64,000 nt of DNA, from the NCBI GenBank assembly GCA_023014365.1, contig JAEBUN010000014.1, positions 434,001 through 498,000 on the forward strand, read 5' to 3'. This document shows positions 1-64,000 of this stretch, one piece after another. Made by a program: the position numbers and the translations under genes. The DNA is from Lepiota brunneoincarnata (lineage: Eukaryota > Basidiomycota > Agaricomycetes > Agaricales > Agaricaceae). Under the pieces are notes generated by a model that saw only the letters and a program-made list of their open reading frames with translations, did no database searches and was not told the DNA's origin. Each line of letters opens with the position of its first letter. Position 1 is the first letter of the stretch.

Positions 1-754
1 GTTCAATGATCTCCAGAGTGGGATTACCCAAATAGATGCACCAGAGGGTGTAATGAATAGAAGCGTTGGTAGTTGTCTTGTCCACTTGGTCTTTCTTAAG
101 CACTTTCATGAACACCAAGTGTACATTGAGAAGTTCTGGTGGAATGATGTCATGGCCAGCAGGATCTGTATAATCCACAAAGTGCTTTGTCATTTCAGTG
201 TAGAAGGCACATAAGCAGCTCTCGAGGGGACGATCCATCCCCATCTTCATGCCAAACTCCCAGATTGGCACAAGCACTTGATATTGGAGGTTTCCCTCAG
301 GTCCATCAATGTAGATGAGTGATACCCATTGCAGGAACACCAATGCCCCCTGAAGATGGATTGTTGCCAGCAAGTGGCTTTGCAGTTTGTCAATGGCCCC
401 CTGTCGGCATGGGAACCTGTCCGGAAGGCTCAATAGCATGGCAAAAATCAGGACAGTGTTTGGGTCCACCCACATACATGGACTGTGCACTGACAGGTGG
501 ATGGATGTGTTGAGATTGGATAAATGGTACTTGCTACCTGTCCCTATGGCCCTTGTCTGTGTCTGCTCCCATCGGGCCCACAGTGATTTGGGCCTCTCAT
601 TCCCTTCTTGTAGTTTGGAAATGATGGGTTTAATGGCCAGAGGTATCCCATTGGCAATTTGGACCAATTTTTCAGTGAATTTGTTCATCAGCACCTGAGA
701 TGTTTGAAATATCAACTTTGCATCCTGAGACCGATCCTTCTCGGTTTGTATTTC
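1..754 (-). CDS. Unrecognised protein, partial (runs off left edge)
   Basis: A minus-strand reading frame stays open for about 251 codons from position 754 to the left edge of the window. It begins directly after a good 3' splice site (minus-strand TATAACAG at about 755-762), so this is an internal or last exon of a spliced gene whose upstream exons I could not place with confidence. The product is soluble-looking, with tryptophan-rich stretches (ARWEQTQTRA, YTLWCIYLGNP) and an acidic loop with IDGPEGN. I do not recognise the family. The uninterrupted length and ordinary amino-acid composition argue for real coding sequence, although the surroundings are repeat-rich and it may belong to a mobile element or a fungal-specific family. 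Confidence 0.55.
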
Positions 755-2857
755 CTGTTATATTGTTAGATTAACTTTCAATTTATAGTAAGTTTGTGCA
801 GTTAGCTGAATGGCACTCAGGGGCTAACAATAAATGTAATGAATATAGCAGTAAAATCCTTCAGTATGTTCAATCACTGGTAGAGCAACTGTGTAGTGTG
901 ATCAGGTACTGAGAATGGGACATAGGACTTACAACGGATGCACACCATGCTCTGTATTCAATTTTGCAACTTTATCCTGTCTAGTATTGCTCAGAGTACC
1001 ATTAGTTGGAAGCAGTCTATTGAGATATTCATTGGGTGGCACATGCAAGATGGTAAGGATTTTATTTTCAAGCTCATGTACACTCCTAATCCACATTTCA
1101 CCAATGCCAAGTTCAGGTTATATCAAGACACTTCCCCCCAGGTGACCAGACTCCCCCATTTGCAAAAAACTTCACTGGAACAGTCCTCTCATAGATATGG
1201 AACATTACAATGGTGTGCATGCCACAGAACCCCCGGACCGTCCAGTGTTCATCTTTATCTGACTTTGAAGAATGTTTTACTCCCCTTCACATTCTTCAGC
1301 CACCAATCACATCCACTCCATTAATACTCACATTAAAACCCAATCTATTGCCCAACCCATGGCCATTCCAGATACTTCCTTCTTGTGGGTGCTTTTAGCA
1401 ACCTCCAAGGCAGCCCTTGCCTTTCCCCTCTCTTCCCAGGATGGCTTTTTGTACTTGTGTGAGTAGAGGTAAGCATATGACATGTATGCAAGTGAATTTG
1501 GCGATGATGGTGAGAGCAACAGTGGTGCAGCACTTGTTACACTTATCAGGAGCTGCAAGATATGCAAGTATATGCAAGTACAAATGCAAATGCTCAATAC
1601 AACAGCATGGTAAATGTGGCTCCATGGTCCACCATCCCCTATGACTACAAGGGCTGCCACTCTTGTGGCCACACCTCTTGGCCCCAGGAGCAAATACACA
1701 CACTAGGTTTCTGTTTTTTTTGTTCATTTTAATGTCCCAGAGGCCACTCCTTTTGGTGGACGCACCTCTACAGGTTGAGCAAATGCTACTGGGGCCCCAT
1801 TGTCCCTTACTGCACCATGGCACTACATTGCCCTGCACAGAAACGCCATCTGCATGACCACTATCCTCCCCTGCCCTCTGCTTTGTCCTCTGGCTGGGTG
1901 TCACATTCTGTTTTCCACCTTGACAGTAGCCAAACCTCCAGTATATTACTCTATTGTATACTAGTAATTAATATTCATGTTTGCTATTGAAAAACATTCT
2001 ACCAAAATTGTTGTGCTTTCCTAAGCTGTGAAAAACAATGGTATGTGTGGCTATACCCCATTCCCCTCCTTTAAGTTGCCTTATACCACCCTCTGTATAT
2101 TATGCCATTACACTGATGACATTTTCTGGTGTAAATGTCTAGATTTACCATTGAAACTCATCCTACAGAAAATGCTATTTTTTCCTACATCCCAAGATAC
2201 AACACTACCTGGTGTAATTTACATGACTTACTCTTTAAGGTTTTATTTTACCACCCCTAGGGGTTCACAGTGACACCTGGTATGCATGGTATGCATGGAG
2301 ATTTACCTGCAAAATATAGAGCTGATATTTCACTAAACATCATCTTCCTTGTTGCATCTTGTTGGTCCAAAAGGGGGTTGGAATTGAAAAGAATGGAGGG
2401 ATGCTGGCCAGTGGCCTGGGGGTTATCATTGGCATCCAGGTCCTCCAGCATCAATATATGGAGTTCTGCCTTCTTAAAATGGTATATAGGGCCTTTGGAT
2501 ATTAGCACTCAAGGTACTCTGATGTATCTCAGGTAGCTGATGTGTTCTTCAACCATATGCACCAATAGCCTAATGTAACAGGAGGAATGGTTATGAATTT
2601 GTGTCTAAGGGTGAGACATGTGGTTTGTCCAGTTCAGCACTCAACTCCTATAACAGGTCTTTGCACCTTTGCCCTGTGAAAGGACCATGTTGGTGAATGG
2701 CCTCACTAAAGGGGAACAGTTGATGAATGAGCCAGACTTGAGATAATATTTGAAGGCCAAGGGAGAATTACCTATCTACATGAGCTTGCCATTATTTATA
2801 CTACCTACTTGATGAGGTAATCCAGCAGGCTTACAACCCCATGCGTGAACTATCACA
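755..2857. other. No confident gene; start of a duplicated block
   Basis: I see only short, mutually overlapping frames here on both strands, none with recognisable motifs. From about 2260 the sequence becomes clearly similar to 19430-19830: the same order of phrases occurs in both, for example a stretch around 2320-2480 matches 19460-19600. This shows the two flanks of the big retrotransposon carry diverged copies of one ancestral block. Copy 1 has about 160 extra bases at 2690-2845 that copy 2 lacks. Confidence 0.5.
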
Positions 2858-3497
2858 ATGAAGAATATCTCCTTTACCCTTGTAATGACTCTTCTGCTGA
2901 GCCAGATCTCAGCTAAATGTGAATCTGTTAATACTCCATCTGTATGTATGAATGTTTATTCTTATATGCTCTTAAGTTTATGATACTTAATATCTGATCT
3001 TCAAGGCAATGTCAAGCCACTGACACTTGTGGAGACCCATGACTTACTACAGCATACCATGAAACATTCCAGTCTGCAGGCTTTGTGCACAGGATCAGCA
3101 CCCTGGCAGCATTTGTTTACATGGATGCACATGGAGATTGGTAGATCATGGGATGTATTTACTCTCCAAAAATGGGATCACTTCACCTGCTCCAAGTGGC
3201 TTTCAAGCCGGAACAGTGCTAAATTACTGGACCCACTACCAGTCCTTTGACTGTTCAACACTCTTTCCATAATTAGATCCATAATGCTGTCTAGCTGGAC
3301 ATGCCAAAGTGATCATGTCAAAATGGTGCTATCATTACAGGACAGTGGAATCAAGCTGGTTTTGTCTGTTAATTCAAAGTCAATTGCCTATTGTTTCCCA
3401 ACAGCTGCAAAATTTTGGGGCTTTGCTGGGCCAAATAATGACTGGAAAATGGGTGTTGTCAACCCAATTTGGTTGGTTTTTGTCCCAGGAAAACCAC
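2858..3497 (+). pseudogene. Decayed DUF5648-like secreted protein gene (copy 1)
   Basis: An ATG at 2858 opens a signal-peptide-like segment (MKNISFTLVMTLLLSQISA) followed by a canonical donor GTATGT at 2942 and an acceptor ending at 3005. The second exon aligns with the better preserved copy at 19833-24348. Relative to that copy, a block of roughly 85 bp is missing near 3145, the frame is closed by stops, and a solo LTR is inserted at 3498. The product would have been a secreted protein of the DUF5648 type. It is clearly non-functional here. The intron donor is better preserved in this copy than in copy 2. Confidence 0.6.
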
Positions 3498-3959
3498 TGT
3501 TAGGGCAACCTGGAGGGTTCGGACAACCCAGGGAGCTGAAACGTCACTGCAGGGAAATCCTAAGTATTATTAATCTGTGAGCTAAGTAGGGAGTCCATAC
3601 CTGCAGGGAAATCCTAAGAGAATAGGATGAGGGAACCCCTGCAGGCAAAAACTATGTATATACTTGACTTATATAATCAATATAAATTGAACAAGGCTTG
3701 ACGGTGGTGTCTGGGTATTGCATAAGGCCAGGTGTGATTAAAATGAGTGTGGGGAGTGAAGATAACAGTCTGAAGTCTATGGGAAATGGGAGGAAGCAGG
3801 TGAGGGTTAAGGAGGGTGTAGAGGGTGAAGGGAGGGGTTTAACTGGGCAGTGAGGGGACCTCTGGTGCATTCTGGTTATGTTTGGGGTGTAAGCGTTTGA
3901 AAGGGGGGATGTACAGTGTGCTGGGAGGCTTAGGGGTGTTTGTGGATTGTCCCCTTACA
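3498..3959 (+). mobile_element. Solo LTR, family 1 (462 bp)
   Basis: The segment begins TGTTAGGGCAACCTGG and ends CCCCTTACA, with TG...CA termini. It is flanked by a perfect 5-bp target duplication ACCAC (3493-3497 and 3960-3964). The same family recurs at 21507-22027, where it also has its own target duplication. No internal region is present, so this is the product of LTR-LTR recombination. Confidence 0.9.
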
Positions 3960-4456
3960 ACCACCGCTGACCTCCCCATCCAGTGTAACCCACAAGGGTA
4001 CTCAGTGCCATGCAATTGGCTGTAATCCTGATGCAATATCACTCCATTCCCAATAAATTCCCTTCTCCATGCCTCGGAAACTTCAATCCAGTAGACTCTC
4101 GTGAGCTTGATATTGAATAAACATGAACAAATTGAGTACTCAGACATGCAAAACAACCCTTGAAGCCAAGTGAGCAATGACAACCAGGAACGAAATCGTG
4201 TCCACATTGGTGATAACAATTGAAGCTTGCAAATCATTCTAGGTCACAATGTGATTGCAAATGTCTGAGCACTCAATGAAGTTGCTGTTCTGGGCACATG
4301 GGTCAAGGGTATACAGAGCAAGGAAACAGAGGAATTACAAACACAAAAAACCCCAGCACTTTCTTGCCTCTTCCAAAATCCTGCCCATAACTTGACCGCT
4401 CTACAGCAAGCTGGTGTGGAGATTATCTAACAGATGTTAATAATGATAAAGAGCGG
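3960..4456. other. Unassigned flank of the gypsy insertion
   Basis: I find no intact reading frame, RNA gene or repeat in this stretch. It is the continuation of the older block that received the solo LTR and then the large gypsy element. The sequence immediately before the gypsy LTR ends in AGCGG, which matches the base pairs following the 3' LTR. Confidence 0.4.
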
Positions 4457-5753
4457 TGATACGCCGATTTCACGCCTATACATGAATTCCGTACTCCGGA
4501 ACGATTCTCTACATAGAATCATTGGCTATATCATTAAAGAACTCTATAGAGGATTGGTACTATATCCCGTAGTAGCCAGTTTGACCGAACTGAGGATATT
4601 CGAGCCTCGGAAGTGTTCAAACCAGCTCATTATCACTAAGCTTAGTGAACCAAGCTATCAGAATGCTCTCCGGAGGGATTCAGGACTCTACATAGCCTAT
4701 CGAGTATACCCTGGTCGCATCCAGGGACCTTACGAGCAGTTTTCTGATGAACCCGAATGCGTTTGAACATAAAAGAATGTACCTAGCAGCTGTCGCAGGC
4801 GTATTACATCTATAGCGAGTTCAATAATGATGACCGGACCACGGAACGGAACGTCCAACGTTCGGGAGGCAATACCCGATGCCCAAAACCCTAGAAACAT
4901 CAAAGACTCCTAATTAACAAGTGCTTTGTGGGTCCCGGCACTTCGGCATTCTGCTTAACTGAGATTAATTACAACGGATCAAGGGATTGTCCATCCGCTA
5001 TACATTCCGATCATAATTGATCCGGAAACTTAACGCGCTCGCGTGGACGCAGAATAATGCAGCCGAGCACGGAGCACGTCTGGCTGGATTGCCATTCGTT
5101 AATCAGAGAAAAACCCATAACCCAGGGTGAGGTAGAAATGCTGCCGAACCTTCCAAAATGTTCTACAGTGCCTGTAACAATTAAGCTTATTGTTTTCTAT
5201 TTCATATTTACTATCTCTCGTATGTATCTAAACAATATAAATACGGTCGCACTTGTTTGTGGAGAGGAGGTCTCACCCCCACTTCCACACGCAAGTCTGC
5301 GAGCTGTGATCAAGAACGGTTTCAGAGGGCTATTTAGTGTGCGTCGTTAAGTGTGATTTCTTCGGTCGTCGACCAACCCAGGGACAGAGACAGAGACCAG
5401 AGTTCAGAGTTTAGAGTTCCAGAGTGCTAGAGACAGAGACAGAGACAGAGACCAGAGTTCAGAGACCAGAGACCAGAGACCAGAGACCCAGCGCTTTGAA
5501 TTGACAGGGATTGTCTTTTCATTGTTGCACCGTACGGCTAAGATAACTTCAACGGCTGTTTGTTAACCTCTAAAAACACTACTCTCTTGAATTTCGCTGT
5601 CAGAACGCACCCCCAGAACACCCTAAAAGACGAAACTGTTCATTATCTATCTCATTCCACTTGTATTAGCTTAAGCTTATCGAATAGCGGCTAAGCTTAG
5701 TGAAAACGAGCCCCCTATCTATATTAAAACCTACGAAAGTTTCTACCTTTTCA
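4457..5753 (+). repeat. 5' LTR of the gypsy element
   Basis: The LTR starts TGATACGCCG and ends CCTTTTCA. It holds a TATA-like box (TATAAATA at 5236-5243), a purine-rich block of short AGAGACC/ACAGAG tandem repeats at about 5380-5490, and four copies of the palindrome TAAGCTTA (4637, 5182, 5672, 5692). It is identical to the 3' LTR apart from four transitions (near 4462, 4709, 4785 and 4807). Short open frames inside it have no features that support coding. Confidence 0.95.
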
Positions 5754-7801
5754 TCTGGAGCCCACCGCGAGGGGGGTTTTCAGTTGAATTTCACGAGCCA
5801 AACACCAAAAAGACTTGGACACTGGCCTGCCTTTCACCTGCGAAGCAGAAAAAGGTTCAAGCAAAGACCGTAAAGTCACCCAAAACGTCCTTCGAGAACA
5901 GTCTCAGGAAGGTTGACCCCCCAAAACAGAGAACTACTCGGAATTCCAATCGTCTAGAAGGTTCTGAAGGCCTCATCGCCGCTAGTACCTCTCGAAAGCG
6001 AAAAGATCCCGTTAACTCTCTAGCTGCGAACACAGCGAGTGGTTCAGCAGTTGCAGTATCGAGAGAAGTCGCACTGCCGACCTCTACTGCTCCCAGAATT
6101 ACACTAAGGCTTCCAGCCTCAGCTCGCAACATAGCACATATTCTGCGCACCAAAAGCCAGGATGGCCAGACCGTTCCTACGCTAAGCTTAGCGGTTACAA
6201 ACCAAAACTCGTTTCATACAAACCCTCCTGGTGCCTCTACGGTACCACAGATATCACAGTCAACTCCGACTGTACAGACAAACCAAACTACGCCGTCTAC
6301 GACGACTACAGCTAGAAAAATGGGACACGAGCATATGCCAATTCCCTTTAGCAATAATGCTCCCAGATGGGATGCATCAAAACCACAGACATTGAGAAAT
6401 TATCTCTGGACGCTTGAACGGCTCTTCACGATAACGAAGACGACGGACGATGCAGAAAGGATAAATTGGGCAGTGTCATATGTGGACCAGGATATCCGTG
6501 AAGAGTGGATGAGTTTTGCGGAGTTCCCAGCAGGAAGCTGGACAGGCTTCGTAGAGAGATTGAAGAAAGAGTATCCCGAGACTGTGGCAGCCGAGCAGGG
6601 CTCAGTGCGACGATTAAGGGAACTCTGCACAGAGAGTAGAGGCATTGCAATGAATGAGGAGCATAGAGTCTTAGACTTCAAAAGGCGATTCATCCTAGAA
6701 GCAGAGAAGTGCCTGAAGTCGCCGGCGGTAGTCTCGAACCGAGAGCTAGTCGAGTTATTTACGAGCGCACTGGACTCCGTGTTCCAGGACGTACTCAATG
6801 CGAGATTAGCGATCACCGGGGCGCGTAGAACCGCGAGCAATGGGTCGGCACTAACTGCGAAGGATTTATGTGAAGAGGACCCCTATGATTGGAGGATCAT
6901 CATGGATAAAGCCGTCGAAATTTCGATTGGCAAAACACTTATGCGATCCCTTCATCAGGATTCAAGGCCGGTGAACTCGGCATCAATGAGCCATCCACCT
7001 GTGACGTCCGGAACAGGGACTTATGACCCTGTAGTAAAGCGAGAGCTGCAAAGCTTAAAACAGAAGTTTCAGGATGAAGTCTCGCAGATGGCAGGCGGTC
7101 TCGCTGAGCTTAAGGACCTCATGAATATCTAGGGGCATACCTTAAAATCATACTTAGAGAGTTTGGCGAAAGAAGGACATAATCATGCCGGTTATAATCA
7201 CGCTCAGAGGAATACCGGAAGTGGGTCGGCAGGGTCGCTTTCCGATCGCAAGTGTTTCTACTGCTGGTTATTAGGGCATAGTTGGTTATTCTGCCCGGAC
7301 ATGGAGGCGGATAAACAAGCTGGCCGAATTAGAGTCGAAGGGAACAAAATATATATGGGAGATGGCTCGAGTATCCCTCGAGGAGAAGGGCCTATTAAAG
7401 AGAAAGTGGCAAAGTACTATGCGACAAAGGGACAACTCTTCGTTCAGATACCAGAACTGCCAGAGGTTGAGCCTGAGTTACCGCAAGTGCCAACGTCAGC
7501 GGTGTTTGCACAGAGAGTGTTCCCGAGGTCAGAAAACCAAAGGTCACCAGCGGAAGAAGAAGTCCGCCATCTGAAGCAGCGCATGGAAATGTTAGAGACA
7601 GTTGCCATCCACGCCGGGAGTGCCCCAAAGGTTAAGCTTATGACCAGAAAGGATGATAATGTTGAGATACAGTCTTTGGCCGAGCAATTGGCCCAGATAC
7701 AGGCTAAGCTTAGTGGTTTGACGGATGGTACGCCCTCGGCAAGCCAGTATTTGGACACCAGGAGTGGCGCGAAGACTTGGAACTCGGAGTCGGGTTTCTA
7801 A
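5675..7801 (+). CDS. gag: Gag polyprotein (capsid and zinc-knuckle nucleocapsid), one in-frame stop
   Basis: The first ATG is at 6320, but the same frame is open upstream to 5675 without any ATG, so the true start may be non-AUG or lie on a spliced leader. The capsid part (about 6320-7129) is helical with a typical gag motif order. An in-frame TAG at 7130-7132 separates it from the nucleocapsid part, which continues in the same frame and carries a CCHC knuckle CFYCWLLGHSWLFC (about 7255-7296). The frame ends TAA at 7799, immediately after the heptamer GGGTTTC, a canonical -1 slippage sequence leading into the protease frame. The TAG could be a disabling mutation, a sequence error or a recoded stop. 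Confidence 0.85.
5756..5772 (+). other. Primer binding site (putative)
   Basis: Two bases after the 5' LTR the sequence TGGAGCCCACCGCGAGG begins with TGG, as expected for a site pairing with the CCA 3' end of a tRNA. I cannot name the tRNA without a search. The implied discriminator base is U. Confidence 0.6.
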
Positions 7802-8910
7802 AGGGTTCGAGGAAGGAGCTGGCTCTGAAGAAGAAGGTCGCCTTCGCCAGAGGACAGACTCCTGAGGACGCGTCAGATTCCGAGCGATCAGAAGAATCAG
7901 AAAATGAGGAAATAGGGCAGACAACGGAGAAACCAATGCATGCCGCAGCAGGAGAATTACCATATAGAAATGTGAAACCACTGCGCCCGGTCGTTGAGGT
8001 ACCACCACTACCTGTCAGAAGGATGGAACCATCCAAGAAGGAGCCTGCGTATAAGCACCAGGCCCCTATAGAGAGGAATGTTGATGTTGAGGAAGTACTC
8101 AGCAGGGTATTGAAGCAAGAAGCCTCAGTATCGCATGGAGAACTCTTGGCCTTGTCACCGATATACAGGAATGCTTATAGAGAGCGCATTATGAGAAAAC
8201 GGGTACCCACGAGTCAAAGCTTAATAGCAGGAGTAGGGCCCGGGGACGATAATACAGAAGATATAGAGATTAATAGTGGGCCAGTACAAGTCATGATAAC
8301 GGAGTTGGCAGATGGCTCTCGGAAGTATGATACGGTGCTCCAAGAAGGCTCGGCAACCCAAGCCTGGGTAGCTCAGGATCCAATCATGCAGTACTTGGAG
8401 TCACTGCCCCGAAGAGACAGGGGACGGCAAGTGTTTATTGCGAAAGAATGCAAGTCGTTGAGAGTAGTGCCAACTCTGATAAATGGGATTCGGCAGGAAG
8501 AGGCCTTGCTAGATAGCGGGTCACAGATCGTCTCCATGAGTCAGGAAGCGGCGATTGCATGTCAAGTTTCTTGGGACCCAGATACTACGATAAATTTGCA
8601 GAGTGCGAATGGGCAGGTTGAAAAGACTTGTGGATTGGCAAAGAACGTAGGCTTTACCTGCGGGGGAGTCACAATCTATTTGCAAGTTCACATCGTTCGT
8701 AGCCCCGCATATCGAGTACTCCTGGGACGACCCTTTGATGTAATGACGGCTAGTGAAGTCAGGAATAGTGCCAGTGGCGAGCAAACCTTGGTTATTACGG
8801 ACCCAAATACCAGAGAAAGGGCTGTGTTACCAACTTATGCTCGAGGAGAGTGTAATCCTCCTAAGCTTAGGGAAAACAGTCAAAATTTTCAAGAAACCTC
8901 GATGAGTTGA
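7777..8910 (+). CDS. Retroelement aspartic protease segment of Pol
   Basis: This frame is -1 relative to gag and becomes readable from the GGGTTTC heptamer at 7792. The N-terminal third is charged and probably disordered. The protease core carries the catalytic triplet as ALLDSGSQIVSMS (around 8506-8545) and a downstream hydrophobic-Gly motif VLLGRPFDV (8718-8744) typical of the family's second flap region. The frame ends with TGA at 8908-8910. A second slippery heptamer, AAATTTT at 8883-8889, lies just before it in the right register to enter the reverse transcriptase frame by another -1 step. Confidence 0.85.
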   Translation: MELGVGFLKGSRKELALKKKVAFARGQTPEDASDSERSEESENEEIGQTTEKPMHAAAGELPYRNVKPLRPVVEVPPLPVRRMEPSKKEPAYKHQAPIERNVDVEEVLSRVLKQEASVSHGELLALSPIYRNAYRERIMRKRVPTSQSLIAGVGPGDDNTEDIEINSGPVQVMITELADGSRKYDTVLQEGSATQAWVAQDPIMQYLESLPRRDRGRQVFIAKECKSLRVVPTLINGIRQEEALLDSGSQIVSMSQEAAIACQVSWDPDTTINLQSANGQVEKTCGLAKNVGFTCGGVTIYLQVHIVRSPAYRVLLGRPFDVMTASEVRNSASGEQTLVITDPNTRERAVLPTYARGECNPPKLRENSQNFQETSMS

Positions 8911-10571
8911 CTGAGGGACAAGGAGAGGTGGCTTGTATAATAGACTATGATGATGAGAAGGGCCCTGTCGTCGCACAAACACTAAGCTTAGCAAAAGGAA
9001 GCTTCTCAGAGGCCGAGCTACAGCTAATGTTCATTGACCGAGTCATATGCGATGAGGACTGCCCACAGGAAGATAAAGCAACGGCGTTATTGTGCCTAGG
9101 ACGCATAGCCAACGCGCAGGGCACAGAGGACCAGGGAATAACTGTCTTTGAAACAGAAGAAGATGACAAAGATACGGTACAATGCCTGGCTGGGAAGAAA
9201 TATAAACCAGTAGCCTTAAAAGTGAGGCCAGTGTTGGGGGATCTACCGGAGAGATTCAGGATAAAACGAGAAATAAAAGGGGACCCACTGGCAGAAATGC
9301 CTGAGCTTAGCGTGCATCCTCCAGAGTTTGTCCCGACAGGCAGATATACGGAGGAGCGTAAGCTTAAGCTGGACGAAGCCCATGCAGGGGATTTCTTGTG
9401 GCCAGAGGAAAGAAAGCTGATGCACCACATCATGATGCTTCAAGAAAAGGCATTCGCCTGGACAGATGAGGAAAAGGGATGTTTTAGGGAAGATTTCTTC
9501 CCGCCGATTGAGATACCGACGGTAGAACATACTCCGTGGGTTGAGAAACCCATTCTGATTCCACCAGCGATCTATGATGAAGTTTGTGCCATTATAAAGA
9601 GAAAGATTAGTGCTGGTGTATACGAGCCGTCGAACTCATCCTATAGATCCAGATGGTTCTGTGTGGTGAAGAAAGATGGGAAAAGTTTGAGACTGGTACA
9701 CAGCTTGGAACCGCTGAACAAAGTGACGATAGCGCATTCAGGACTGCCGCCAGCAACGGAAGATTTGGCAATGCACTTCGCAGGCAGAGCTTGCAGAGGC
9801 ATTCTGGATCTATATGTTGGCTATGACGAACGACTGTTAGCTGAGTCGTCTCGGGACTTAACAACGTTCCAGACGCCTTTTGGAGCGCTACGCTTAGTGA
9901 CGTTACCCATGGGATGGACCAATTCAGTGCCTATATTTCATGAGGATGTAACAGCGATCCTGGCCAGTGAGATACCAGAATACACGATGCTGTACATAGA
10001 TGATGTACCTATCAGAGGACCCAAAACTAGATATGAGTTGCCAGATGGCATGGAAGAGACACTGAAAGAAAACCCAGGGATCCGACGATTTGTATGGGAA
10101 CACATGCAGACGGTCAATAGGATTCTACAGAGGATGAAATACGTAGGAGGAACCTTCTCTGGGCCCAAGACGACTATCTGTGCTGATGAAATCACCGTGG
10201 TGGGTTTTGAATGCTCTTATAAAGGACGGTTGCCTGCCACAGACACCATTGGGAAGATATTAAGATGGGGGGATTGCGAGAATGTCTCCGAGCTAAGGGG
10301 TTTTCTAGGAACAGCTACGCGCTGCAGGAATCATATCCCGAAGTTCATAGCCATTGCTGCACCTCTATACGAAAAGCTTAAGAAAGGGCAAGAGTTTGAA
10401 TGGGGAGAAAATGAACGGAAAGCACAGCAGGAGCTGAAAGATGCAATTCAACACTGTTTCCCAACCAGGAACCCCGAATTCCCGAGTAAACAACCCATAG
10501 TAGTAGCCGTGGATACCTCATGGAGGGCTGGTGGGATACTACATATATCAGCGAGATGGAGAAGACGCTAA
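8883..10571 (+). CDS. pol: Reverse transcriptase (with start of RNase H)
   Basis: The frame runs from the AAATTTT site and contains the Ty3/gypsy polymerase order: RFCVV-type finger motifs (SRWFCVVKKDG), the LPMGWTNS motif and the catalytic box MLYIDDV (about 9991-10011). The RNase H domain starts at VVAVDTSWRAGG. An extra G near 10530 (GCTGGTGGGATAC instead of the expected GCTGTGGGATAC) throws the frame out and the frame ends at 10571. The continuation is in the next frame from 10531. The polymerase core itself appears complete. Confidence 0.9.
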   Translation, partial: KFSRNLDELTEGQGEVACIIDYDDEKGPVVAQTLSLAKGSFSEAELQLMFIDRVICDEDCPQEDKATALLCLGRIANAQGTEDQGITVFETEEDDKDTVQCLAGKKYKPVALKVRPVLGDLPERFRIKREIKGDPLAEMPELSVHPPEFVPTGRYTEERKLKLDEAHAGDFLWPEERKLMHHIMMLQEKAFAWTDEEKGCFREDFFPPIEIPTVEHTPWVEKPILIPPAIYDEVCAIIKRKISAGVYEPSNSSYRSRWFCVVKKDGKSLRLVHSLEPLNKVTIAHSGLPPATEDLAMHFAGRACRGILDLYVGYDERLLAESSRDLTTFQTPFGALRLVTLPMGWTNSVPIFHEDVTAILASEIPEYTMLYIDDVPIRGPKTRYELPDGMEETLKENPGIRRFVWEHMQTVNRILQRMKYVGGTFSGPKTTICADEITVVGFECSYKGRLPATDTIGKILRWGDCENVSELRGFLGTATRCRNHIPKFIAIAAPLYEKLKKGQEFEWGENERKAQQELKDAIQHCFPTRNPEFPSKQPIVVAVDTSWRAGGILHISARWRRR

Positions 10572-11475
10572 GCTTATACATTATGCGAAGTTTGGGTCAA
10601 TATTGTTGGACGAGAGACAGCAGAGGTATTCTCAGCCCAAGCGAGAGCTATGCGGCTTAAGAATGGTGTTGGAACAGGAGAAATATTTGTTGTGGGGATC
10701 GAGAAATCTAGTAGTGGAAACAGACGCGAAGTTTCTCTTTGGGATGTTAAACAACCCAGGAAAACTCCCGAACGCTACTGTAAACCGTTGGGTGGACTTC
10801 ATTAGATCGTTCCACTTCACGCTAGTACACAAAGAAGGAAAGACATTTGGGCTGGATGGACTGTCCAGACGACGTTACTATCCCGGTGATGAGACAGCCC
10901 GTCGTTTCGACGACGGATCCGAGGACGAGGGAGAGGAGTTCGAGTTGATCAAAGGAGATCCGGGGGCTGCAGATCCGTTACCCTTGGAAGCCTTCTGTGA
11001 TGAGATCGACAGTCGCTCTGGCTTCTACCAGGGTCTGGCGCGTGATGTGTATGATTTTGAGTATGAGCTGGATCAAGCTCGGGAAGAGTACTTGGATGAA
11101 CAACAGGCTAAGCTTAGGGTTATAGAAGACCCAGCGTGCCCAGAAAACCACCGACAAGTACTAAGCTTAATGACGGATGTCAGGCTAGTGCCAGATTTCG
11201 AAGAGGAAAAGTTGACCGAGATAGAGGAAGCGTATGATGAATCGCATAGGACAGATACAGCGCGAATACAAGACGGAAGAATACCCAAAGTCAGGGAATA
11301 CCTGGAAACAGGGGGCAGTAGCGCAGCTGAAGGCTTGGATGAGCCGGATCTGTGTAAGCTTAAGCATATGGTGGAGCATTTCTTCTTGGACGAAGAGGGG
11401 AGACTGTATAGGATGAGCCCTAGCGGTCAGCATCAGCTAGTAGTGGATAAGGAGCAACGTATGTATATGTTGTGA
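10531..11475 (+). CDS. pol: RNase H and linker of Pol, after a +1 frameshift
   Basis: The frame continues the RNase H fold (YYIYQRDG, FSQPKREL-like SQPKRELCGL, VETDAKFL, GLDGLSRR near its end) and then a long acidic linker of about 200 residues leading to the integrase zinc-binding region. The in-frame TGA at 11473-11475 interrupts the protein just before the HHCC motif. The integrase follows in the same frame, so one substitution would account for the break. Confidence 0.85.
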   Translation: MGYYIYQRDGEDAKLIHYAKFGSILLDERQQRYSQPKRELCGLRMVLEQEKYLLWGSRNLVVETDAKFLFGMLNNPGKLPNATVNRWVDFIRSFHFTLVHKEGKTFGLDGLSRRRYYPGDETARRFDDGSEDEGEEFELIKGDPGAADPLPLEAFCDEIDSRSGFYQGLARDVYDFEYELDQAREEYLDEQQAKLRVIEDPACPENHRQVLSLMTDVRLVPDFEEEKLTEIEEAYDESHRTDTARIQDGRIPKVREYLETGGSSAAEGLDEPDLCKLKHMVEHFFLDEEGRLYRMSPSGQHQLVVDKEQRMYML

Positions 11476-12174
11476 GCCAGCCACGACTTCCTAGGACACA
11501 GGGGAATATACGCAACCACTAAGCTTATAACGCAGAGGTTCTGGTGGCCGGAAGTTGAAGGAGACGTAACTTGGTATGTGCAATCGTGCCATCTATGCCA
11601 GCAACGACAAAAGGCGATCATCGAGACGCCGCCAATAGTAACGCCCACGCCGTCGATATTCCAAGTGCTACATGTGGACACACTACATATGACGCCAAGT
11701 TCTAATGGGTGTAGTTATATTGTGCATGGAAGGTGTGGACTGTCGTCCTGGATGGAGGCAAAAGCTTTGAGAAAAGAGAATGCTAGTTCGATTGCACAGT
11801 GGTTATTTGAAGATATCATTTGCAGATGGGGCTGTATAGTGAAGATTGTCACGGACAACGGTTCTCCATTTAAGAAAGCTGTTCGATGGCTGGAAGAAAA
11901 ATATGGGATAAAAGGAGTAACGATATCTCCTTACAATTCCAAAGTGAACGGGATTATTGAAAGAGCCCACTGGGATGTGCGGCAAATGTTGTACAAAGCT
12001 ACAGATGGAGATGTCAAAAAGTGGTATTGGCACCTACCGCACGTTATGTGGGCAGATCGGATAACCATTAGAAAAGGAATGGGGTGTTCCCCGTACTTTC
12101 TGGTAACCGGAGTGCACCCGACTGCTACCTCTGGATGTCAAAGAGGCCACTTGGCTAGTACAACTACCAAATAA
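11476..12174 (+). CDS. pol: Integrase: HHCC zinc-binding and catalytic core
   Basis: In the same frame as the RNase H segment, directly after the TGA, comes HDFLGHRG...SCHLCQQRQ, the HHCC zinc-binding motif. The catalytic core shows the three acidic residues: D in VLHVDTLH, D in VTDNGSPF and E in GIIERAHWD, with about 34 residues between the last two as expected for the DDE integrases of LTR elements. A one-base disturbance near 12130 shifts the frame, so this segment ends prematurely at 12172-12174. Confidence 0.9.
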
Positions 12175-12658
12175 GTACTTAACCATGGCCGAGTTAATAG
12201 GATACCGAGCTCAGGCTTTGGCAAAACATGTTCGGCATGTTGAGGAGGTGCGTCAGCGTGTTTCAGACACTAAGCTTAGCAAGGCTTGGGAGATGGAACG
12301 ACAAGCAGCACATAAGATAAAAGATTATCGCTTCGGCCCGGGAGATTTAGTATTAGTGAGAAACACAGCTATAGAGAGCTCAGCAGACAGGAAGATGAAA
12401 CCCAGGTATCTAGGACCCATGGTGGTCATATCTAGATCGAAGGGAGGATCATATATCCTGGCAGAGTTGGATGGCTCTGTATGGCAGAATAAAGTGGCGG
12501 CGTTCAGAGTAATTCCCTACTTAGCCAGAAAACATATGCTGTTGCCGCTGGAGTTACAAGAGTTGTTAGATCTGTCGCCAGAGGGACTGAAGACCCTGGA
12601 GGAGACTACTGAGGATGAGCCTAGTGACAGATGGGAGCCAGAAGAGTTGGAGGGATAG
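12130..12658 (+). CDS. pol: Integrase C-terminal GPY/F-type domain
   Basis: The integrase continues in the next frame with [12 protein letters not shown] and then a basic region ([20 protein letters not shown]). The GPY/F-like module follows ([20 protein letters not shown] and [18 protein letters not shown]). The acidic tail ends at 12656-12658. The GPY/F motif is characteristic of Ty3/gypsy integrases and supports the element's assignment. An ATG at 12185 is within the domain boundary and is not thought to be a genuine start. Confidence 0.85.
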
Positions 12659-12734
12659 AAAAAACCTGATATTGTGGACAGAACTATCTACTTATCGAAG
12701 GAAAACTATCCTGGGGACTGTAACAGCGTTAAGC

Positions 12735-14081
12735 TTAAGCGGGGGAGGACTTGTCCAAGTCGGAAAGGTTGCACAAAAGGCTTTTGAGACGGATGCGCTC
12801 TTGAATGAGGAATTGGAACCTTTTTAAGTTGGCTTCGAGCGAGGGAATAGCATCGATGAAGTCCCGGCTGAGCGAATTGAGGTCGCATTTGACTGACCGA
12901 GCGTCGTCACCGCGAGATTCGGATTCGTACTCGTCGCGAGAGTGAGACAGGAGGTTTTGGAGTTCCTGGAGCAAACGAGCTGCCCGGGAGAAGTGTCAGT
13001 ACCGTTAAGCTTAGCGAAGAGAAGTGAGAAATTGCCCACCAGATAAGCCCGCAAAGGTGCGCTCATCGGAAGCAGACTCGGTACGGGCGCGCTTGGCAGT
13101 ATTGGCGCTGGCTTTGGCTAGAACCTGTTCAGCCCGGACATAACAGCAGTGTTTAGTGTTCATATTGGGAACTTGACAATAGGAAAGAAGACGGACGGTG
13201 CCTTTAGACGATGAGGACTTTTTGACGGTCTCCTAAAGAGGGAGGAAGTCAGAATCAGTGGTTGGGGGGAGTGGAGCTGGCACACCACGTCGGAGGTAGA
13301 CAAACGACGCTTGCGATAAGGCGAGACTACACGAACCTCTTCGACGATAGCTTGAGAGACCTCCTCATTGACCATCATGTCCTGGAGGCGAGCGATTATC
13401 TCAGCCAATGTAATAGGTTGAGAAGCAGCTATATTACCGTGTCAGCACCAGTTGCTCGGGAGTTGGAAGCACTGGGCATACTCTCAGCAAGCTCGGTATT
13501 GGTGTCTACCACAACAGCAGCAGAGACAGGGGCCTTGCGACCTTTGCGAGGCTAAGCTTATACATGAGGAGACGATTGGAGCCAAAAGAACGCTAAGCTT
13601 ACGCGTTTGGGGACAGCAGAGCCTTCGGCAACGTTGGAGGAAGTAGAGCCAGTCATGGACGATGGGTTCTGAGCCTCTTCGGTCCTGGATTTGTGGGATT
13701 CTTCGGAACGAACGCGATTAATGCGGCTACAGCATTCAGAGAGCGCCTTATAGATCACGGGCATCTCATAAGACGAATGGTAGTTGTTTTGGTAAATTTC
13801 GTAGAGCTTGCGGATACGGAAGACATAGTCCTGGTTGACATGAAGCTTGATAGCCTCATTATCCTCCGATAACGCTTCAATATAAGCAGACTAGAAATGA
13901 TTTGGAAACGGCGAGAGAAGCATGGAAAGAGTAGACATACCCCAGGGGCGTTGAACGCAAGGAGAGCCTTCTCGACGAGGGGACGAGCGACTTGGCCGTT
14001 TTGCAGGCGCTGAAGACGACCTTTGGCATTGCTGATGAGATCGTCGAGCTCAACCTGGAGATGGGGGATAGAAGAAGCCAT
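12735..14081 (-). CDS. Antisense accessory gene B of the gypsy element (helical protein)
   Basis: Five exons on the strand opposite to pol fit together with small introns: 13941-14081, 13603-13890, 13289-13551, 13040-13232 and 12735-12979. The start is the ATG at 14081 (MASSIPHLQVELDD). The product is rich in amphipathic helix, with basic clusters (PKR/PRKGRK at an exon junction, AKRARTES) that look like nuclear localisation signals, and a coiled-coil-like C-terminus. Exon 3 needs a one-base shift near 13436. Intron 2 (13552-13602) has the palindrome TAAGCTTA at both its donor and its acceptor, intron 4 contains one, and the stop codon lies in another. I do not recognise the family. Expression from the element's antisense strand is inferred, not shown. 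Confidence 0.6.
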
Positions 14082-14355
14082 TTTCTTGCGAAGGGTGTCT
14101 GCTAGAATGAGACGTCGCTCCCTCGCTTTTATAAGAAAAGGCCGTAGGCAGTGATGACAAATCATAACGAGTGGATGAAGAGCACCCTCCACCCTAAGCT
14201 TATGACCTGAGGGGCCTAGGAAACCTGTAATCTTGAGTAGCCAGCCTTCGACAGACTTGCTGAACCACAGTTGCCTTATTAGGTAACATGTTGCCAGGGT
14301 CTCGCGGTTATCAGTGTGCACAGGGATTCTGATGGAACGGTGAGGGCACCGATTT

Positions 14356-14375
14356 CAATTTGGCTAGGGGGAGAT
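14356..14375 (+). other. Second polypurine-tract-like site inside the element
   Basis: The 20 bases here repeat, with a single difference, the sequence that ends at the 3' LTR boundary (17094-17113): CAATTTGG, then CTAGGGGGAGA, then the start of a TG. It could serve as an additional plus-strand priming site or mark the end of a shorter ancestral element. It sits between the two antisense genes. Confidence 0.5.
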
Positions 14376-14752
14376 GGGTCCCAAGGGGCACTTCAGTTTG
14401 ACAGTTTGACGCGAGCTTTTTCGAACAGCGTGGACAGGCTGGTTCGGGCTTGTAAGTAAACCGGAGCGGATGAGCTGGGTCACTACACGTTGCGGGTCAC
14501 GGCGCGCTGAGATGTCAATAAACATCACTGATAGATCAGAGAGGCATATAATGAGTATATAAGTGACTGGCAACCTAAACTAGCTTAGGAGTCTCCCAGG
14601 AGGTCTTTAGCTTAGCTTTAGGAGATGACAAGAAAGTCAAAAAACAGTTTAGCTTAACTCAGTAGGAGACAAGGAACAACAAGATGACTATTGGGATGTA
14701 TATACATGACAAGATTATATACTACATCCAAGAAGTAAACTAGGCGCAGAGA

Positions 14753-16784
14753 TCACTCAAGGTCTTCTAGAACAGACTCCGGATCCTGAGTCATCAGGAA
14801 AGCGAGGAAGAGAAGCGATTTGAGCTCCTCGAATTCCTCGTATGTCAGGACCCCCAGAAAGTTGTTGGCGAACTCAAAGAACGCCCGAACGTCTTCAAGG
14901 GAGTCGGCCATACCCATCTCTACAAAAGCCACGTCGTTACCGTCCAAGGCAGTCCTGGTAGCTTGCATCTCCTGGACGAATTGATAAACTACACGGCGGT
15001 GGTGAAACGCCGAAGCCTCGTAAGCGACGCGGTTCACCTCCAGGCTGACCAAGCTAGAGGACACAACACGCGCGAACGCGGCCAGATCTAGAAAAATAAA
15101 GAGAATAAGAAAAGGGAAAAATAGTGAACAGAGAAACTTACGGTATTCACTGGTCAGTGAGGATGTGACCAGGGCGTTCGCAACGCTGGCCGAAACCCGG
15201 GGATGGTCCGCGAAGGTACAAGGGTAGTTGTACAAGTCGCAGCTGCGACACTTCTTACCCTTGCCCAGAGGCTCGCACTCCAACTTACAAGCAGCGCAAG
15301 AAGGACACTGAGACTGAGGTGGCACGTACTGGAGCAGATGTCAAAGCCGTCAGTAAGGAACCACGAGAAAACTTGGAGAACGTACCGAAAGCTGGCTAGC
15401 TGCCAGCAGCCTAGGAAAGTCCTCACAAAAGAGCGGGACTGGGTGCCGGTATCCATGGTCCTGAATAATTTCGGCCTCAGAGCGCCGAACGCGAGCCCGG
15501 GGAACGTATTTCTTTGTCCGCGTGTTGGAACTCTTCTTGGACGAAAGGACACGTTGTTGACGCGACGGGCCAGCATGAGGGGACTCTTGAGGGATCTCCG
15601 GAACCACCGGGCTAGGCAAACGAGAAAGGACAGGGGGTCGGAGAAGCTAAGAACGCGTCTTGAAAAACAAAAGTCGGTTCTTGAGGGGCAGGCGAAGGCT
15701 CCAGAAGGAGCTCCAAATCTGGAGAAGGAGAAATCTCCACGGCGCTTGCGGGAGACGCGACTGGAGCGCCAGCTAAGTGAGGTGGTGATGGTGTTGGGCA
15801 CCTAGGCAAAGCCAGCACCTGTTGCCCATCCAGAGAAGAGGACCAGCTAAAGATTTTGAAGAGGTCGGCTTGAGAGATCTCAGGGACTGGAGAACGCGAT
15901 GACAAGTTAGAACCCGCCAGGAATAAGGGGAGAGGGGGCGGCGTCGATGATTTCGCCCTCTGTTTGCCTTTAAAGGCAGCTGGTATACGCGCTAAAGCAG
16001 AAGTCAGCGGAAAGAACAAATATATCGTAAAAAACGACTAAGCTTACGCGTTGAAGTAGCAGAAGAGAGTACGGGGGAAGAAGGCCGGTTTGTTGAAGGG
16101 CCTGGCACCTCCGAACCTGATGCAATACCCAAGGGAGGGAGCACCAGCAAGTCTTCCTCATCCAGGGTGCGCAGAGAGACGGCGAGAGGGGGCAGCGACA
16201 TTGAACTGGACGAAGCCTCTGTGGATAATCCACCAGAGGGCCCGCCAATGGGGATACCTGACGAGGGTTCTGCGGAAAATCCGGCAGAGCGCTTGTCGGT
16301 TGGATTGCACAACGACGCGATGGAAATCACGCGTCTTGGCACTGGAGCGTACAAAGGAGAGGCCGGCGGAGGAGTTGGTTCGCGGGGCGGAGAGTATGGT
16401 GGAGGAGGGGTCCTTGCCACACCCACCTGACGATTTCCGCGAGCTCCTCGAGCTCCTCGCCCTCCTCTAGCCCTCCTAGTATGCGGTGCTGGTGGTTCCC
16501 ATTGAGGTAGGAGGTTGCGACGTGCCGGGAGGCGAATAGTGAGACCTAAAAGTAGAGAAAACATAAGTAAAGACAACGAGAACAGGGGAAAACGCGACTT
16601 ACGTTGCGCGATCGATGATGAAGGCGCGCCTTGGGAAGCCGTTGAGGCGTTGCTTGGCCCAGGGTAGCCTGAAAACAGTGTTAAGAAAACAGACAAAACT
16701 GTAACTCAAACTCTACTTACTGGAAGAAGAGTCCGAGTCCTCCTCGTAGCGAGCACGTTTGCTGCTGCGCGTGTTTCTGTCCAT
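14753..16784 (-). CDS. Antisense accessory gene A of the gypsy element, Zn2Cys6-type protein
   Basis: A multi-exon gene opposite to pol. Exons I can place are 16721-16784 (MDRNTRSSKRAR, a basic nuclear-signal-like start), 16603-16668, 16048-16545, about 15612-15991, about 15386-15619, 15142-15328 and 14753-15087, joined by canonical 50-60 bp introns. The long middle part is Pro/Ser/Arg-rich and disordered. Exon 15142-15328 holds six cysteines spaced C-x2-C-x6-C-x8-C-x2-C-x6-C (CPSCAACKLEC...KKCRSC...C), the exact pattern of fungal Zn2Cys6 binuclear cluster DNA-binding domains. A helical acidic C-terminus follows. The link between the fourth and fifth exons needs a frame change near 15620 (missed intron or indel). 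Intron 3 starts with GTAAGCTTAG, so its donor is one of the element's palindromes. DNA binding is inferred from spacing only. Confidence 0.65.
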
Positions 16785-17102
16785 TGTTGATAGAAGTGAG
16801 CGTTGAAAAGTGAATATGCGAGCACAATAGACGAGTAAGAAGTGAGAGGGAGAACGAAGGAGATGAAACTGAGACCTTGGGACATTTAAAAGACCCAATA
16901 AAGAGATAAAAATTTAAGCTATAGCAACAAGAAGTTGATCTATACATTTAAACTCGGTGACATGACATCATTCTGAAATAAGCTTAGCGAAAGTGTGCTA
17001 CCCTTGAAGCTGGTGAACGTTCTAGACCATAGAGCGCGTCAGAGAGACTCAGATACTGCGAATTTGAAGGAGATAATGACTGAGGACAGTCAGCAATTTG
17101 GT

Positions 17103-17112
17103 TAGGGGGAGA
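17103..17112 (+). other. Polypurine tract
   Basis: The purine run AGGGGGAGA directly abuts the TG that starts the 3' LTR, the expected position for the plus-strand primer of reverse transcription. Confidence 0.8.
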
Positions 17113-18409
17113 TGATATGCCGATTTCACGCCTATACATGAATTCCGTACTCCGGAACGATTCTCTACATAGAATCATTGGCTATATCATTAAAGAACTC
17201 TATAGAGGATTGGTACTATATCCCGTAGTAGCCAGTTTGACCGAACTGAGGATATTCGAGCCTCGGAAGTGTTCAAACCAGCTCATTATCACTAAGCTTA
17301 GTGAACCAAGCTATCAGAATGCTCTCCGGAGGGATTCAGGACTCTACATAGCCTATCGAGTATACCCCGGTCGCATCCAGGGACCTTACGAGCAGTTTTC
17401 TGATGAACCCGAATGCGTTTGAACATAAAAGAATGTACCTAGCGGCTGTCGCAGGCGTATTACGTCTATAGCGAGTTCAATAATGATGACCGGACCACGG
17501 AACGGAACGTCCAACGTTCGGGAGGCAATACCCGATGCCCAAAACCCTAGAAACATCAAAGACTCCTAATTAACAAGTGCTTTGTGGGTCCCGGCACTTC
17601 GGCATTCTGCTTAACTGAGATTAATTACAACGGATCAAGGGATTGTCCATCCGCTATACATTCCGATCATAATTGATCCGGAAACTTAACGCGCTCGCGT
17701 GGACGCAGAATAATGCAGCCGAGCACGGAGCACGTCTGGCTGGATTGCCATTCGTTAATCAGAGAAAAACCCATAACCCAGGGTGAGGTAGAAATGCTGC
17801 CGAACCTTCCAAAATGTTCTACAGTGCCTGTAACAATTAAGCTTATTGTTTTCTATTTCATATTTACTATCTCTCGTATGTATCTAAACAATATAAATAC
17901 GGTCGCACTTGTTTGTGGAGAGGAGGTCTCACCCCCACTTCCACACGCAAGTCTGCGAGCTGTGATCAAGAACGGTTTCAGAGGGCTATTTAGTGTGCGT
18001 CGTTAAGTGTGATTTCTTCGGTCGTCGACCAACCCAGGGACAGAGACAGAGACCAGAGTTCAGAGTTTAGAGTTCCAGAGTGCTAGAGACAGAGACAGAG
18101 ACAGAGACCAGAGTTCAGAGACCAGAGACCAGAGACCAGAGACCCAGCGCTTTGAATTGACAGGGATTGTCTTTTCATTGTTGCACCGTACGGCTAAGAT
18201 AACTTCAACGGCTGTTTGTTAACCTCTAAAAACACTACTCTCTTGAATTTCGCTGTCAGAACGCACCCCCAGAACACCCTAAAAGACGAAACTGTTCATT
18301 ATCTATCTCATTCCACTTGTATTAGCTTAAGCTTATCGAATAGCGGCTAAGCTTAGTGAAAACGAGCCCCCTATCTATATTAAAACCTACGAAAGTTTCT
18401 ACCTTTTCA
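17113..18409 (+). repeat. 3' LTR of the gypsy element
   Basis: Same length and order as the 5' LTR, with its own four TAAGCTTA copies (17293, 17838, 18328, 18348) and the TATA-like box at 17892-17899. It is followed by GCGG, repeating the four bases that precede the 5' LTR. Confidence 0.95.
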
Positions 18410-18413
18410 GCGG

Positions 18414-19832
18414 ACCCCAGGTATGACTGAACCTCATTTTTCCACTGACCCAGTGATCAAAACCAACAGTAGAACAACAAGCATAACAAGATGACACAGG
18501 AAGAACTGTTGGAAATGTTCCCTGGGGAAGTCAATCTTGAAGAGGAGATCAAAATCATTGAGAGCTTCAGTGGAAAAGCAGCAGAAGAGTGGACCAAACG
18601 AGAGCCAAATTACAATCCAGGGCCAATGGCCAATATGGCCAAGCTTTGAACAATATGGGAGGAAGAAATGGCACACAGGGCCTGAGAGGAAGAAATGGCA
18701 CAAAAGGCACAAGAGAAAAAACAGAGGGCATAGCATTGGGGGGAAAAAAGGAGCAGAGGGACTAAGGGCATCACATGCAAAGCAGAGGGAGGGCAAGAAC
18801 CCATACCCCCACACTAGATAGTCCATAGTTTTCTTTAGATAAATCATTGGGGGAAACCCTATGAATGGCTGATGGACAGTGCTGATAGTTCAGAGTCCCC
18901 ACTGTCCAGATGCTAGCCAGCCTGTCAAACCTCAGCAATTGGTTTTTGGTTTGGTCTTGCAGTTTGTTGCCACTGCTTGCCTTACCAATCACTAACTTAA
19001 TAAGTAGATGGGTTAGCCTGGATGAAGCCTGTGTTATGAACCAGTCCACAAACACAAAAAACCTTGAGATTGGACTGCCTTGGTCATCCATTAGATAGCA
19101 TTGGATCATGAGGAAGTTACAGAATGGGATTGGTAAAAGCAAGGGCATGCTTTCTCACCTATGCTTCAATGGCCACATGAGGAATGTGCAGGCCATAGCC
19201 CTTTGGTGCTCAGGGTGCCAAAGTCCCTTGTCTATCAGGATTTATCTATAGCCGACATATACTTATGATATTGATATCAGTACTCTGTTGATTGTCAAGT
19301 CCCCCCCCAGGTGAATGCTGACTAGGATGACCAATCACCTCAAGATCCAGGATACCTGGGACTCTGGGAAATATGCATTGCAATGATTAGGTATCAATCT
19401 ATTCCAAAAGGACCTGACACTTAGTATGGATGGAGGCTTGACCATATGATATAGAACTGATATTTCACTAAACATCACCTTCCATGTATTTTATCAGTCT
19501 GAAAGAGATGCAGAAGTAAAAGGAATGGAAGAATGCTGGACAGTGGCCTGGGAGTCATCATTGGCATCCACAAGGTCCTCAAGCATCAATAGATGGAGTT
19601 CTGCCTTCCTAAACCAACAGGGCCATTGTATATTGGTGCTTGAGATATTCTGACATATGGCAGGCAATTGGTGTGTCCCTCAGCCATATGCACCAATAGC
19701 CAAATGTAACAGGATGAATGGTTATGAATTTACATATAAGGGTGAGATGTACAGTTTCTAGTCTTTGTCCAGCTCAACACCCAACTCACCCAACAGGCCT
19801 TTACACCTTCACCCTGTGCATGAACTCTTACA
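18414..19832 (+). other. Degenerate flank with a short gag-like remnant
   Basis: At 18491-18648 an ATG opens 52 codons of an acidic, helical protein (MTQEELLEMFPGEVN...), followed by a broken stretch repeating EEEMA and KAQEKK in shifting frames up to about 18800. This looks like the N-terminus of a decayed gag or similar coiled protein. From about 19430 the sequence matches 2320 onwards and represents the promoter side of the DUF5648 gene duplicate. No intact gene is present. Confidence 0.4.
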
Positions 19833-20469
19833 ATGAAGAATATCTTCTTTACTCTTCTTGTGACTGTTCTGTTGAGCCATATCTTAGCGCAATGCAAATC
19901 TATTAATATTCAATCTGTGCATACAAACATTTATTCTTACATGCTCTTAATCTCATGATACTTAATACTTAATCCTTCAAAGCAGCATCGAGCCACTGAT
20001 AACCTGTGGAGACCCATTGGTTACTACAACATACTACAAAGCATTCCAGTCTGCAGGCTTCATGCATGGGATCAGCACTCTGGCAGCATTTGTTAACACA
20101 GATGCATGTGGAGATGCTTGTGTCAAAGTACCAAGCCATCCAGATCAATGTCCCTTATTGTTTTCTTGGCTATTTCATATTGCCCATGGTCACCATAGGT
20201 ACTCCATCATGGACTCTTTTATATTCCTGCTAGCAATGATGATCAAGTTACATTACTTAGTAAATACTTGTACATATTCTCATCATATTTAGGTAGTGGT
20301 CTGAGCACCTGTGGATGCCAGTTTTTCTATACTGGGTCTCAGGTGCATACATACCCTCAATGTATCCTCACATGTGCTTACAGTTTTTCTATACTGGGTC
20401 CCAGTGGTCCCAAATTTATATATTGTGTCTCAAGCTATACATCTGTGCAAATACCCAATCATCAGGTTA

Positions 20470-21101
20470 TGGGCCCTGCTAGCAATTCTGTTTCCAAGGC
20501 ATCTGTCCACTTTGCTAAGTTGGATGGCAAAAACTACTATGCATGGTCAGACAATATGAAAGCCACACTCCAAGCATGCCAACTCCGGTTCCATGTTGAG
20601 GGACTGGAGGAATGTCTCCCAAAGCCACCTGCTGATCCTCCTACTGGTGATGAATCAAAGCCATTAACAACATACTCACCCATCTACAAGGAATGGTTGC
20701 AGGCAAAGAAGGATCATCTTACCTGGAAGAAGCTTGATGCTTCTGTGATGGGGTTGATAAGAGGTGCTATTGAGTTCAGCAAGCAAGAACACATTGGCAA
20801 AGTCCTGTTGTCCAAGGAGATGTGGGACAAACTTTGTACATTCTATGTGGACCAATGCTGCAATGTCAGCATTCATTACTCCTACCAAGAACTCTTTACT
20901 ATGAAGTGGGATAAACGTACCTCCATGACTGGGCATATTAGCACCTTCTTGAGCCATCACCGTCACATTGTTGAAGCTGGCAAGAGGCTCGAAGACACCA
21001 TTCTCATCCACAATATATGTACTCCTTTCCCTCCCTTCTTCTGGTGTCTGGGATGTTGTCAAACAATCCCTCCTCAGCCAAGGAAAGAGCCTTATCCTTG
21101 A
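20470..21101 (+). pseudogene. gag: Copia Gag (UBN2-type) fragment
   Basis: A frame around 20500-21000 encodes KLDGKNYYAWSDNMKATLQA, the typical start of copia Gag proteins, followed by a UBN2-like helical domain (KEMWDKLCTFYVD). It closes by frameshift near 21050. The zinc knuckle, protease and integrase that should follow are absent; reverse transcriptase sequence resumes at about 21285. Confidence 0.8.
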
Positions 21102-21506
21102 CAAGGTGAAGGCTGAGTTGATTATGACACACCATCGAATTGAACATAAGCATGCCAATGGCAATACCTTGAAGGCCAAGTCTGATCAGCTGGTCTTGGT
21201 TGCCAAGTCATGGCCAACCAGTTCTGGAAATTCAGGTAATAAGGATATGAGGAAAGCTACAATATACAGCCTATGTCAGTCCAGAAGACAATGGAAGAAG
21301 AAACTACATGAAGTCCTCACTGGACTTGGCTTCACGTGTGCCTTTGCCAATGATTGTTTGTATTTCAGCAAGGAGGACAGCAAGATTATACTCATTGTCC
21401 TTGTTTATGTTGATGATATGGCTATCACAGGTCCTGGAGGATGCAAGATCATGTCCTCCAAGTTGGCTTTAGGTGGAGAGTTCGACATTACTGATCTCGG
21501 GGAGCT

Positions 21507-22027
21507 TGTTAGGGCAACCTGGGGGCCCAGGCAACTCAGGGGAACTGAGGGGAGCAGAGGTGAACCTGCAGGGGAATCCTAAGTGTCATTGACCAGGTAT
21601 GTACATGTGGGGGGCTTACCTGCAGGGGAATCCTAAGAGAATAGGATGAAGAGACTCCTGCAGGCGAAAACTGTGTATATACATGACTTATATAAGCAAT
21701 ATTAATGAATAGGGGGGTGAAGCGAACTGTCCCAACACTGCTAATGTAGGAATAAGGAAGGATGAAAGGAGGGAGTGAATATGGTGACAAGGGAGTGTCA
21801 GGTAATAGGAGAATATAGGAGAGGTGTCAGGGGGAGTCTGGAGGGGGATAGGGAGGGCTTGTGAGGACCTTCATGGGGTGCTTGGGTTGTTCTGGGTATC
21901 CTGGGGCTTCTGGCGTTTGAAGGGAGGAAGGTATAGTGTGCTGGAGGGTAAGGGGATGCTTTGAGGGGTTTTGGGGGTGTGGGACATGTTAGGAGTGTCT
22001 TTGAGGCCTCTGAGGTGTCCCCTTACA
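21507..22027 (+). mobile_element. Solo LTR, family 1 (521 bp), inside copia
   Basis: It starts TGTTAGGGCAACCTGG and ends CCCCTTACA like the copy at 3498-3959, and is flanked by the duplication GAGCT (21502-21506 and 22028-22032). It interrupts the copia reverse transcriptase just after the GEL motif. Confidence 0.92.
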
Positions 22028-22405
22028 GAGCTCAAGTACATGCTTTGGATTGCCATTGTACAAGATCGTGCAAATCGCCTCATATATCTCAACCAAATGG
22101 CCTACATCTGCCAAATGCTTGTCTGGTTTGGCATGCAGGATGCAAACCTGGTTTCCACTCCCCATCCTGTTAAACACAATCTCACCCAGTCTCATTCCCC
22201 TAGCACCACTGACAAAAAACATGCCTATGTTGAACATGCAGGTGATATCCATTACCTGTCCCTCACTGGCTTGCTCCTCTTTGCCACACAGATGTGACCT
22301 GACATCCAGTTTGCTGTCAGCCTCATTGCCCAATTTGGTGGTAACCCAGGCATTGCTTATTTAGAGGCTGCGAAGCACATTCTCCATTTCCTCAAGGGTA
22401 CAGCT

Positions 22406-23106
22406 TGTTATGAATAGTCTGGATCAAGAGGAACAGGAACAACTATTCAACTTTACAAGATGGGTACAGGAGACCACAGACCAGTTACGAGCACAGGAGT
22501 ATGAAGACAAAGAAGGGGAATATTATAACACCATGCAGGACCTGGCAAGAGAAGCGGGAATGGAGATAACTCTGGAGGATATTCTGGAATACCCCAAGGA
22601 TGAAGAGGACAGCCATGGATCAACCAATCCAACCTCTGATGTAGATGGAAGTACCGAGAGAGTGGAGAGCAAGAATGGAGGAGACTACATGGAGATAGAA
22701 TCAGGAGAAGGAGATTATGAGTCAGAGGAAAGCGATGGAACATTGCACAGCAGTAAGAACGAGGACACTGACTCATTGTAATATAAATAACAATAGGATG
22801 CCATCAGCTAGGATGCGCATCATGGTCAAGACTGTGGATGACAGTAGAACAGCCCAACTACCTATAATGGGTATATAGTGTCTCATAGGTATATAAGGCC
22901 TGTACAAGTAGAGATTAAAGCCCTAAGCTTTAATCTTGTTAACAGCAGTCGTTAACCCTCTCTGCCTTAACTTGGCATGTTCCCTTGTTATCTCATTGAG
23001 CGCAATCCACTAAGCTCTGCAAGGCCAACCATCTTGGACACCTTGTAGAGTGATTGAAGGCTGTCTCCAGTTATCCTCAGATACAGAAGGAGCATGGATC
23101 ATAACA
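22406..23106 (+). mobile_element. Solo LTR, family 2 (701 bp), inside copia
   Basis: The ends form a perfect 8-bp inverted repeat, TGTTATGA and TCATAACA, and the flanks carry the duplication CAGCT (22401-22405 and 23107-23111). A 123-codon open frame begins at the ATG in the left terminus itself (22410) and encodes a very acidic protein. A TATA-like region (about 22890) and pyrimidine-rich 3' part fit an LTR. The copia RNase H is restored when it is removed. Confidence 0.9.
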
Positions 23107-24348
23107 CAGCTGATTACAGTCTGGCCTTGGGAAGATGTGGGCAGGATGCTTTTGACTTGGTCAGTTGGACAGATTCCAATTGGGCTCAGGATTCTGATGA
23201 CCAAAGGTCCATTGGAGGCTTTGTTTTTGAAGTTGCTGGTAGCTCTATTTTGTATTTCATGGTCTTCGAAGAAACAACCCACAGTTGCCACCTCATCCGT
23301 TGAGGCTGAGTACATTGCAGCTGCCAATGCCACCAAGGAGGCAATCTGGCTTCGCACATTGCTCAAGGAGTTGGATTTCCCACAAACAGTTGCTACCATC
23401 ATCCATGCAGACAACCAGGGGTGTAATGCACTTTCCACCAATCCAGTTGCCTATTCTTGTGCCAAGCATATCGACATACATCACCATTTTATTTGCAAAC
23501 ATGTAGAGACCAAGGAGATCGAGTTACACTATGTGTCTATGGCCAATATGCTTGCAGATATTTTTACTAAAGCTCTCCCACAGGAGGCCTTTGCCAAGTT
23601 CCACACTCACCTCAGTGTGTTGCCTCCTTACTGACATCTCACTGAGTGGGAGTGTCAAAGTACCGAGCCATCCAGCTTGATGTCCCTTATTGTTTTCTTG
23701 GCTATTTCATATTGCCCATAGTCACCGTAGGTACTCCATTATAGACTCTTTTATATTCCTGCTAGCAACGACAATCGAGTTACATTACTTAGTAAATAAT
23801 TGTACACATTCTCATTCGTATTTAGGTAGTGGTCCAAGCACCTGTGGATGCCAGTTTTTCTATACTGGGTCCCAGGTGCATACATACCTCAATGTATCCT
23901 CACACGTGCTTACAGTTTTTCTATACTGGGTCCCAGTGGTCCCAAATTTATATATTGTGTCTCGAGCTATACGTCTGCACAAATACCCAATCATCAGCTT
24001 GGCAGATCATAGGACCCTCCCATAGAGTGTGGGCCTCTCCTGGACAGCCTGATACCATCCCCCTTTATGCATACTTCAATCCGATAACCACAGATTGGGT
24101 GTATCTGCTCTCCCAAAATGGGATCGCTCCACCCCCTCCAAGTGGCTTTGGGCCCAGAACAGTCCTAAATTATGTGTACCCCATGCAGATTTGTGGCAGT
24201 GTCCCCCTTTATGGAGCATCTGGGCTGGGGGACCATTGGTACACCACAAACCTGCAAGTACATAACAAATTAGTTAACAACCTCGGATGGAGTGATGTTG
24301 GAATTGTGGCATATGTATTACCCGTGGATGGTATGCTTCCTTCTTTCT

Positions 24349-25244
24349 AAACAGTTAGCTGTTGCTGAGGTTGCTTTACCAGACTGCTCCTGTGAATATC
24401 CCGGTCTGAAGCCATATCCTGCCTTCGATTCTTATGATTCCTCGTGTTATGCAAGATTTGAAGTTTCCCTGTGTTGTAGAAAGGAGATATTCCAATTTCC
24501 GAAAGACATTTATTAGAAGGTGTTTCTCTATACATTGATTGATGAGAGGATATTCCTGCAAGATAACGAGACAAAGCGAGCTCTGATGCTTCGTTGTATG
24601 CACCTGGAAAGGAATAAATAATGAGGTTGGAGGGACTGTGATAAGTGAAAGCAGATTGATGGGTCAACATGATCGCAGATTAGATGCAGATGAGATCGTC
24701 ACCAGTGTCCTCTCGCTGAGATAGGGATACATCCAATTGGTTGCTCACCAGTCATATCCTTGCTACTTCTAAGTTTAGTTGGCATGCAATGCATGTGAGT
24801 ATGGGTCATGCGCGTCTCCCGTATTCTTGTCACTTCAAACAAAGGACAAGAGAAAAAAACGATAAAATCGTTCAACGTGGGTGTTAAACAATTCATTCAC
24901 ATTTGTTTCTCATAACTTATGGCAAAGCAAGATGCGGCCCCTTGTGTCGGTAACTTTTTAGTGAGGAGTACTACGAACCAAATATACGAGGAGCACAAGG
25001 TGCCTGTTGGGTTCACTTCATGTCTTTCCTTTGGATAGTGAGCTGCAAATCGGGCCAGCAGTGCCAGTAACTTATGGCTCAACAGAACGTTCGTGTGATC
25101 ATTGGGCGGACTTAAAATGCCACCTTCCACGGGTCCATTTCACCCTGATAAGCATCACGCCAGCCAAAGAACCTAGCTGGTATGCTAGAAAAGGCTCCTA
25201 TTCTGGATTGAAGACATATGAATGTTGTCATAAGCTACAATGAG
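24349..25244. other. No recognised feature
   Basis: About 900 bp with only short, overlapping frames on both strands. I see no repeat, RNA gene or conserved coding motif. It separates the DUF5648 remnant from the 3' end of the membrane-protein gene on the minus strand. Confidence 0.4.
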
Positions 25245-26765
25245 CTACTTCCAATACGCCTCCAATATATGTTCAAGATCAAAGGGTTCACCAGGATGTA
25301 CACTCATCAATCCTATCAATGCCCCATAGCACAGAACCACACCAACACAGAGACCTAGAACAACAAATCCTACCACACGGCTCCCAAATAACCCTAATAT
25401 CTTGATCTGTGCACCCCCGGCAACTGTCATGACCTGATAAGTCACATTTGACTGCTCCAGTTGATCCACATAAAATCCGTCTGTGTATGCCTTGCTCGCA
25501 GAGAGGACAAAACTATTCATATTGCTGCTGACCGTATTTAAATCGTGCACTGACACTCCTCGAGGAAATGCGCTCCACTCCATGGACATATTTGTGAGGA
25601 AGAGTTGAGCGCTTGTTCCCCCTACCCATTGACCAACGCTATAGTTGTTTGTTTCCATTGAGTATGACAATGCTGAGGTGAAGATAGAGTTGGCTGCGTA
25701 AACAGGTATATTTCCAATGGGCGGGAGACCAGATTGAACAATGCGGAGGGTCTTTGTGCTGCCTTCAAGCTGCGTATGACCTCCAGATAGTTCCATGCTG
25801 GGATCACAAAGGAGGATCGTGGATAGTGGTGGGCTCCAGTGAGATGTACCAGAGGAGGCATTAATGGCAAAACCAGAGGGATGCAGTAATGTAGGAATGT
25901 GGTGGAGGTTGACGGCAGGTCGTTGGTCCTCGTCCTTCAGGACCGGGAACGAGCTGTTTGTGCCTATGAAAAGAAATGCCAACTTGGCATCCGGTTGGAT
26001 ATCTTGAAACCGATATAGTGCCACTATTCCTATGTGATTGTTAGTCAAACCAACGTGGGTCCCAATGGTTAACCTACCTCCAACATAATGAAAAGTTGGC
26101 ATGAGTATGCTCCAAACCATCCACTCCTGTTCATCAACAACCCAGATGGTATCTTCTGCATGGGCCTTCATGTCTGGAACTCTCCATGAACATGTAAAAT
26201 TATAATGAACGATGTTGGTTGGGTACTCTATATCCCCCGTTTCATCCCTTGTGGGCTGGTAACTGGGCCACCCTACCAGTTTGGAAGGCTCAACAGAATA
26301 ACCATAGATCGCGCCTTTGTCCTGTTCCAAGTATACTATGAGATTGGAGCAGGTAGTATGAACACTCCAGTTGTTCACATTTTCATAGGCGTCAGAGAAG
26401 TTGACACTTCGCAAATCTGCTACATCCAACGAAACATTGGTAGATTGTGTTAGGCCTGACATCGATAGGGCCCCAGGTGCAACTAGATTTAGTGCTGCCA
26501 ACAAGACTGAAGTGATGAACGCAATACGGAAGGTTGTACTGGGTCTCCTTGTGAGGAAATATCGACTCTTGTCATCGCTGCTGGAAGTCAACCATGACAC
26601 ACAGTCAGTGGCACCAGACTCCAGAAAGCCCGTTTTGTCCTTCTGGAGAGACCATTCGGTGCTGAAGGCAAAGGTTACAGCTTCCGAAGCCAGGTAAACG
26701 GCAGAAGCCTGCCAGATGATGAACAATACAGTGAAGCCTCCCATGACCTCTCTAGATGACAACAA
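25245..26765 (-). CDS. Multi-pass membrane protein with large extracellular domain (paralogue 1)
   Basis: A single long exon of 506 codons. Hydrophobic segments lie near residues 9-32 (FTVLFIIWQASAVYLASEAV) and 79-100 (RIAFITSVLLAALNL). A large Ser/Thr/Asn-rich domain of about 350 residues with many N-glycosylation sequons (NVS, NFS, NWS, NFT, NSS, NYS, NMS, NVT) follows. A final membrane segment (VVGFVVLGLCVGVVL) and a short tail (HPGEPFDLEHI) complete it. An upstream hydrophobic stretch on the same strand (about 26790-26860, LVCRLAGFVILEIAFLVLVF), ahead of a CATCTAG acceptor, suggests an additional first exon starting near 26874. This architecture is common among uncharacterised basidiomycete membrane proteins; the function is unknown. 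Confidence 0.7.
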   Translation of the reverse strand: MLSSREVMGGFTVLFIIWQASAVYLASEAVTFAFSTEWSLQKDKTGFLESGATDCVSWLTSSSDDKSRYFLTRRPSTTFRIAFITSVLLAALNLVAPGALSMSGLTQSTNVSLDVADLRSVNFSDAYENVNNWSVHTTCSNLIVYLEQDKGAIYGYSVEPSKLVGWPSYQPTRDETGDIEYPTNIVHYNFTCSWRVPDMKAHAEDTIWVVDEQEWMVWSILMPTFHYVGGRLTIGTHVGLTNNHIGIVALYRFQDIQPDAKLAFLFIGTNSSFPVLKDEDQRPAVNLHHIPTLLHPSGFAINASSGTSHWSPPLSTILLCDPSMELSGGHTQLEGSTKTLRIVQSGLPPIGNIPVYAANSIFTSALSYSMETNNYSVGQWVGGTSAQLFLTNMSMEWSAFPRGVSVHDLNTVSSNMNSFVLSASKAYTDGFYVDQLEQSNVTYQVMTVAGGAQIKILGLFGSRVVGFVVLGLCVGVVLCYGALIGLMSVHPGEPFDLEHILEAYWK

Positions 26766-28279
26766 GAGGTGGATTGCAATTGGTCAAGAAGAGCAGGTGA
26801 AAACGAGGACAAGAAATGCGATCTCTAAGATCACAAATCCGGCTAGGCGGCAGACCAGGTACAGGGGGCATGGTTTACTATTAGTACTGGTATCGTTCCT
26901 GCCATCCAGTCTGGGTTGAACTGTAAGTTTCTGAAAGAAGCTGGGAATGTTCGAGAAAAACCAACTTGGGTTCCCTCCCCCAATGTTGAAGTACCGTCTT
27001 CAACTTGAACGGTGGAATGCGCCACGAGCACAAAGCAAAGTGGTTTGTGATTAATGCCAAGGCAACGGTGCCGACCAAAGTAATTGTTGTCCTGAGCAGA
27101 GGTTTGCTGGCTACAAGTTCCAGTTGACCAACTTTGGTGGTAGCCTGAACTGTTCGGAGGTAGACCGAGCTCAATATGTCTGTATCTGTGTCCTGGAAAT
27201 TTGAGGAGAAAGCTTTGGCACTGGAATTCATGAAGCGATTGAGGTTATGCTGGATATCCTGAATGGAGAGGACTCCAAGGTCAAAAGGCGCCAATGATGT
27301 GGTAAAGTTTAGTGACGAATCGTTGAGAAAGACCTGAGCAGCTAAGATCCCTAAATCCACACCTTCGGTCATTGCGTCGTTATCCAGAGTGCTCAACAGA
27401 GCAAGTCCAAGGACAACGTTTGCAGCGCTGGGGGAAATATTTCCTACTCAGGTCGACAAGCTCAATGATCTATGAGCTGTAGGTTGTGACGTTGAGAGAA
27501 TGGTGACGCTGTTGTTTGCTTTTGAAACCAATGTCTGTCCATCCAAAATACAAGCCGTTGGGTCGCACAGGAGGAATGTGGCAAGCAGAGGTTTAAAGAA
27601 TCCGTTGTGACTCCCCATGTCAATCATGTGAAATCCAGAAGGACTGTACAAGGTTGGGAGGTGATCAAGATTGAGCCTTCTCATGTTTGGAGAACTTTTA
27701 AACAAGCTATTTGATCCGATGAACAGGTACCCGGATAATCCTGTCTGTACATCAGTTGTTGGGAATATATCCAGGAACTCATCCAGTACGAATCCCTGGT
27801 CGGTAGAAAAGCGGTACATGGGCTTTACTCCTATTTGCGGCAGTTAGGTTGATTTCTACATGGATTACCGCAACGACCCGAACTCACCGCCAATAGGTAA
27901 CGTAAAGGTCAATGGTGGATTGTAAAGATACCAAGCGAAGCCACCTGCGTACCAGGTTGTATTCCAAGAGGACATATTAAATGAAGGTGCCTCCCACCAG
28001 CACTTCATGTCATACTTCAACACGTCTGTGTCGTATTCCAAATCACCTTCATAGGTAACACTCATATCTGGCCATCCCACAATCGTTCCTACTTGTGTTG
28101 CAAGGCCGAAAGAGGACTTTTGCATCAGTTCAAGTTCAGCAGCCATCCACCCATGCGAAATGAGGTTCTTCAGGTTTGAATGTGGACCTCCCCCAACAGC
28201 ACCGAAGTTTGTAATCTTAATTGTCATGGGAATGAAGGGAGAGATACTGCCAACATGAATAACTCCGGGTGCGATAGAT

Positions 28280-28617
28280 TGTTAAATAAAGTGACAGATC
28301 ACTTATTAGTTAGTAACGAATTATGATATATAAGTAATTAGTTGTTATGTACACCCATCCCTTGGGGATGTCAATTAGTGGACACCGAGTTTCACACCTC
28401 GTGTCCATTTTGACAGGATGGGACCTTAGACTAGCCAAATCCTATTATGTGAAGGGGAGTTACATACAAAGAACCTTTACACTTGACCAAATCAGTGGGC
28501 TTATCAAATCACACTATTATTAACAACGTGTGAATACATCAGTGATTGTTGATCAACTCGAGCTAGTGACTAGTGATCAGTGTGTCACTGATACTATTGA
28601 CTCTACTCAGTTCAACA
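28280..28617 (+). mobile_element. Solo LTR, family 3 (338 bp)
   Basis: It starts TGTTAAATAAAG and ends CAGTTCAACA, flanked by the duplication TAGAT (28275-28279 and 28618-28622). The same sequence in reverse orientation and of the same length occurs at 30774-31111. Confidence 0.93.
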
Positions 28618-29041
28618 TAGATTGCAGGGTAATTAGACCCCACCAGGCGAGGAACAAGATATGGTATGGGATGCTGGCATCATCTGTCAAGAAATATTGG
28701 ATTTGATCAAAAAAGCCCGATGCAATTGTTGAAACGATATCTGTGTGGCCTGGGATCAAGCGCTTGGTCATGCTGAATCTGTTATACCACTCGCTGCTAA
28801 AGTCATGCAATACATGACCTTTGGTGCTCATGACTGCAACCATGTGCCATAGGATGAATATAACTGTGAAGAATAAGCGTGATTGAGTCTCTGAGAATGC
28901 TTGAATACACTGGCATTGGCATAGCCAAACAAGAGGCTGCCAGTGCAATGAAGGCACATTCCAGGGCAAGGAACAGGATAACGCAGGGCGAGAAGCCTTT
29001 GACGAGGTGCATGATTGTCCGGAGCCTGATGAGAATGTTGT

Positions 29042-29061
29042 CGGGTTGTTGTTGTTGTTGT
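29042..29061 (+). repeat. GTT trinucleotide repeat
   Basis: A short run of GTT units within the N-terminal coding part of membrane paralogue 2; the reading frame of the pseudogene changes here, consistent with slippage. Confidence 0.8.
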
Positions 29062-29100
29062 TAGCGCCATAGCTTCCGAGGTCCATGCATGCGACCGGGT

Positions 29101-30773
29101 GCAGCAGACCCCTTTAAACGTGCCAGAGATTTGGTGTGCTGCTATTAAGACCAAATATTCCAAGTTTGCAATTGGCATGCAGTGCTCGATTTTAACCATT
29201 TGAGGAATATGTCAAGGAATCTACTGCAGACCTGGGCATTTGATGATCATTTGACCACAATCAGCATGGAAGGGAGTCGCAAACAGGCACGACATGATGT
29301 ATGCATGATGGTAGAAGCTGTTAGCTCTACAATAATGGACATGTACTCTTCACACCCATCCCATCCATGTTGTACCTCCCTGATTTTATGTTATTCAGTA
29401 TTCCACCCATCCTTACCTCCTGGGCTTAATATCATACCTCCAGTAAATTGCAATGCCAGAAGGTGTCCTCAGCATGATCTGTGCACCCTTACTTCTCATA
29501 ATGCTCCATGACGTGCGAATATGATTATATCTGTTGCAGTCATGGCTCAGACGCTTTCAAGAAGCCATCTATACAGCATCAAAGGCTTGGATGTTGGCAG
29601 TTGACCTTTCCATGGTAACTAATTGATTACTATTGCCTGAGGAAGCAGGAATGTAGTGCTGTATCCATCTGCCACCTCTGCAATATCACCCCATTCATCC
29701 AATAGGCGAGACTCTGGGGTGGGCATAGCCTCATTGCCTTGCGAGGGACTGTTTCTTGCACAAGAACAGAAGTGAGGCACAGTCACATCATCAGCTTCAT
29801 ATGCACCTCTACCCTCACCCGCCAGTCCTCGGTTTTGTGTATATACCATGAAATAGCCAGCATCCTGTCCAAAATCCACACAGATATACCCAGTTCCTTT
29901 TCTTCCTTCCCTCCTCTCTTTCTACTGGTATCAGCACAGGTGGAATCAAAAAGCTGCATGGTTCTGGATGATTTGACTATGCTTCTTCCTGCACCTTACC
30001 ACCCAGAGTCAACGAGGCTTTCCTCAAGCCATGTCTCCCAGCTTATACACTATTGAGTTTCATTACTCTACCACACTTACAACAATCTAGGGTTTAATAC
30101 TCTATGTTACCTGGACCCCTCACAGCCCAAGACTGGATTTCTCACAGTACTATATATGTACACAATGTGTGAACATGATTATAGTTACTACTAGTCTTTC
30201 CATCAACTAGAGTCTTGGGGAGTCCTCTATACTTCATCCAACACTCAGGCACAAACAACCAATCACTGTAATCAAGACCTGTGACATCTGATCGCCAGGA
30301 CAATAGGTACATTGACAGGAATGATTTATGCTCATATCCCTGCAAACTGTCAATGCAACCCATCTGTGTGATATCCCAGATGATGTGAACAAATCTGAGG
30401 AATGACAAATGATAAATGAGGGGTGTCCATCACAACTGAAGCTGGGGGAGGTAAAGTCAGGCTCTTAATCGGATGTAATTGGCATGTCCAAGTGAGGATG
30501 GGATAAGCAGATGGCAATTTGAAGGGCAATCGGTAGGAAGCACATTAAAAATGATTTGAACCACCGAGGATGGTCGAGCCATGAGGAGTTCAATGTGAAA
30601 ACCTGCAAAAGAATCCAACGTGGAGAGTGTGCTTTGAAAAGCCAAATCAAATCTCGGGTCAGATGCTTGCCAGATTTCCCCCACCATCGAAATGCTCACC
30701 CTCCTCCTTCTCCACCCCATGTCAGCACTCACCATATCTCCGGAGCTCCTGCTGAGGCTGAGAATAATGAGCG
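29101..30773. other. No confident gene; possible minus-strand exons
   Basis: Two minus-strand frames have protein-like composition: 30142-30408 (LSFLRFVHIIWDITQMG, GLDYSDWLFVPECWMKYRG) and the stretch 30457-30773 just left of the solo LTR, where short frames could be joined by introns. I cannot assign either to a family or connect them into a gene. The rest looks like ordinary intergenic sequence. Confidence 0.3.
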
Positions 30774-31111
30774 TGTTGAACTGAGTAGAGTCAATAGTAT
30801 CAGTGACACACTGATCACTAGTCACTAGCTTGAGTTGATCGACAATCACTGATGTATTCACATGTTGTTAATAATAGTGTGATTTGATAAGCCCACTGAT
30901 TTGGTCAAGTGTAAAGGTTCTTTGTATGTAACTCCCCTTCACATAATAGGATTTGGCTAGTCTAAGGTCCCATCCTGTCAAAATGGACACGAGGCGTGAA
31001 ACTTGGTGTCCACTAATTGACATCCCCAAGGGATGGGTGTACATAACAACTAATTACTTATATATCATAATTCATTACTAACTAATAAGTGATCTGTCAC
31101 TTTATTTAACA
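30774..31111 (-). mobile_element. Solo LTR, family 3, inverted copy (338 bp)
   Basis: Reverse complement of the LTR at 28280-28617 with very few differences. It has its own duplication GAGCG (30769-30773 and 31112-31116), which shows it is an independent insertion rather than the other terminal repeat of a DNA transposon. Confidence 0.93.
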
Positions 31112-34100
31112 GAGCGTGTTCCGGTAGCGCTCCTCGGACGTTAGGTTCCTACATCAATGTTGCTCGGTAACGCATATCTTTCATCAGATGCCTTGCTCGC
31201 CGGGCCCCCAACTCGACAGTGACTGGGCTCGGGGCGGTTACACTGGTGTTTTCCGCATTGAACGTACTCACTTATGCACTGTGGTGGAAGAAGCTGCAGA
31301 GGGCATGCTATACGCATACAGCACATTATCCTCTTCGCCGCTCTTCGTTCTCTCAGGAAAATAAGCTGGCAAGATCGCTCGTGGGGTGTGCAGGTCGAGT
31401 CGGTATGGTCCACATTCTGAGTTCTCATGCCCTCTGCTGACTACAACATTGATGACTTCAACTACCAACTTCTCCTTAGGCCAATCAGTGCTCTCTTTGG
31501 CGCTCTTCACCCCCTTGGTCCTTCTCGCTTCGGACGAATACAGGGCACTTGTTGTGGCGTTAATTAGCTTTGTACATCACTGCCATTAAACCGGCCCCAA
31601 TGGTGCTATCTGGCATCCTCACCATTATCAAAGGCATCCCTTTGTGGAATTGAAACATATCCAAGCGATGATCAGAGAGTCTCCCAAACTCGAATCTTGC
31701 CGGGTTACTCGAGGGCACCCAGCCGTGCACAAGGACAGAGGGGGTCCCAGGCACGTGGAGTGACTGTGGTTTTACCTTCATATGACATGCCAATGCATGG
31801 CCTCCTGCAGCTGACACCTGAATGTCGGTATGCGCACGCACACCGCAAATAGTTGTTTAAAAAGATCACCAAATAATTTATTGCGAGGACTTGGCATATA
31901 TAGTGCACATCCGCCTGTCGAAGAAGATAGACGTCGGGATGCCTCTTGACTTGGCAACCCATTGTCGTGCAGCATGATGAGCTTGGAGATAGTGAGCTCA
32001 CTCGAAGGTTTCGTTATTTCCTCTTTCGTTTGTTCTCTTGTTCTCTGTATGATATAATTGTAGTCTCCCTGAAGTCCAGCCTCGCGTCATAGACATCAGG
32101 GTCACGATTTTTCAACCTATTGATTGTGTGTATCATAAAGTGCGCTCCCTCGATACCACCATTAGACACCCGTAAATCTGTGAGCCACTGGGATATTCGT
32201 GCATAGGGTGGGAAATTGTCCGCGATGCAGCCCCAACCTCCTCGAAGTGTGCGTTTTAGGTTGACTAACATCGCCCCCGCATAGAGGTGAGCGGACTCGG
32301 CAAGGATAGCGGAAGGAAGCCCGAGTAAAGAAAGTAGGTGGTGTGGAAAGAGGTGCCTCATACCATGCCCCACTGCGCATACTGCCGCAGCGGAAGCACA
32401 AGCAGGGGACGGCACCCGTCCAAGTCCCCTCCTGAAACAATAACGGTGCCTCGTGGCCCAACGGGGTCGAGCTCAAAGGGCTTTCCGTTGCATCTGAGAG
32501 CAGTACTATCAAATTTAGACTCGTCGGAGGGATTTGAGACTCATTTAGCGTGATCAACATTATCGTGCCCAAGATCCAGCCCCCGCCAAACCTGAAGCAG
32601 ACATCCTCGCTTCCTTTTACCGTTAATAGCACTTGATGCCAAGATTAGCACACGGGATAAGATTACTCGACCGCCGTGGAAGGCCTGGTATCAACTGGTC
32701 GTGCATTTTTTCCCAGTCGCCCCCACCCACGTTCAAACCCGCCAACTTTATAGGTGACCGCACACTCGGCCTCACAAGACTTTCAACGTGAGCGCGTCAG
32801 TCAATCGTCAGCTGAAAAACAGATTGTCCTGGGTGGGCAGAAGGCAGCGGGCGAGGCCTCGGGAAGGCATATCACGAACTTGACACCTTCAACACTTTCG
32901 GAAGGCGCTGACAGAAACCGAAGCGTCGGTGCTAGCGGTACATGCTGATGATCGGACAGAGGAAAGACGGCGGGAACAACACAGAAATCGACTTTCCTGA
33001 GGTGCTCGAGCACAATCCGGAGGGGAGTTGGAGCTACCTAGCACTAGGTATCTCCTTCATTAGAGTCAGAGAATAAGAATCGAGTTTCTTGAGATAACCT
33101 GATCCAGGCGGCGGGGGTGGAATGTTGGTCCAAGTTGACCCGCCTTGCCCCAACCCTACCCGTGAATATGCACAATGAGGTGCCAAGTGTCGGTATTAGA
33201 CTAGCGAACGGGTGCGCACCATTCTGTGGTGGTGCTCAGCGGGCCACGGGCTGCATCCTCCATGAGGATGCTACCCATGTTGTCCCCTGCCCTCCACCAC
33301 ACCGCCAAAAGTTGTCTGCTCGTGATCGCGGAAACCTCGGAAGGGGCAGCAGGGCTTGGCCGAACGGTACCTAAGTAGGCCATGAGGCACCTTACAGGGG
33401 TAGACCAGCCGCGGCGGTAAATGGTCCCGTCCCAAGCACAGGATATATTAAGGGCTCAGTTAAAGGGAATGGATTGGATTGACAGGGGTGGTGAACTGTA
33501 AGACGGAGACTTATGAGGTTGACGGTGAAACTGCGAGATTGAGACAGGGACCTACCATTTACGAGGTGGTAGTACAGACCTGCTTGGCCGATTGCAGCTG
33601 GCTGTATAAAGACGCCCAAAAGGGACAAACTTGATACTATAATCCACCTCCTTCTCCTCGCATTGGGTTTCCAGAGGCAGGACAGGTACAGTCTTAACCA
33701 CCCTGGAGTGTGGTGGACGATTATCGGTGGCGTGTTTTCGGTCAAAGGCCATAACACCGTCCCGCCAATTGGGTGAATGGGCTTTGCAAGGTCGGGATGG
33801 AAGCCCAGGAGAGGATGGCAACATAAGCATGTGGAAAAAAAAAACTCACGTGTCATGCCTCATGCTCATGACCGACAGAGCACAAGGACTTGGTGCTTGT
33901 TCTATTCCGTGTCCAGGTCTCCGCCTTCTGAAGTGATCATAATAGGTTGCGGCCCAACGACGTGTATTCAAACGAGAACCTTCCACTGAGCTCGAGAGCG
34001 GCACTATTAGATTCGTCAACATGAATTGGGACTGATGTCTAGCGAGAAAGAGCATGACCTTAAACCTTAACTGTTCAAGATCGAGTTTGTGCGAAATCGA

Positions 34101-37100
34101 AGCCAAGGTACTAGATGCATCTTGGCCCATGAACATCCCGGCTTCCCTCTGTCGCCAATATTCTAACACGGGGTGGTTAACATGCAAGTAATTATGCACA
34201 CATTGCAAGACAAAAATAGTTTACAACCATGCAAGAACCAGTATCTGTTAACCGTGTGGTTATTATCCATTCGACCCCTAAAACCAACGTCCACCCTCAC
34301 AGACTTCCCGGGTAAAGATCATAGTTGGTCCCATGCGACTGTCATGAGTGGGTTAGTCGACCCGTCGACTGAATGATGAAATCCGCAAACCTGATCGGCG
34401 ACCTCGAAAGAGTAGATATCATGACCGGGTGAGCAGTGAGCAGCGAGCCGGTGCCTTATGTCTTAAAGAGCCGGATTGGAAGCCGTGATAGAGACCGACG
34501 TAGTGATGCCAGCTCCACACACTCACATCTGGATAGAAGAACGTCGGGTATCCATTTTCCTAGAGTTGCTCCAATTTAATCCAATGGGAGAGGTAGAGTA
34601 GCGAGAGTCATTTGTGAAAGGAGGCTGCAATGTTGCTGCGCAATCGAAAGGTCGACAGCGACGACGATTTGGTGGATTTTTTTGGTATACGTACTCATGC
34701 TGCCTCGTACACCGTGCTTTATACCGTGTGTTATTCAGCAGGGGGCGGCGTCAAACCAACATCAAGTGACAGTGAGTCACATGGATGTTGGTACGCGTCA
34801 GTATCAGGTGACAGTCAGTCCACCAGCGGTCGTTGGGTGTCACGTGATCAGCAATCTCGGGACATGGAGGCGGAAGAGAAGAACAACAGGAGCGAGGAGC
34901 ATCCAGCAGTGAGTGTGGAAATAGTTGACTATTTAGGTCTCAGGTGTGGCTGACGTCTCCTGATCTTCCTGTAGCCAATATCACTGGATAGGATTATATC
35001 TACTGTGGGCTATGCGATGTAGGGGTCCTGAACCCGGGCTGTACATACAGTACACAAACACCGAGGAGGGCACAGGCACAGTGAGTGATCGTATTTTTAC
35101 CTTTCACACGACATACTAATTCGCAGCCTCCTGTAGCTGGCACCTGAATGTGGGGGTGCACGCGCACACCGCAAATAGTTGTTGAAAAAGAACGCCGAAT
35201 AATCCATTGCGACAACATGGCGTGTATGGTGCACGTCTGTATGCCATACCTCATGCTCGTGGTTGGCAAAATGAGGGCTTGAAGACCATACTATCACAGG
35301 GGAAGCGCAACCAGGGGATGGCACCTGTCCAAGTCTCCTCCTGAAATGACAACGGTGGCTCGCGGCCCAATGGGGTAGAGTTCAGAAAGGGCTTTCGGTT
35401 GCGTCTGTTAGTAGTACTGTCAAATTTAGATTCGTCAATGGAATTTGAGACTCATTTAGCGCGACCAACCTTATCATGCCACATCTGGCCGCTACCAAAC
35501 CGAAGCGATGGTACTTGATGGAAGCAAAGTCATCCTGGCTTCCCTGCAGTGTTAATAGCACTTGATGCCAAGGTCCGGGCACGGGATAAGAATAGTCCAC
35601 ACTCGTAGAAGGCCAGGTACGTGCTGATCATGCATTTCTTATTCCGTCATCCCCCAGGTCCGCCAACTTTATAGGTGACGTGCACCTGGTCCCACAAGGC
35701 TTTCGGCATGAGTGCGTCAGTGGACCGTCAGCCAAAGAACAAGGCCCACGAACCTGACCAGCACTTTGGCAGGTTATTCTGCATGGGCGGAGGGCAGCGG
35801 GTGAGCCCTCCGGAAGGCGCGACAGAAACCAAGGCGCGGTACCAGCGCCGCATGCTGACGGTAGGACAGGGGAAAGATGATGGAAAGAACGAACACCAGT
35901 CCTGAGAGTTGGTGGGTTAACGGGCTCTGGGCAGGTTTATTGCACATGCCATTTATTACAGCGAAAGCAATAGCAGATGATTGATGACCACTGATATAGT
36001 CCACTCGAGTCAAGTCTTGGAGCACAAGCCTGAAGTAATCGCGCACACATACATACAAGACACGGTGCCCCCCCGCGGATAGCGCTACAGATCTGGTTCC
36101 CATTCAATCCTGTGTTGTCCGAGCGGCATGAACAGGACCCACGCTTCGAATCGCGAGCTTCTGCAGGGTACTGAACAGCAAGATGACGCCAGCATGGTCA
36201 AGCCACTGCCTCTACTGCGCGTGCACTCCTGGGTGAGCATATGAGTTACGAAGACAACGCAGGTGTAGCATCCGTCTGAAATCATTATGGCGGTTATTGA
36301 GTAGAGGGGTGATTCAGGAAACAATCGTCGTTTATCACATGACCATAGACTGATCATCAATCATGGGATGCACGACTACGCATCACGTCCAAACTGAACA
36401 GAGTCATGGTTCACTATACCCTTCTCAATGCATTATGTACACCAAATAATCATGCGCACCTTCCATCCTTCGGCGCGCAAGCGGTGACGCCCAGACCCGC
36501 AATTCACGGACGATGCGAGCTGGGGATCCTGCACCTTTGGCGTTTTAGCAGACGTTACACACCTCCCCTCAGCATTAATCAGTGCTGTAAATATTAATAG
36601 TCATCGATATGATTGTGTCAGGTTCTTAAAGATGCGCACACGTGCCACCTCCAGGTCAGAGGACAGTTGAGTTTCTTGAGATCAGCTGTAATCAAGTGAC
36701 GAAATTAGTCTATAACCGTAGGGCCTAGTATACGTGCTCGTGCGGTTGTTATCTATTCGACCCCCAAAAACAACATCCACCCTCTCTGGCTTCACGGATA
36801 ACATGCGCAGTTGGTCCCGTGCAACCGTCATAAGTGGGTTAGTCAACCCATCGACTGAATGACAAGGCCCACAAACCTGATCAGCAACCCCAAAAGAGTG
36901 ACCGAGCGAACAGCGAGCAAAGCTCTACGCCTCGGGGAGCCGGATTGGAAGCCGTGATAGAGACCGGCGCAGTGATGCCAGCCCCACACACTGACATCTG
37001 GGTCGAGGTAAGAGGAACAGAAGAGCATCAGGTGGCCAATCCGGTGGGGGAGGAGATAAAGTATTGAGAGTCATTTGTGAAAGGAGGCTGCAATGTTGAT

Positions 37101-39300
37101 GTGCAATCGAAGGGTGGACGGCGATGAGAACATGGTGAATTTTTTCGTTATATTTTGGCGTGGGACAATGCGGGCCGTTTGTTCCTATCCCAACTTCTTT
37201 CCGAACAAGGTTACTAGGCCCGAAGCAAGGCTACACACATAAACATGTATTGGTTTGAGACCGAGCCTTCCATGAAAAAACATACCCATGCCCCCCCACA
37301 CGTCACGCCTCATACCGCATCACACACTTCCCGGAATCCTTAGTCGAAAAAAATCCTGAGAGCTCCGGAGCCTGGGATCATGCAGATTCGGGAACAGCAC
37401 TTCCAGACACGTCGCATAAGCACTTATGACACAGCCGAAAGCGGATGGAAAGGTATTGTTGAACTACAAGAGGGAGAGCTGTGAGAAAAAGAGTAAAAAG
37501 GTAGAATCGAGACATGAACTTACCGTTTTTGAGACGTTGATGTGCTTGCCTCGTCTCCTGGTCTACTGCCCGACGCCGAAAGGGAATGGACTTGGCAGTG
37601 GCTTCACCTTCTCCTTCTACCCCTCAACATCGCCATTATGAGGTTACAAGAAATCGAAGCTCAACCATTGCTGAAGGGGGTGAATTACTATCAACCAAAG
37701 TGTTCGCTTCAAGGTGAGGGGACTTAGAAGGGGCAAGGGAGAAGGTGGTGATACGTACCTGGTAAACCTGGCTCCCAGACAAGTACCCGGGCTTAGCATC
37801 CAATACACAGTGGTGGTAGAACCAGAAGATAGCATCAGGCCAGGCGGCGCTTCATAATCCAAAAGGGTGGAGTCGAACAGTAAGTTGGTCAGCTAGATTT
37901 GAGATATGTTTAGCGCGGCGGGGCCCTGCCGAATTAAAGCATAGATGCTATAGCCCATGGAAGCCAACATGTCCTACTCCCTTGGCCGTAATAGCAAGGC
38001 TCGGACATGGGTCATTCAACAAGCGAAGCAATTGCCTACGCGTCGTACGATAAAAAGAAAAGTAGTCGACTCCAGTGTAAGGCGATTGGAAGGCGTGACA
38101 GAAACCGAGGCGTCGGTGCTAGCGCTGCATGCTAACGACCGGACAGAGGAAAGATGATGGGAACAACACCAGAAATCGATTTTCCCGAGGTGAGCTGGAG
38201 CTACTTGTGAAAGATCGGCAAATTATCGATGTCACGCAAGAGAGGGTGGGCGGCGAGGAGAATGCGTTTCCAACGGTCCGAAGTAATACCTGCTGGATGC
38301 TCCTGTTCTACCGTAAATGGAGGGGCCTGTGCCCCATTCGAGGCGCTAAGTGCCGAAATCGGGTGGAGCACCCAAGTCCAGCTGTATTCGAGACCTCCAT
38401 CAGACTACAGAGAAGCGAGTCGGACTCGCGCCCTCCATAAAAAACGGGACTCACGTCATATCCTACACTATGGCTCGACGTCAATTTGGGGAGCAGCACT
38501 TCCGGACATGTACCTAGGCCCTCGGTGAAGGAAAAGAGGATCGGTTGAGAGATACGACGAGCTACAAGAGACAGAACTGTGAGGATGATGGTGAAAGAGC
38601 AAATCCAAGATGAGAGCCTACTGACCTATGACGTGGTATTATGTTTCCATGTCGGAGATGGGAACACTGGTCCTGAGAGTTGGCGGGTGAATGGGCTCGG
38701 CGGAGGCTTATTGCATAGTGGAAGCAGCAAAAGCAATGATCGATGAGCGCTGAGCTAGTCCACTCCAGACAAGTCGTGGAGCAATCACACACACGTATGT
38801 ACATGTAAGACGCAGTGCTCCCCGTAGATAGAGCCACGGGTCTGGGTCCGGGTGGCATGAAAAGGACCCGCGCTCCTAATCGTGAGCGTCTGGCGCTCAA
38901 CAGGAGGATGACAACGGCAATGCCTCTACTGCACGTGCATTCTTGGGTGAGCATATGAGTCGCGAAGACAACGCATGTCCAGGTATCTTCGTGAAACCAC
39001 TACGGCGGTTTATGGACAGAAGGGTGACTTCAGGTAATGCGTTGGTTGTCGCGTATCACATGACCGTTATGGATCATCGATCATCGATCCAGTCGCGCCC
39101 AAATTGAACAGGAATCACGGTCCATTGTACTCTGCTCAATGCACACCAAGTAATCGTGGGTGCCTTCCATCCGTCAATGTTCAAGCAGCGATGGTCAGGC
39201 TTGCGGTTCATAGACAATGCCCGCTGGGGATTCTGCATCCTTAGTGTTAGCAAACATTACACACCGCCCCTCAGCGTTATCAGTGCTGTGCATGGTTACC
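31112..39300. repeat. Decayed, partly triplicated region without intact genes
   Basis: Several blocks recur in the same orientation at reduced similarity: about 31790-31925 with 35105-35245; 32370-32790 with 35290-35730; 32900-33000 with 35814-35905 and 38090-38190; 34255-34690 with 36740-37145; and 36060-36560 with 38810-39300. The order is compatible with an ancient tandem duplication of a unit of roughly 3 kb, followed by indels. At 31215-31310 a plus-strand remnant (LGAVTLVFSALNVLTYALWW) resembles the last membrane helix of a common basidiomycete membrane-protein family. I find no long open frame, LTR pair or terminal inverted repeat that explains the duplicated unit. Confidence 0.55.
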
Positions 39301-39467
39301 AATATAGAATATGTCGGGTTCAATGGGAAACTAACCTTACCTTTTTCGTTGAAGACGTGCACGCCTCGTGCCACCCCCAGGCTTCCATACACAGCCGGAC
39401 TGTTCGCTTCTTTGTCTCCCTCTCAAACCTTCACCCCCACCATCATTATCTACAGTATCGTTCAGCA

Positions 39468-42400
39468 ATGGCTACCGACTCAACCCCCTTCCGTTTCTCA
39501 AGGGTTTTTGCTATTCGTCGAATTTCACCGAATACTACTGAGAGACCCCCCTCGACAATCCGTAAATACTTATCGAAATGGCTGCCCATACCCAAGTCAG
39601 ACTCCAAGCGCATCACTTCTGGTGCTCAAGAGCCAAGTGCCCCCGACGATTATGACTCCCGCGGGTCTCGAGTCCGTGAATATACCACCGTCGCACTCAC
39701 TACGGTGCTACCTATCACCGAAGCCATCCCAGTTGCGGGGCCTCCCTTGAAAGCAGCCATCGGCGGCTTGCTAGCAGCCCTCCAAATTATCGACGTGAGT
39801 TCTGATAGGTTCCCAATTGTCTAGATTGACCAAGAAACTAATCCCAATTTTTAGCGAATCGATCGGAACAACCGAGATGCCAAGATTCTCGAGACGAGGC
39901 TCCGTCGGCTGAACGAACATCTCGCCGCCGTTCCAGGTGTCTCCTCCCAGGAACTCAATGTCCTTCGCGACGGTTTAACTGCGTACGTCCATAGAGTCTC
40001 ACCATCTACATACCCTCCCTAATAATCGTAGTAAACTGAACGAAACCTTGACAACCCTGAAGGAAGTTGGGGATGAAGCGAAAGGTCCGATACGCAACTA
40101 CTTGCACAGGTGATTCGCCAATGCTCTGAAGAAATCACGTTCTATATGTCGGAGTGTACCGTAAGAGCTTTTTCTGCGAATCCAGATCGAGAATATTATT
40201 CTGAAAACACTTGTCCGCCAGCTCGTGAGTAACATGTATATCGCAGCGAATATCGAGGTGTTTGTCCCTCCGGCACCACGACCCGCAGCTGGTTGGGCAA
40301 CGGGAATCACCTTGGTGGACGCAACCCGGAAGGAGTGGCCATTGCCTGCATTCCTTGCGGTGTCGCACGAGGTATGTGTTCAAGGTGTATCAATGGACTC
40401 GGGTGGCCTGGTGATTCGCTGACCGGATTGAAACAGGTCTTTTTGGGGGCCATTTCCGCACTCATGAAAACGGACAAATTGGAAGTCCGTGTGCAGCGGC
40501 CATATGTGGAAAGGGGCATGTATGACCTCTGCATCGACGAGGGTGGTAAGGTTGTCCCAATTACGGGAGAGAGTGATTGGTCCAGGGTTCAGCCCGGGAC
40601 AAGGATTGTCATGAGTGCAATTCTTGTGCGGCGACAATTCACTGGCAATAAAAGGTATAAATGTCCCCGGTGCAAGGCCTGGAATGATGCTGGTGGCTAT
40701 GAAGGTGTATCAATTGACTGGTAAGTCCAGTTACCTCCTTGGTATTGATTTTAAAACAATAGATTATGTTTTAGCAAGAAATGTGATGGTCGGTTCCAGA
40801 TGTCAGAAGCAGATACTGCACCAGGGCAGAGAATAAGCTATCAATCTAATATAGGGGATACTCAAGATATAGGCCTATTGCAAAACATCCACCTAAAACA
40901 AGTTGTAAGTAGCTGGCCAAATTGAGTAATTGCAATGATTGACATTTTGACTTTGATGAATTTTACTCTATTTCTATTTTAGCCAGTAGGTTTTGCATTT
41001 TTTGTCAGCTAGACTTGAAACACTGATCTTGTCTGTCTTCATTTTCACATCTCAGGAGGTGGGTTCTCCAGTTTGTGACCTGTGTTTGAAACACTGACCT
41101 TGTCTGTCTTCACTTTCACCTCTCAGTTTGTGGGTTCTCCAGTTTGTGACCTGTGCTTGAAACACTGACCTTGTCTGTCTTCACTTTCACCTCTCAGAGA
41201 GTGGGTTCTCCAGTTTGTGACCTGTGTTTGAAACACTGACCTTGTCTGTCTTCACTTTCACCTCTCAGTTTGTGGGTTCTCCAGTTTGTGACCTGTGTTT
41301 GAAACACTGACCTTGTTTGTCTTCACTTTCACCTCTCAGTTTGTGGGTTCTCCAGTTTGTGACCTGTGTTTGAAACACTGACCTTGTCTGTCTTCACTTT
41401 CACCTCTCAGTTTGTGGGTTTTCCAGTTTGTGACCTGTGTTTGAAACACTGACCTTGTCTGTCTTCACTTTCACCTCTCAGGAGGTGGGTTCTCCAGTTT
41501 GTGACCTGTGTTTGAAACACTGACCTTGTCTGTCTTCACTTTCACCTCTCAGTTTGTGGGTTCTCCAGTTTGTGACCTGTGTTTGAAACACTGACCTTGT
41601 CTGTCTTCACTTTCACCTCTCAGGAGGTGGGTTCTCCAGTTTGTGACCTGTGCTTGAAACACTGACCTTGTCTGTCTTCACTTTCACCTCTCAGGAGGTG
41701 GGTTCTCCAGTTTGTGACCTGTGCTTGAAACACTGACCTTGTCTGTCTTCACTTTCACCTCTCAGTTTGTGGGTTCTCCAGTTTGTGACCTGTGTTTGAA
41801 ACACTGACCTTGTTTGTCTTCACTTTCACCTCTCAGTTTGTGGGTTCTCCAGTTTGTGACCTGTGTTTGAAACACTGACCTTGTCTGTCTTCACTTTCAC
41901 CTCTCAGGAGGTGGGTTTTCCAGTTTGTGACCTGTGTTTGAAACACTGACCTTGTCTGTCTTCACTTTCACCTCTCAGGAGGTGGGTTCTCCAGTTTGTG
42001 ACCTGTGCTTGAAACACTGACCTTGTCTGTCTTCACTTTCACCTCTCAGTTTGTGGGTTCTCCAGTTTGTGACCTGTGTTTGAAATACTAACCTTGTCTG
42101 TCTTCACTTTCACTTCTCAGGAGGTGGGTTCTCCAGTTTGTGACCTGTGTTTGAAACACTGACCTTGTCTGTCTTCACTTTCACCTCTCAGGAGGTGGGT
42201 TCTCCAGTTTGTGACCTGTGCTTGAAACACTGACCTTGTCTGTCTTCACTTTCACCTCTCAGAGAGTGGGTTCTCCAGTTTGTGACCTGTGTTTGTAACA
42301 CTGACCTTGTCTGTCTTCACTTTCACCTCTCAGGAGGTGGGTTCTCCAGTTTGTGACCTGTGCTTGAAACACTGACCTTGTCTGTCTTCACTTTCACCTC

Positions 42401-43375
42401 TCAGGAGGTGGGTTCTCCAGTTTGTGACCTGTGCTTGAAACACTGACCTTGTCTGTCTTCACTTTCACCTCTCAGTTTGTGGGTTCTCCAGTTTGTGACC
42501 TGTGTTTGAAACACTGACCTTGTCTGTCTCCACTCTCACCCCTCAGGAGGTGGGTTCTCCAATTTGTGTCTTGTGTTTAAAATACTGACCCTGTCTGTCT
42601 CCACTCTCACCCCTCAGTTGGTGGGTTCTCCAGTTTGTGTCTTGTGTTTAAAATGCTGACCTTGTCTATCTTCATTCTCACTCCTTAGAGAGTAGGTTCT
42701 CCAATTTCATATTCTGCACTTGAAATACTAACCTAGCTTATATATATCTTTATTTTCTAGAGGGTGGGTGCTTTAGTCTTGTGGGCTATTTTCTAATCAC
42801 TGGGTTTATATCACCTCTTATTTTTCAGGAGGTCAGTCCTTCAACTATATGTGAAGCATTGATACATCCATCTTCTACCATCATTTTTAGGATGTTAGTA
42901 TTTATTGGTCTACTCAATCAACAACTGCTGACCTTTTTTCATCCCTTTGCCCTGCAGGAAGTTTGTATCCTTATGTTAATGCTATCTAGCTAACCTTTCT
43001 AACACCTATTTTTTATTTCTAGAATGTATTTGGTTCTTTCCCATCACTTTATATGGATGCTTACCTATTTTGTTTTTTATGCCACTTTCCAGAAGGTTTG
43101 TATCTTCATTCTGTTTATTGTCTATGGTATTGATCATATTTCTGTGTCTTAGGAGGTATCACTACATCTTACCACTACCCCCACGAAATATTGATTTTCC
43201 TTGCCATTTATTCTATAGTTTGTGAGTCATCTTCTTCCCTTAACAAATATTTATGTTCACAGGTAATTGGCTCCCCTAGGTTGTGAGTAAACATGCTATT
43301 CAAAATACTGTACCTTGTGCTGGTTTTATCTGATGACAATTCTTTCTACAGCCTCCCTGGTACTTTGATGACTGA
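39468..43375 (+). CDS. Ubiquitin-like (ULD-type) domain protein with zinc ribbon and microexon-like 3' array
   Basis: Exons that can be read are 39468-39794, 39855-39982, 40032-about 40430 (two apparent compensating one-base shifts near 40109 and 40205), a central exon from VFLGAIS at about 40437 to 40722, and one from about 40775 to 40904. The N-terminal half is helical. The centre matches the ubiquitin-like domain common in agaricomycetes (GITLVDATRKEWPLPAFLAV, VERGMYDLCIDEG, WSRVQPGTRIVMSAILV). A four-cysteine ribbon follows (YKCPRCKAW ... CKKCDGRFQ) and then LLQNIHLKQV at a GTAAGT donor. Downstream are 34 or so repeats of acceptor-triplet-donor (separate entry) and a last exon that could end PPWYFDD at 43375. 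The joining of the array to the gene is inference from phase and splice signals. Confidence 0.65.
40983..43351 (+). repeat. 71-bp tandem array; every unit carries AG-NNN-GTNNGT
   Basis: Twenty-four units with exact 71-bp spacing start at 41056 and end at 42689. Each has a pyrimidine-rich tract ending CTCTCAG (less often CTTAG), a variable triplet, then GTGGGT (GTAGGT in the last unit), a second GT site (CCAGTTTGTGACC) and a branch-like CACTGACC. The triplets are GAG (11), TTT (9), AGA (3) and TTG (1) while the other 68 bases are nearly constant. A less regular unit precedes (40983, CCA then GTAGGT). At least eight decayed units follow (AGG 42761, GAG 42829, GAT 42891, GAA 42958, AAT 43023, AAG 43093, GAG 43153, TTT 43219), nearly all keeping AG, three bases, then GT, even where the second GT site has been lost. 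The triplet, or a 15-base XVGSP codon block, would be in phase 0 with the flanking exons. Confidence 0.85.
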
Positions 43376-43780
43376 GCAATAGTTGGCAACCAGGCAGTGG
43401 CAAGATGGACAAGGTAAGTACCAGAGCAGTTTACCAGTTAGGCTTTGTAGAGCTAATTGAGCAGAACATTCCAAAGGGCAACAGAATTCTTTCAATTTTT
43501 TCATGGGAGGTTTTCAGAAATAGGTGGAAATACAACCAATAGTGCACATTTTGTTCTGTAAAGTGAATGGTGTACAGGTGTATATGTAACAGCTTCTCAA
43601 AGTCTTCATGCATAAGAGACATATACTATCCAGAGTATACGAGAGACTGAGACTAGCATATGTGCATGAAGCCATCCTCTAGGTCTAGTCAACCACATCA
43701 ACATTCGTGTTCACCCTTCATCATTATCATCATCATTAGCAACAGCACCATTACAGGTCAACTATAAAATTTTAAACATT

Positions 43781-45265
43781 TTACGAGACATTAGTCGTTA
43801 ACGCAGACCCAATCCACCCTAGAAGTTTAAGAAACCCGAATATACACCCTCCCGAAACAATTGGCAGTGTCAGGTTATCATCCAACGACCCAAGATCTAG
43901 AAGAAACACAACACCCCATCAACGCGAGGCTCTAAGAACTAACCACAAAACAAACTCACCCATCGCTTCCGCAACACCACTAACGAACCCCGCAACAACA
44001 CCCAACACACCCAACCCCACCCACCCCTTCGCGAATCCACCCCCACCCAACCCTACGCCAATCGTTACCGCCGGTACCTACCTATCCGCACTCCCTCATC
44101 CCACGCCCAGCTCAAGCTCACGACCACCCAACCTAATCGGAGCAATAGTAGACCAGAAGCCAACAGCGATAAGCGCGCCCGTGACTGCTCGCCGCTACGA
44201 ACCCCGCTAATGACTTGCGTGGTGCGAGTGGAATGCGGAGGAAGGGGAGGCGGGAGGGGAGACGAGGGGAGGAAGGGCCGTAGAGACGGCCGATTGTGGA
44301 TGCGGCTGTGTCAGCCCAGGAGAGGCTGTATTTCAGGGAGAGGAGGGGTGAGTCAGGTATGTTTGAAAAGGAACGAACGTGTACTCACATGAGGATAGCG
44401 ACGGTCGCAATGTCCCGAGGGTAGAATTGGAGAGCAAAGTTGACACCAAGGATGTACCATATCACACCGTTTGTGGAGTTCTACGAGACATGCGCGCACG
44501 TTAGTTTACTATAATTTATTTTATTTTATGGTTAATGATGGGGGGAGGGGGGAGCAGGATGGGCGGGGGATGCACAAACACACACACCTTTTCACTGTCA
44601 CGCATAAGAAACCCCACGGCGCGCTCGTACAGCCTCTCGAAAGCAGGCCAGCGGAAACGGAGAATGTCGGCAGGGACAATGATGCATAGAGCCGACCAGA
44701 GCACGAGCACGATTTTGGAGACATCACCTTCGGAGATGTAGAGATACAGCGTCACGAAGCCTATACATATAACACACACGCCCTCAGTAAACAAAGAAAA
44801 AAAAAACCCCGAGTGGGAATTTGGAAGCAAAGGAAAAAACGGACCGATAGAGCTGTGTAGCAGTTTTCTTGGGATCTCCCAATCGATTTTTGGTGGTGGA
44901 GTGGTGGTGGTGCCGTTTGCATGGCCATTCGCGGACTTTAGGATGGTGGAAGTAGTTGTGTCGTCGTGCTCAATGAGGTCCCGTTCGACCTCGCGTTCGC
45001 CATCACTGACATTGGATGAAGGGGTGTCTGTGTCGTCCTCGGGTGTGGTGAGGTAGAGATCGACCATTTCTATGTGGCCGAAGCCCTCGAGTCTCCTGAT
45101 GACCTTTCGCGTAATATTATGGACACCGCTCTCGTCTGAGGAAGGGAGGGGAGTAGGTGAGAAGGTGATGACGGGTGAACGGGAGGGACGGCGACGACGT
45201 GGAGGGATGGACTGGAGATGAGTTAGGGGGCTCGGCGACTTGGTGATATTCGGGGCAGCTGACAT
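43781..45265 (-). CDS. DGK1: CTP-dependent diacylglycerol kinase, DGK1-like
   Basis: Six exons: 44845-45265, 44588-44760, 44389-44480, 44122-44325, 43960-44052 and 43781-43896, about 365 residues. The first 130 residues are a Ser/Pro-rich cytosolic tail; then comes the conserved membrane core: IDWEIPRKLLHSSIGF, VLWSALCIIVPADILR, FERLYERAVGFLMRDSEK, GVIWYILGVNFALQFYPRDIA, LSWADTAASTIGR, APRKSLAGF and DLGSLDDNLTLPIVSG. In yeast this family phosphorylates diacylglycerol to phosphatidate with CTP in the ER/nuclear membrane. The start at 45265 (MSAAPN) was chosen because it follows the RPS22 3' end closely; an upstream in-frame ATG at 45349 is possible. One extra base near 44175 must be ignored to keep exon 4 open, most simply a sequence error. 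Confidence 0.85.
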
Positions 45266-45398
45266 TTGAGTGGTTGTGTGCGTGCCAGCGGAACGGACGA
45301 CCACAGCGTTGAGGGGATACAAGCGGGGAGAATGAAGAGGAGAAAGCACAGGCCGAGCAATGATCTGCCCTTTTTGGATGATATTCTCACGTATCTAA

Positions 45399-46127
45399 TT
45401 AATACACGTAGCCAAGTAGCTTTCCTCCAACATTCTTTCGACGCGCCTCTTCGTGATCCAGGATGCCAGAAGATGTAGTCTAAGTGTATATGGAATGAGT
45501 TACCTGTGCATCACCACACGCGAGAAACACGCACCAGGATAATGATGCCAAAGCCACGTGCGGGAAGCAACAAGTTGACCCAAGACTCGATCTGGGTCAC
45601 CTGCACATTGAACCGCGGCGAGATCACGCCCGTTTTGTTTAACCGCCCATTGAGCTGGATGACAATCTTTCCAGCGCGGTGGTCGTCGATGATTTCGAAT
45701 TCACCAATGTAGCCTATTCAAAAAAAAGGAAACCAATTAGTGTCTAGCGTTTATTGAGTGGTTCGGATGTCGTCTCTTTCGTGAACCCGTGTCCGTTGAG
45801 CGATACAGACACGTGCTGTTTTGGTTAACGAAGACGATTGATATATCGGAGGGTTAAAACGACAACCGCGTGGGGTAAAGTATATCGCGCCAATCGTAGT
45901 TATATCGCTCCGAGAAGATGGGCGGGGAAGCTGAGAATGCTCACCATGGCGTTGCATGACACTGAGGAACTTGACCACAACCTTGGAAGAGGGACGGATA
46001 AGCACCTGGCGCTTGCCGCGACGCTCAGCGTTGACAATGTTGTTGAGGCAGTCGTTCTTGTGCACTTCGTCAAGAGTGGTATTCAAATAGTAAGGAGGCC
46101 ACTCACCAAGACGGAGACGCGGACCAT
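45399..46127 (-). CDS. RPS22: 40S ribosomal protein S22 (uS8)
   Basis: Four exons, 46107-46127 (MVRVSVL), 45945-46056, 45535-45713 and 45399-45479, give 393 bases, exactly 130 residues plus stop, the usual length of eukaryotic uS8. Motifs include [49 protein letters not shown] and DHEEARRKN, ending GYVY. It binds 18S rRNA in the central domain of the small subunit. All introns have GT-AG ends. It is divergently transcribed from RPS17 with 325 bp between the start codons. Confidence 0.96.
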
Positions 46128-46452
46128 TTTTACAGCAAGTCGTTCCTTGAGCGGACTAGGGAAAGATCATGAGCAAACGATGCACGGAACCCCGGTCTGA
46201 GTGTCGTGCTACCGAAAGCACGAGTCAGGCGGGGGTGGAATAACCATGTTTCTTCGCAAACCGACACTCGAGACCAGCACAGAAAGCCAGCAATTTACCT
46301 TTTGAGACTTGGACGAGGACGAACACTTGAATTTGATCGGCTGATGTCGTTGTTTGGTCATTAGTGCTATACAGCAGATCAAGCCACACCGGCAGTTTCC
46401 GTCCACTGTTCACGAAATCACTCTCAACAACACCATCTCCGTTCTGTAGACC
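46128..46452. promoter_or_regulatory. Shared promoter region of RPS22 and RPS17
   Basis: The only space between two divergent ribosomal protein genes is 325 bp, so the cis-elements for both must lie here or in the first introns. I do not recognise a specific factor site; pyrimidine-rich stretches precede both start codons. Confidence 0.6.
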
Positions 46453-47107
46453 ATGGTCAGTCCTGCTGGATTTTCAACGCAGACATCCTATTCACGGTTT
46501 CTCTACAGGGCCGCGTTCGTACCAAGACCACCAAGAGGGCTTCTCGCGTCCTCATCGAAAAATAGTGAGTAAATTTGTAATATGGAGAGGAACAGATAAC
46601 GAATAAACCCACCCAGCTACCCCCGTCTTACTCTCGACTTTCATACAAACAAACGTATCATCGATGAAGTCGTGCGTCCCCCTCTTCCCTGTTTCTGTCC
46701 AGAAACCAACCACAAACAACAACAATAGGCAATCGTCCCTTCCAAGCGTCTGCGCAACAAAATCGCCGGCTTCACTACCCACTTGATGAAGCGTATTCAA
46801 AAGGGCCCTGTCCGCGGTATCTCCTTCAAACTCCAGGAAGAGGAGCGTGAGCGCAAGGATAACTATGTTCCTGAAGTCTCCGCCCTCGACACCAGTGCGA
46901 ATGGGCTAGAGGTTGATCCTGATACCAAGGCGAGTTTTTGTACCCTCATGAGTTCTTGACGATCACTTATGATATATGTATGTTTAGGCTCTCCTCGACT
47001 CGCTCAACTTTGACTCGATCACTGTCAATGTCGTGGTACCTGCCACGGCCACTACTGAGAGGCCTCGCAGAGAACGCCGAACGGTTCCTGGTGCTGGACG
47101 TTCATGA
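46453..47107 (+). CDS. RPS17: 40S ribosomal protein S17 (eS17)
   Basis: The coding sequence is ATG alone (46453-46455), then exons 46509-46564, 46617-46671, 46729-46929 and 46988-47107, in total 144 residues. Motifs are [57 protein letters not shown] and [20 protein letters not shown]. An intron directly after the start codon is frequent in ribosomal protein genes. The last intron begins with GC (AAG|GCGAGT at 46930) instead of GT and is a probable GC-AG intron. The variable C-terminal tail is somewhat longer than in animals. The protein is part of the head of the small subunit. Confidence 0.95.
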
Positions 47108-47194
47108 TCGAGTTTAAATTACCCTCGGCTGTTGTTTGATTACTCCGTTGCACATATGCTCTTTTCATGCCAAACAAAAACATATACGCATGTT

Positions 47195-47896
47195 TCACAA
47201 CTTTGCATTGGGTCTATACAACTTTGCCAGACCTTTCTTGATCTCCGTTCCCATTGGTTTACTCTTCCGATCCTTGCTCCCAACGAAGACGTGGGTATAG
47301 CCGCCAACAGCCACAGGCGAATCCTTGCCTTGCGCGAATACACCCACTTCGTAAGACACTGAGCTGTTTCCTAGCTTGTTGACACGCAGACCTAGGTCGA
47401 GGGTCTGTGGAAACGCCACGGGGGAGAAGAACTGGTGCGACCCTCATCTGAGTGTAGCGAGAGTGAGCTGCTAAACGACTTACCTCACAGTAGGATGAGA
47501 CTACGAGACCAATGAGAGGGGAGGCGGTCGGGTCTTGGTTGCAGTGCTGGATGAGGTAGGTGTTGATGAGGGAGTCAAAGAGGTGGTAGTATATCGAGTT
47601 GTTCATGTGCGAGTATTGGTCGTTGTCGCTCCTGTGCTGACTATTTAGTCTGTTCTTGGAGAAAGACATATGAGTAGAAACACATACCATCGTGTGGGGT
47701 ATGAGAGGAAGTAGACATAGTCTGAGCGGTGCCTCGATTTGATGTCCATGAGAAGGATGAGGAGAGATGATAGGGTTAGGGTCACGCGCGTCCTTGTTGG
47801 AAGAGAGAGATCAGAACGCGTAATATCACCCTCATCACCACCACCACCACCACCACCACCACCAACGATGGAAACCTCGTTTGCACTCATTGGCAA
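47195..47896 (-). CDS. Thioesterase-like protein (hotdog / 4HBT family)
   Basis: Three exons, 47688-47896, 47484-47631 and 47195-47431, join in frame to 197 residues. The core is the hotdog-fold motif TRWSDNDQYSHMNNSIYYHL, with the Asp-x-x-x-H-x-Asn pattern seen in fungal acyl-CoA thioesterase-like proteins. GLVVSSYCEFFSPVAFPQTL and GVFAQGKDSPVAVGGYTHVFV follow. It probably hydrolyses an acyl-CoA thioester; the substrate is unknown. The start is uncertain. The ATG at 47896 gives a poly-glycine stretch encoded by GGT repeats and overlaps the PSMB2 start by 29 bases. The next in-frame ATG (47749) would remove the conserved-looking LPTRTRVTLTLSSLL. Confidence 0.8.
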
Positions 47897-48621
47897 AGGC
47901 TACGTTATCGTCGCAGCCGACACAACCAGCGCACGGTCCATCGTCAAGATGAAGACCGACGAGGACAAGATCAAGACTCTCAGTCCTCACCTATTAATGT
48001 CATACTCTGGCGAACCAGGTAAACCCCCCTCCTCTCCACCCAAAAAAAAAAACCACTATCTCAGCTCCTTTCAAACCCACCACTAACCCAACCCCCACTC
48101 TCAACTCAACAGGCGACACCGTCCAATTCGCAGAATACATCGAACGCAACCTCCGCCTCTACCAAATCCGTCACACCTACCCCCTCCGTCCCGCCGCCGC
48201 CGCCTCTTGGATCCGTCGCTCCCTCGCTGATTCTCTACGGTCTCGTAACCCTTATGCTGTCAATTTGTTGGTGGGCGGGTATGATACCTGCGTCGTATGA
48301 ACCGCATTTGTATTGGATTGATTATTTGGGTACGGTTTCGGAGGTGCCGTTTGGGGCGCATGGGTATGGAGCGTATTTTGCGTTGAGTTTGCTTGATCGG
48401 TGAGTTGGATGGTTTTTTTGCCTTCTCTCTCTCTCTCTCTGTGTGTGTGTGTTTTTGCTGATGGGTTACAAAGGTATCATGATCCCGAGGCGAGTTTGGA
48501 AGAGGGGTTGGAGACGCTGAAGAGGTGCATTGATGAAGTTTCGAAGAGGTTGGTTGTGAGTCCTGAGAAGTATAAGGTCAAGGTGGTTGATAAGGATGGT
48601 GTGAGGGAGGTCGAGTTATGA
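47868..48621 (+). CDS. PRE1: 20S proteasome subunit beta type 2 (beta-4)
   Basis: Exons 47868-48018, 48113-48399 and 48474-48621 encode [61 protein letters not shown] and [11 protein letters not shown], ending KDGVREVEL, about 194 residues as expected. It is one of the non-catalytic beta subunits, lacking the N-terminal Thr. The exons sum to one base more than a multiple of three, and the frame changes near 48287 between VGGYD and PHLYW. Because the rest is fully conserved, a sequence error is more likely than a broken essential gene. The last intron holds a CT/GT microsatellite (48425-48453). Confidence 0.93.
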
Positions 48622-51600
48622 ATTTGTATCATCAAGTACCCTTTCAGATCGAGTTGGTCTGAAAACAGAATCGATGCGCGCTTGCCCGAGCTCTCTGAAT
48701 CGTCGAGAGATAACAGTTACTTTCATTCTTGTCTTATCTCAGGGTCCACTTGTACTACCGCACTTGCAAACCGCCAGCTCGCCGGTCTCCCCACCGGAAA
48801 TTGGTAGTTGTTGGAAGGAACGCCTCCTTTACACCAAGCTTTGATTGATGATTTACAAGCCTGATCATTTGATCCATCGACTTAGCGCCAACACATAGAA
48901 CCCGCTATCACAACATGCCTTCGGCCGACAAAGCAAGGTCTCCCCAGTGGGCTCGCTGCTCCAGTAGTGATCATCATTCCAACCACTACTCATTCGTTGT
49001 CCAGGGCGAAAAGGGCATATATCATTTCGGGGAGATAAATATCAAATGGGTTTCTCCGATAACGATCCAGACAACGGCGCCATCCCATGAAGGACCCAGG
49101 GAGTCAGTGTGGCGGCGCTTCTGAGGGTTGTGGTGTTGTCACGGGAGCTCCACTTGACAGTTTTGCAGAAGCGCGTGGCGTTCTTGTAGGAGCAAATGTA
49201 TGGACGTATGTGTGTACACCCGCGGAATTTGCTTTGTGGGAAGTACATGTATATATGCAGGTTTCTCTCCTGTTTCCGCGGGAAGGGAATAAATGAATCC
49301 AATGGCTCGACCGAGGTTTGATGCCTCCAACGACCGGAACTTGGACATTCGCTAAATGCGCGGGGGGAGCCTTCCGGTGGAATGTTGTGTTATCATGACC
49401 TTCTCTTTCGATTTGGCACTGCCCCCGACAAAGCGCTATTGCTAGAGTAGTTTTGAGTTCCTGCCTTGACCTCAGGTAGCATCCTTCATTGCCTGCTTGA
49501 GTTGGCCCCTATAAGTTTCTCGTCATGTGTATGTACTGTTATGAAGACGGATGGTCAGAATGAATCCTTGATTACTTGGCGTTGTTGATGAGCTAGGAGT
49601 GATTCGGAGCCTTCCGTAGATAATTGGCATCGCCAAGTAGGACCAAGATGTCCTTGGATGGGATTTCTCCAAGCCCTGGAGATGCGGCGGCCAAGAGGAG
49701 CGCAAAAATAACCCCGACGCACTGTCGCCATCAAGGCATTGTGCTGCTCGTTCAAAGGCAATAAATGTATTTTATTCTACGGTTGCCCCTAGACATTACA
49801 CAATGGAAATAATTCATTTCATTCATCATCATAAAAGTACTAACCGTTGAAGGCTCATCCCTCAACGGATCATCTAGCCGGGATAAAAGAGGCGGTGCAG
49901 CATAGTGGGAATCGGAGTGATATTTTTTCGGGGGCAAGCACGCAGAAAGGGGTGGAAAAAACTGAAGAACAAGCAAACTTGACCAGCCCCCCCTCATTTC
50001 AGCAGAAAAAGAAAGAAAATAATGCTTCAGATATTCTCCCACTACGTCCACCTACATTTCTGCCCCTTTGCTCCCAGTCACTCGCTAATCTCGAGACACG
50101 CCCGTCTCTGCCAAGCCTGACCATGGATCACGGTCACCGCGTCGCCCATCATCTGGCGGGCTTTTCCTCGTTGGCCTCGTCCTTGAAAAAACGCACCCCA
50201 AACCGCGGACAAGGACCCCGCCGCACCTATAGTAGCTCTCTTGGATTATTGTTTAGACGGACAAAAACCAACGATTCCCGTTAGCACCCCCAAATTCGCC
50301 CTCCCCCTCGCCCTCTTTCCCTCTCCTACTCCTCAACGCTTCGTTACTTCAAAGCCGGCAATTATGAACAGTGTTGCTGCCCCTTCTTCATGATACTGGC
50401 TCCTGCTTCCCTCGGTGTCCCTAGCCTCTAGCCCTTCAATTGTAAGGAACAGAATTCTACTGCACATGGAATCCTGCCCTTAGCACATTTTTTCATTAGG
50501 TATTTAAGTAACACACCTGTACTTAGATACCTTAGCTCCCAACAACGAGGGTGTCTCCACTGCCATAAGACCTCCGATAGGCTACAGCATAATGGCCTGC
50601 AGTTTCCTTCCCTCAATTTCTCTCTCTCAGCTTTCCGGTCTCAGCCATTCCTTTGCTCAGCTTGGAGTAGCAACAACGATATTACGAGGCCGAGGAGATG
50701 AGCCTGTGGTCGTTTCGTCGATGACATGGAGTGTGTATGACCCCCTATGGGGATGTCAAGATGGTCTGGGCAGGAGTTATGCAAATCTCGCCCGAGCTGA
50801 TATAGAAGTAGACGGAAATGGAAAAATTAATGTGACGTTTGACTGTCTTCCAAGGGATTTGTACAACAACTGTTGACCGATAGGTGTGGAACGCTCGACC
50901 CATGGGCAGCACCACCGCCCTCGACACCTTCGATCCCAGTTATTATTCCCGAGCGCCGAATCCTAGTGGCCGGATTACTCGCTTTATCCTTCCACGTTAT
51001 ACTGACGCCGATTACGTCCATAGCGCTGGTATCGGCGCCGGTGTCGTTTTTCGGGTTGGGAGATGGCCGATGTCAGTGGGTCGCTTGCTTCTGCTAAACA
51101 ATTCGACTTGTGTACTTAGAACAGTGGGCCTTAGATTGCTCACAGCACGGGAGGGCAGGATGCTACACGCCATACCCACGGTACTGCTTTTGTCTCCGTC
51201 CTACTGGCTGGTAGTCATTATGTCACTCGGCATCTCTTCATATCAACCTCGCTCAAAGTGTGTAGGATGGAAAGGCTGTCACGGCGGCCTTCAACCAACG
51301 AGTAATGCTATTCTATCGTCTTACTATTTGCTAACCCACAGCCGCAGACTTTACTCGTATTGGAGGGTTACGGCCGGCCGCAGTTAGGAGCCACCCGAAA
51401 CCGGTTAAACGATTCGGGTGTGTGGGACTGGAACGGCGGTGGAACACTTGCACAGGGAAAAGGCTTAAATGACAGGTAGTACCTTAATTCCACCTAAATT
51501 GTTATTGATGATGTTGGTTTGTTTTCGTCGACGAGTCGTTCTCATGGTCACCACAGCTGTGTAGAATTCCCAGACATGCCTATCGTAATATCGGGAGCGA

Positions 51601-52570
51601 GCCTTGACTCCCACAAGTCCGCTGACATTGAAATCTGAAGTCTGAATCTTCCGTTGACTGGTCATGCCAGTGTATCAATGTAACGCCGGGTAATCACGGG
51701 ACCGGGAATCAGATTATCGTCCCTCCTGGCATAAACGCCCTCGCAGCATGGAGGACTGTAGAAACTTCCGTCTTGTGCCCCGCCGTCTTTTTAGGCATTG
51801 ATGATTGGCAAACTCTTATTTGAACCACCTATTGTCCTTTATTACCTTCTCAAAGACTATCTTTCCTGTGGTCACCATGGCTGCCCAGAGTATTCACAAT
51901 ACTTTGCCCCGTGCGCTATGCATTAACTCCACCCATCCTACGCCTTCAGGCCCTCCTGATGCTACCATCCGTAGATCTTATAAACTCCGTGACCGATGAC
52001 GGCTCTCGTGAGTGCGTCTGTGTCATAACCTCTTTTCTTTCGACCGGTTTGCCATGGCCTGCATAGGTGAGCTAGAGTCTTTTTATGAACGAAACAACTT
52101 ATTATAGCTTATGATAGTTGTTCAACTTCTCTTCCTTTGATCATGGTATAACGGTTTTGCTTGTCTTAGAAATACACTGATCCTGTGTTTCCAATCGAAT
52201 AGACGTGGTTGAATGGTCTCTAATTTGCGCAGCCTCGACCTTTCTTCTGGAAATCGTCCGGTGTCTTCAATAGATTCTATCTCAATGTGTTGATGTCACA
52301 CCGCTTACGGTTCCGATGGCTTTTTGAATGCGGCAAAGCTGACATCCTTTACATAATATGTAAATACCATGTCCTGACCCTCCCTGAGCGCGGAAATGGC
52401 TTGGCAGTATGTGTACAAATCTAGAGCGTAATAGAAGTCTCCTTCACCGTTCGCTCCCACCTTCTCGTTGCCTTCACACGACCGATGAGGAGGGAGACGG
52501 TTGTCAAGTACTTAAACCTGCGATTCGGAGAATCCCTTGCTGTCTTCCTATTCTCTCTCCTGTCATTATC
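48622..52570. other. No confident gene
   Basis: Several short frames exist (48915-49124, 50592-50876, 50884-51387 and 51877-51999 on the plus strand), but none shows a recognisable domain and I could not join them into a multi-exon gene. The segment has normal base composition and no LTR ends that I could find. The 3' part (from about 52300) leads into the first DUF6533 gene and should contain its promoter. Confidence 0.4.
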
Positions 52571-53783
52571 ATGACTGAAGTCTTTACAAGGCAATATGCC
52601 CACGGTCTGTCCCTTGTGTCATACCTAACCGGCTCTTAATATGTGTCCAGTTGCCAGGGTTAGCGCTCTTGGTATACGACCAACTCTTGACTTGGGATAA
52701 CGAAGTGAAGTATATCTGGAGGTACGCACTTGAACCCATAGCTGCGTCTTCGTGTTGGTCACGCTGGAACATGCAGAAGCTCGCCGTGGACCGTCAAATC
52801 CACATTTTTCCTTGCTCGGTATTGGGCATTGGTTACTCAGCTGTGAGCATTTAATCTTCTTGCCATTAGGATCGCTATGGGGCTCAGCGTGATTGGCAAT
52901 AGGGCTAATCTCATCTATACACATCCTGCTGTGCTGAAGCGCCAGGTGATTGGCTGTTATAGTTGGTTCTCGTTTCAGAATGGTGCTGTCGGGATATTGT
53001 TGTGCAATCTTGAGCTGACGCTTATGCTTCGGGGTGAGTTTGTTTCTTGAGCATTATGAGCCTGATGTAATTGAATTACAGTCTATGCACTTTATAATCG
53101 TAGCTTAAGGATGGGGATTTTCCTCGTCTCGTGGTTCCTCTTGTCTCTGGGTGTGAATATTTGGGTTGGAAGTACAGCTGTGTCGGGACTAAAGCTGGAT
53201 GCCAACTGTGTTATGATCAAAACCCCGGACGGGACCACGACCCAATTCAGGTGGGTGCCTCCTGGACTCTCGGCTGGTAAATTCCCAATTAATACCACCG
53301 GGAAGCCTTATGGTGATGTTAAATCAATGCATACTTTGGGGTTTGACGAGTTATAGGTACCGTGATGCTATCCGGTATGGCTGGTCCCAAAATTCCCTCA
53401 TGCGCCTTGTCATGCGGGATAATTCGTTGTGTTGTCTATCATTGTGTGGTGAATCAAATTCTCTTGTTTTCTCAACGTTACGTATCCTAACGAATGATAG
53501 TCCTTTTCATTGCCATCCTCCCGTATTCCCTCCTTGTCGGGCAGACTGGCCACGTCATATATTGGTCAGTTTGGCTTTCGAGTGCTGTCAATCCCAACGT
53601 CGACTCATATTCCCATAGCCTTTTGACTACGCTATTTTCAATAATGGTATCGGTTTTCTCTCTGTAGGGTGACCAAGCTCGTTAACACTGCAACAGACAT
53701 GCAGAATTATTCTTAATATGCGCACTTGCGGAGTTTCTAGTAATTCTTCAGGCCCGGTGTTTACGACTGATATAATTGAATAG
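52571..53783 (+). CDS. DUF6533 membrane protein, type A (intact)
   Basis: The ATG at 52571 (MTEVFTRQYAH) is followed by at least seven small introns. Spliced segments read GLALLVYDQLLTWDNEVKYIW (the DUF6533 signature), FFLARYWALVTQ, LCNLELTLMLRVYALYNRS, GIFLVSWFLLSLGVNIWVG, an extracellular stretch, LNQCILWGLTSYRYRDAIR, NSLMRLVMRDNS, IAILPYSLLVGQTGHVIYW and CRIILNMR, ending at TAG 53781-53783. This gives about seven membrane helices, the usual topology of this very large basidiomycete family of unknown function. All splice sites read are GT-AG and the frame is open throughout. Confidence 0.8.
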
Positions 53784-54493
53784 TGACAGGATAGCGTCAG
53801 ACTGTGTCGTAAGAACTTGTCCCCATCTGTAGACATATAACTCCAGGCTCGCAGACGGACCTGAGGCAAACGGTATCCTTTACATCCATGGCATGGCGGC
53901 CAGGTTGCATGAGTAAGTATGATTACTATCTGACTACCACCGGCGCCCGCCCTACGAACGGGTCCCGCTCGGGTGTGTCAGTGCGGGACTGTTGGGTTTT
54001 AGTTTGGGGTCCCACCATTCTGTTTACGGGGATATGAAAAGAGCCTCTGGCGTTAATTCCCACGTCCTTGCTGTTTGTAGCCAGATGCTTATTGTATGGG
54101 ATAATAGACGCTCCGAGGGTCGGACGGTAGGGCACGGGGGATTATTCGGGTCCGTCATTTGGCCTTTCTAGTGCGATGATGCAGCGACCAACCCCCCTCC
54201 AAAGAGAACGAAAGGGTATTCGGTCTAAGCGGAAATATATTTTGTGTCATGTCGAAATTGATACAAGTCTCTCTCCCACTTCTCCAGCCTGTTCCTCGGA
54301 TCAGAAAATGTGGTAAATGCCACCGAATTGGGGCATCCAGTACTTGGGGCTGCGGCTTCGCGCAAGTTCGTGTTTGCCATGCACCTGACCCGTTGCCGTC
54401 ACCGTCTTAATTCGAACGTCTTCTCACGCATGACAAGTCGATGCATCATCCAAACTACTAAGTGTGTCCTCGGTCTCTCCAGCTTGCATTGCG

Positions 54494-55807
54494 ATGTCTG
54501 AAGTACTGGTCAGACAATATTGCAACAGTGAGCCATCTTATCAGTTGACAGTCCCGCAATGCCACAATAATGATACTTTCCATCCCTAGTCGCTGGTCTG
54601 GCCCTGTTACTGTACGACCTGATCTTGACATGGGAGCGGGAAGTGCGTTATATCTGGACGTGAGCACCCTTCAAACTCTTTCCTCGACGCTGGGCCACCT
54701 CTTTATTGAGAATCTCACTCGTCCATCGTCCATCAGCAACTCCGACTGGTTCACCAGGTCATCCTTCTTCACCAGCCGCTATTACGCAATACTGTTACAG
54801 ATGTATGACTCTCGCGTGCCCTGTTTCTTTCATATCTTACCTCTATCCTCACCTCAGCGTTAGTATTGTGTATTCAACGCCCTCTGTACTGAGGGCACGA
54901 AGCTGGAAATGCTCATCTTTGTTGGCTTTCCAAACAGTTGCAGTGGTGTTTCTACTGAGCAATATGGAAATGATAATGATGATGCGGGGTGAGTTTACTG
55001 CCATTCTCATGGGATGCCGCAGGCTATTGATACTGCAGCAGTGTATGCGCTTTACGATCAGAGTCGGGCGATGGGAGCATTTCTGGCGACTTGGTTCGTG
55101 GTGACTCGGGCGGTCAACGCATGGAATGGGTGGGATGTTATCCATGACATAGAAACGGATGTCCATTGTATCCCAAAACGAACCCCACAAAGTTCGAAGT
55201 GGTTCAGGTAAGTACACGGGAAATTACCAGCTTCAGAAACTCAGTAATAGATCGACTCCAGTTTGACGATTATCGTCAATCAGTGTCTTTTATGGCTGCT
55301 GACGAACCAGAAGTATCGCAGCACTCTAGGACAACGGTGGTCCGAACTTCCCATCGTTCGCCTAGTCATGCGTGACAACTCATGGACTTGTGTCGTACTG
55401 AGTGGTAATGGCCTCCACCCTCCTATCAGTATATATTGGGCTTACTGTCACTTGATAGGTGTCTTGATATCGTTGCTCCCTTATGCTTTCTATGTCAAAC
55501 AGCTGGGACACATCATCTATTCGTACGTCAAACGCCGCTCAGTTACTCGAACCAATGTGTCTCACTTTCCTCTAGTCTCCTCACATGTATCATTTCCATC
55601 ATGGTATGAACGATCTTGCATTGGCTTCAGCCACATCATTGACCAAATCGACCTATATTTGTCTAGTCATGCAGATTGATTCTCAACATGCGCAGTCTCA
55701 AGGATGTTAGAATGGCCGCCTTTGACCCCGAATTATCCACTGTGATAACACTTCCAGTCGGCGACTCCCGCTCTCCCAGCGAGGGACGAATTGTCGGTGC
55801 CTATTGA
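54494..55807 (+). CDS. DUF6533 membrane protein, type B1 (intact)
   Basis: The ATG at 54494 (MSEVLVRQYCN) is spliced at 54528 to an exon starting 54590 with IAGLALLLYDLILTWEREV. Further exons give SSFFTSRYYAILLQ, VAVVFLLSNMEMIMMMRVYA, YDQSRAMGAFLATWFVVTR, TIIVNQCLLWLLTNQKYRS, LPIVRLVMRDNSW, LISLLPYAFYVKQLGHIIYS and SCRLILNMRSLKD, ending at TGA 55805-55807. About 320 residues with seven predicted helices. The frame is uninterrupted. It lies 700 bp downstream of type A and the pair is repeated twice further right. Confidence 0.8.
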
Positions 55808-56329
55808 TGAGTACCAATATGGCCCGAGCGTGGCATTTGTCCTCAGTATACCTATCGTTGTATTCTAAACCCAGTCAAATACTAGACCTTCTCTTTGTAT
55901 TATACTTGGCCCCTCCAAACCCCGCCGGCTGAGCTTTCCGCTTGAACCGTGACCCAGCTTTAGATGAACCTACCAAAAGACTAAACGGATCAGTCCTAAA
56001 GCACACTGCAAACCCATGCATTCGAGTATGAGGACACCCTTGGTGTGCAGCCTGGTCAAGATGCCTTTATGGACTTTTTGGCAACGTGCATTGGGGAAGT
56101 CACTAGACATGGCAAACCCGGCGGTAACATATGGTAGCTTGTACTCCCCGGAAAATCGAAAGTCCAAGGGGGCTGATAGATGGCGTACCAACTCATTGCT
56201 GCGTGACCTTTGCAAATCTACGACAGGATCCTCGAGGTGGACGTCCCAACATAATTGCATATTACTCTTTTCCTCGTAGAAAATTTCTACTGTCGTCGCA
56301 TATAAAGAGCCGAGGGTGGGCCCACCCTT

Positions 56330-57460
56330 CCAAGGGTTAATCCCATCTATGCCTATGCTGAAGCACCAGGGGATTGACTGTGATAGTTGGTTCTCAGTTT
56401 CTCAGAGTATTATTGTGCATCCCTGAGCTGATGCTTATGTTTTAAGGTGAGCTCACTTCTTGAGAATCATGGGCCTCATGTAATGAAATTACTCTGTGTG
56501 TTACATAACTATAGCTTTGAGACAGGGATTTTCCTCATCTCATGGTTCCTCTTGTCTCTGGATGTGAATGTTTGAGTTGGAGTTGCAGCTGTATCCGGAC
56601 TGCATTATGATAATGTTAAATCAATGCATACTTTGGTATTGGATGAGTTATAAGGACCGTGGGAGTAGTTCTCTCGGCTACATGGGGAATGGCCCCATAA
56701 TAGCAGTGTGGCGATGATGTAGCAGCGCCAGACGAGTGAGTTGAACCTGTAGATTAGCTTTCTTGGACTCGTGAATAGGGTTTCTTTCATTTTGCTTAGG
56801 CATAGACATAATCAAGGAAGCAGCCACTTTGACGCGCCTCGCAGACTGGATTTAACTTAAACCATAGTGTAGCTCCCTTTCCTTCTCTCTAGTCCGGTGC
56901 TTAGGCATCTCATGGCTATATAAACTCCCTGTACTCGCGTGGTTCCAGATGAGAATATTGCCCCGTGTTGTTCTTTCATACTTTCATTCTCTTTATCTAC
57001 AACAATTTAATCCCCTCTCGAACTCGTAAACCTTCCCGCAGGACTATGATGCTATCTGGTGTAGCTAGTCCCAGGATTCACTCATGCACCTTCTCAGGCA
57101 GGATAATTCGTGTGCGATGAATCGAATTCTCTTGTTTCCTCAACGCTATGCTCCCTAAGGAATGATAACTCCTTCCGCTGTGACCTCCCCGCTATATCCT
57201 GTTTGTCGGATAGAGCCATCTCATATATTGGTCAGTTTGGGTTTCGAGCACCATAAATCCCAACGGCAGCTCACACTCTGCCCAGCTTTTTGACTACGTT
57301 ATTTTCAGTGATGGTATCGGTTTTCTCTCTTTGGGGTGAAGAACACCGTTGACAGTGCAGCAGACATGCAGAATTATTCTCAAGATGCACACTTGCGGAG
57401 TTTCTAACGGTTCTTCAGGTCCGGCATCTTTGACTTCGACTGACATAGTAGCGACAAGGT
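56330..57460 (+). pseudogene. DUF6533 type A2, broken
   Basis: Similar to 52900-53780 but missing the N-terminal exons. It carries in-frame stops (for example in place of NIWVG, and TGA-containing codons after LCIPEL) and a 381-bp insertion at 56658-57038. The 3' part from 57040 again follows type A. Confidence 0.75.
56658..57038 (+). mobile_element. LTR-like insertion in type A2
   Basis: The type A homology stops at AGGAC (56653-56657) and resumes at AGGAC (57039-57043), so 381 bp are inserted with an apparent 5-bp duplication. The insert has a TATA-like GGCTATATAAA (about 56914) and a downstream pyrimidine-rich start region as in LTR promoters. Its ends are not a clear TG...CA pair in this register, so the class is uncertain. 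Confidence 0.45.
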
Positions 57461-58173
57461 AGCGTCAGACTCTGTCGTACGAGTTTGTCCCCTTTTGTAG
57501 ACATATAACTCCAGGTTCGCAGACAGGCCTGAGACAAACGGTATCCTTTACATCCATGGCATCTCGGCCAGGTTCTATGAGTAAGTACGATTATTAGCCG
57601 ACTGCTAGCGGCGCCCGTCCTGCGAATGAATCTCGCTCGGACGTGTCAATCCGCTATGGTTCTGAATTCAATTTGGGGTCCCACCACCCTGTTACGGGGA
57701 TATGAATAGAAGTCTCTTGCGCTAATTCCCACGTCCCTCCTGCGATAGCCAGATACTTATTGTAGGTGCTCCGAGGGCCAGACGATAGGAGATGGGGGCC
57801 ATTCGAGTCCGCAGTTGGCCTCTCTAGTACCATGCTGCAGCGGCCGACCCTCCTCTGAAGAGAGCGAAAGGGTCTTCAGCTGTCTTCGACTTAAGCGCAC
57901 CTATTTTTTTGTCATGTGGAATTAACGTTAGTCCGCGGTCCAGTCTCAAATCAGAAAGTATTCAGTAGAAATGCAGTTTGTAATTCACACTGATTCGGGG
58001 CGTCCAGTCCCTGGCTGCAGCTTCGCATAAGCCCGCGTTTGTCATACACCTGACTCGTTGCCGTCATCACACACACACCCCTTCTTAATTTTGAATTTCT
58101 TCTCACACAGGAGAAGCCCATGCATCATCCGAACCCACTAGGTGTGCCCCCGGCCTCTACAGCTTAGATTGCG

Positions 58174-59496
58174 ATGTCTGAAGTAGTGGTCAGACAATAT
58201 TGCAATGGTGAGCCACCTTATCAGCTGACAGTCTCGTAATGCCACAATAACGATACTTTCCATCCCTAGTCGCTCGCCTAGCACTGTTACTGTAAGATCT
58301 GATTTTGACATGGGAGCAGGAAATGCTTTTTATCTGGCCGTGAGTCCCGCCCCCCAACTCCTCCCTACATGTTGAGCCACCCTCCGTACTGACAATTTTG
58401 CTCGTCCAATGTCCACCAGCAACTCCGACTGGCTCATCAGGTCATCCTTCTTCACCGGCCGCTATTGGGCAATACTATTACAGATGTATGACTCTCGTGT
58501 GCCCTATTTCTTTCATATCTTACCTTCGTTCTCACCTCACCTCAGCATTAGTGTTGTGTATTCAACACCCTTTGTACTAAGGGCACGAAGCTGGAAATGC
58601 TCATCTTTGTTGGCTTAACAAACGGTCGCCGTAGCACTTCTCATGAGCAATATGGAAATGATAATGATGATGCGGGGTGAGTCTGCCTTCCTCACGGGAC
58701 ACCGCTGGCTATTGATACCGCAGCAGTGTATGCGCTTTACGATCAGAGTCGGGCGATGGGAGCATTTCTGGTGACATGGTTCGTAGTGACCCGGGCGTTC
58801 AATGCCTGGAATGGGTGGGATGCTATCCATGACATAGAAGCGGATGTCCATTGTATTATAAAACGAACTCCGCAGAGTTCGAAGTGGTACGGGTAAGTGC
58901 ACGCGCAGGAAACAACAAGCTTGAGGAGCTCAGTAATAGATCGACTCCAGTTTGACGATTATCGTCAATCAGTGTCTTTTATGGCTGTTGACGAACAAGA
59001 AGTATCGCAGCACTCTAGGACAACGGTGGTCCGAACTTCCCATCGTTCGCCTAGTCATGCGTGATAACTCTTGGACTTGTATCATACTAAGTGGTAATTA
59101 CCTCGACCTCCTGGCCGCATCTATGTGGCTTATCGTCATTTGATAGGCGTCCTGATCTCACTGCTCCCTTATTCCCTCTACGTCAAACAGCTGAGTCACA
59201 TCGCGCTTCCGTGCGTCCAGTGCAGCCCAGTCACTCAGAATCAATGCAGCTCACTTTTCTCTAGACTTCTCATATGTATCATTTCCATCATGGTGCGAAT
59301 AATCTTGCATTGGCTTCAGCCGCATCATTAATCGAACCGACCCACATCTACCTAGTCATGCAGGTTGATCCTCAACATGCGCAGTTTCAAGGATGTTAGG
59401 AGGACCGACTTCGACCCTGAATTGTCCACTGTGATAACACTTTCAGTTGGCGACTCCCGCTCTGCTAGCGAGGGACAAATTGTCGGTGTCCATTGA
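58174..59496 (+). pseudogene. DUF6533 type B2, one nonsense codon
   Basis: The whole exon series of type B is present from ATG 58174 to TGA 59494-59496. The signature exon, however, reads LALLL-stop-DLILTW because TAC has become TAA at about 58291. Everything else I read is open, so the loss is recent or a sequence error. Confidence 0.75.
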
Positions 59497-59779
59497 TGAG
59501 TACCAATATGACTCAAGCATGACGTTTGTCCCCAGTATACCTATTGTTGTATTCTATACCCAGTCAAACATTAGACCTTCTCTTCTCATCGTACTCGGCC
59601 TCTTCAAACCCTACGGAGTGAGCTTTCTGCTTGGACTGTGATCTAGCTTTCGACAGGCCTGCCAAAAGCTTATCCAAATCAGCCCTAAAACCCACACTCT
59701 GTGAAACATTTGTGCCCCAGTCTGAGGACACCCTCACTGTGCAGCCTGCTCAAGGCCCCTTGACGGATGTTTTGGCAAG

Positions 59780-60480
59780 GTGCATTGGAGAGGGCCATCA
59801 AATTCACATTTTTCTTGGCTCAGTAATGGGTATTGGTTACTTCGCTGTGAGCATTTAATTTCTTTTCCCTGTGGTTGCTGTGGAACTCAATTTGATCAGC
59901 TCAGGGATAATCTCATCTAGACCCATGCTGAAGTACCGGGTAATTGACTATGATTGTTGGTTCCTGTTTCTCGGCAATTTGTGTAGGTGCTTCCCAGATT
60001 CTAGATTGGTAGACACACATTATGGTAATGTCGAATCAATGCATACTTTGGGTATAAGTACTACAATGCTACCCAGTATAGCTAATCCTAAGATCCACTT
60101 ATGTACCTTGTCAGGTGGGATGGTTCGTGGTGCCGCCTATCACTGTGAGGCGGATCAAATTCTCGTGTTCTCTCAATACTACGTCTCCTAAAGAATGATA
60201 GTTCTTTTTCTTCCCGTATTGCTTCTTTGTCGGTCAGATTGGCTACGTCACATATTGGTCAGTTTGGGTTTCAAGCGCCATAAATCCCAATGGCAACTCA
60301 CACTCTCCCAGCTTTCGACTATGTTATTTTCAATGATGGCATTTGCTTCCTCTCTTTGGGGTGAAGAACACCGTTGACAGTGCAGCAGACATGTAGAATT
60401 ATTCTCAAGATGCACACTTGCGGAGTTTCTAATAGTTCTTCAGGTCCGGCGCCTTTGACTACGACTGGCATAGTAGCGAC
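59780..60480 (+). pseudogene. DUF6533 type A3, broken
   Basis: Fragments of the type A gene appear in order (the FFLAxYW region at about 59806, CDSWF-like at about 59950, NQCIL-like at about 60035, then the 3' exons). The exon with VYALYNRS and the following helix is deleted. No open frame joins them. Confidence 0.7.
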
Positions 60481-61201
60481 AGGGTAGCGTCAGACTATGT
60501 CGTACGGGTCTGCTCCCATTTGTAGACATATAACCCCAGGTTCGCAGACAGGTCTGAGATAAACGGTATCCTTTACCATCCGTGGCATCGCGGCCAGGTT
60601 CTGTGAGTAATTATTATTACCATCCTGACTGCCACCGCCGCCCCTCCTGCGAATGGAGCTCGCTCGAATGTCTTAGTTCGCTATGCTGTTGAATTTCAAT
60701 TTGGGGTCCCACCCTGATTACGGGGATATAAACAGAAGTCTCTTGCGCTAGTTCTCACGAACTTCCTGCTTATAGCCAGATCCTTATTGTAGGCGTTGAG
60801 AGGGTCGGACCGTAGGAGACGGGAGATCATTCGGGTCCGCGGTTGGCCGTTCTGGTACCGTGCTGCAGCGACCGAACCTCCTCCGAAGAGAAGGAAAGGG
60901 TCTTCGGCTGTCTTCGGTTTAAGCGCACCTATTTGTTTTGTCATGTGGAAATTAACATAAGTCTCTGATGCAGCCTCGGATCAGGAAATCACACATAATG
61001 CAGTTCGTAATCCACACCGAATCGGGGGATCCAGTACCTGGCTGCAGTTTCGCACAACTCCGCATTTGCCATGCACCTGACTCGTTGCCGTCATCGCACA
61101 AGCACCCTCCTTGTTAATTTTGAACGTCTTCTCACGCAGGGGAAACCCATGCATCACTCAAACCACTAGGTGTGTCTTCGGTCCCTCCAGCTTGCATTGC
61201 G

Positions 61202-62509
61202 ATGTCTGAAGTACTGGTCAGACAATATTGCAACGGTGAGCCATCTTATCAGTTGGCAGTCTCGTAACGCCACAATAATGATACTTTCCATCCCCAGTCG
61301 CTGGCCTAGCACTGTTACTGTACGACCTGATCTTGACATGGGAGCAGGAAGTGCATTATATCTGGACGTGAGCCCCCCTCAAGCTCTTTCCTCGATGCTG
61401 GGCCACCCTCCTTATTGCGAACCTTCCGATGTTTACCAGCAACTCCGACTGGCTCATCAGGTCATCCTTCCTCATCGGCCGCTATTGGGCTATACTGTTA
61501 CAGATGTATGGCTCCCATGTGCCCTGTTTCTCCCATATCTTACCTCCATCCTCACCCCAGCGTCAGTATTGTGTATTCAACACCCTCTGTACTAAGGGCA
61601 CGAGGCGGGAAGTGTTCATCTTTGTTGGCCTTCCAGACGACCGCTGTGATACTTCTACTAAGCAATATGGAAGTGATTATGATGATACGAGGTGAGTTTG
61701 CCATCCTCACAGGGCATCATTTGGCTATTGATACCGCAGCAGTGTATGCGCTTTACGATCAGAGTCGGGCGATGGGAGCATTTCTGGTGACATGGTTCGT
61801 GGTGACCCGGGCGATCAATGCTTGGCATGGGAGGGATGCCATCCATGAGATGGAGACGGATGTTTACTGTGTTATAAAACGTACCCCAGAGACTACCAAG
61901 TGGTTCAGGTAAGTGCACAAGAGACAATAGGCTTAGCGTGCTCAGTAGCAGATCAACTCTAGTTTGATGGTTATCGTCAACCAGTGTATTTTATGGCTGT
62001 TGACGAACCAGAAGTATCGCAGCACTCTAGGACAACGGTGGTCCGAACTTCCCATCGTTCGCCTAGTCATGCGTGATAACTCTTGGACTTGTCTCGTACT
62101 AAGTGGTAATTAGCCTCGATCTCCTGGCCGCATCTATGTGGCTTACCGTCACTTGACAGGCATCTTGATCTCATTGCTCCCTTATTCCCTCTACGTCAAG
62201 CAGCTGGGACACGTCATCTATTCGTGCGTCCTGCGCCTCTCAGCAACTCGGAATTAACGCGGCTCATTTTTCTCTAGTCTTCTCACATGTATCATTTCCA
62301 TCATAGTACGAATGATCTTGCATTGGCTTCAGCTGTATCACTGAACCAACTAACCTACACCTACCTAGTCTTGCAGGTTGATCCTCAACATGCGCAGTCT
62401 CAAGGATGTTAGGGTGGTCGACTTCGACCCCGAATTATCCACCGTGATAACGCTTTCAGTCGGCGACTCCCGCTCTCCCAGCGAGGGACAAATTGTCGGT
62501 GTCTATTGA
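61202..62509 (+). CDS. DUF6533 membrane protein, type B3 (intact)
   Basis: The ATG at 61202 and the same exon pattern as B1 give an uninterrupted protein: LALLLYDLILTWEQEV, SSFLIGRYWAILLQ, ILLLSNMEVIMMIRVYALYD, MGAFLVTWFVVTRAINAW, VIVNQCILWLLTNQKYRS, LPYSLYVKQLGHVIYS and SCRLILNMRSL, stop TGA 62507-62509. It differs from B1 mainly in the extracellular loop after AINAW and in the acidic tail. Confidence 0.8.
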
Positions 62510-62599
62510 TGAGTACCAATGTGACTCGAGCATGGCATTTGTCCTCAATATACCTATCATTGTATTCTATACCCAGTCAAACATTAGACCTTCTCTTCT

Positions 62600-63115
62600 T
62601 ATTGCACTCGGCCTCTCCAAACCCCATGGAGTGAGCTTTCCGCTTGAACTCCAGTTTTATACAGGCCTACCAAAAGTTTATACAAATCAGTCCTAAAGCC
62701 CACACATTGCAAACCCATGCATTCGAGTTTGGGGACACCTTCACGGTACGGTTTGCTCAGGGTGCCTTTATGGACGTTTTGGCAAGGTGCATTGGAGGAG
62801 TTGCCGGACATGGTAACTTGGTCTCCTCAGTGAATTTTGAATCAAGGAGGCGGACATATGACATACCAACTCACTGCAGCGTGACTTTGGCCAATCTACG
62901 ACAGGATCCTCGAGGCGAACGCATTTATATGTTCCGGCGTAATGCATATCACTCTTCTTCTCGTAGAAAAGTTCCACCGTTGTCGCATATAAAGTGCTGG
63001 GGGTACACCCAATCTTCCAAACACGATCCAAGGTGTCGAGGATATGTGTTGGGCTATAGGCGAGAGCGTGATGGTGCCCGCGTGATGATGTACACCAAAT
63101 GAGTTGACCAGGAAA
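62600..63115 (+). pseudogene. Fourth, truncated unit of the DUF6533 array
   Basis: The sequence after B3 repeats that found after B1 (55947-56340), including a 152-codon open frame at 62644-63102 with FEFGDTFTVRFAQGAF and NLRQDPRGE. I do not recognise this frame. Its partner after B1 is interrupted, so it may be spurious. The unit stops before any DUF6533 exon appears. Confidence 0.4.
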
Positions 63116-63162
63116 GCTGAAACTCACCTTGGCATATTTCCGCGTACCTGGATGCTGAGCCC

Positions 63163-63989
63163 CTAAGGTTTTAGTAGCAACCAGGTGTTATTGTGGAGAC
63201 GCACAGATGATAAGTATTCTTGCAGATTGATGTTTTTTTTCGCGATCGGGATCAAACTACCTTGCAGTGGTCGTTCTGAACACAACGGAAGGGACGCCAT
63301 AAATTCGAAGCAATCCTGGTGAATATTCTTTGAGTGCTGAATGCTCCGTAACTCTTGGATAACTTGGCTCAGTGCCTCGTAGCGTTGCTTGCGCTCCCCG
63401 TAAACCTAGGGGGATGTTCCATCGTGTTAGTCAGTCTTGAGTACTTGACCGATGGCTATGCCTAACCTTCTTCGAGTCCTGTACTCGCTTCCGGTCCTGT
63501 TTCCTCTGAGTTCTCAGGGCGTCGATCTGACAATGGAGTCTTTCGGCCTCTTTTTCCTATTATGTTACATGAGTTGCGGCCCGGATGGGTGTGTCGATAG
63601 ACCTGACCGTTTTCTTCGAATGAAAGTGGAGTGTGTCAGCAAGAGGATTGCATTCAACGGCAATATCAAAGATCACCTTCAACTTCACACTTTCTTCTTG
63701 AAGTCGTGTGAACATCTGATTGAGTTTCCGCCCCTCGTCCTTGTACTTTTCGACTTCACGCCTGAGCTCAGTCGCTATAGCGGTATCAGTGGCAACGCGA
63801 CCCCTGCTCTCGGTCACCTAGATTTATTTGGGCATCAGCAACTACCAACAACAGGAAAATTTTGTGTGGTCGCACTTGTTTTTCTAGGGCTGCGACTCTG
63901 TTCTTTGTTACCACCAGCTCCCTACCGAGGAGGTTCGCGAGTTCCTTGACTGATTGGTCGCTTTCCCGTGTATTGAAAGAATCGTCCAT
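63163..63989 (-). CDS. Coiled-coil protein
   Basis: Exons 63876-63989 (MDDSFNTRESDQSVKELANL), 63677-63817, 63467-63556, 63261-63405 and a last one ending at TAG 63163-63165 join in frame through GT-AG introns. Heptad-like charged sequence dominates: LLGRELVVTKNRVAALEKQ, ATELRREVEKYKDEGRKLNQ, EKEAERLHCQIDALRTQRKQ, YGERKQRYEALSQVIQELRS. About 180 residues form a long helix. I do not recognise the family. The final exon is less certain because another acceptor follows at about 63163. Confidence 0.6.
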
Positions 63990-64000
63990 TGTGACTGAGA

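Follow-up and report, generated by a model that had tools for sequence, protein, structure and literature searches.

Single-codon exons, arranged in tandem with short U2-type introns between them, probably occupy the last intron position of a gene encoding a ULD_2 domain and a zinc ribbon, and would be spliced by intron definition. The window (the whole stretch of 64,000 nucleotides that was analysed, i.e. C8:434001-498000) contains 34 such units at the 3′ end of the gene, which lies on the plus strand. All comparisons were made within one genome assembly of 55.6 Mb in 95 contigs, and from these we infer that the array would be both spliced and translated.

Organization of the array

The units of the window have the form pyrimidine-AG, three bases, GT, and follow one another without a gap from 40983 (CCA) to 43280 (GTT) at spacings of 60-73 bp. 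In all 34 the distance from YAG to GT is exactly three bases, in agreement with the original prediction of a chain of about 34 such units at 40983..43375. The first putative single-codon exon is CCA (40983..40985, plus strand), and its donor GTAGGT fits GTNNGT, as had been proposed for the unit that precedes the regular array. Next come 24 regular units (41056..42691, plus strand), each comprising a triplet exon and a 68-nt intron, and placed at exact 71-bp steps from 41056 to 42689. TRF reports a repeat over 41015-42707 with a period of 71, 23.8 copies and 93% matches. The triplets are GAG (11 units), TTT (nine), AGA (three) and TTG (one), the four that had been listed previously. The donor is GTGGGT (GTAGGT in the last unit), a CTRAY sequence begins 33 nt before the end of the intron, and the acceptor is CTCAG or CTTAG. 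CTRAY is the branch-site consensus.

The remaining nine units (42692..43351, plus strand) are older and diverged. They have the triplets AGG, GAG, GAT, GAA, AAT, AAG, GAG, TTT and GTT, introns of 57-69 nt and spacings of 60-72. The claim that such units retain GTNNGT stands, while the accompanying count of five in seven becomes seven in nine, because nine old units are counted here, that at 43280 included. Over the chain as a whole the donor is GTNNGT in 32 of 34 units, the exceptions being GTATTT at 43023 and GTATCA at 43153. An exact CTRAY motif is present in 29 of the 34 introns; in 25 of these it begins 33 nt from the end of the intron. All the introns that lack it, five in number, belong to the nine oldest units.

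The introns of the window are 57-70 nt in length, with all three classes modulo 3 represented, while the exon is constantly 3 nt. The exon upstream of the array runs to 40904, and downstream of it lies the last exon, 43352-43375 (plus strand; CCTCCCTGGTACTTTGATGACTGA), encoding PPWYFDD and a stop codon. Both junctions are phase 0, as is every unit of the array. An in-frame stop codon lies within 31 of the 34 introns, so that unspliced units would terminate the protein, which favours the single-codon-exon model.

Chance is excluded as the origin of the unit pattern. The 600-bp old tail of the window contains seven strict sites (the longest strict chain being four) and a loose chain of nine; in 5000 dinucleotide shuffles of this tail the mean was 0.05 strict sites and the maximum two, and loose chains did not exceed three. 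In the rest of the window the plus strand has six strict sites and the minus strand four, and no chained strict sites were found there on either strand.

At the DNA level the array is a minisatellite, i.e. a tandem repeat whose unit measures tens of bp and whose copy number varies, and this does not explain the constraint on the splice signals that is described below. Judged by sequence and conservation alone, the units also contain putative microexons, i.e. exons of 30 nt or less between conserved splice sites.

The host gene and its copies

The gene model was read from an intact paralogue (L012, at C8:280k), and the coordinates were then taken from the window sequence. The phases of the five L012 exons are consistent, and together these exons encode 402 amino acids that end NIHLKQV. 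In Pfam the protein matches ULD_2 (PF22893) over residues 242-327, scoring 29.7 bits where the gathering cut-off is 24.5. In the window exon 1 (39468..39794, 327 nt) starts with ATG, and is followed by exon 2 (39855..39982, 128 nt), exon 3 (40032..40371), exon 4 (40437..40720, 284 nt), which carries the greater part of the ULD_2 domain together with the first half of a CxxC...CxxC ribbon, and exon 5 (40775..40904, 130 nt), which ends with NIHLKQV in phase 0, followed by GTAAGT. All five are on the plus strand. In both the window and L012 exon 5 is followed by the chain, and then by the exon for PPWYFDD and the stop codon. The neighbouring gene at 44.5-45.3 kb on the minus strand matches CTP-dependent diacylglycerol kinases, with its best named matches in Macrolepiota, Leucocoprinus and Leucoagaricus, which makes a mushroom of the Agaricaceae the probable host.

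A three-unit query matched at least six loci in the genome, every one of them a copy of this array, and on these matches a dispersed introner-like family is rejected. Four of the loci are on contig C8, with 34 (window), 25 (L011), 49 (L012) and 23 (L013) listed units; an older copy is on C5 (L014) and a remnant is on C25 (L015). The C8 copies are mutually 99% identical in the old tail. No match to the array was found in a plasmid collection, and of two pattern matches in viral contigs neither was confirmed.

The triplet is 3 nt in length in 34/34 units of the window, 49/49 of L012 and 23/23 of L013 (i.e. 106/106), while the introns of these three loci vary from 57 to 72 nt and fall into all three classes modulo 3. 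This constancy of the exon against the variation of the intron is a point in favour of the single-codon-exon model. At L011 four of the 25 listed units have 1, 2 or 4 nt in place of three, and one further old unit has its donor altered to GTGGGG. Save for those four units the loci together have the character of a tandem exon array, with constant exon length and phase and a copy number that varies among paralogues.

Only one of the five gene copies (window, L011, L012, L013 and C5) has an intact reading frame. This is L012, which also has the longest chain; all 49 of its triplets are in frame and lead into PPWYFDD and the stop codon, which is a further point in favour of the model. That the other four copies are broken is a point against it. 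Compared with L012, the window copy has three single-base insertions in exon 3, which shift the frame upstream of the array, and two in-frame stops lie between these insertions. L011 has an insertion in exon 1, L013 has a TGA in exon 1, and the C5 copy has many stops and a CpG observed/expected ratio of 0.10, compared with 0.92-0.93 in the window and L012. The insertions in the window and in L011 may be real or may be assembly errors. Comparison of the paralogues supports the earlier proposal of candidate single-codon exons and introns of about 68 nt in phase with the ubiquitin-like gene.

Conservation of the splice signals

The ten oldest units were compared between the window and C5. There are no substitutions at the 62 aligned sites of the splice core (a gap in the donor of unit 42689 in C5 falls outside this count), compared with 56 in 544 intron sites (57 in 552 if the -3 pyrimidine is tallied as intron) and 6 in 30 triplet positions; there are none in the 24 nt of the last exon. 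From the base-specific rates in the introns 7.4 changes would be expected in the core (P = 3e-4); one position tallied as core in this test is an exon base, and the counts of differences are unaffected by it. The tail introns hold almost no CpG, so the conservation of the core is not explained by CpG decay. One of the ten C5 donors has an inserted G, converting GTAGGT to GTAGGG.

A similar gradient is found in 18 regular C5 units compared with the C8 consensus. These units were picked by eye, excluding one truncated unit and one (L014r 5137) in which a 1-nt gap adjoins a foreign insertion. Mismatches number 0/36 at the first GT, 1/36 at AG (one regular unit lacks its AG) and 2/36 at +5/+6, as against 9/36 at +3/+4 and 90/666 at the remaining intron sites. 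The base preceding the branch A is G in nine units and A in eight, as allowed by CTRAY, and is shifted by a deletion in one. The retention of the splice cores while the intron bodies drift supports the model of single-codon exons, as does a branch site that has kept the CTRAY form in the majority of units. Since C5 is a pseudogene today, the constraint on the splice sites would have acted before its decay. The inserted G in the C5 donor, the loss of AG and the 1-nt gap are points against the model.

Four units can be aligned in the C25 remnant, where no ULD gene was found by protein search. One of these is intact; of the others, one lacks the +5 G, another has had its GAG exon deleted, and in the third both AG and GT are gone. 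This loss of splice sites in the remnant lacking a gene also speaks for the model.

These data bear on the possibility that there is just a single long intron, of 2.4 kb in the window and 3.5 kb in L012, that carries an intron-derived minisatellite, with the splice sites of the units being unused relics. Because the regular units arose as copies only recently, little can be read from their conservation taken alone. Against a single intron, the old units have kept AG, 3 nt and GT while the remainder drifted, their cores are free of substitutions with 10% change in the introns, and at C25, where there is no gene, splice-site bases have been lost from three of the four alignable units. Introns of 2-3.5 kb are moreover unusual in fungi. 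We consider the single long intron to be unlikely.

It is no more likely that the chief role of the sites lies in stepwise (recursive) removal, or in setting the level of expression as splicing decoys, with the triplets mostly skipped or irrelevant to the protein. The GAG units place an AG beside the GT (CAGGAG/GT) and could act as a zero-length recursive site, and with in-frame stops in 31/34 introns incomplete splicing would lower expression. Yet the exact length of 3 nt in every unit at three loci suggests that the triplets are read. All 49 triplets of the intact L012 are sense codons, a point that is weak on its own given the small number of distinct triplets.

Exons of 15 nt (x-V-G-S-P) ending at the second GT (GTTTGT), offered as an alternative in the original prediction, fit most of the regular units and are likewise in frame, but we reject them as highly improbable because their donor decays, the second GT being lost in 2/24 window units and 5/18 C5 units and the first in none of either; nor is VGSP kept in the old units, and the sequence at 43263 that had been read as V-I-G-S-P is GCA ATT GGC TCT CTT (A-I-G-S-L) in C5, while just downstream CTAG/GTT/GTGAGT remains acceptor, triplet and donor there as TTAG/ATT/GTGAGT.

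Variable codons within a near-constant intron

Heterozygosity was calculated for 77 regular units at the four C8 loci. These are 77 of 81 pattern-matched units (21/21 in the window, 7/10 in L011, 38/38 in L012 and 11/12 in L013); the pattern passed over units without TCTCCA, two of which are in the window. The values at the three triplet positions are 0.73, 0.68 and 0.63, while over the 68 intron positions the mean is 0.038 and the maximum 0.385. The triplet is the most variable part of the unit.

The commonest 68-nt intron sequence, present in 34 units, follows GAG 13 times, AGA and CTT seven times each, TTT four times and TCG three times. With the exception of CTT and TTT, any two of these five codons have two or three bases that differ, and simple duplication with subsequent random mutation would not place such dissimilar codons on an identical intron. 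We prefer the reading that codon differences have been long retained while the introns were homogenized by recombination or conversion; another is that one intron was inserted at successive codon boundaries. In L012 (4477-5258) the block CTT CTT TCG GAG occurs three times in succession, so multi-unit duplication occurs too. The array may have grown by unequal exchange.

We tentatively suggest that the array could function as a tail-writing device, although we regard this as doubtful. Unequal exchange and conversion would reshuffle single-codon exons, and skipping would add in-frame variants, giving ULD_2 proteins with tails highly variable in length and sequence. The codons might then be under diversifying selection, e.g. 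for recognition of self or of a partner.

The predicted C-terminal tail

If fully spliced, L012 would encode the tail LEREERERLLSRLELRRRLLERELLSELLSELLSELLELRREDENKEFV followed by PPWYFDD, composed mostly of L, E, R and S, and the pattern of the window would give PEFRFFFEFEEFFEEFEEREEFELRREDENKEFV. The predicted tail peptides end EDENKEFVPPWYFDD. Residues of this kind favour helices, and the tail may be helical. The hydrophobic moment at 100 degrees is not in excess of that of shuffled tails (P = 0.82 for L012, 0.29 for the window and 0.47 for L013), and with amphipathicity no greater than in the shuffled tails a coiled coil is no more than possible. The moment for L012 peaks at 80 degrees, as expected from its four-unit repeats. 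The length or sequence of the tail may have a function.

Protein searches, in which only about 8000 candidates sharing most words were scored, gave a relative from Agrocybe (P0001) with 38% identity. It has the HLKQ motif in common, followed by a different, acidic predicted tail. An alignment-based search again returned the Agrocybe protein alone. In a distant paralogue on contig C1 (L032), 58% identical over the matched stretch, a donor-like GTAAGT comes directly after HLKQL, but no chain of units was found. The array therefore probably grew at a pre-existing intron position. At the other ULD_2 locus (L033, C1:592k) there is no GTNNGT donor among the sites listed on both strands. A tail of the array type was found in neither of the nearest relatives, i.e. 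the Agrocybe protein and the C1 paralogue. This, the weak support for a helix and the lack of an exact CTRAY in five of the nine oldest introns are further points against the model of single-codon exons.

Proposed mechanism and its implications

On the single-codon-exon model, each 71-bp unit would add one codon to the mRNA, with the introns recognized by intron definition. Pairing of splice sites across the intron is described in Pezizomycotina (PMC5639578), in passages concerned with that group. Since adjacent splice sites are only 3 nt apart, neighbouring introns would not be handled simultaneously and would be removed one after another. For a 1-nt exon, a combination of intron definition and recursive splicing has been argued (PMC4674806), and the two introns that flank plant microexons are apparently removed successively (PMC8831610). 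With complete splicing the tail preceding PPWYFDD would range from 34 residues (window pattern) to 49 (L012). Because every exon would be one codon of 3 nt in phase 0, any number of units could be skipped with retention of the frame, as the original prediction had pointed out.

If the array is spliced, this would be an extreme fragmentation of exons, with one residue per exon dozens of times in succession; in L012 the joining of 49 codons (147 nt) would require the removal of 50 introns. Such a gene would provide a test of the spliceosome acting serially on donors and acceptors 3 nt apart, and of the control of splice order and skipping. Hypervariable codons inside near-constant introns are relevant to intron gain, concerted evolution and protein diversity. 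If confirmed by RNA, this would be a form of gene splitting that could yield protein tails of variable length. Genes of this kind are not expected to be modelled by standard predictors, and others like it may therefore have gone unnoticed elsewhere.

Comparison with known systems

Exons as short as these are within the ability of the spliceosome. A single 3-nt microexon is spliced in Drosophila homothorax (PMC7392893), and there are 1-nt exons in Arabidopsis APC11 (PMC4674806) and Fusarium CYP621A (PMC12940212). Like the present units these lie between ordinary introns, but the passages that describe them concern one such exon in each gene, compared with 34-49 in succession here. In a fungal gene, lipS of Dactylellina haptotyla, a passing mention is made of two 3-nt exons, with no tandem array in that passage (PMC5639578).

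The tandem exon arrays of Tetrahymena thermophila resemble the present one in that the exons of their repeated units do not vary in length or phase. They have 1 to 51 units per gene and are attributed to ectopic recombination; their exons are 90 bp and code for an LRR motif, in contrast to one codon per exon here. Schistosome micro-exon genes are built largely of microexons. The same is true of the aphid bicycle/megacycle genes, one with over 100 microexons, but these exons are mostly phase 2, and the part of the paper covered does not mention homogenized 68-nt introns or one-codon exons (PMC9168663). In the basidiomycete gene CNN00420 of Cryptococcus identical introns increased in number by DNA repeat expansion, as might have occurred here, but the account as cited gives six introns in all (PMC2395259).

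Stwintrons also involve stepwise splicing of closely packed fungal introns (PMC8469720, PMC12403724, PMC5639578), but as described in the sections cited they are nested introns interrupting a splice site, whereas here complete introns lie 3 nt apart; every unit is furnished with a separate donor and acceptor, and most (29/34 in the window) have their own CTRAY. Nor are these zero-length recursive exons, with 3 nt between AG and GT in 106/106 units, although the GAG units could mimic them. Among the matches listed in the open-licence PMC literature, with subscription papers mostly outside it, there was no described array of single-codon exons. Exons of 3 nt or 1 nt, genes rich in microexons and tandem exon arrays are each already known singly. 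What would be new here is the occurrence of dozens of one-codon exons in tandem, and the combination is an extreme one.

Duplication of the array gene on contig C8

The array gene lies within a segmental duplication that is present in at least four copies on C8, the contig of the window. The copy in the window occupies about 38100-45100 (limits set by the extent of the loci compared), with further copies near 174-180, 277-286 and 364-379 kb of C8, and the arrays of the duplicates are spaced 95-103 kb apart. The stretch at 46.5-47.7 kb of the window is unique, while that at 37.0-38.8 kb also has matches on contigs C63 and C5.

CpG decay is patchy among these duplicates. The flank containing the diacylglycerol kinase gene has a CpG observed/expected ratio of 0.93 in the window (43800-45000), compared with 0.13-0.15 in the other three copies, L011-L013. 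The array gene has been spared in both the window and L012, where the ratio is 0.92-0.93.

In the older array copy on C5 (L014) the chain of units is broken by two long stretches that do not resemble units, one gap between listed units measuring 913 bases and the other 549. These stretches are probably insertions.

Other repeated elements

Direct repeats at 4800-5764 and 17456-18419 of the window are 99.6% identical over 965 bp, with the left edge unbounded. They enclose ORFs (6320-12658) that look gag-pol-like by their motifs, and the whole is probably a young LTR retroelement. Further ORFs at 20268-23634 resemble fragments of a Ty1/copia polyprotein, judged by their motifs. Downstream of the distant paralogue on contig C1 there are repeated coiled-coil fragments (about 3260-3800 of locus L032), which appear similar to the linker of heat-shock factor.
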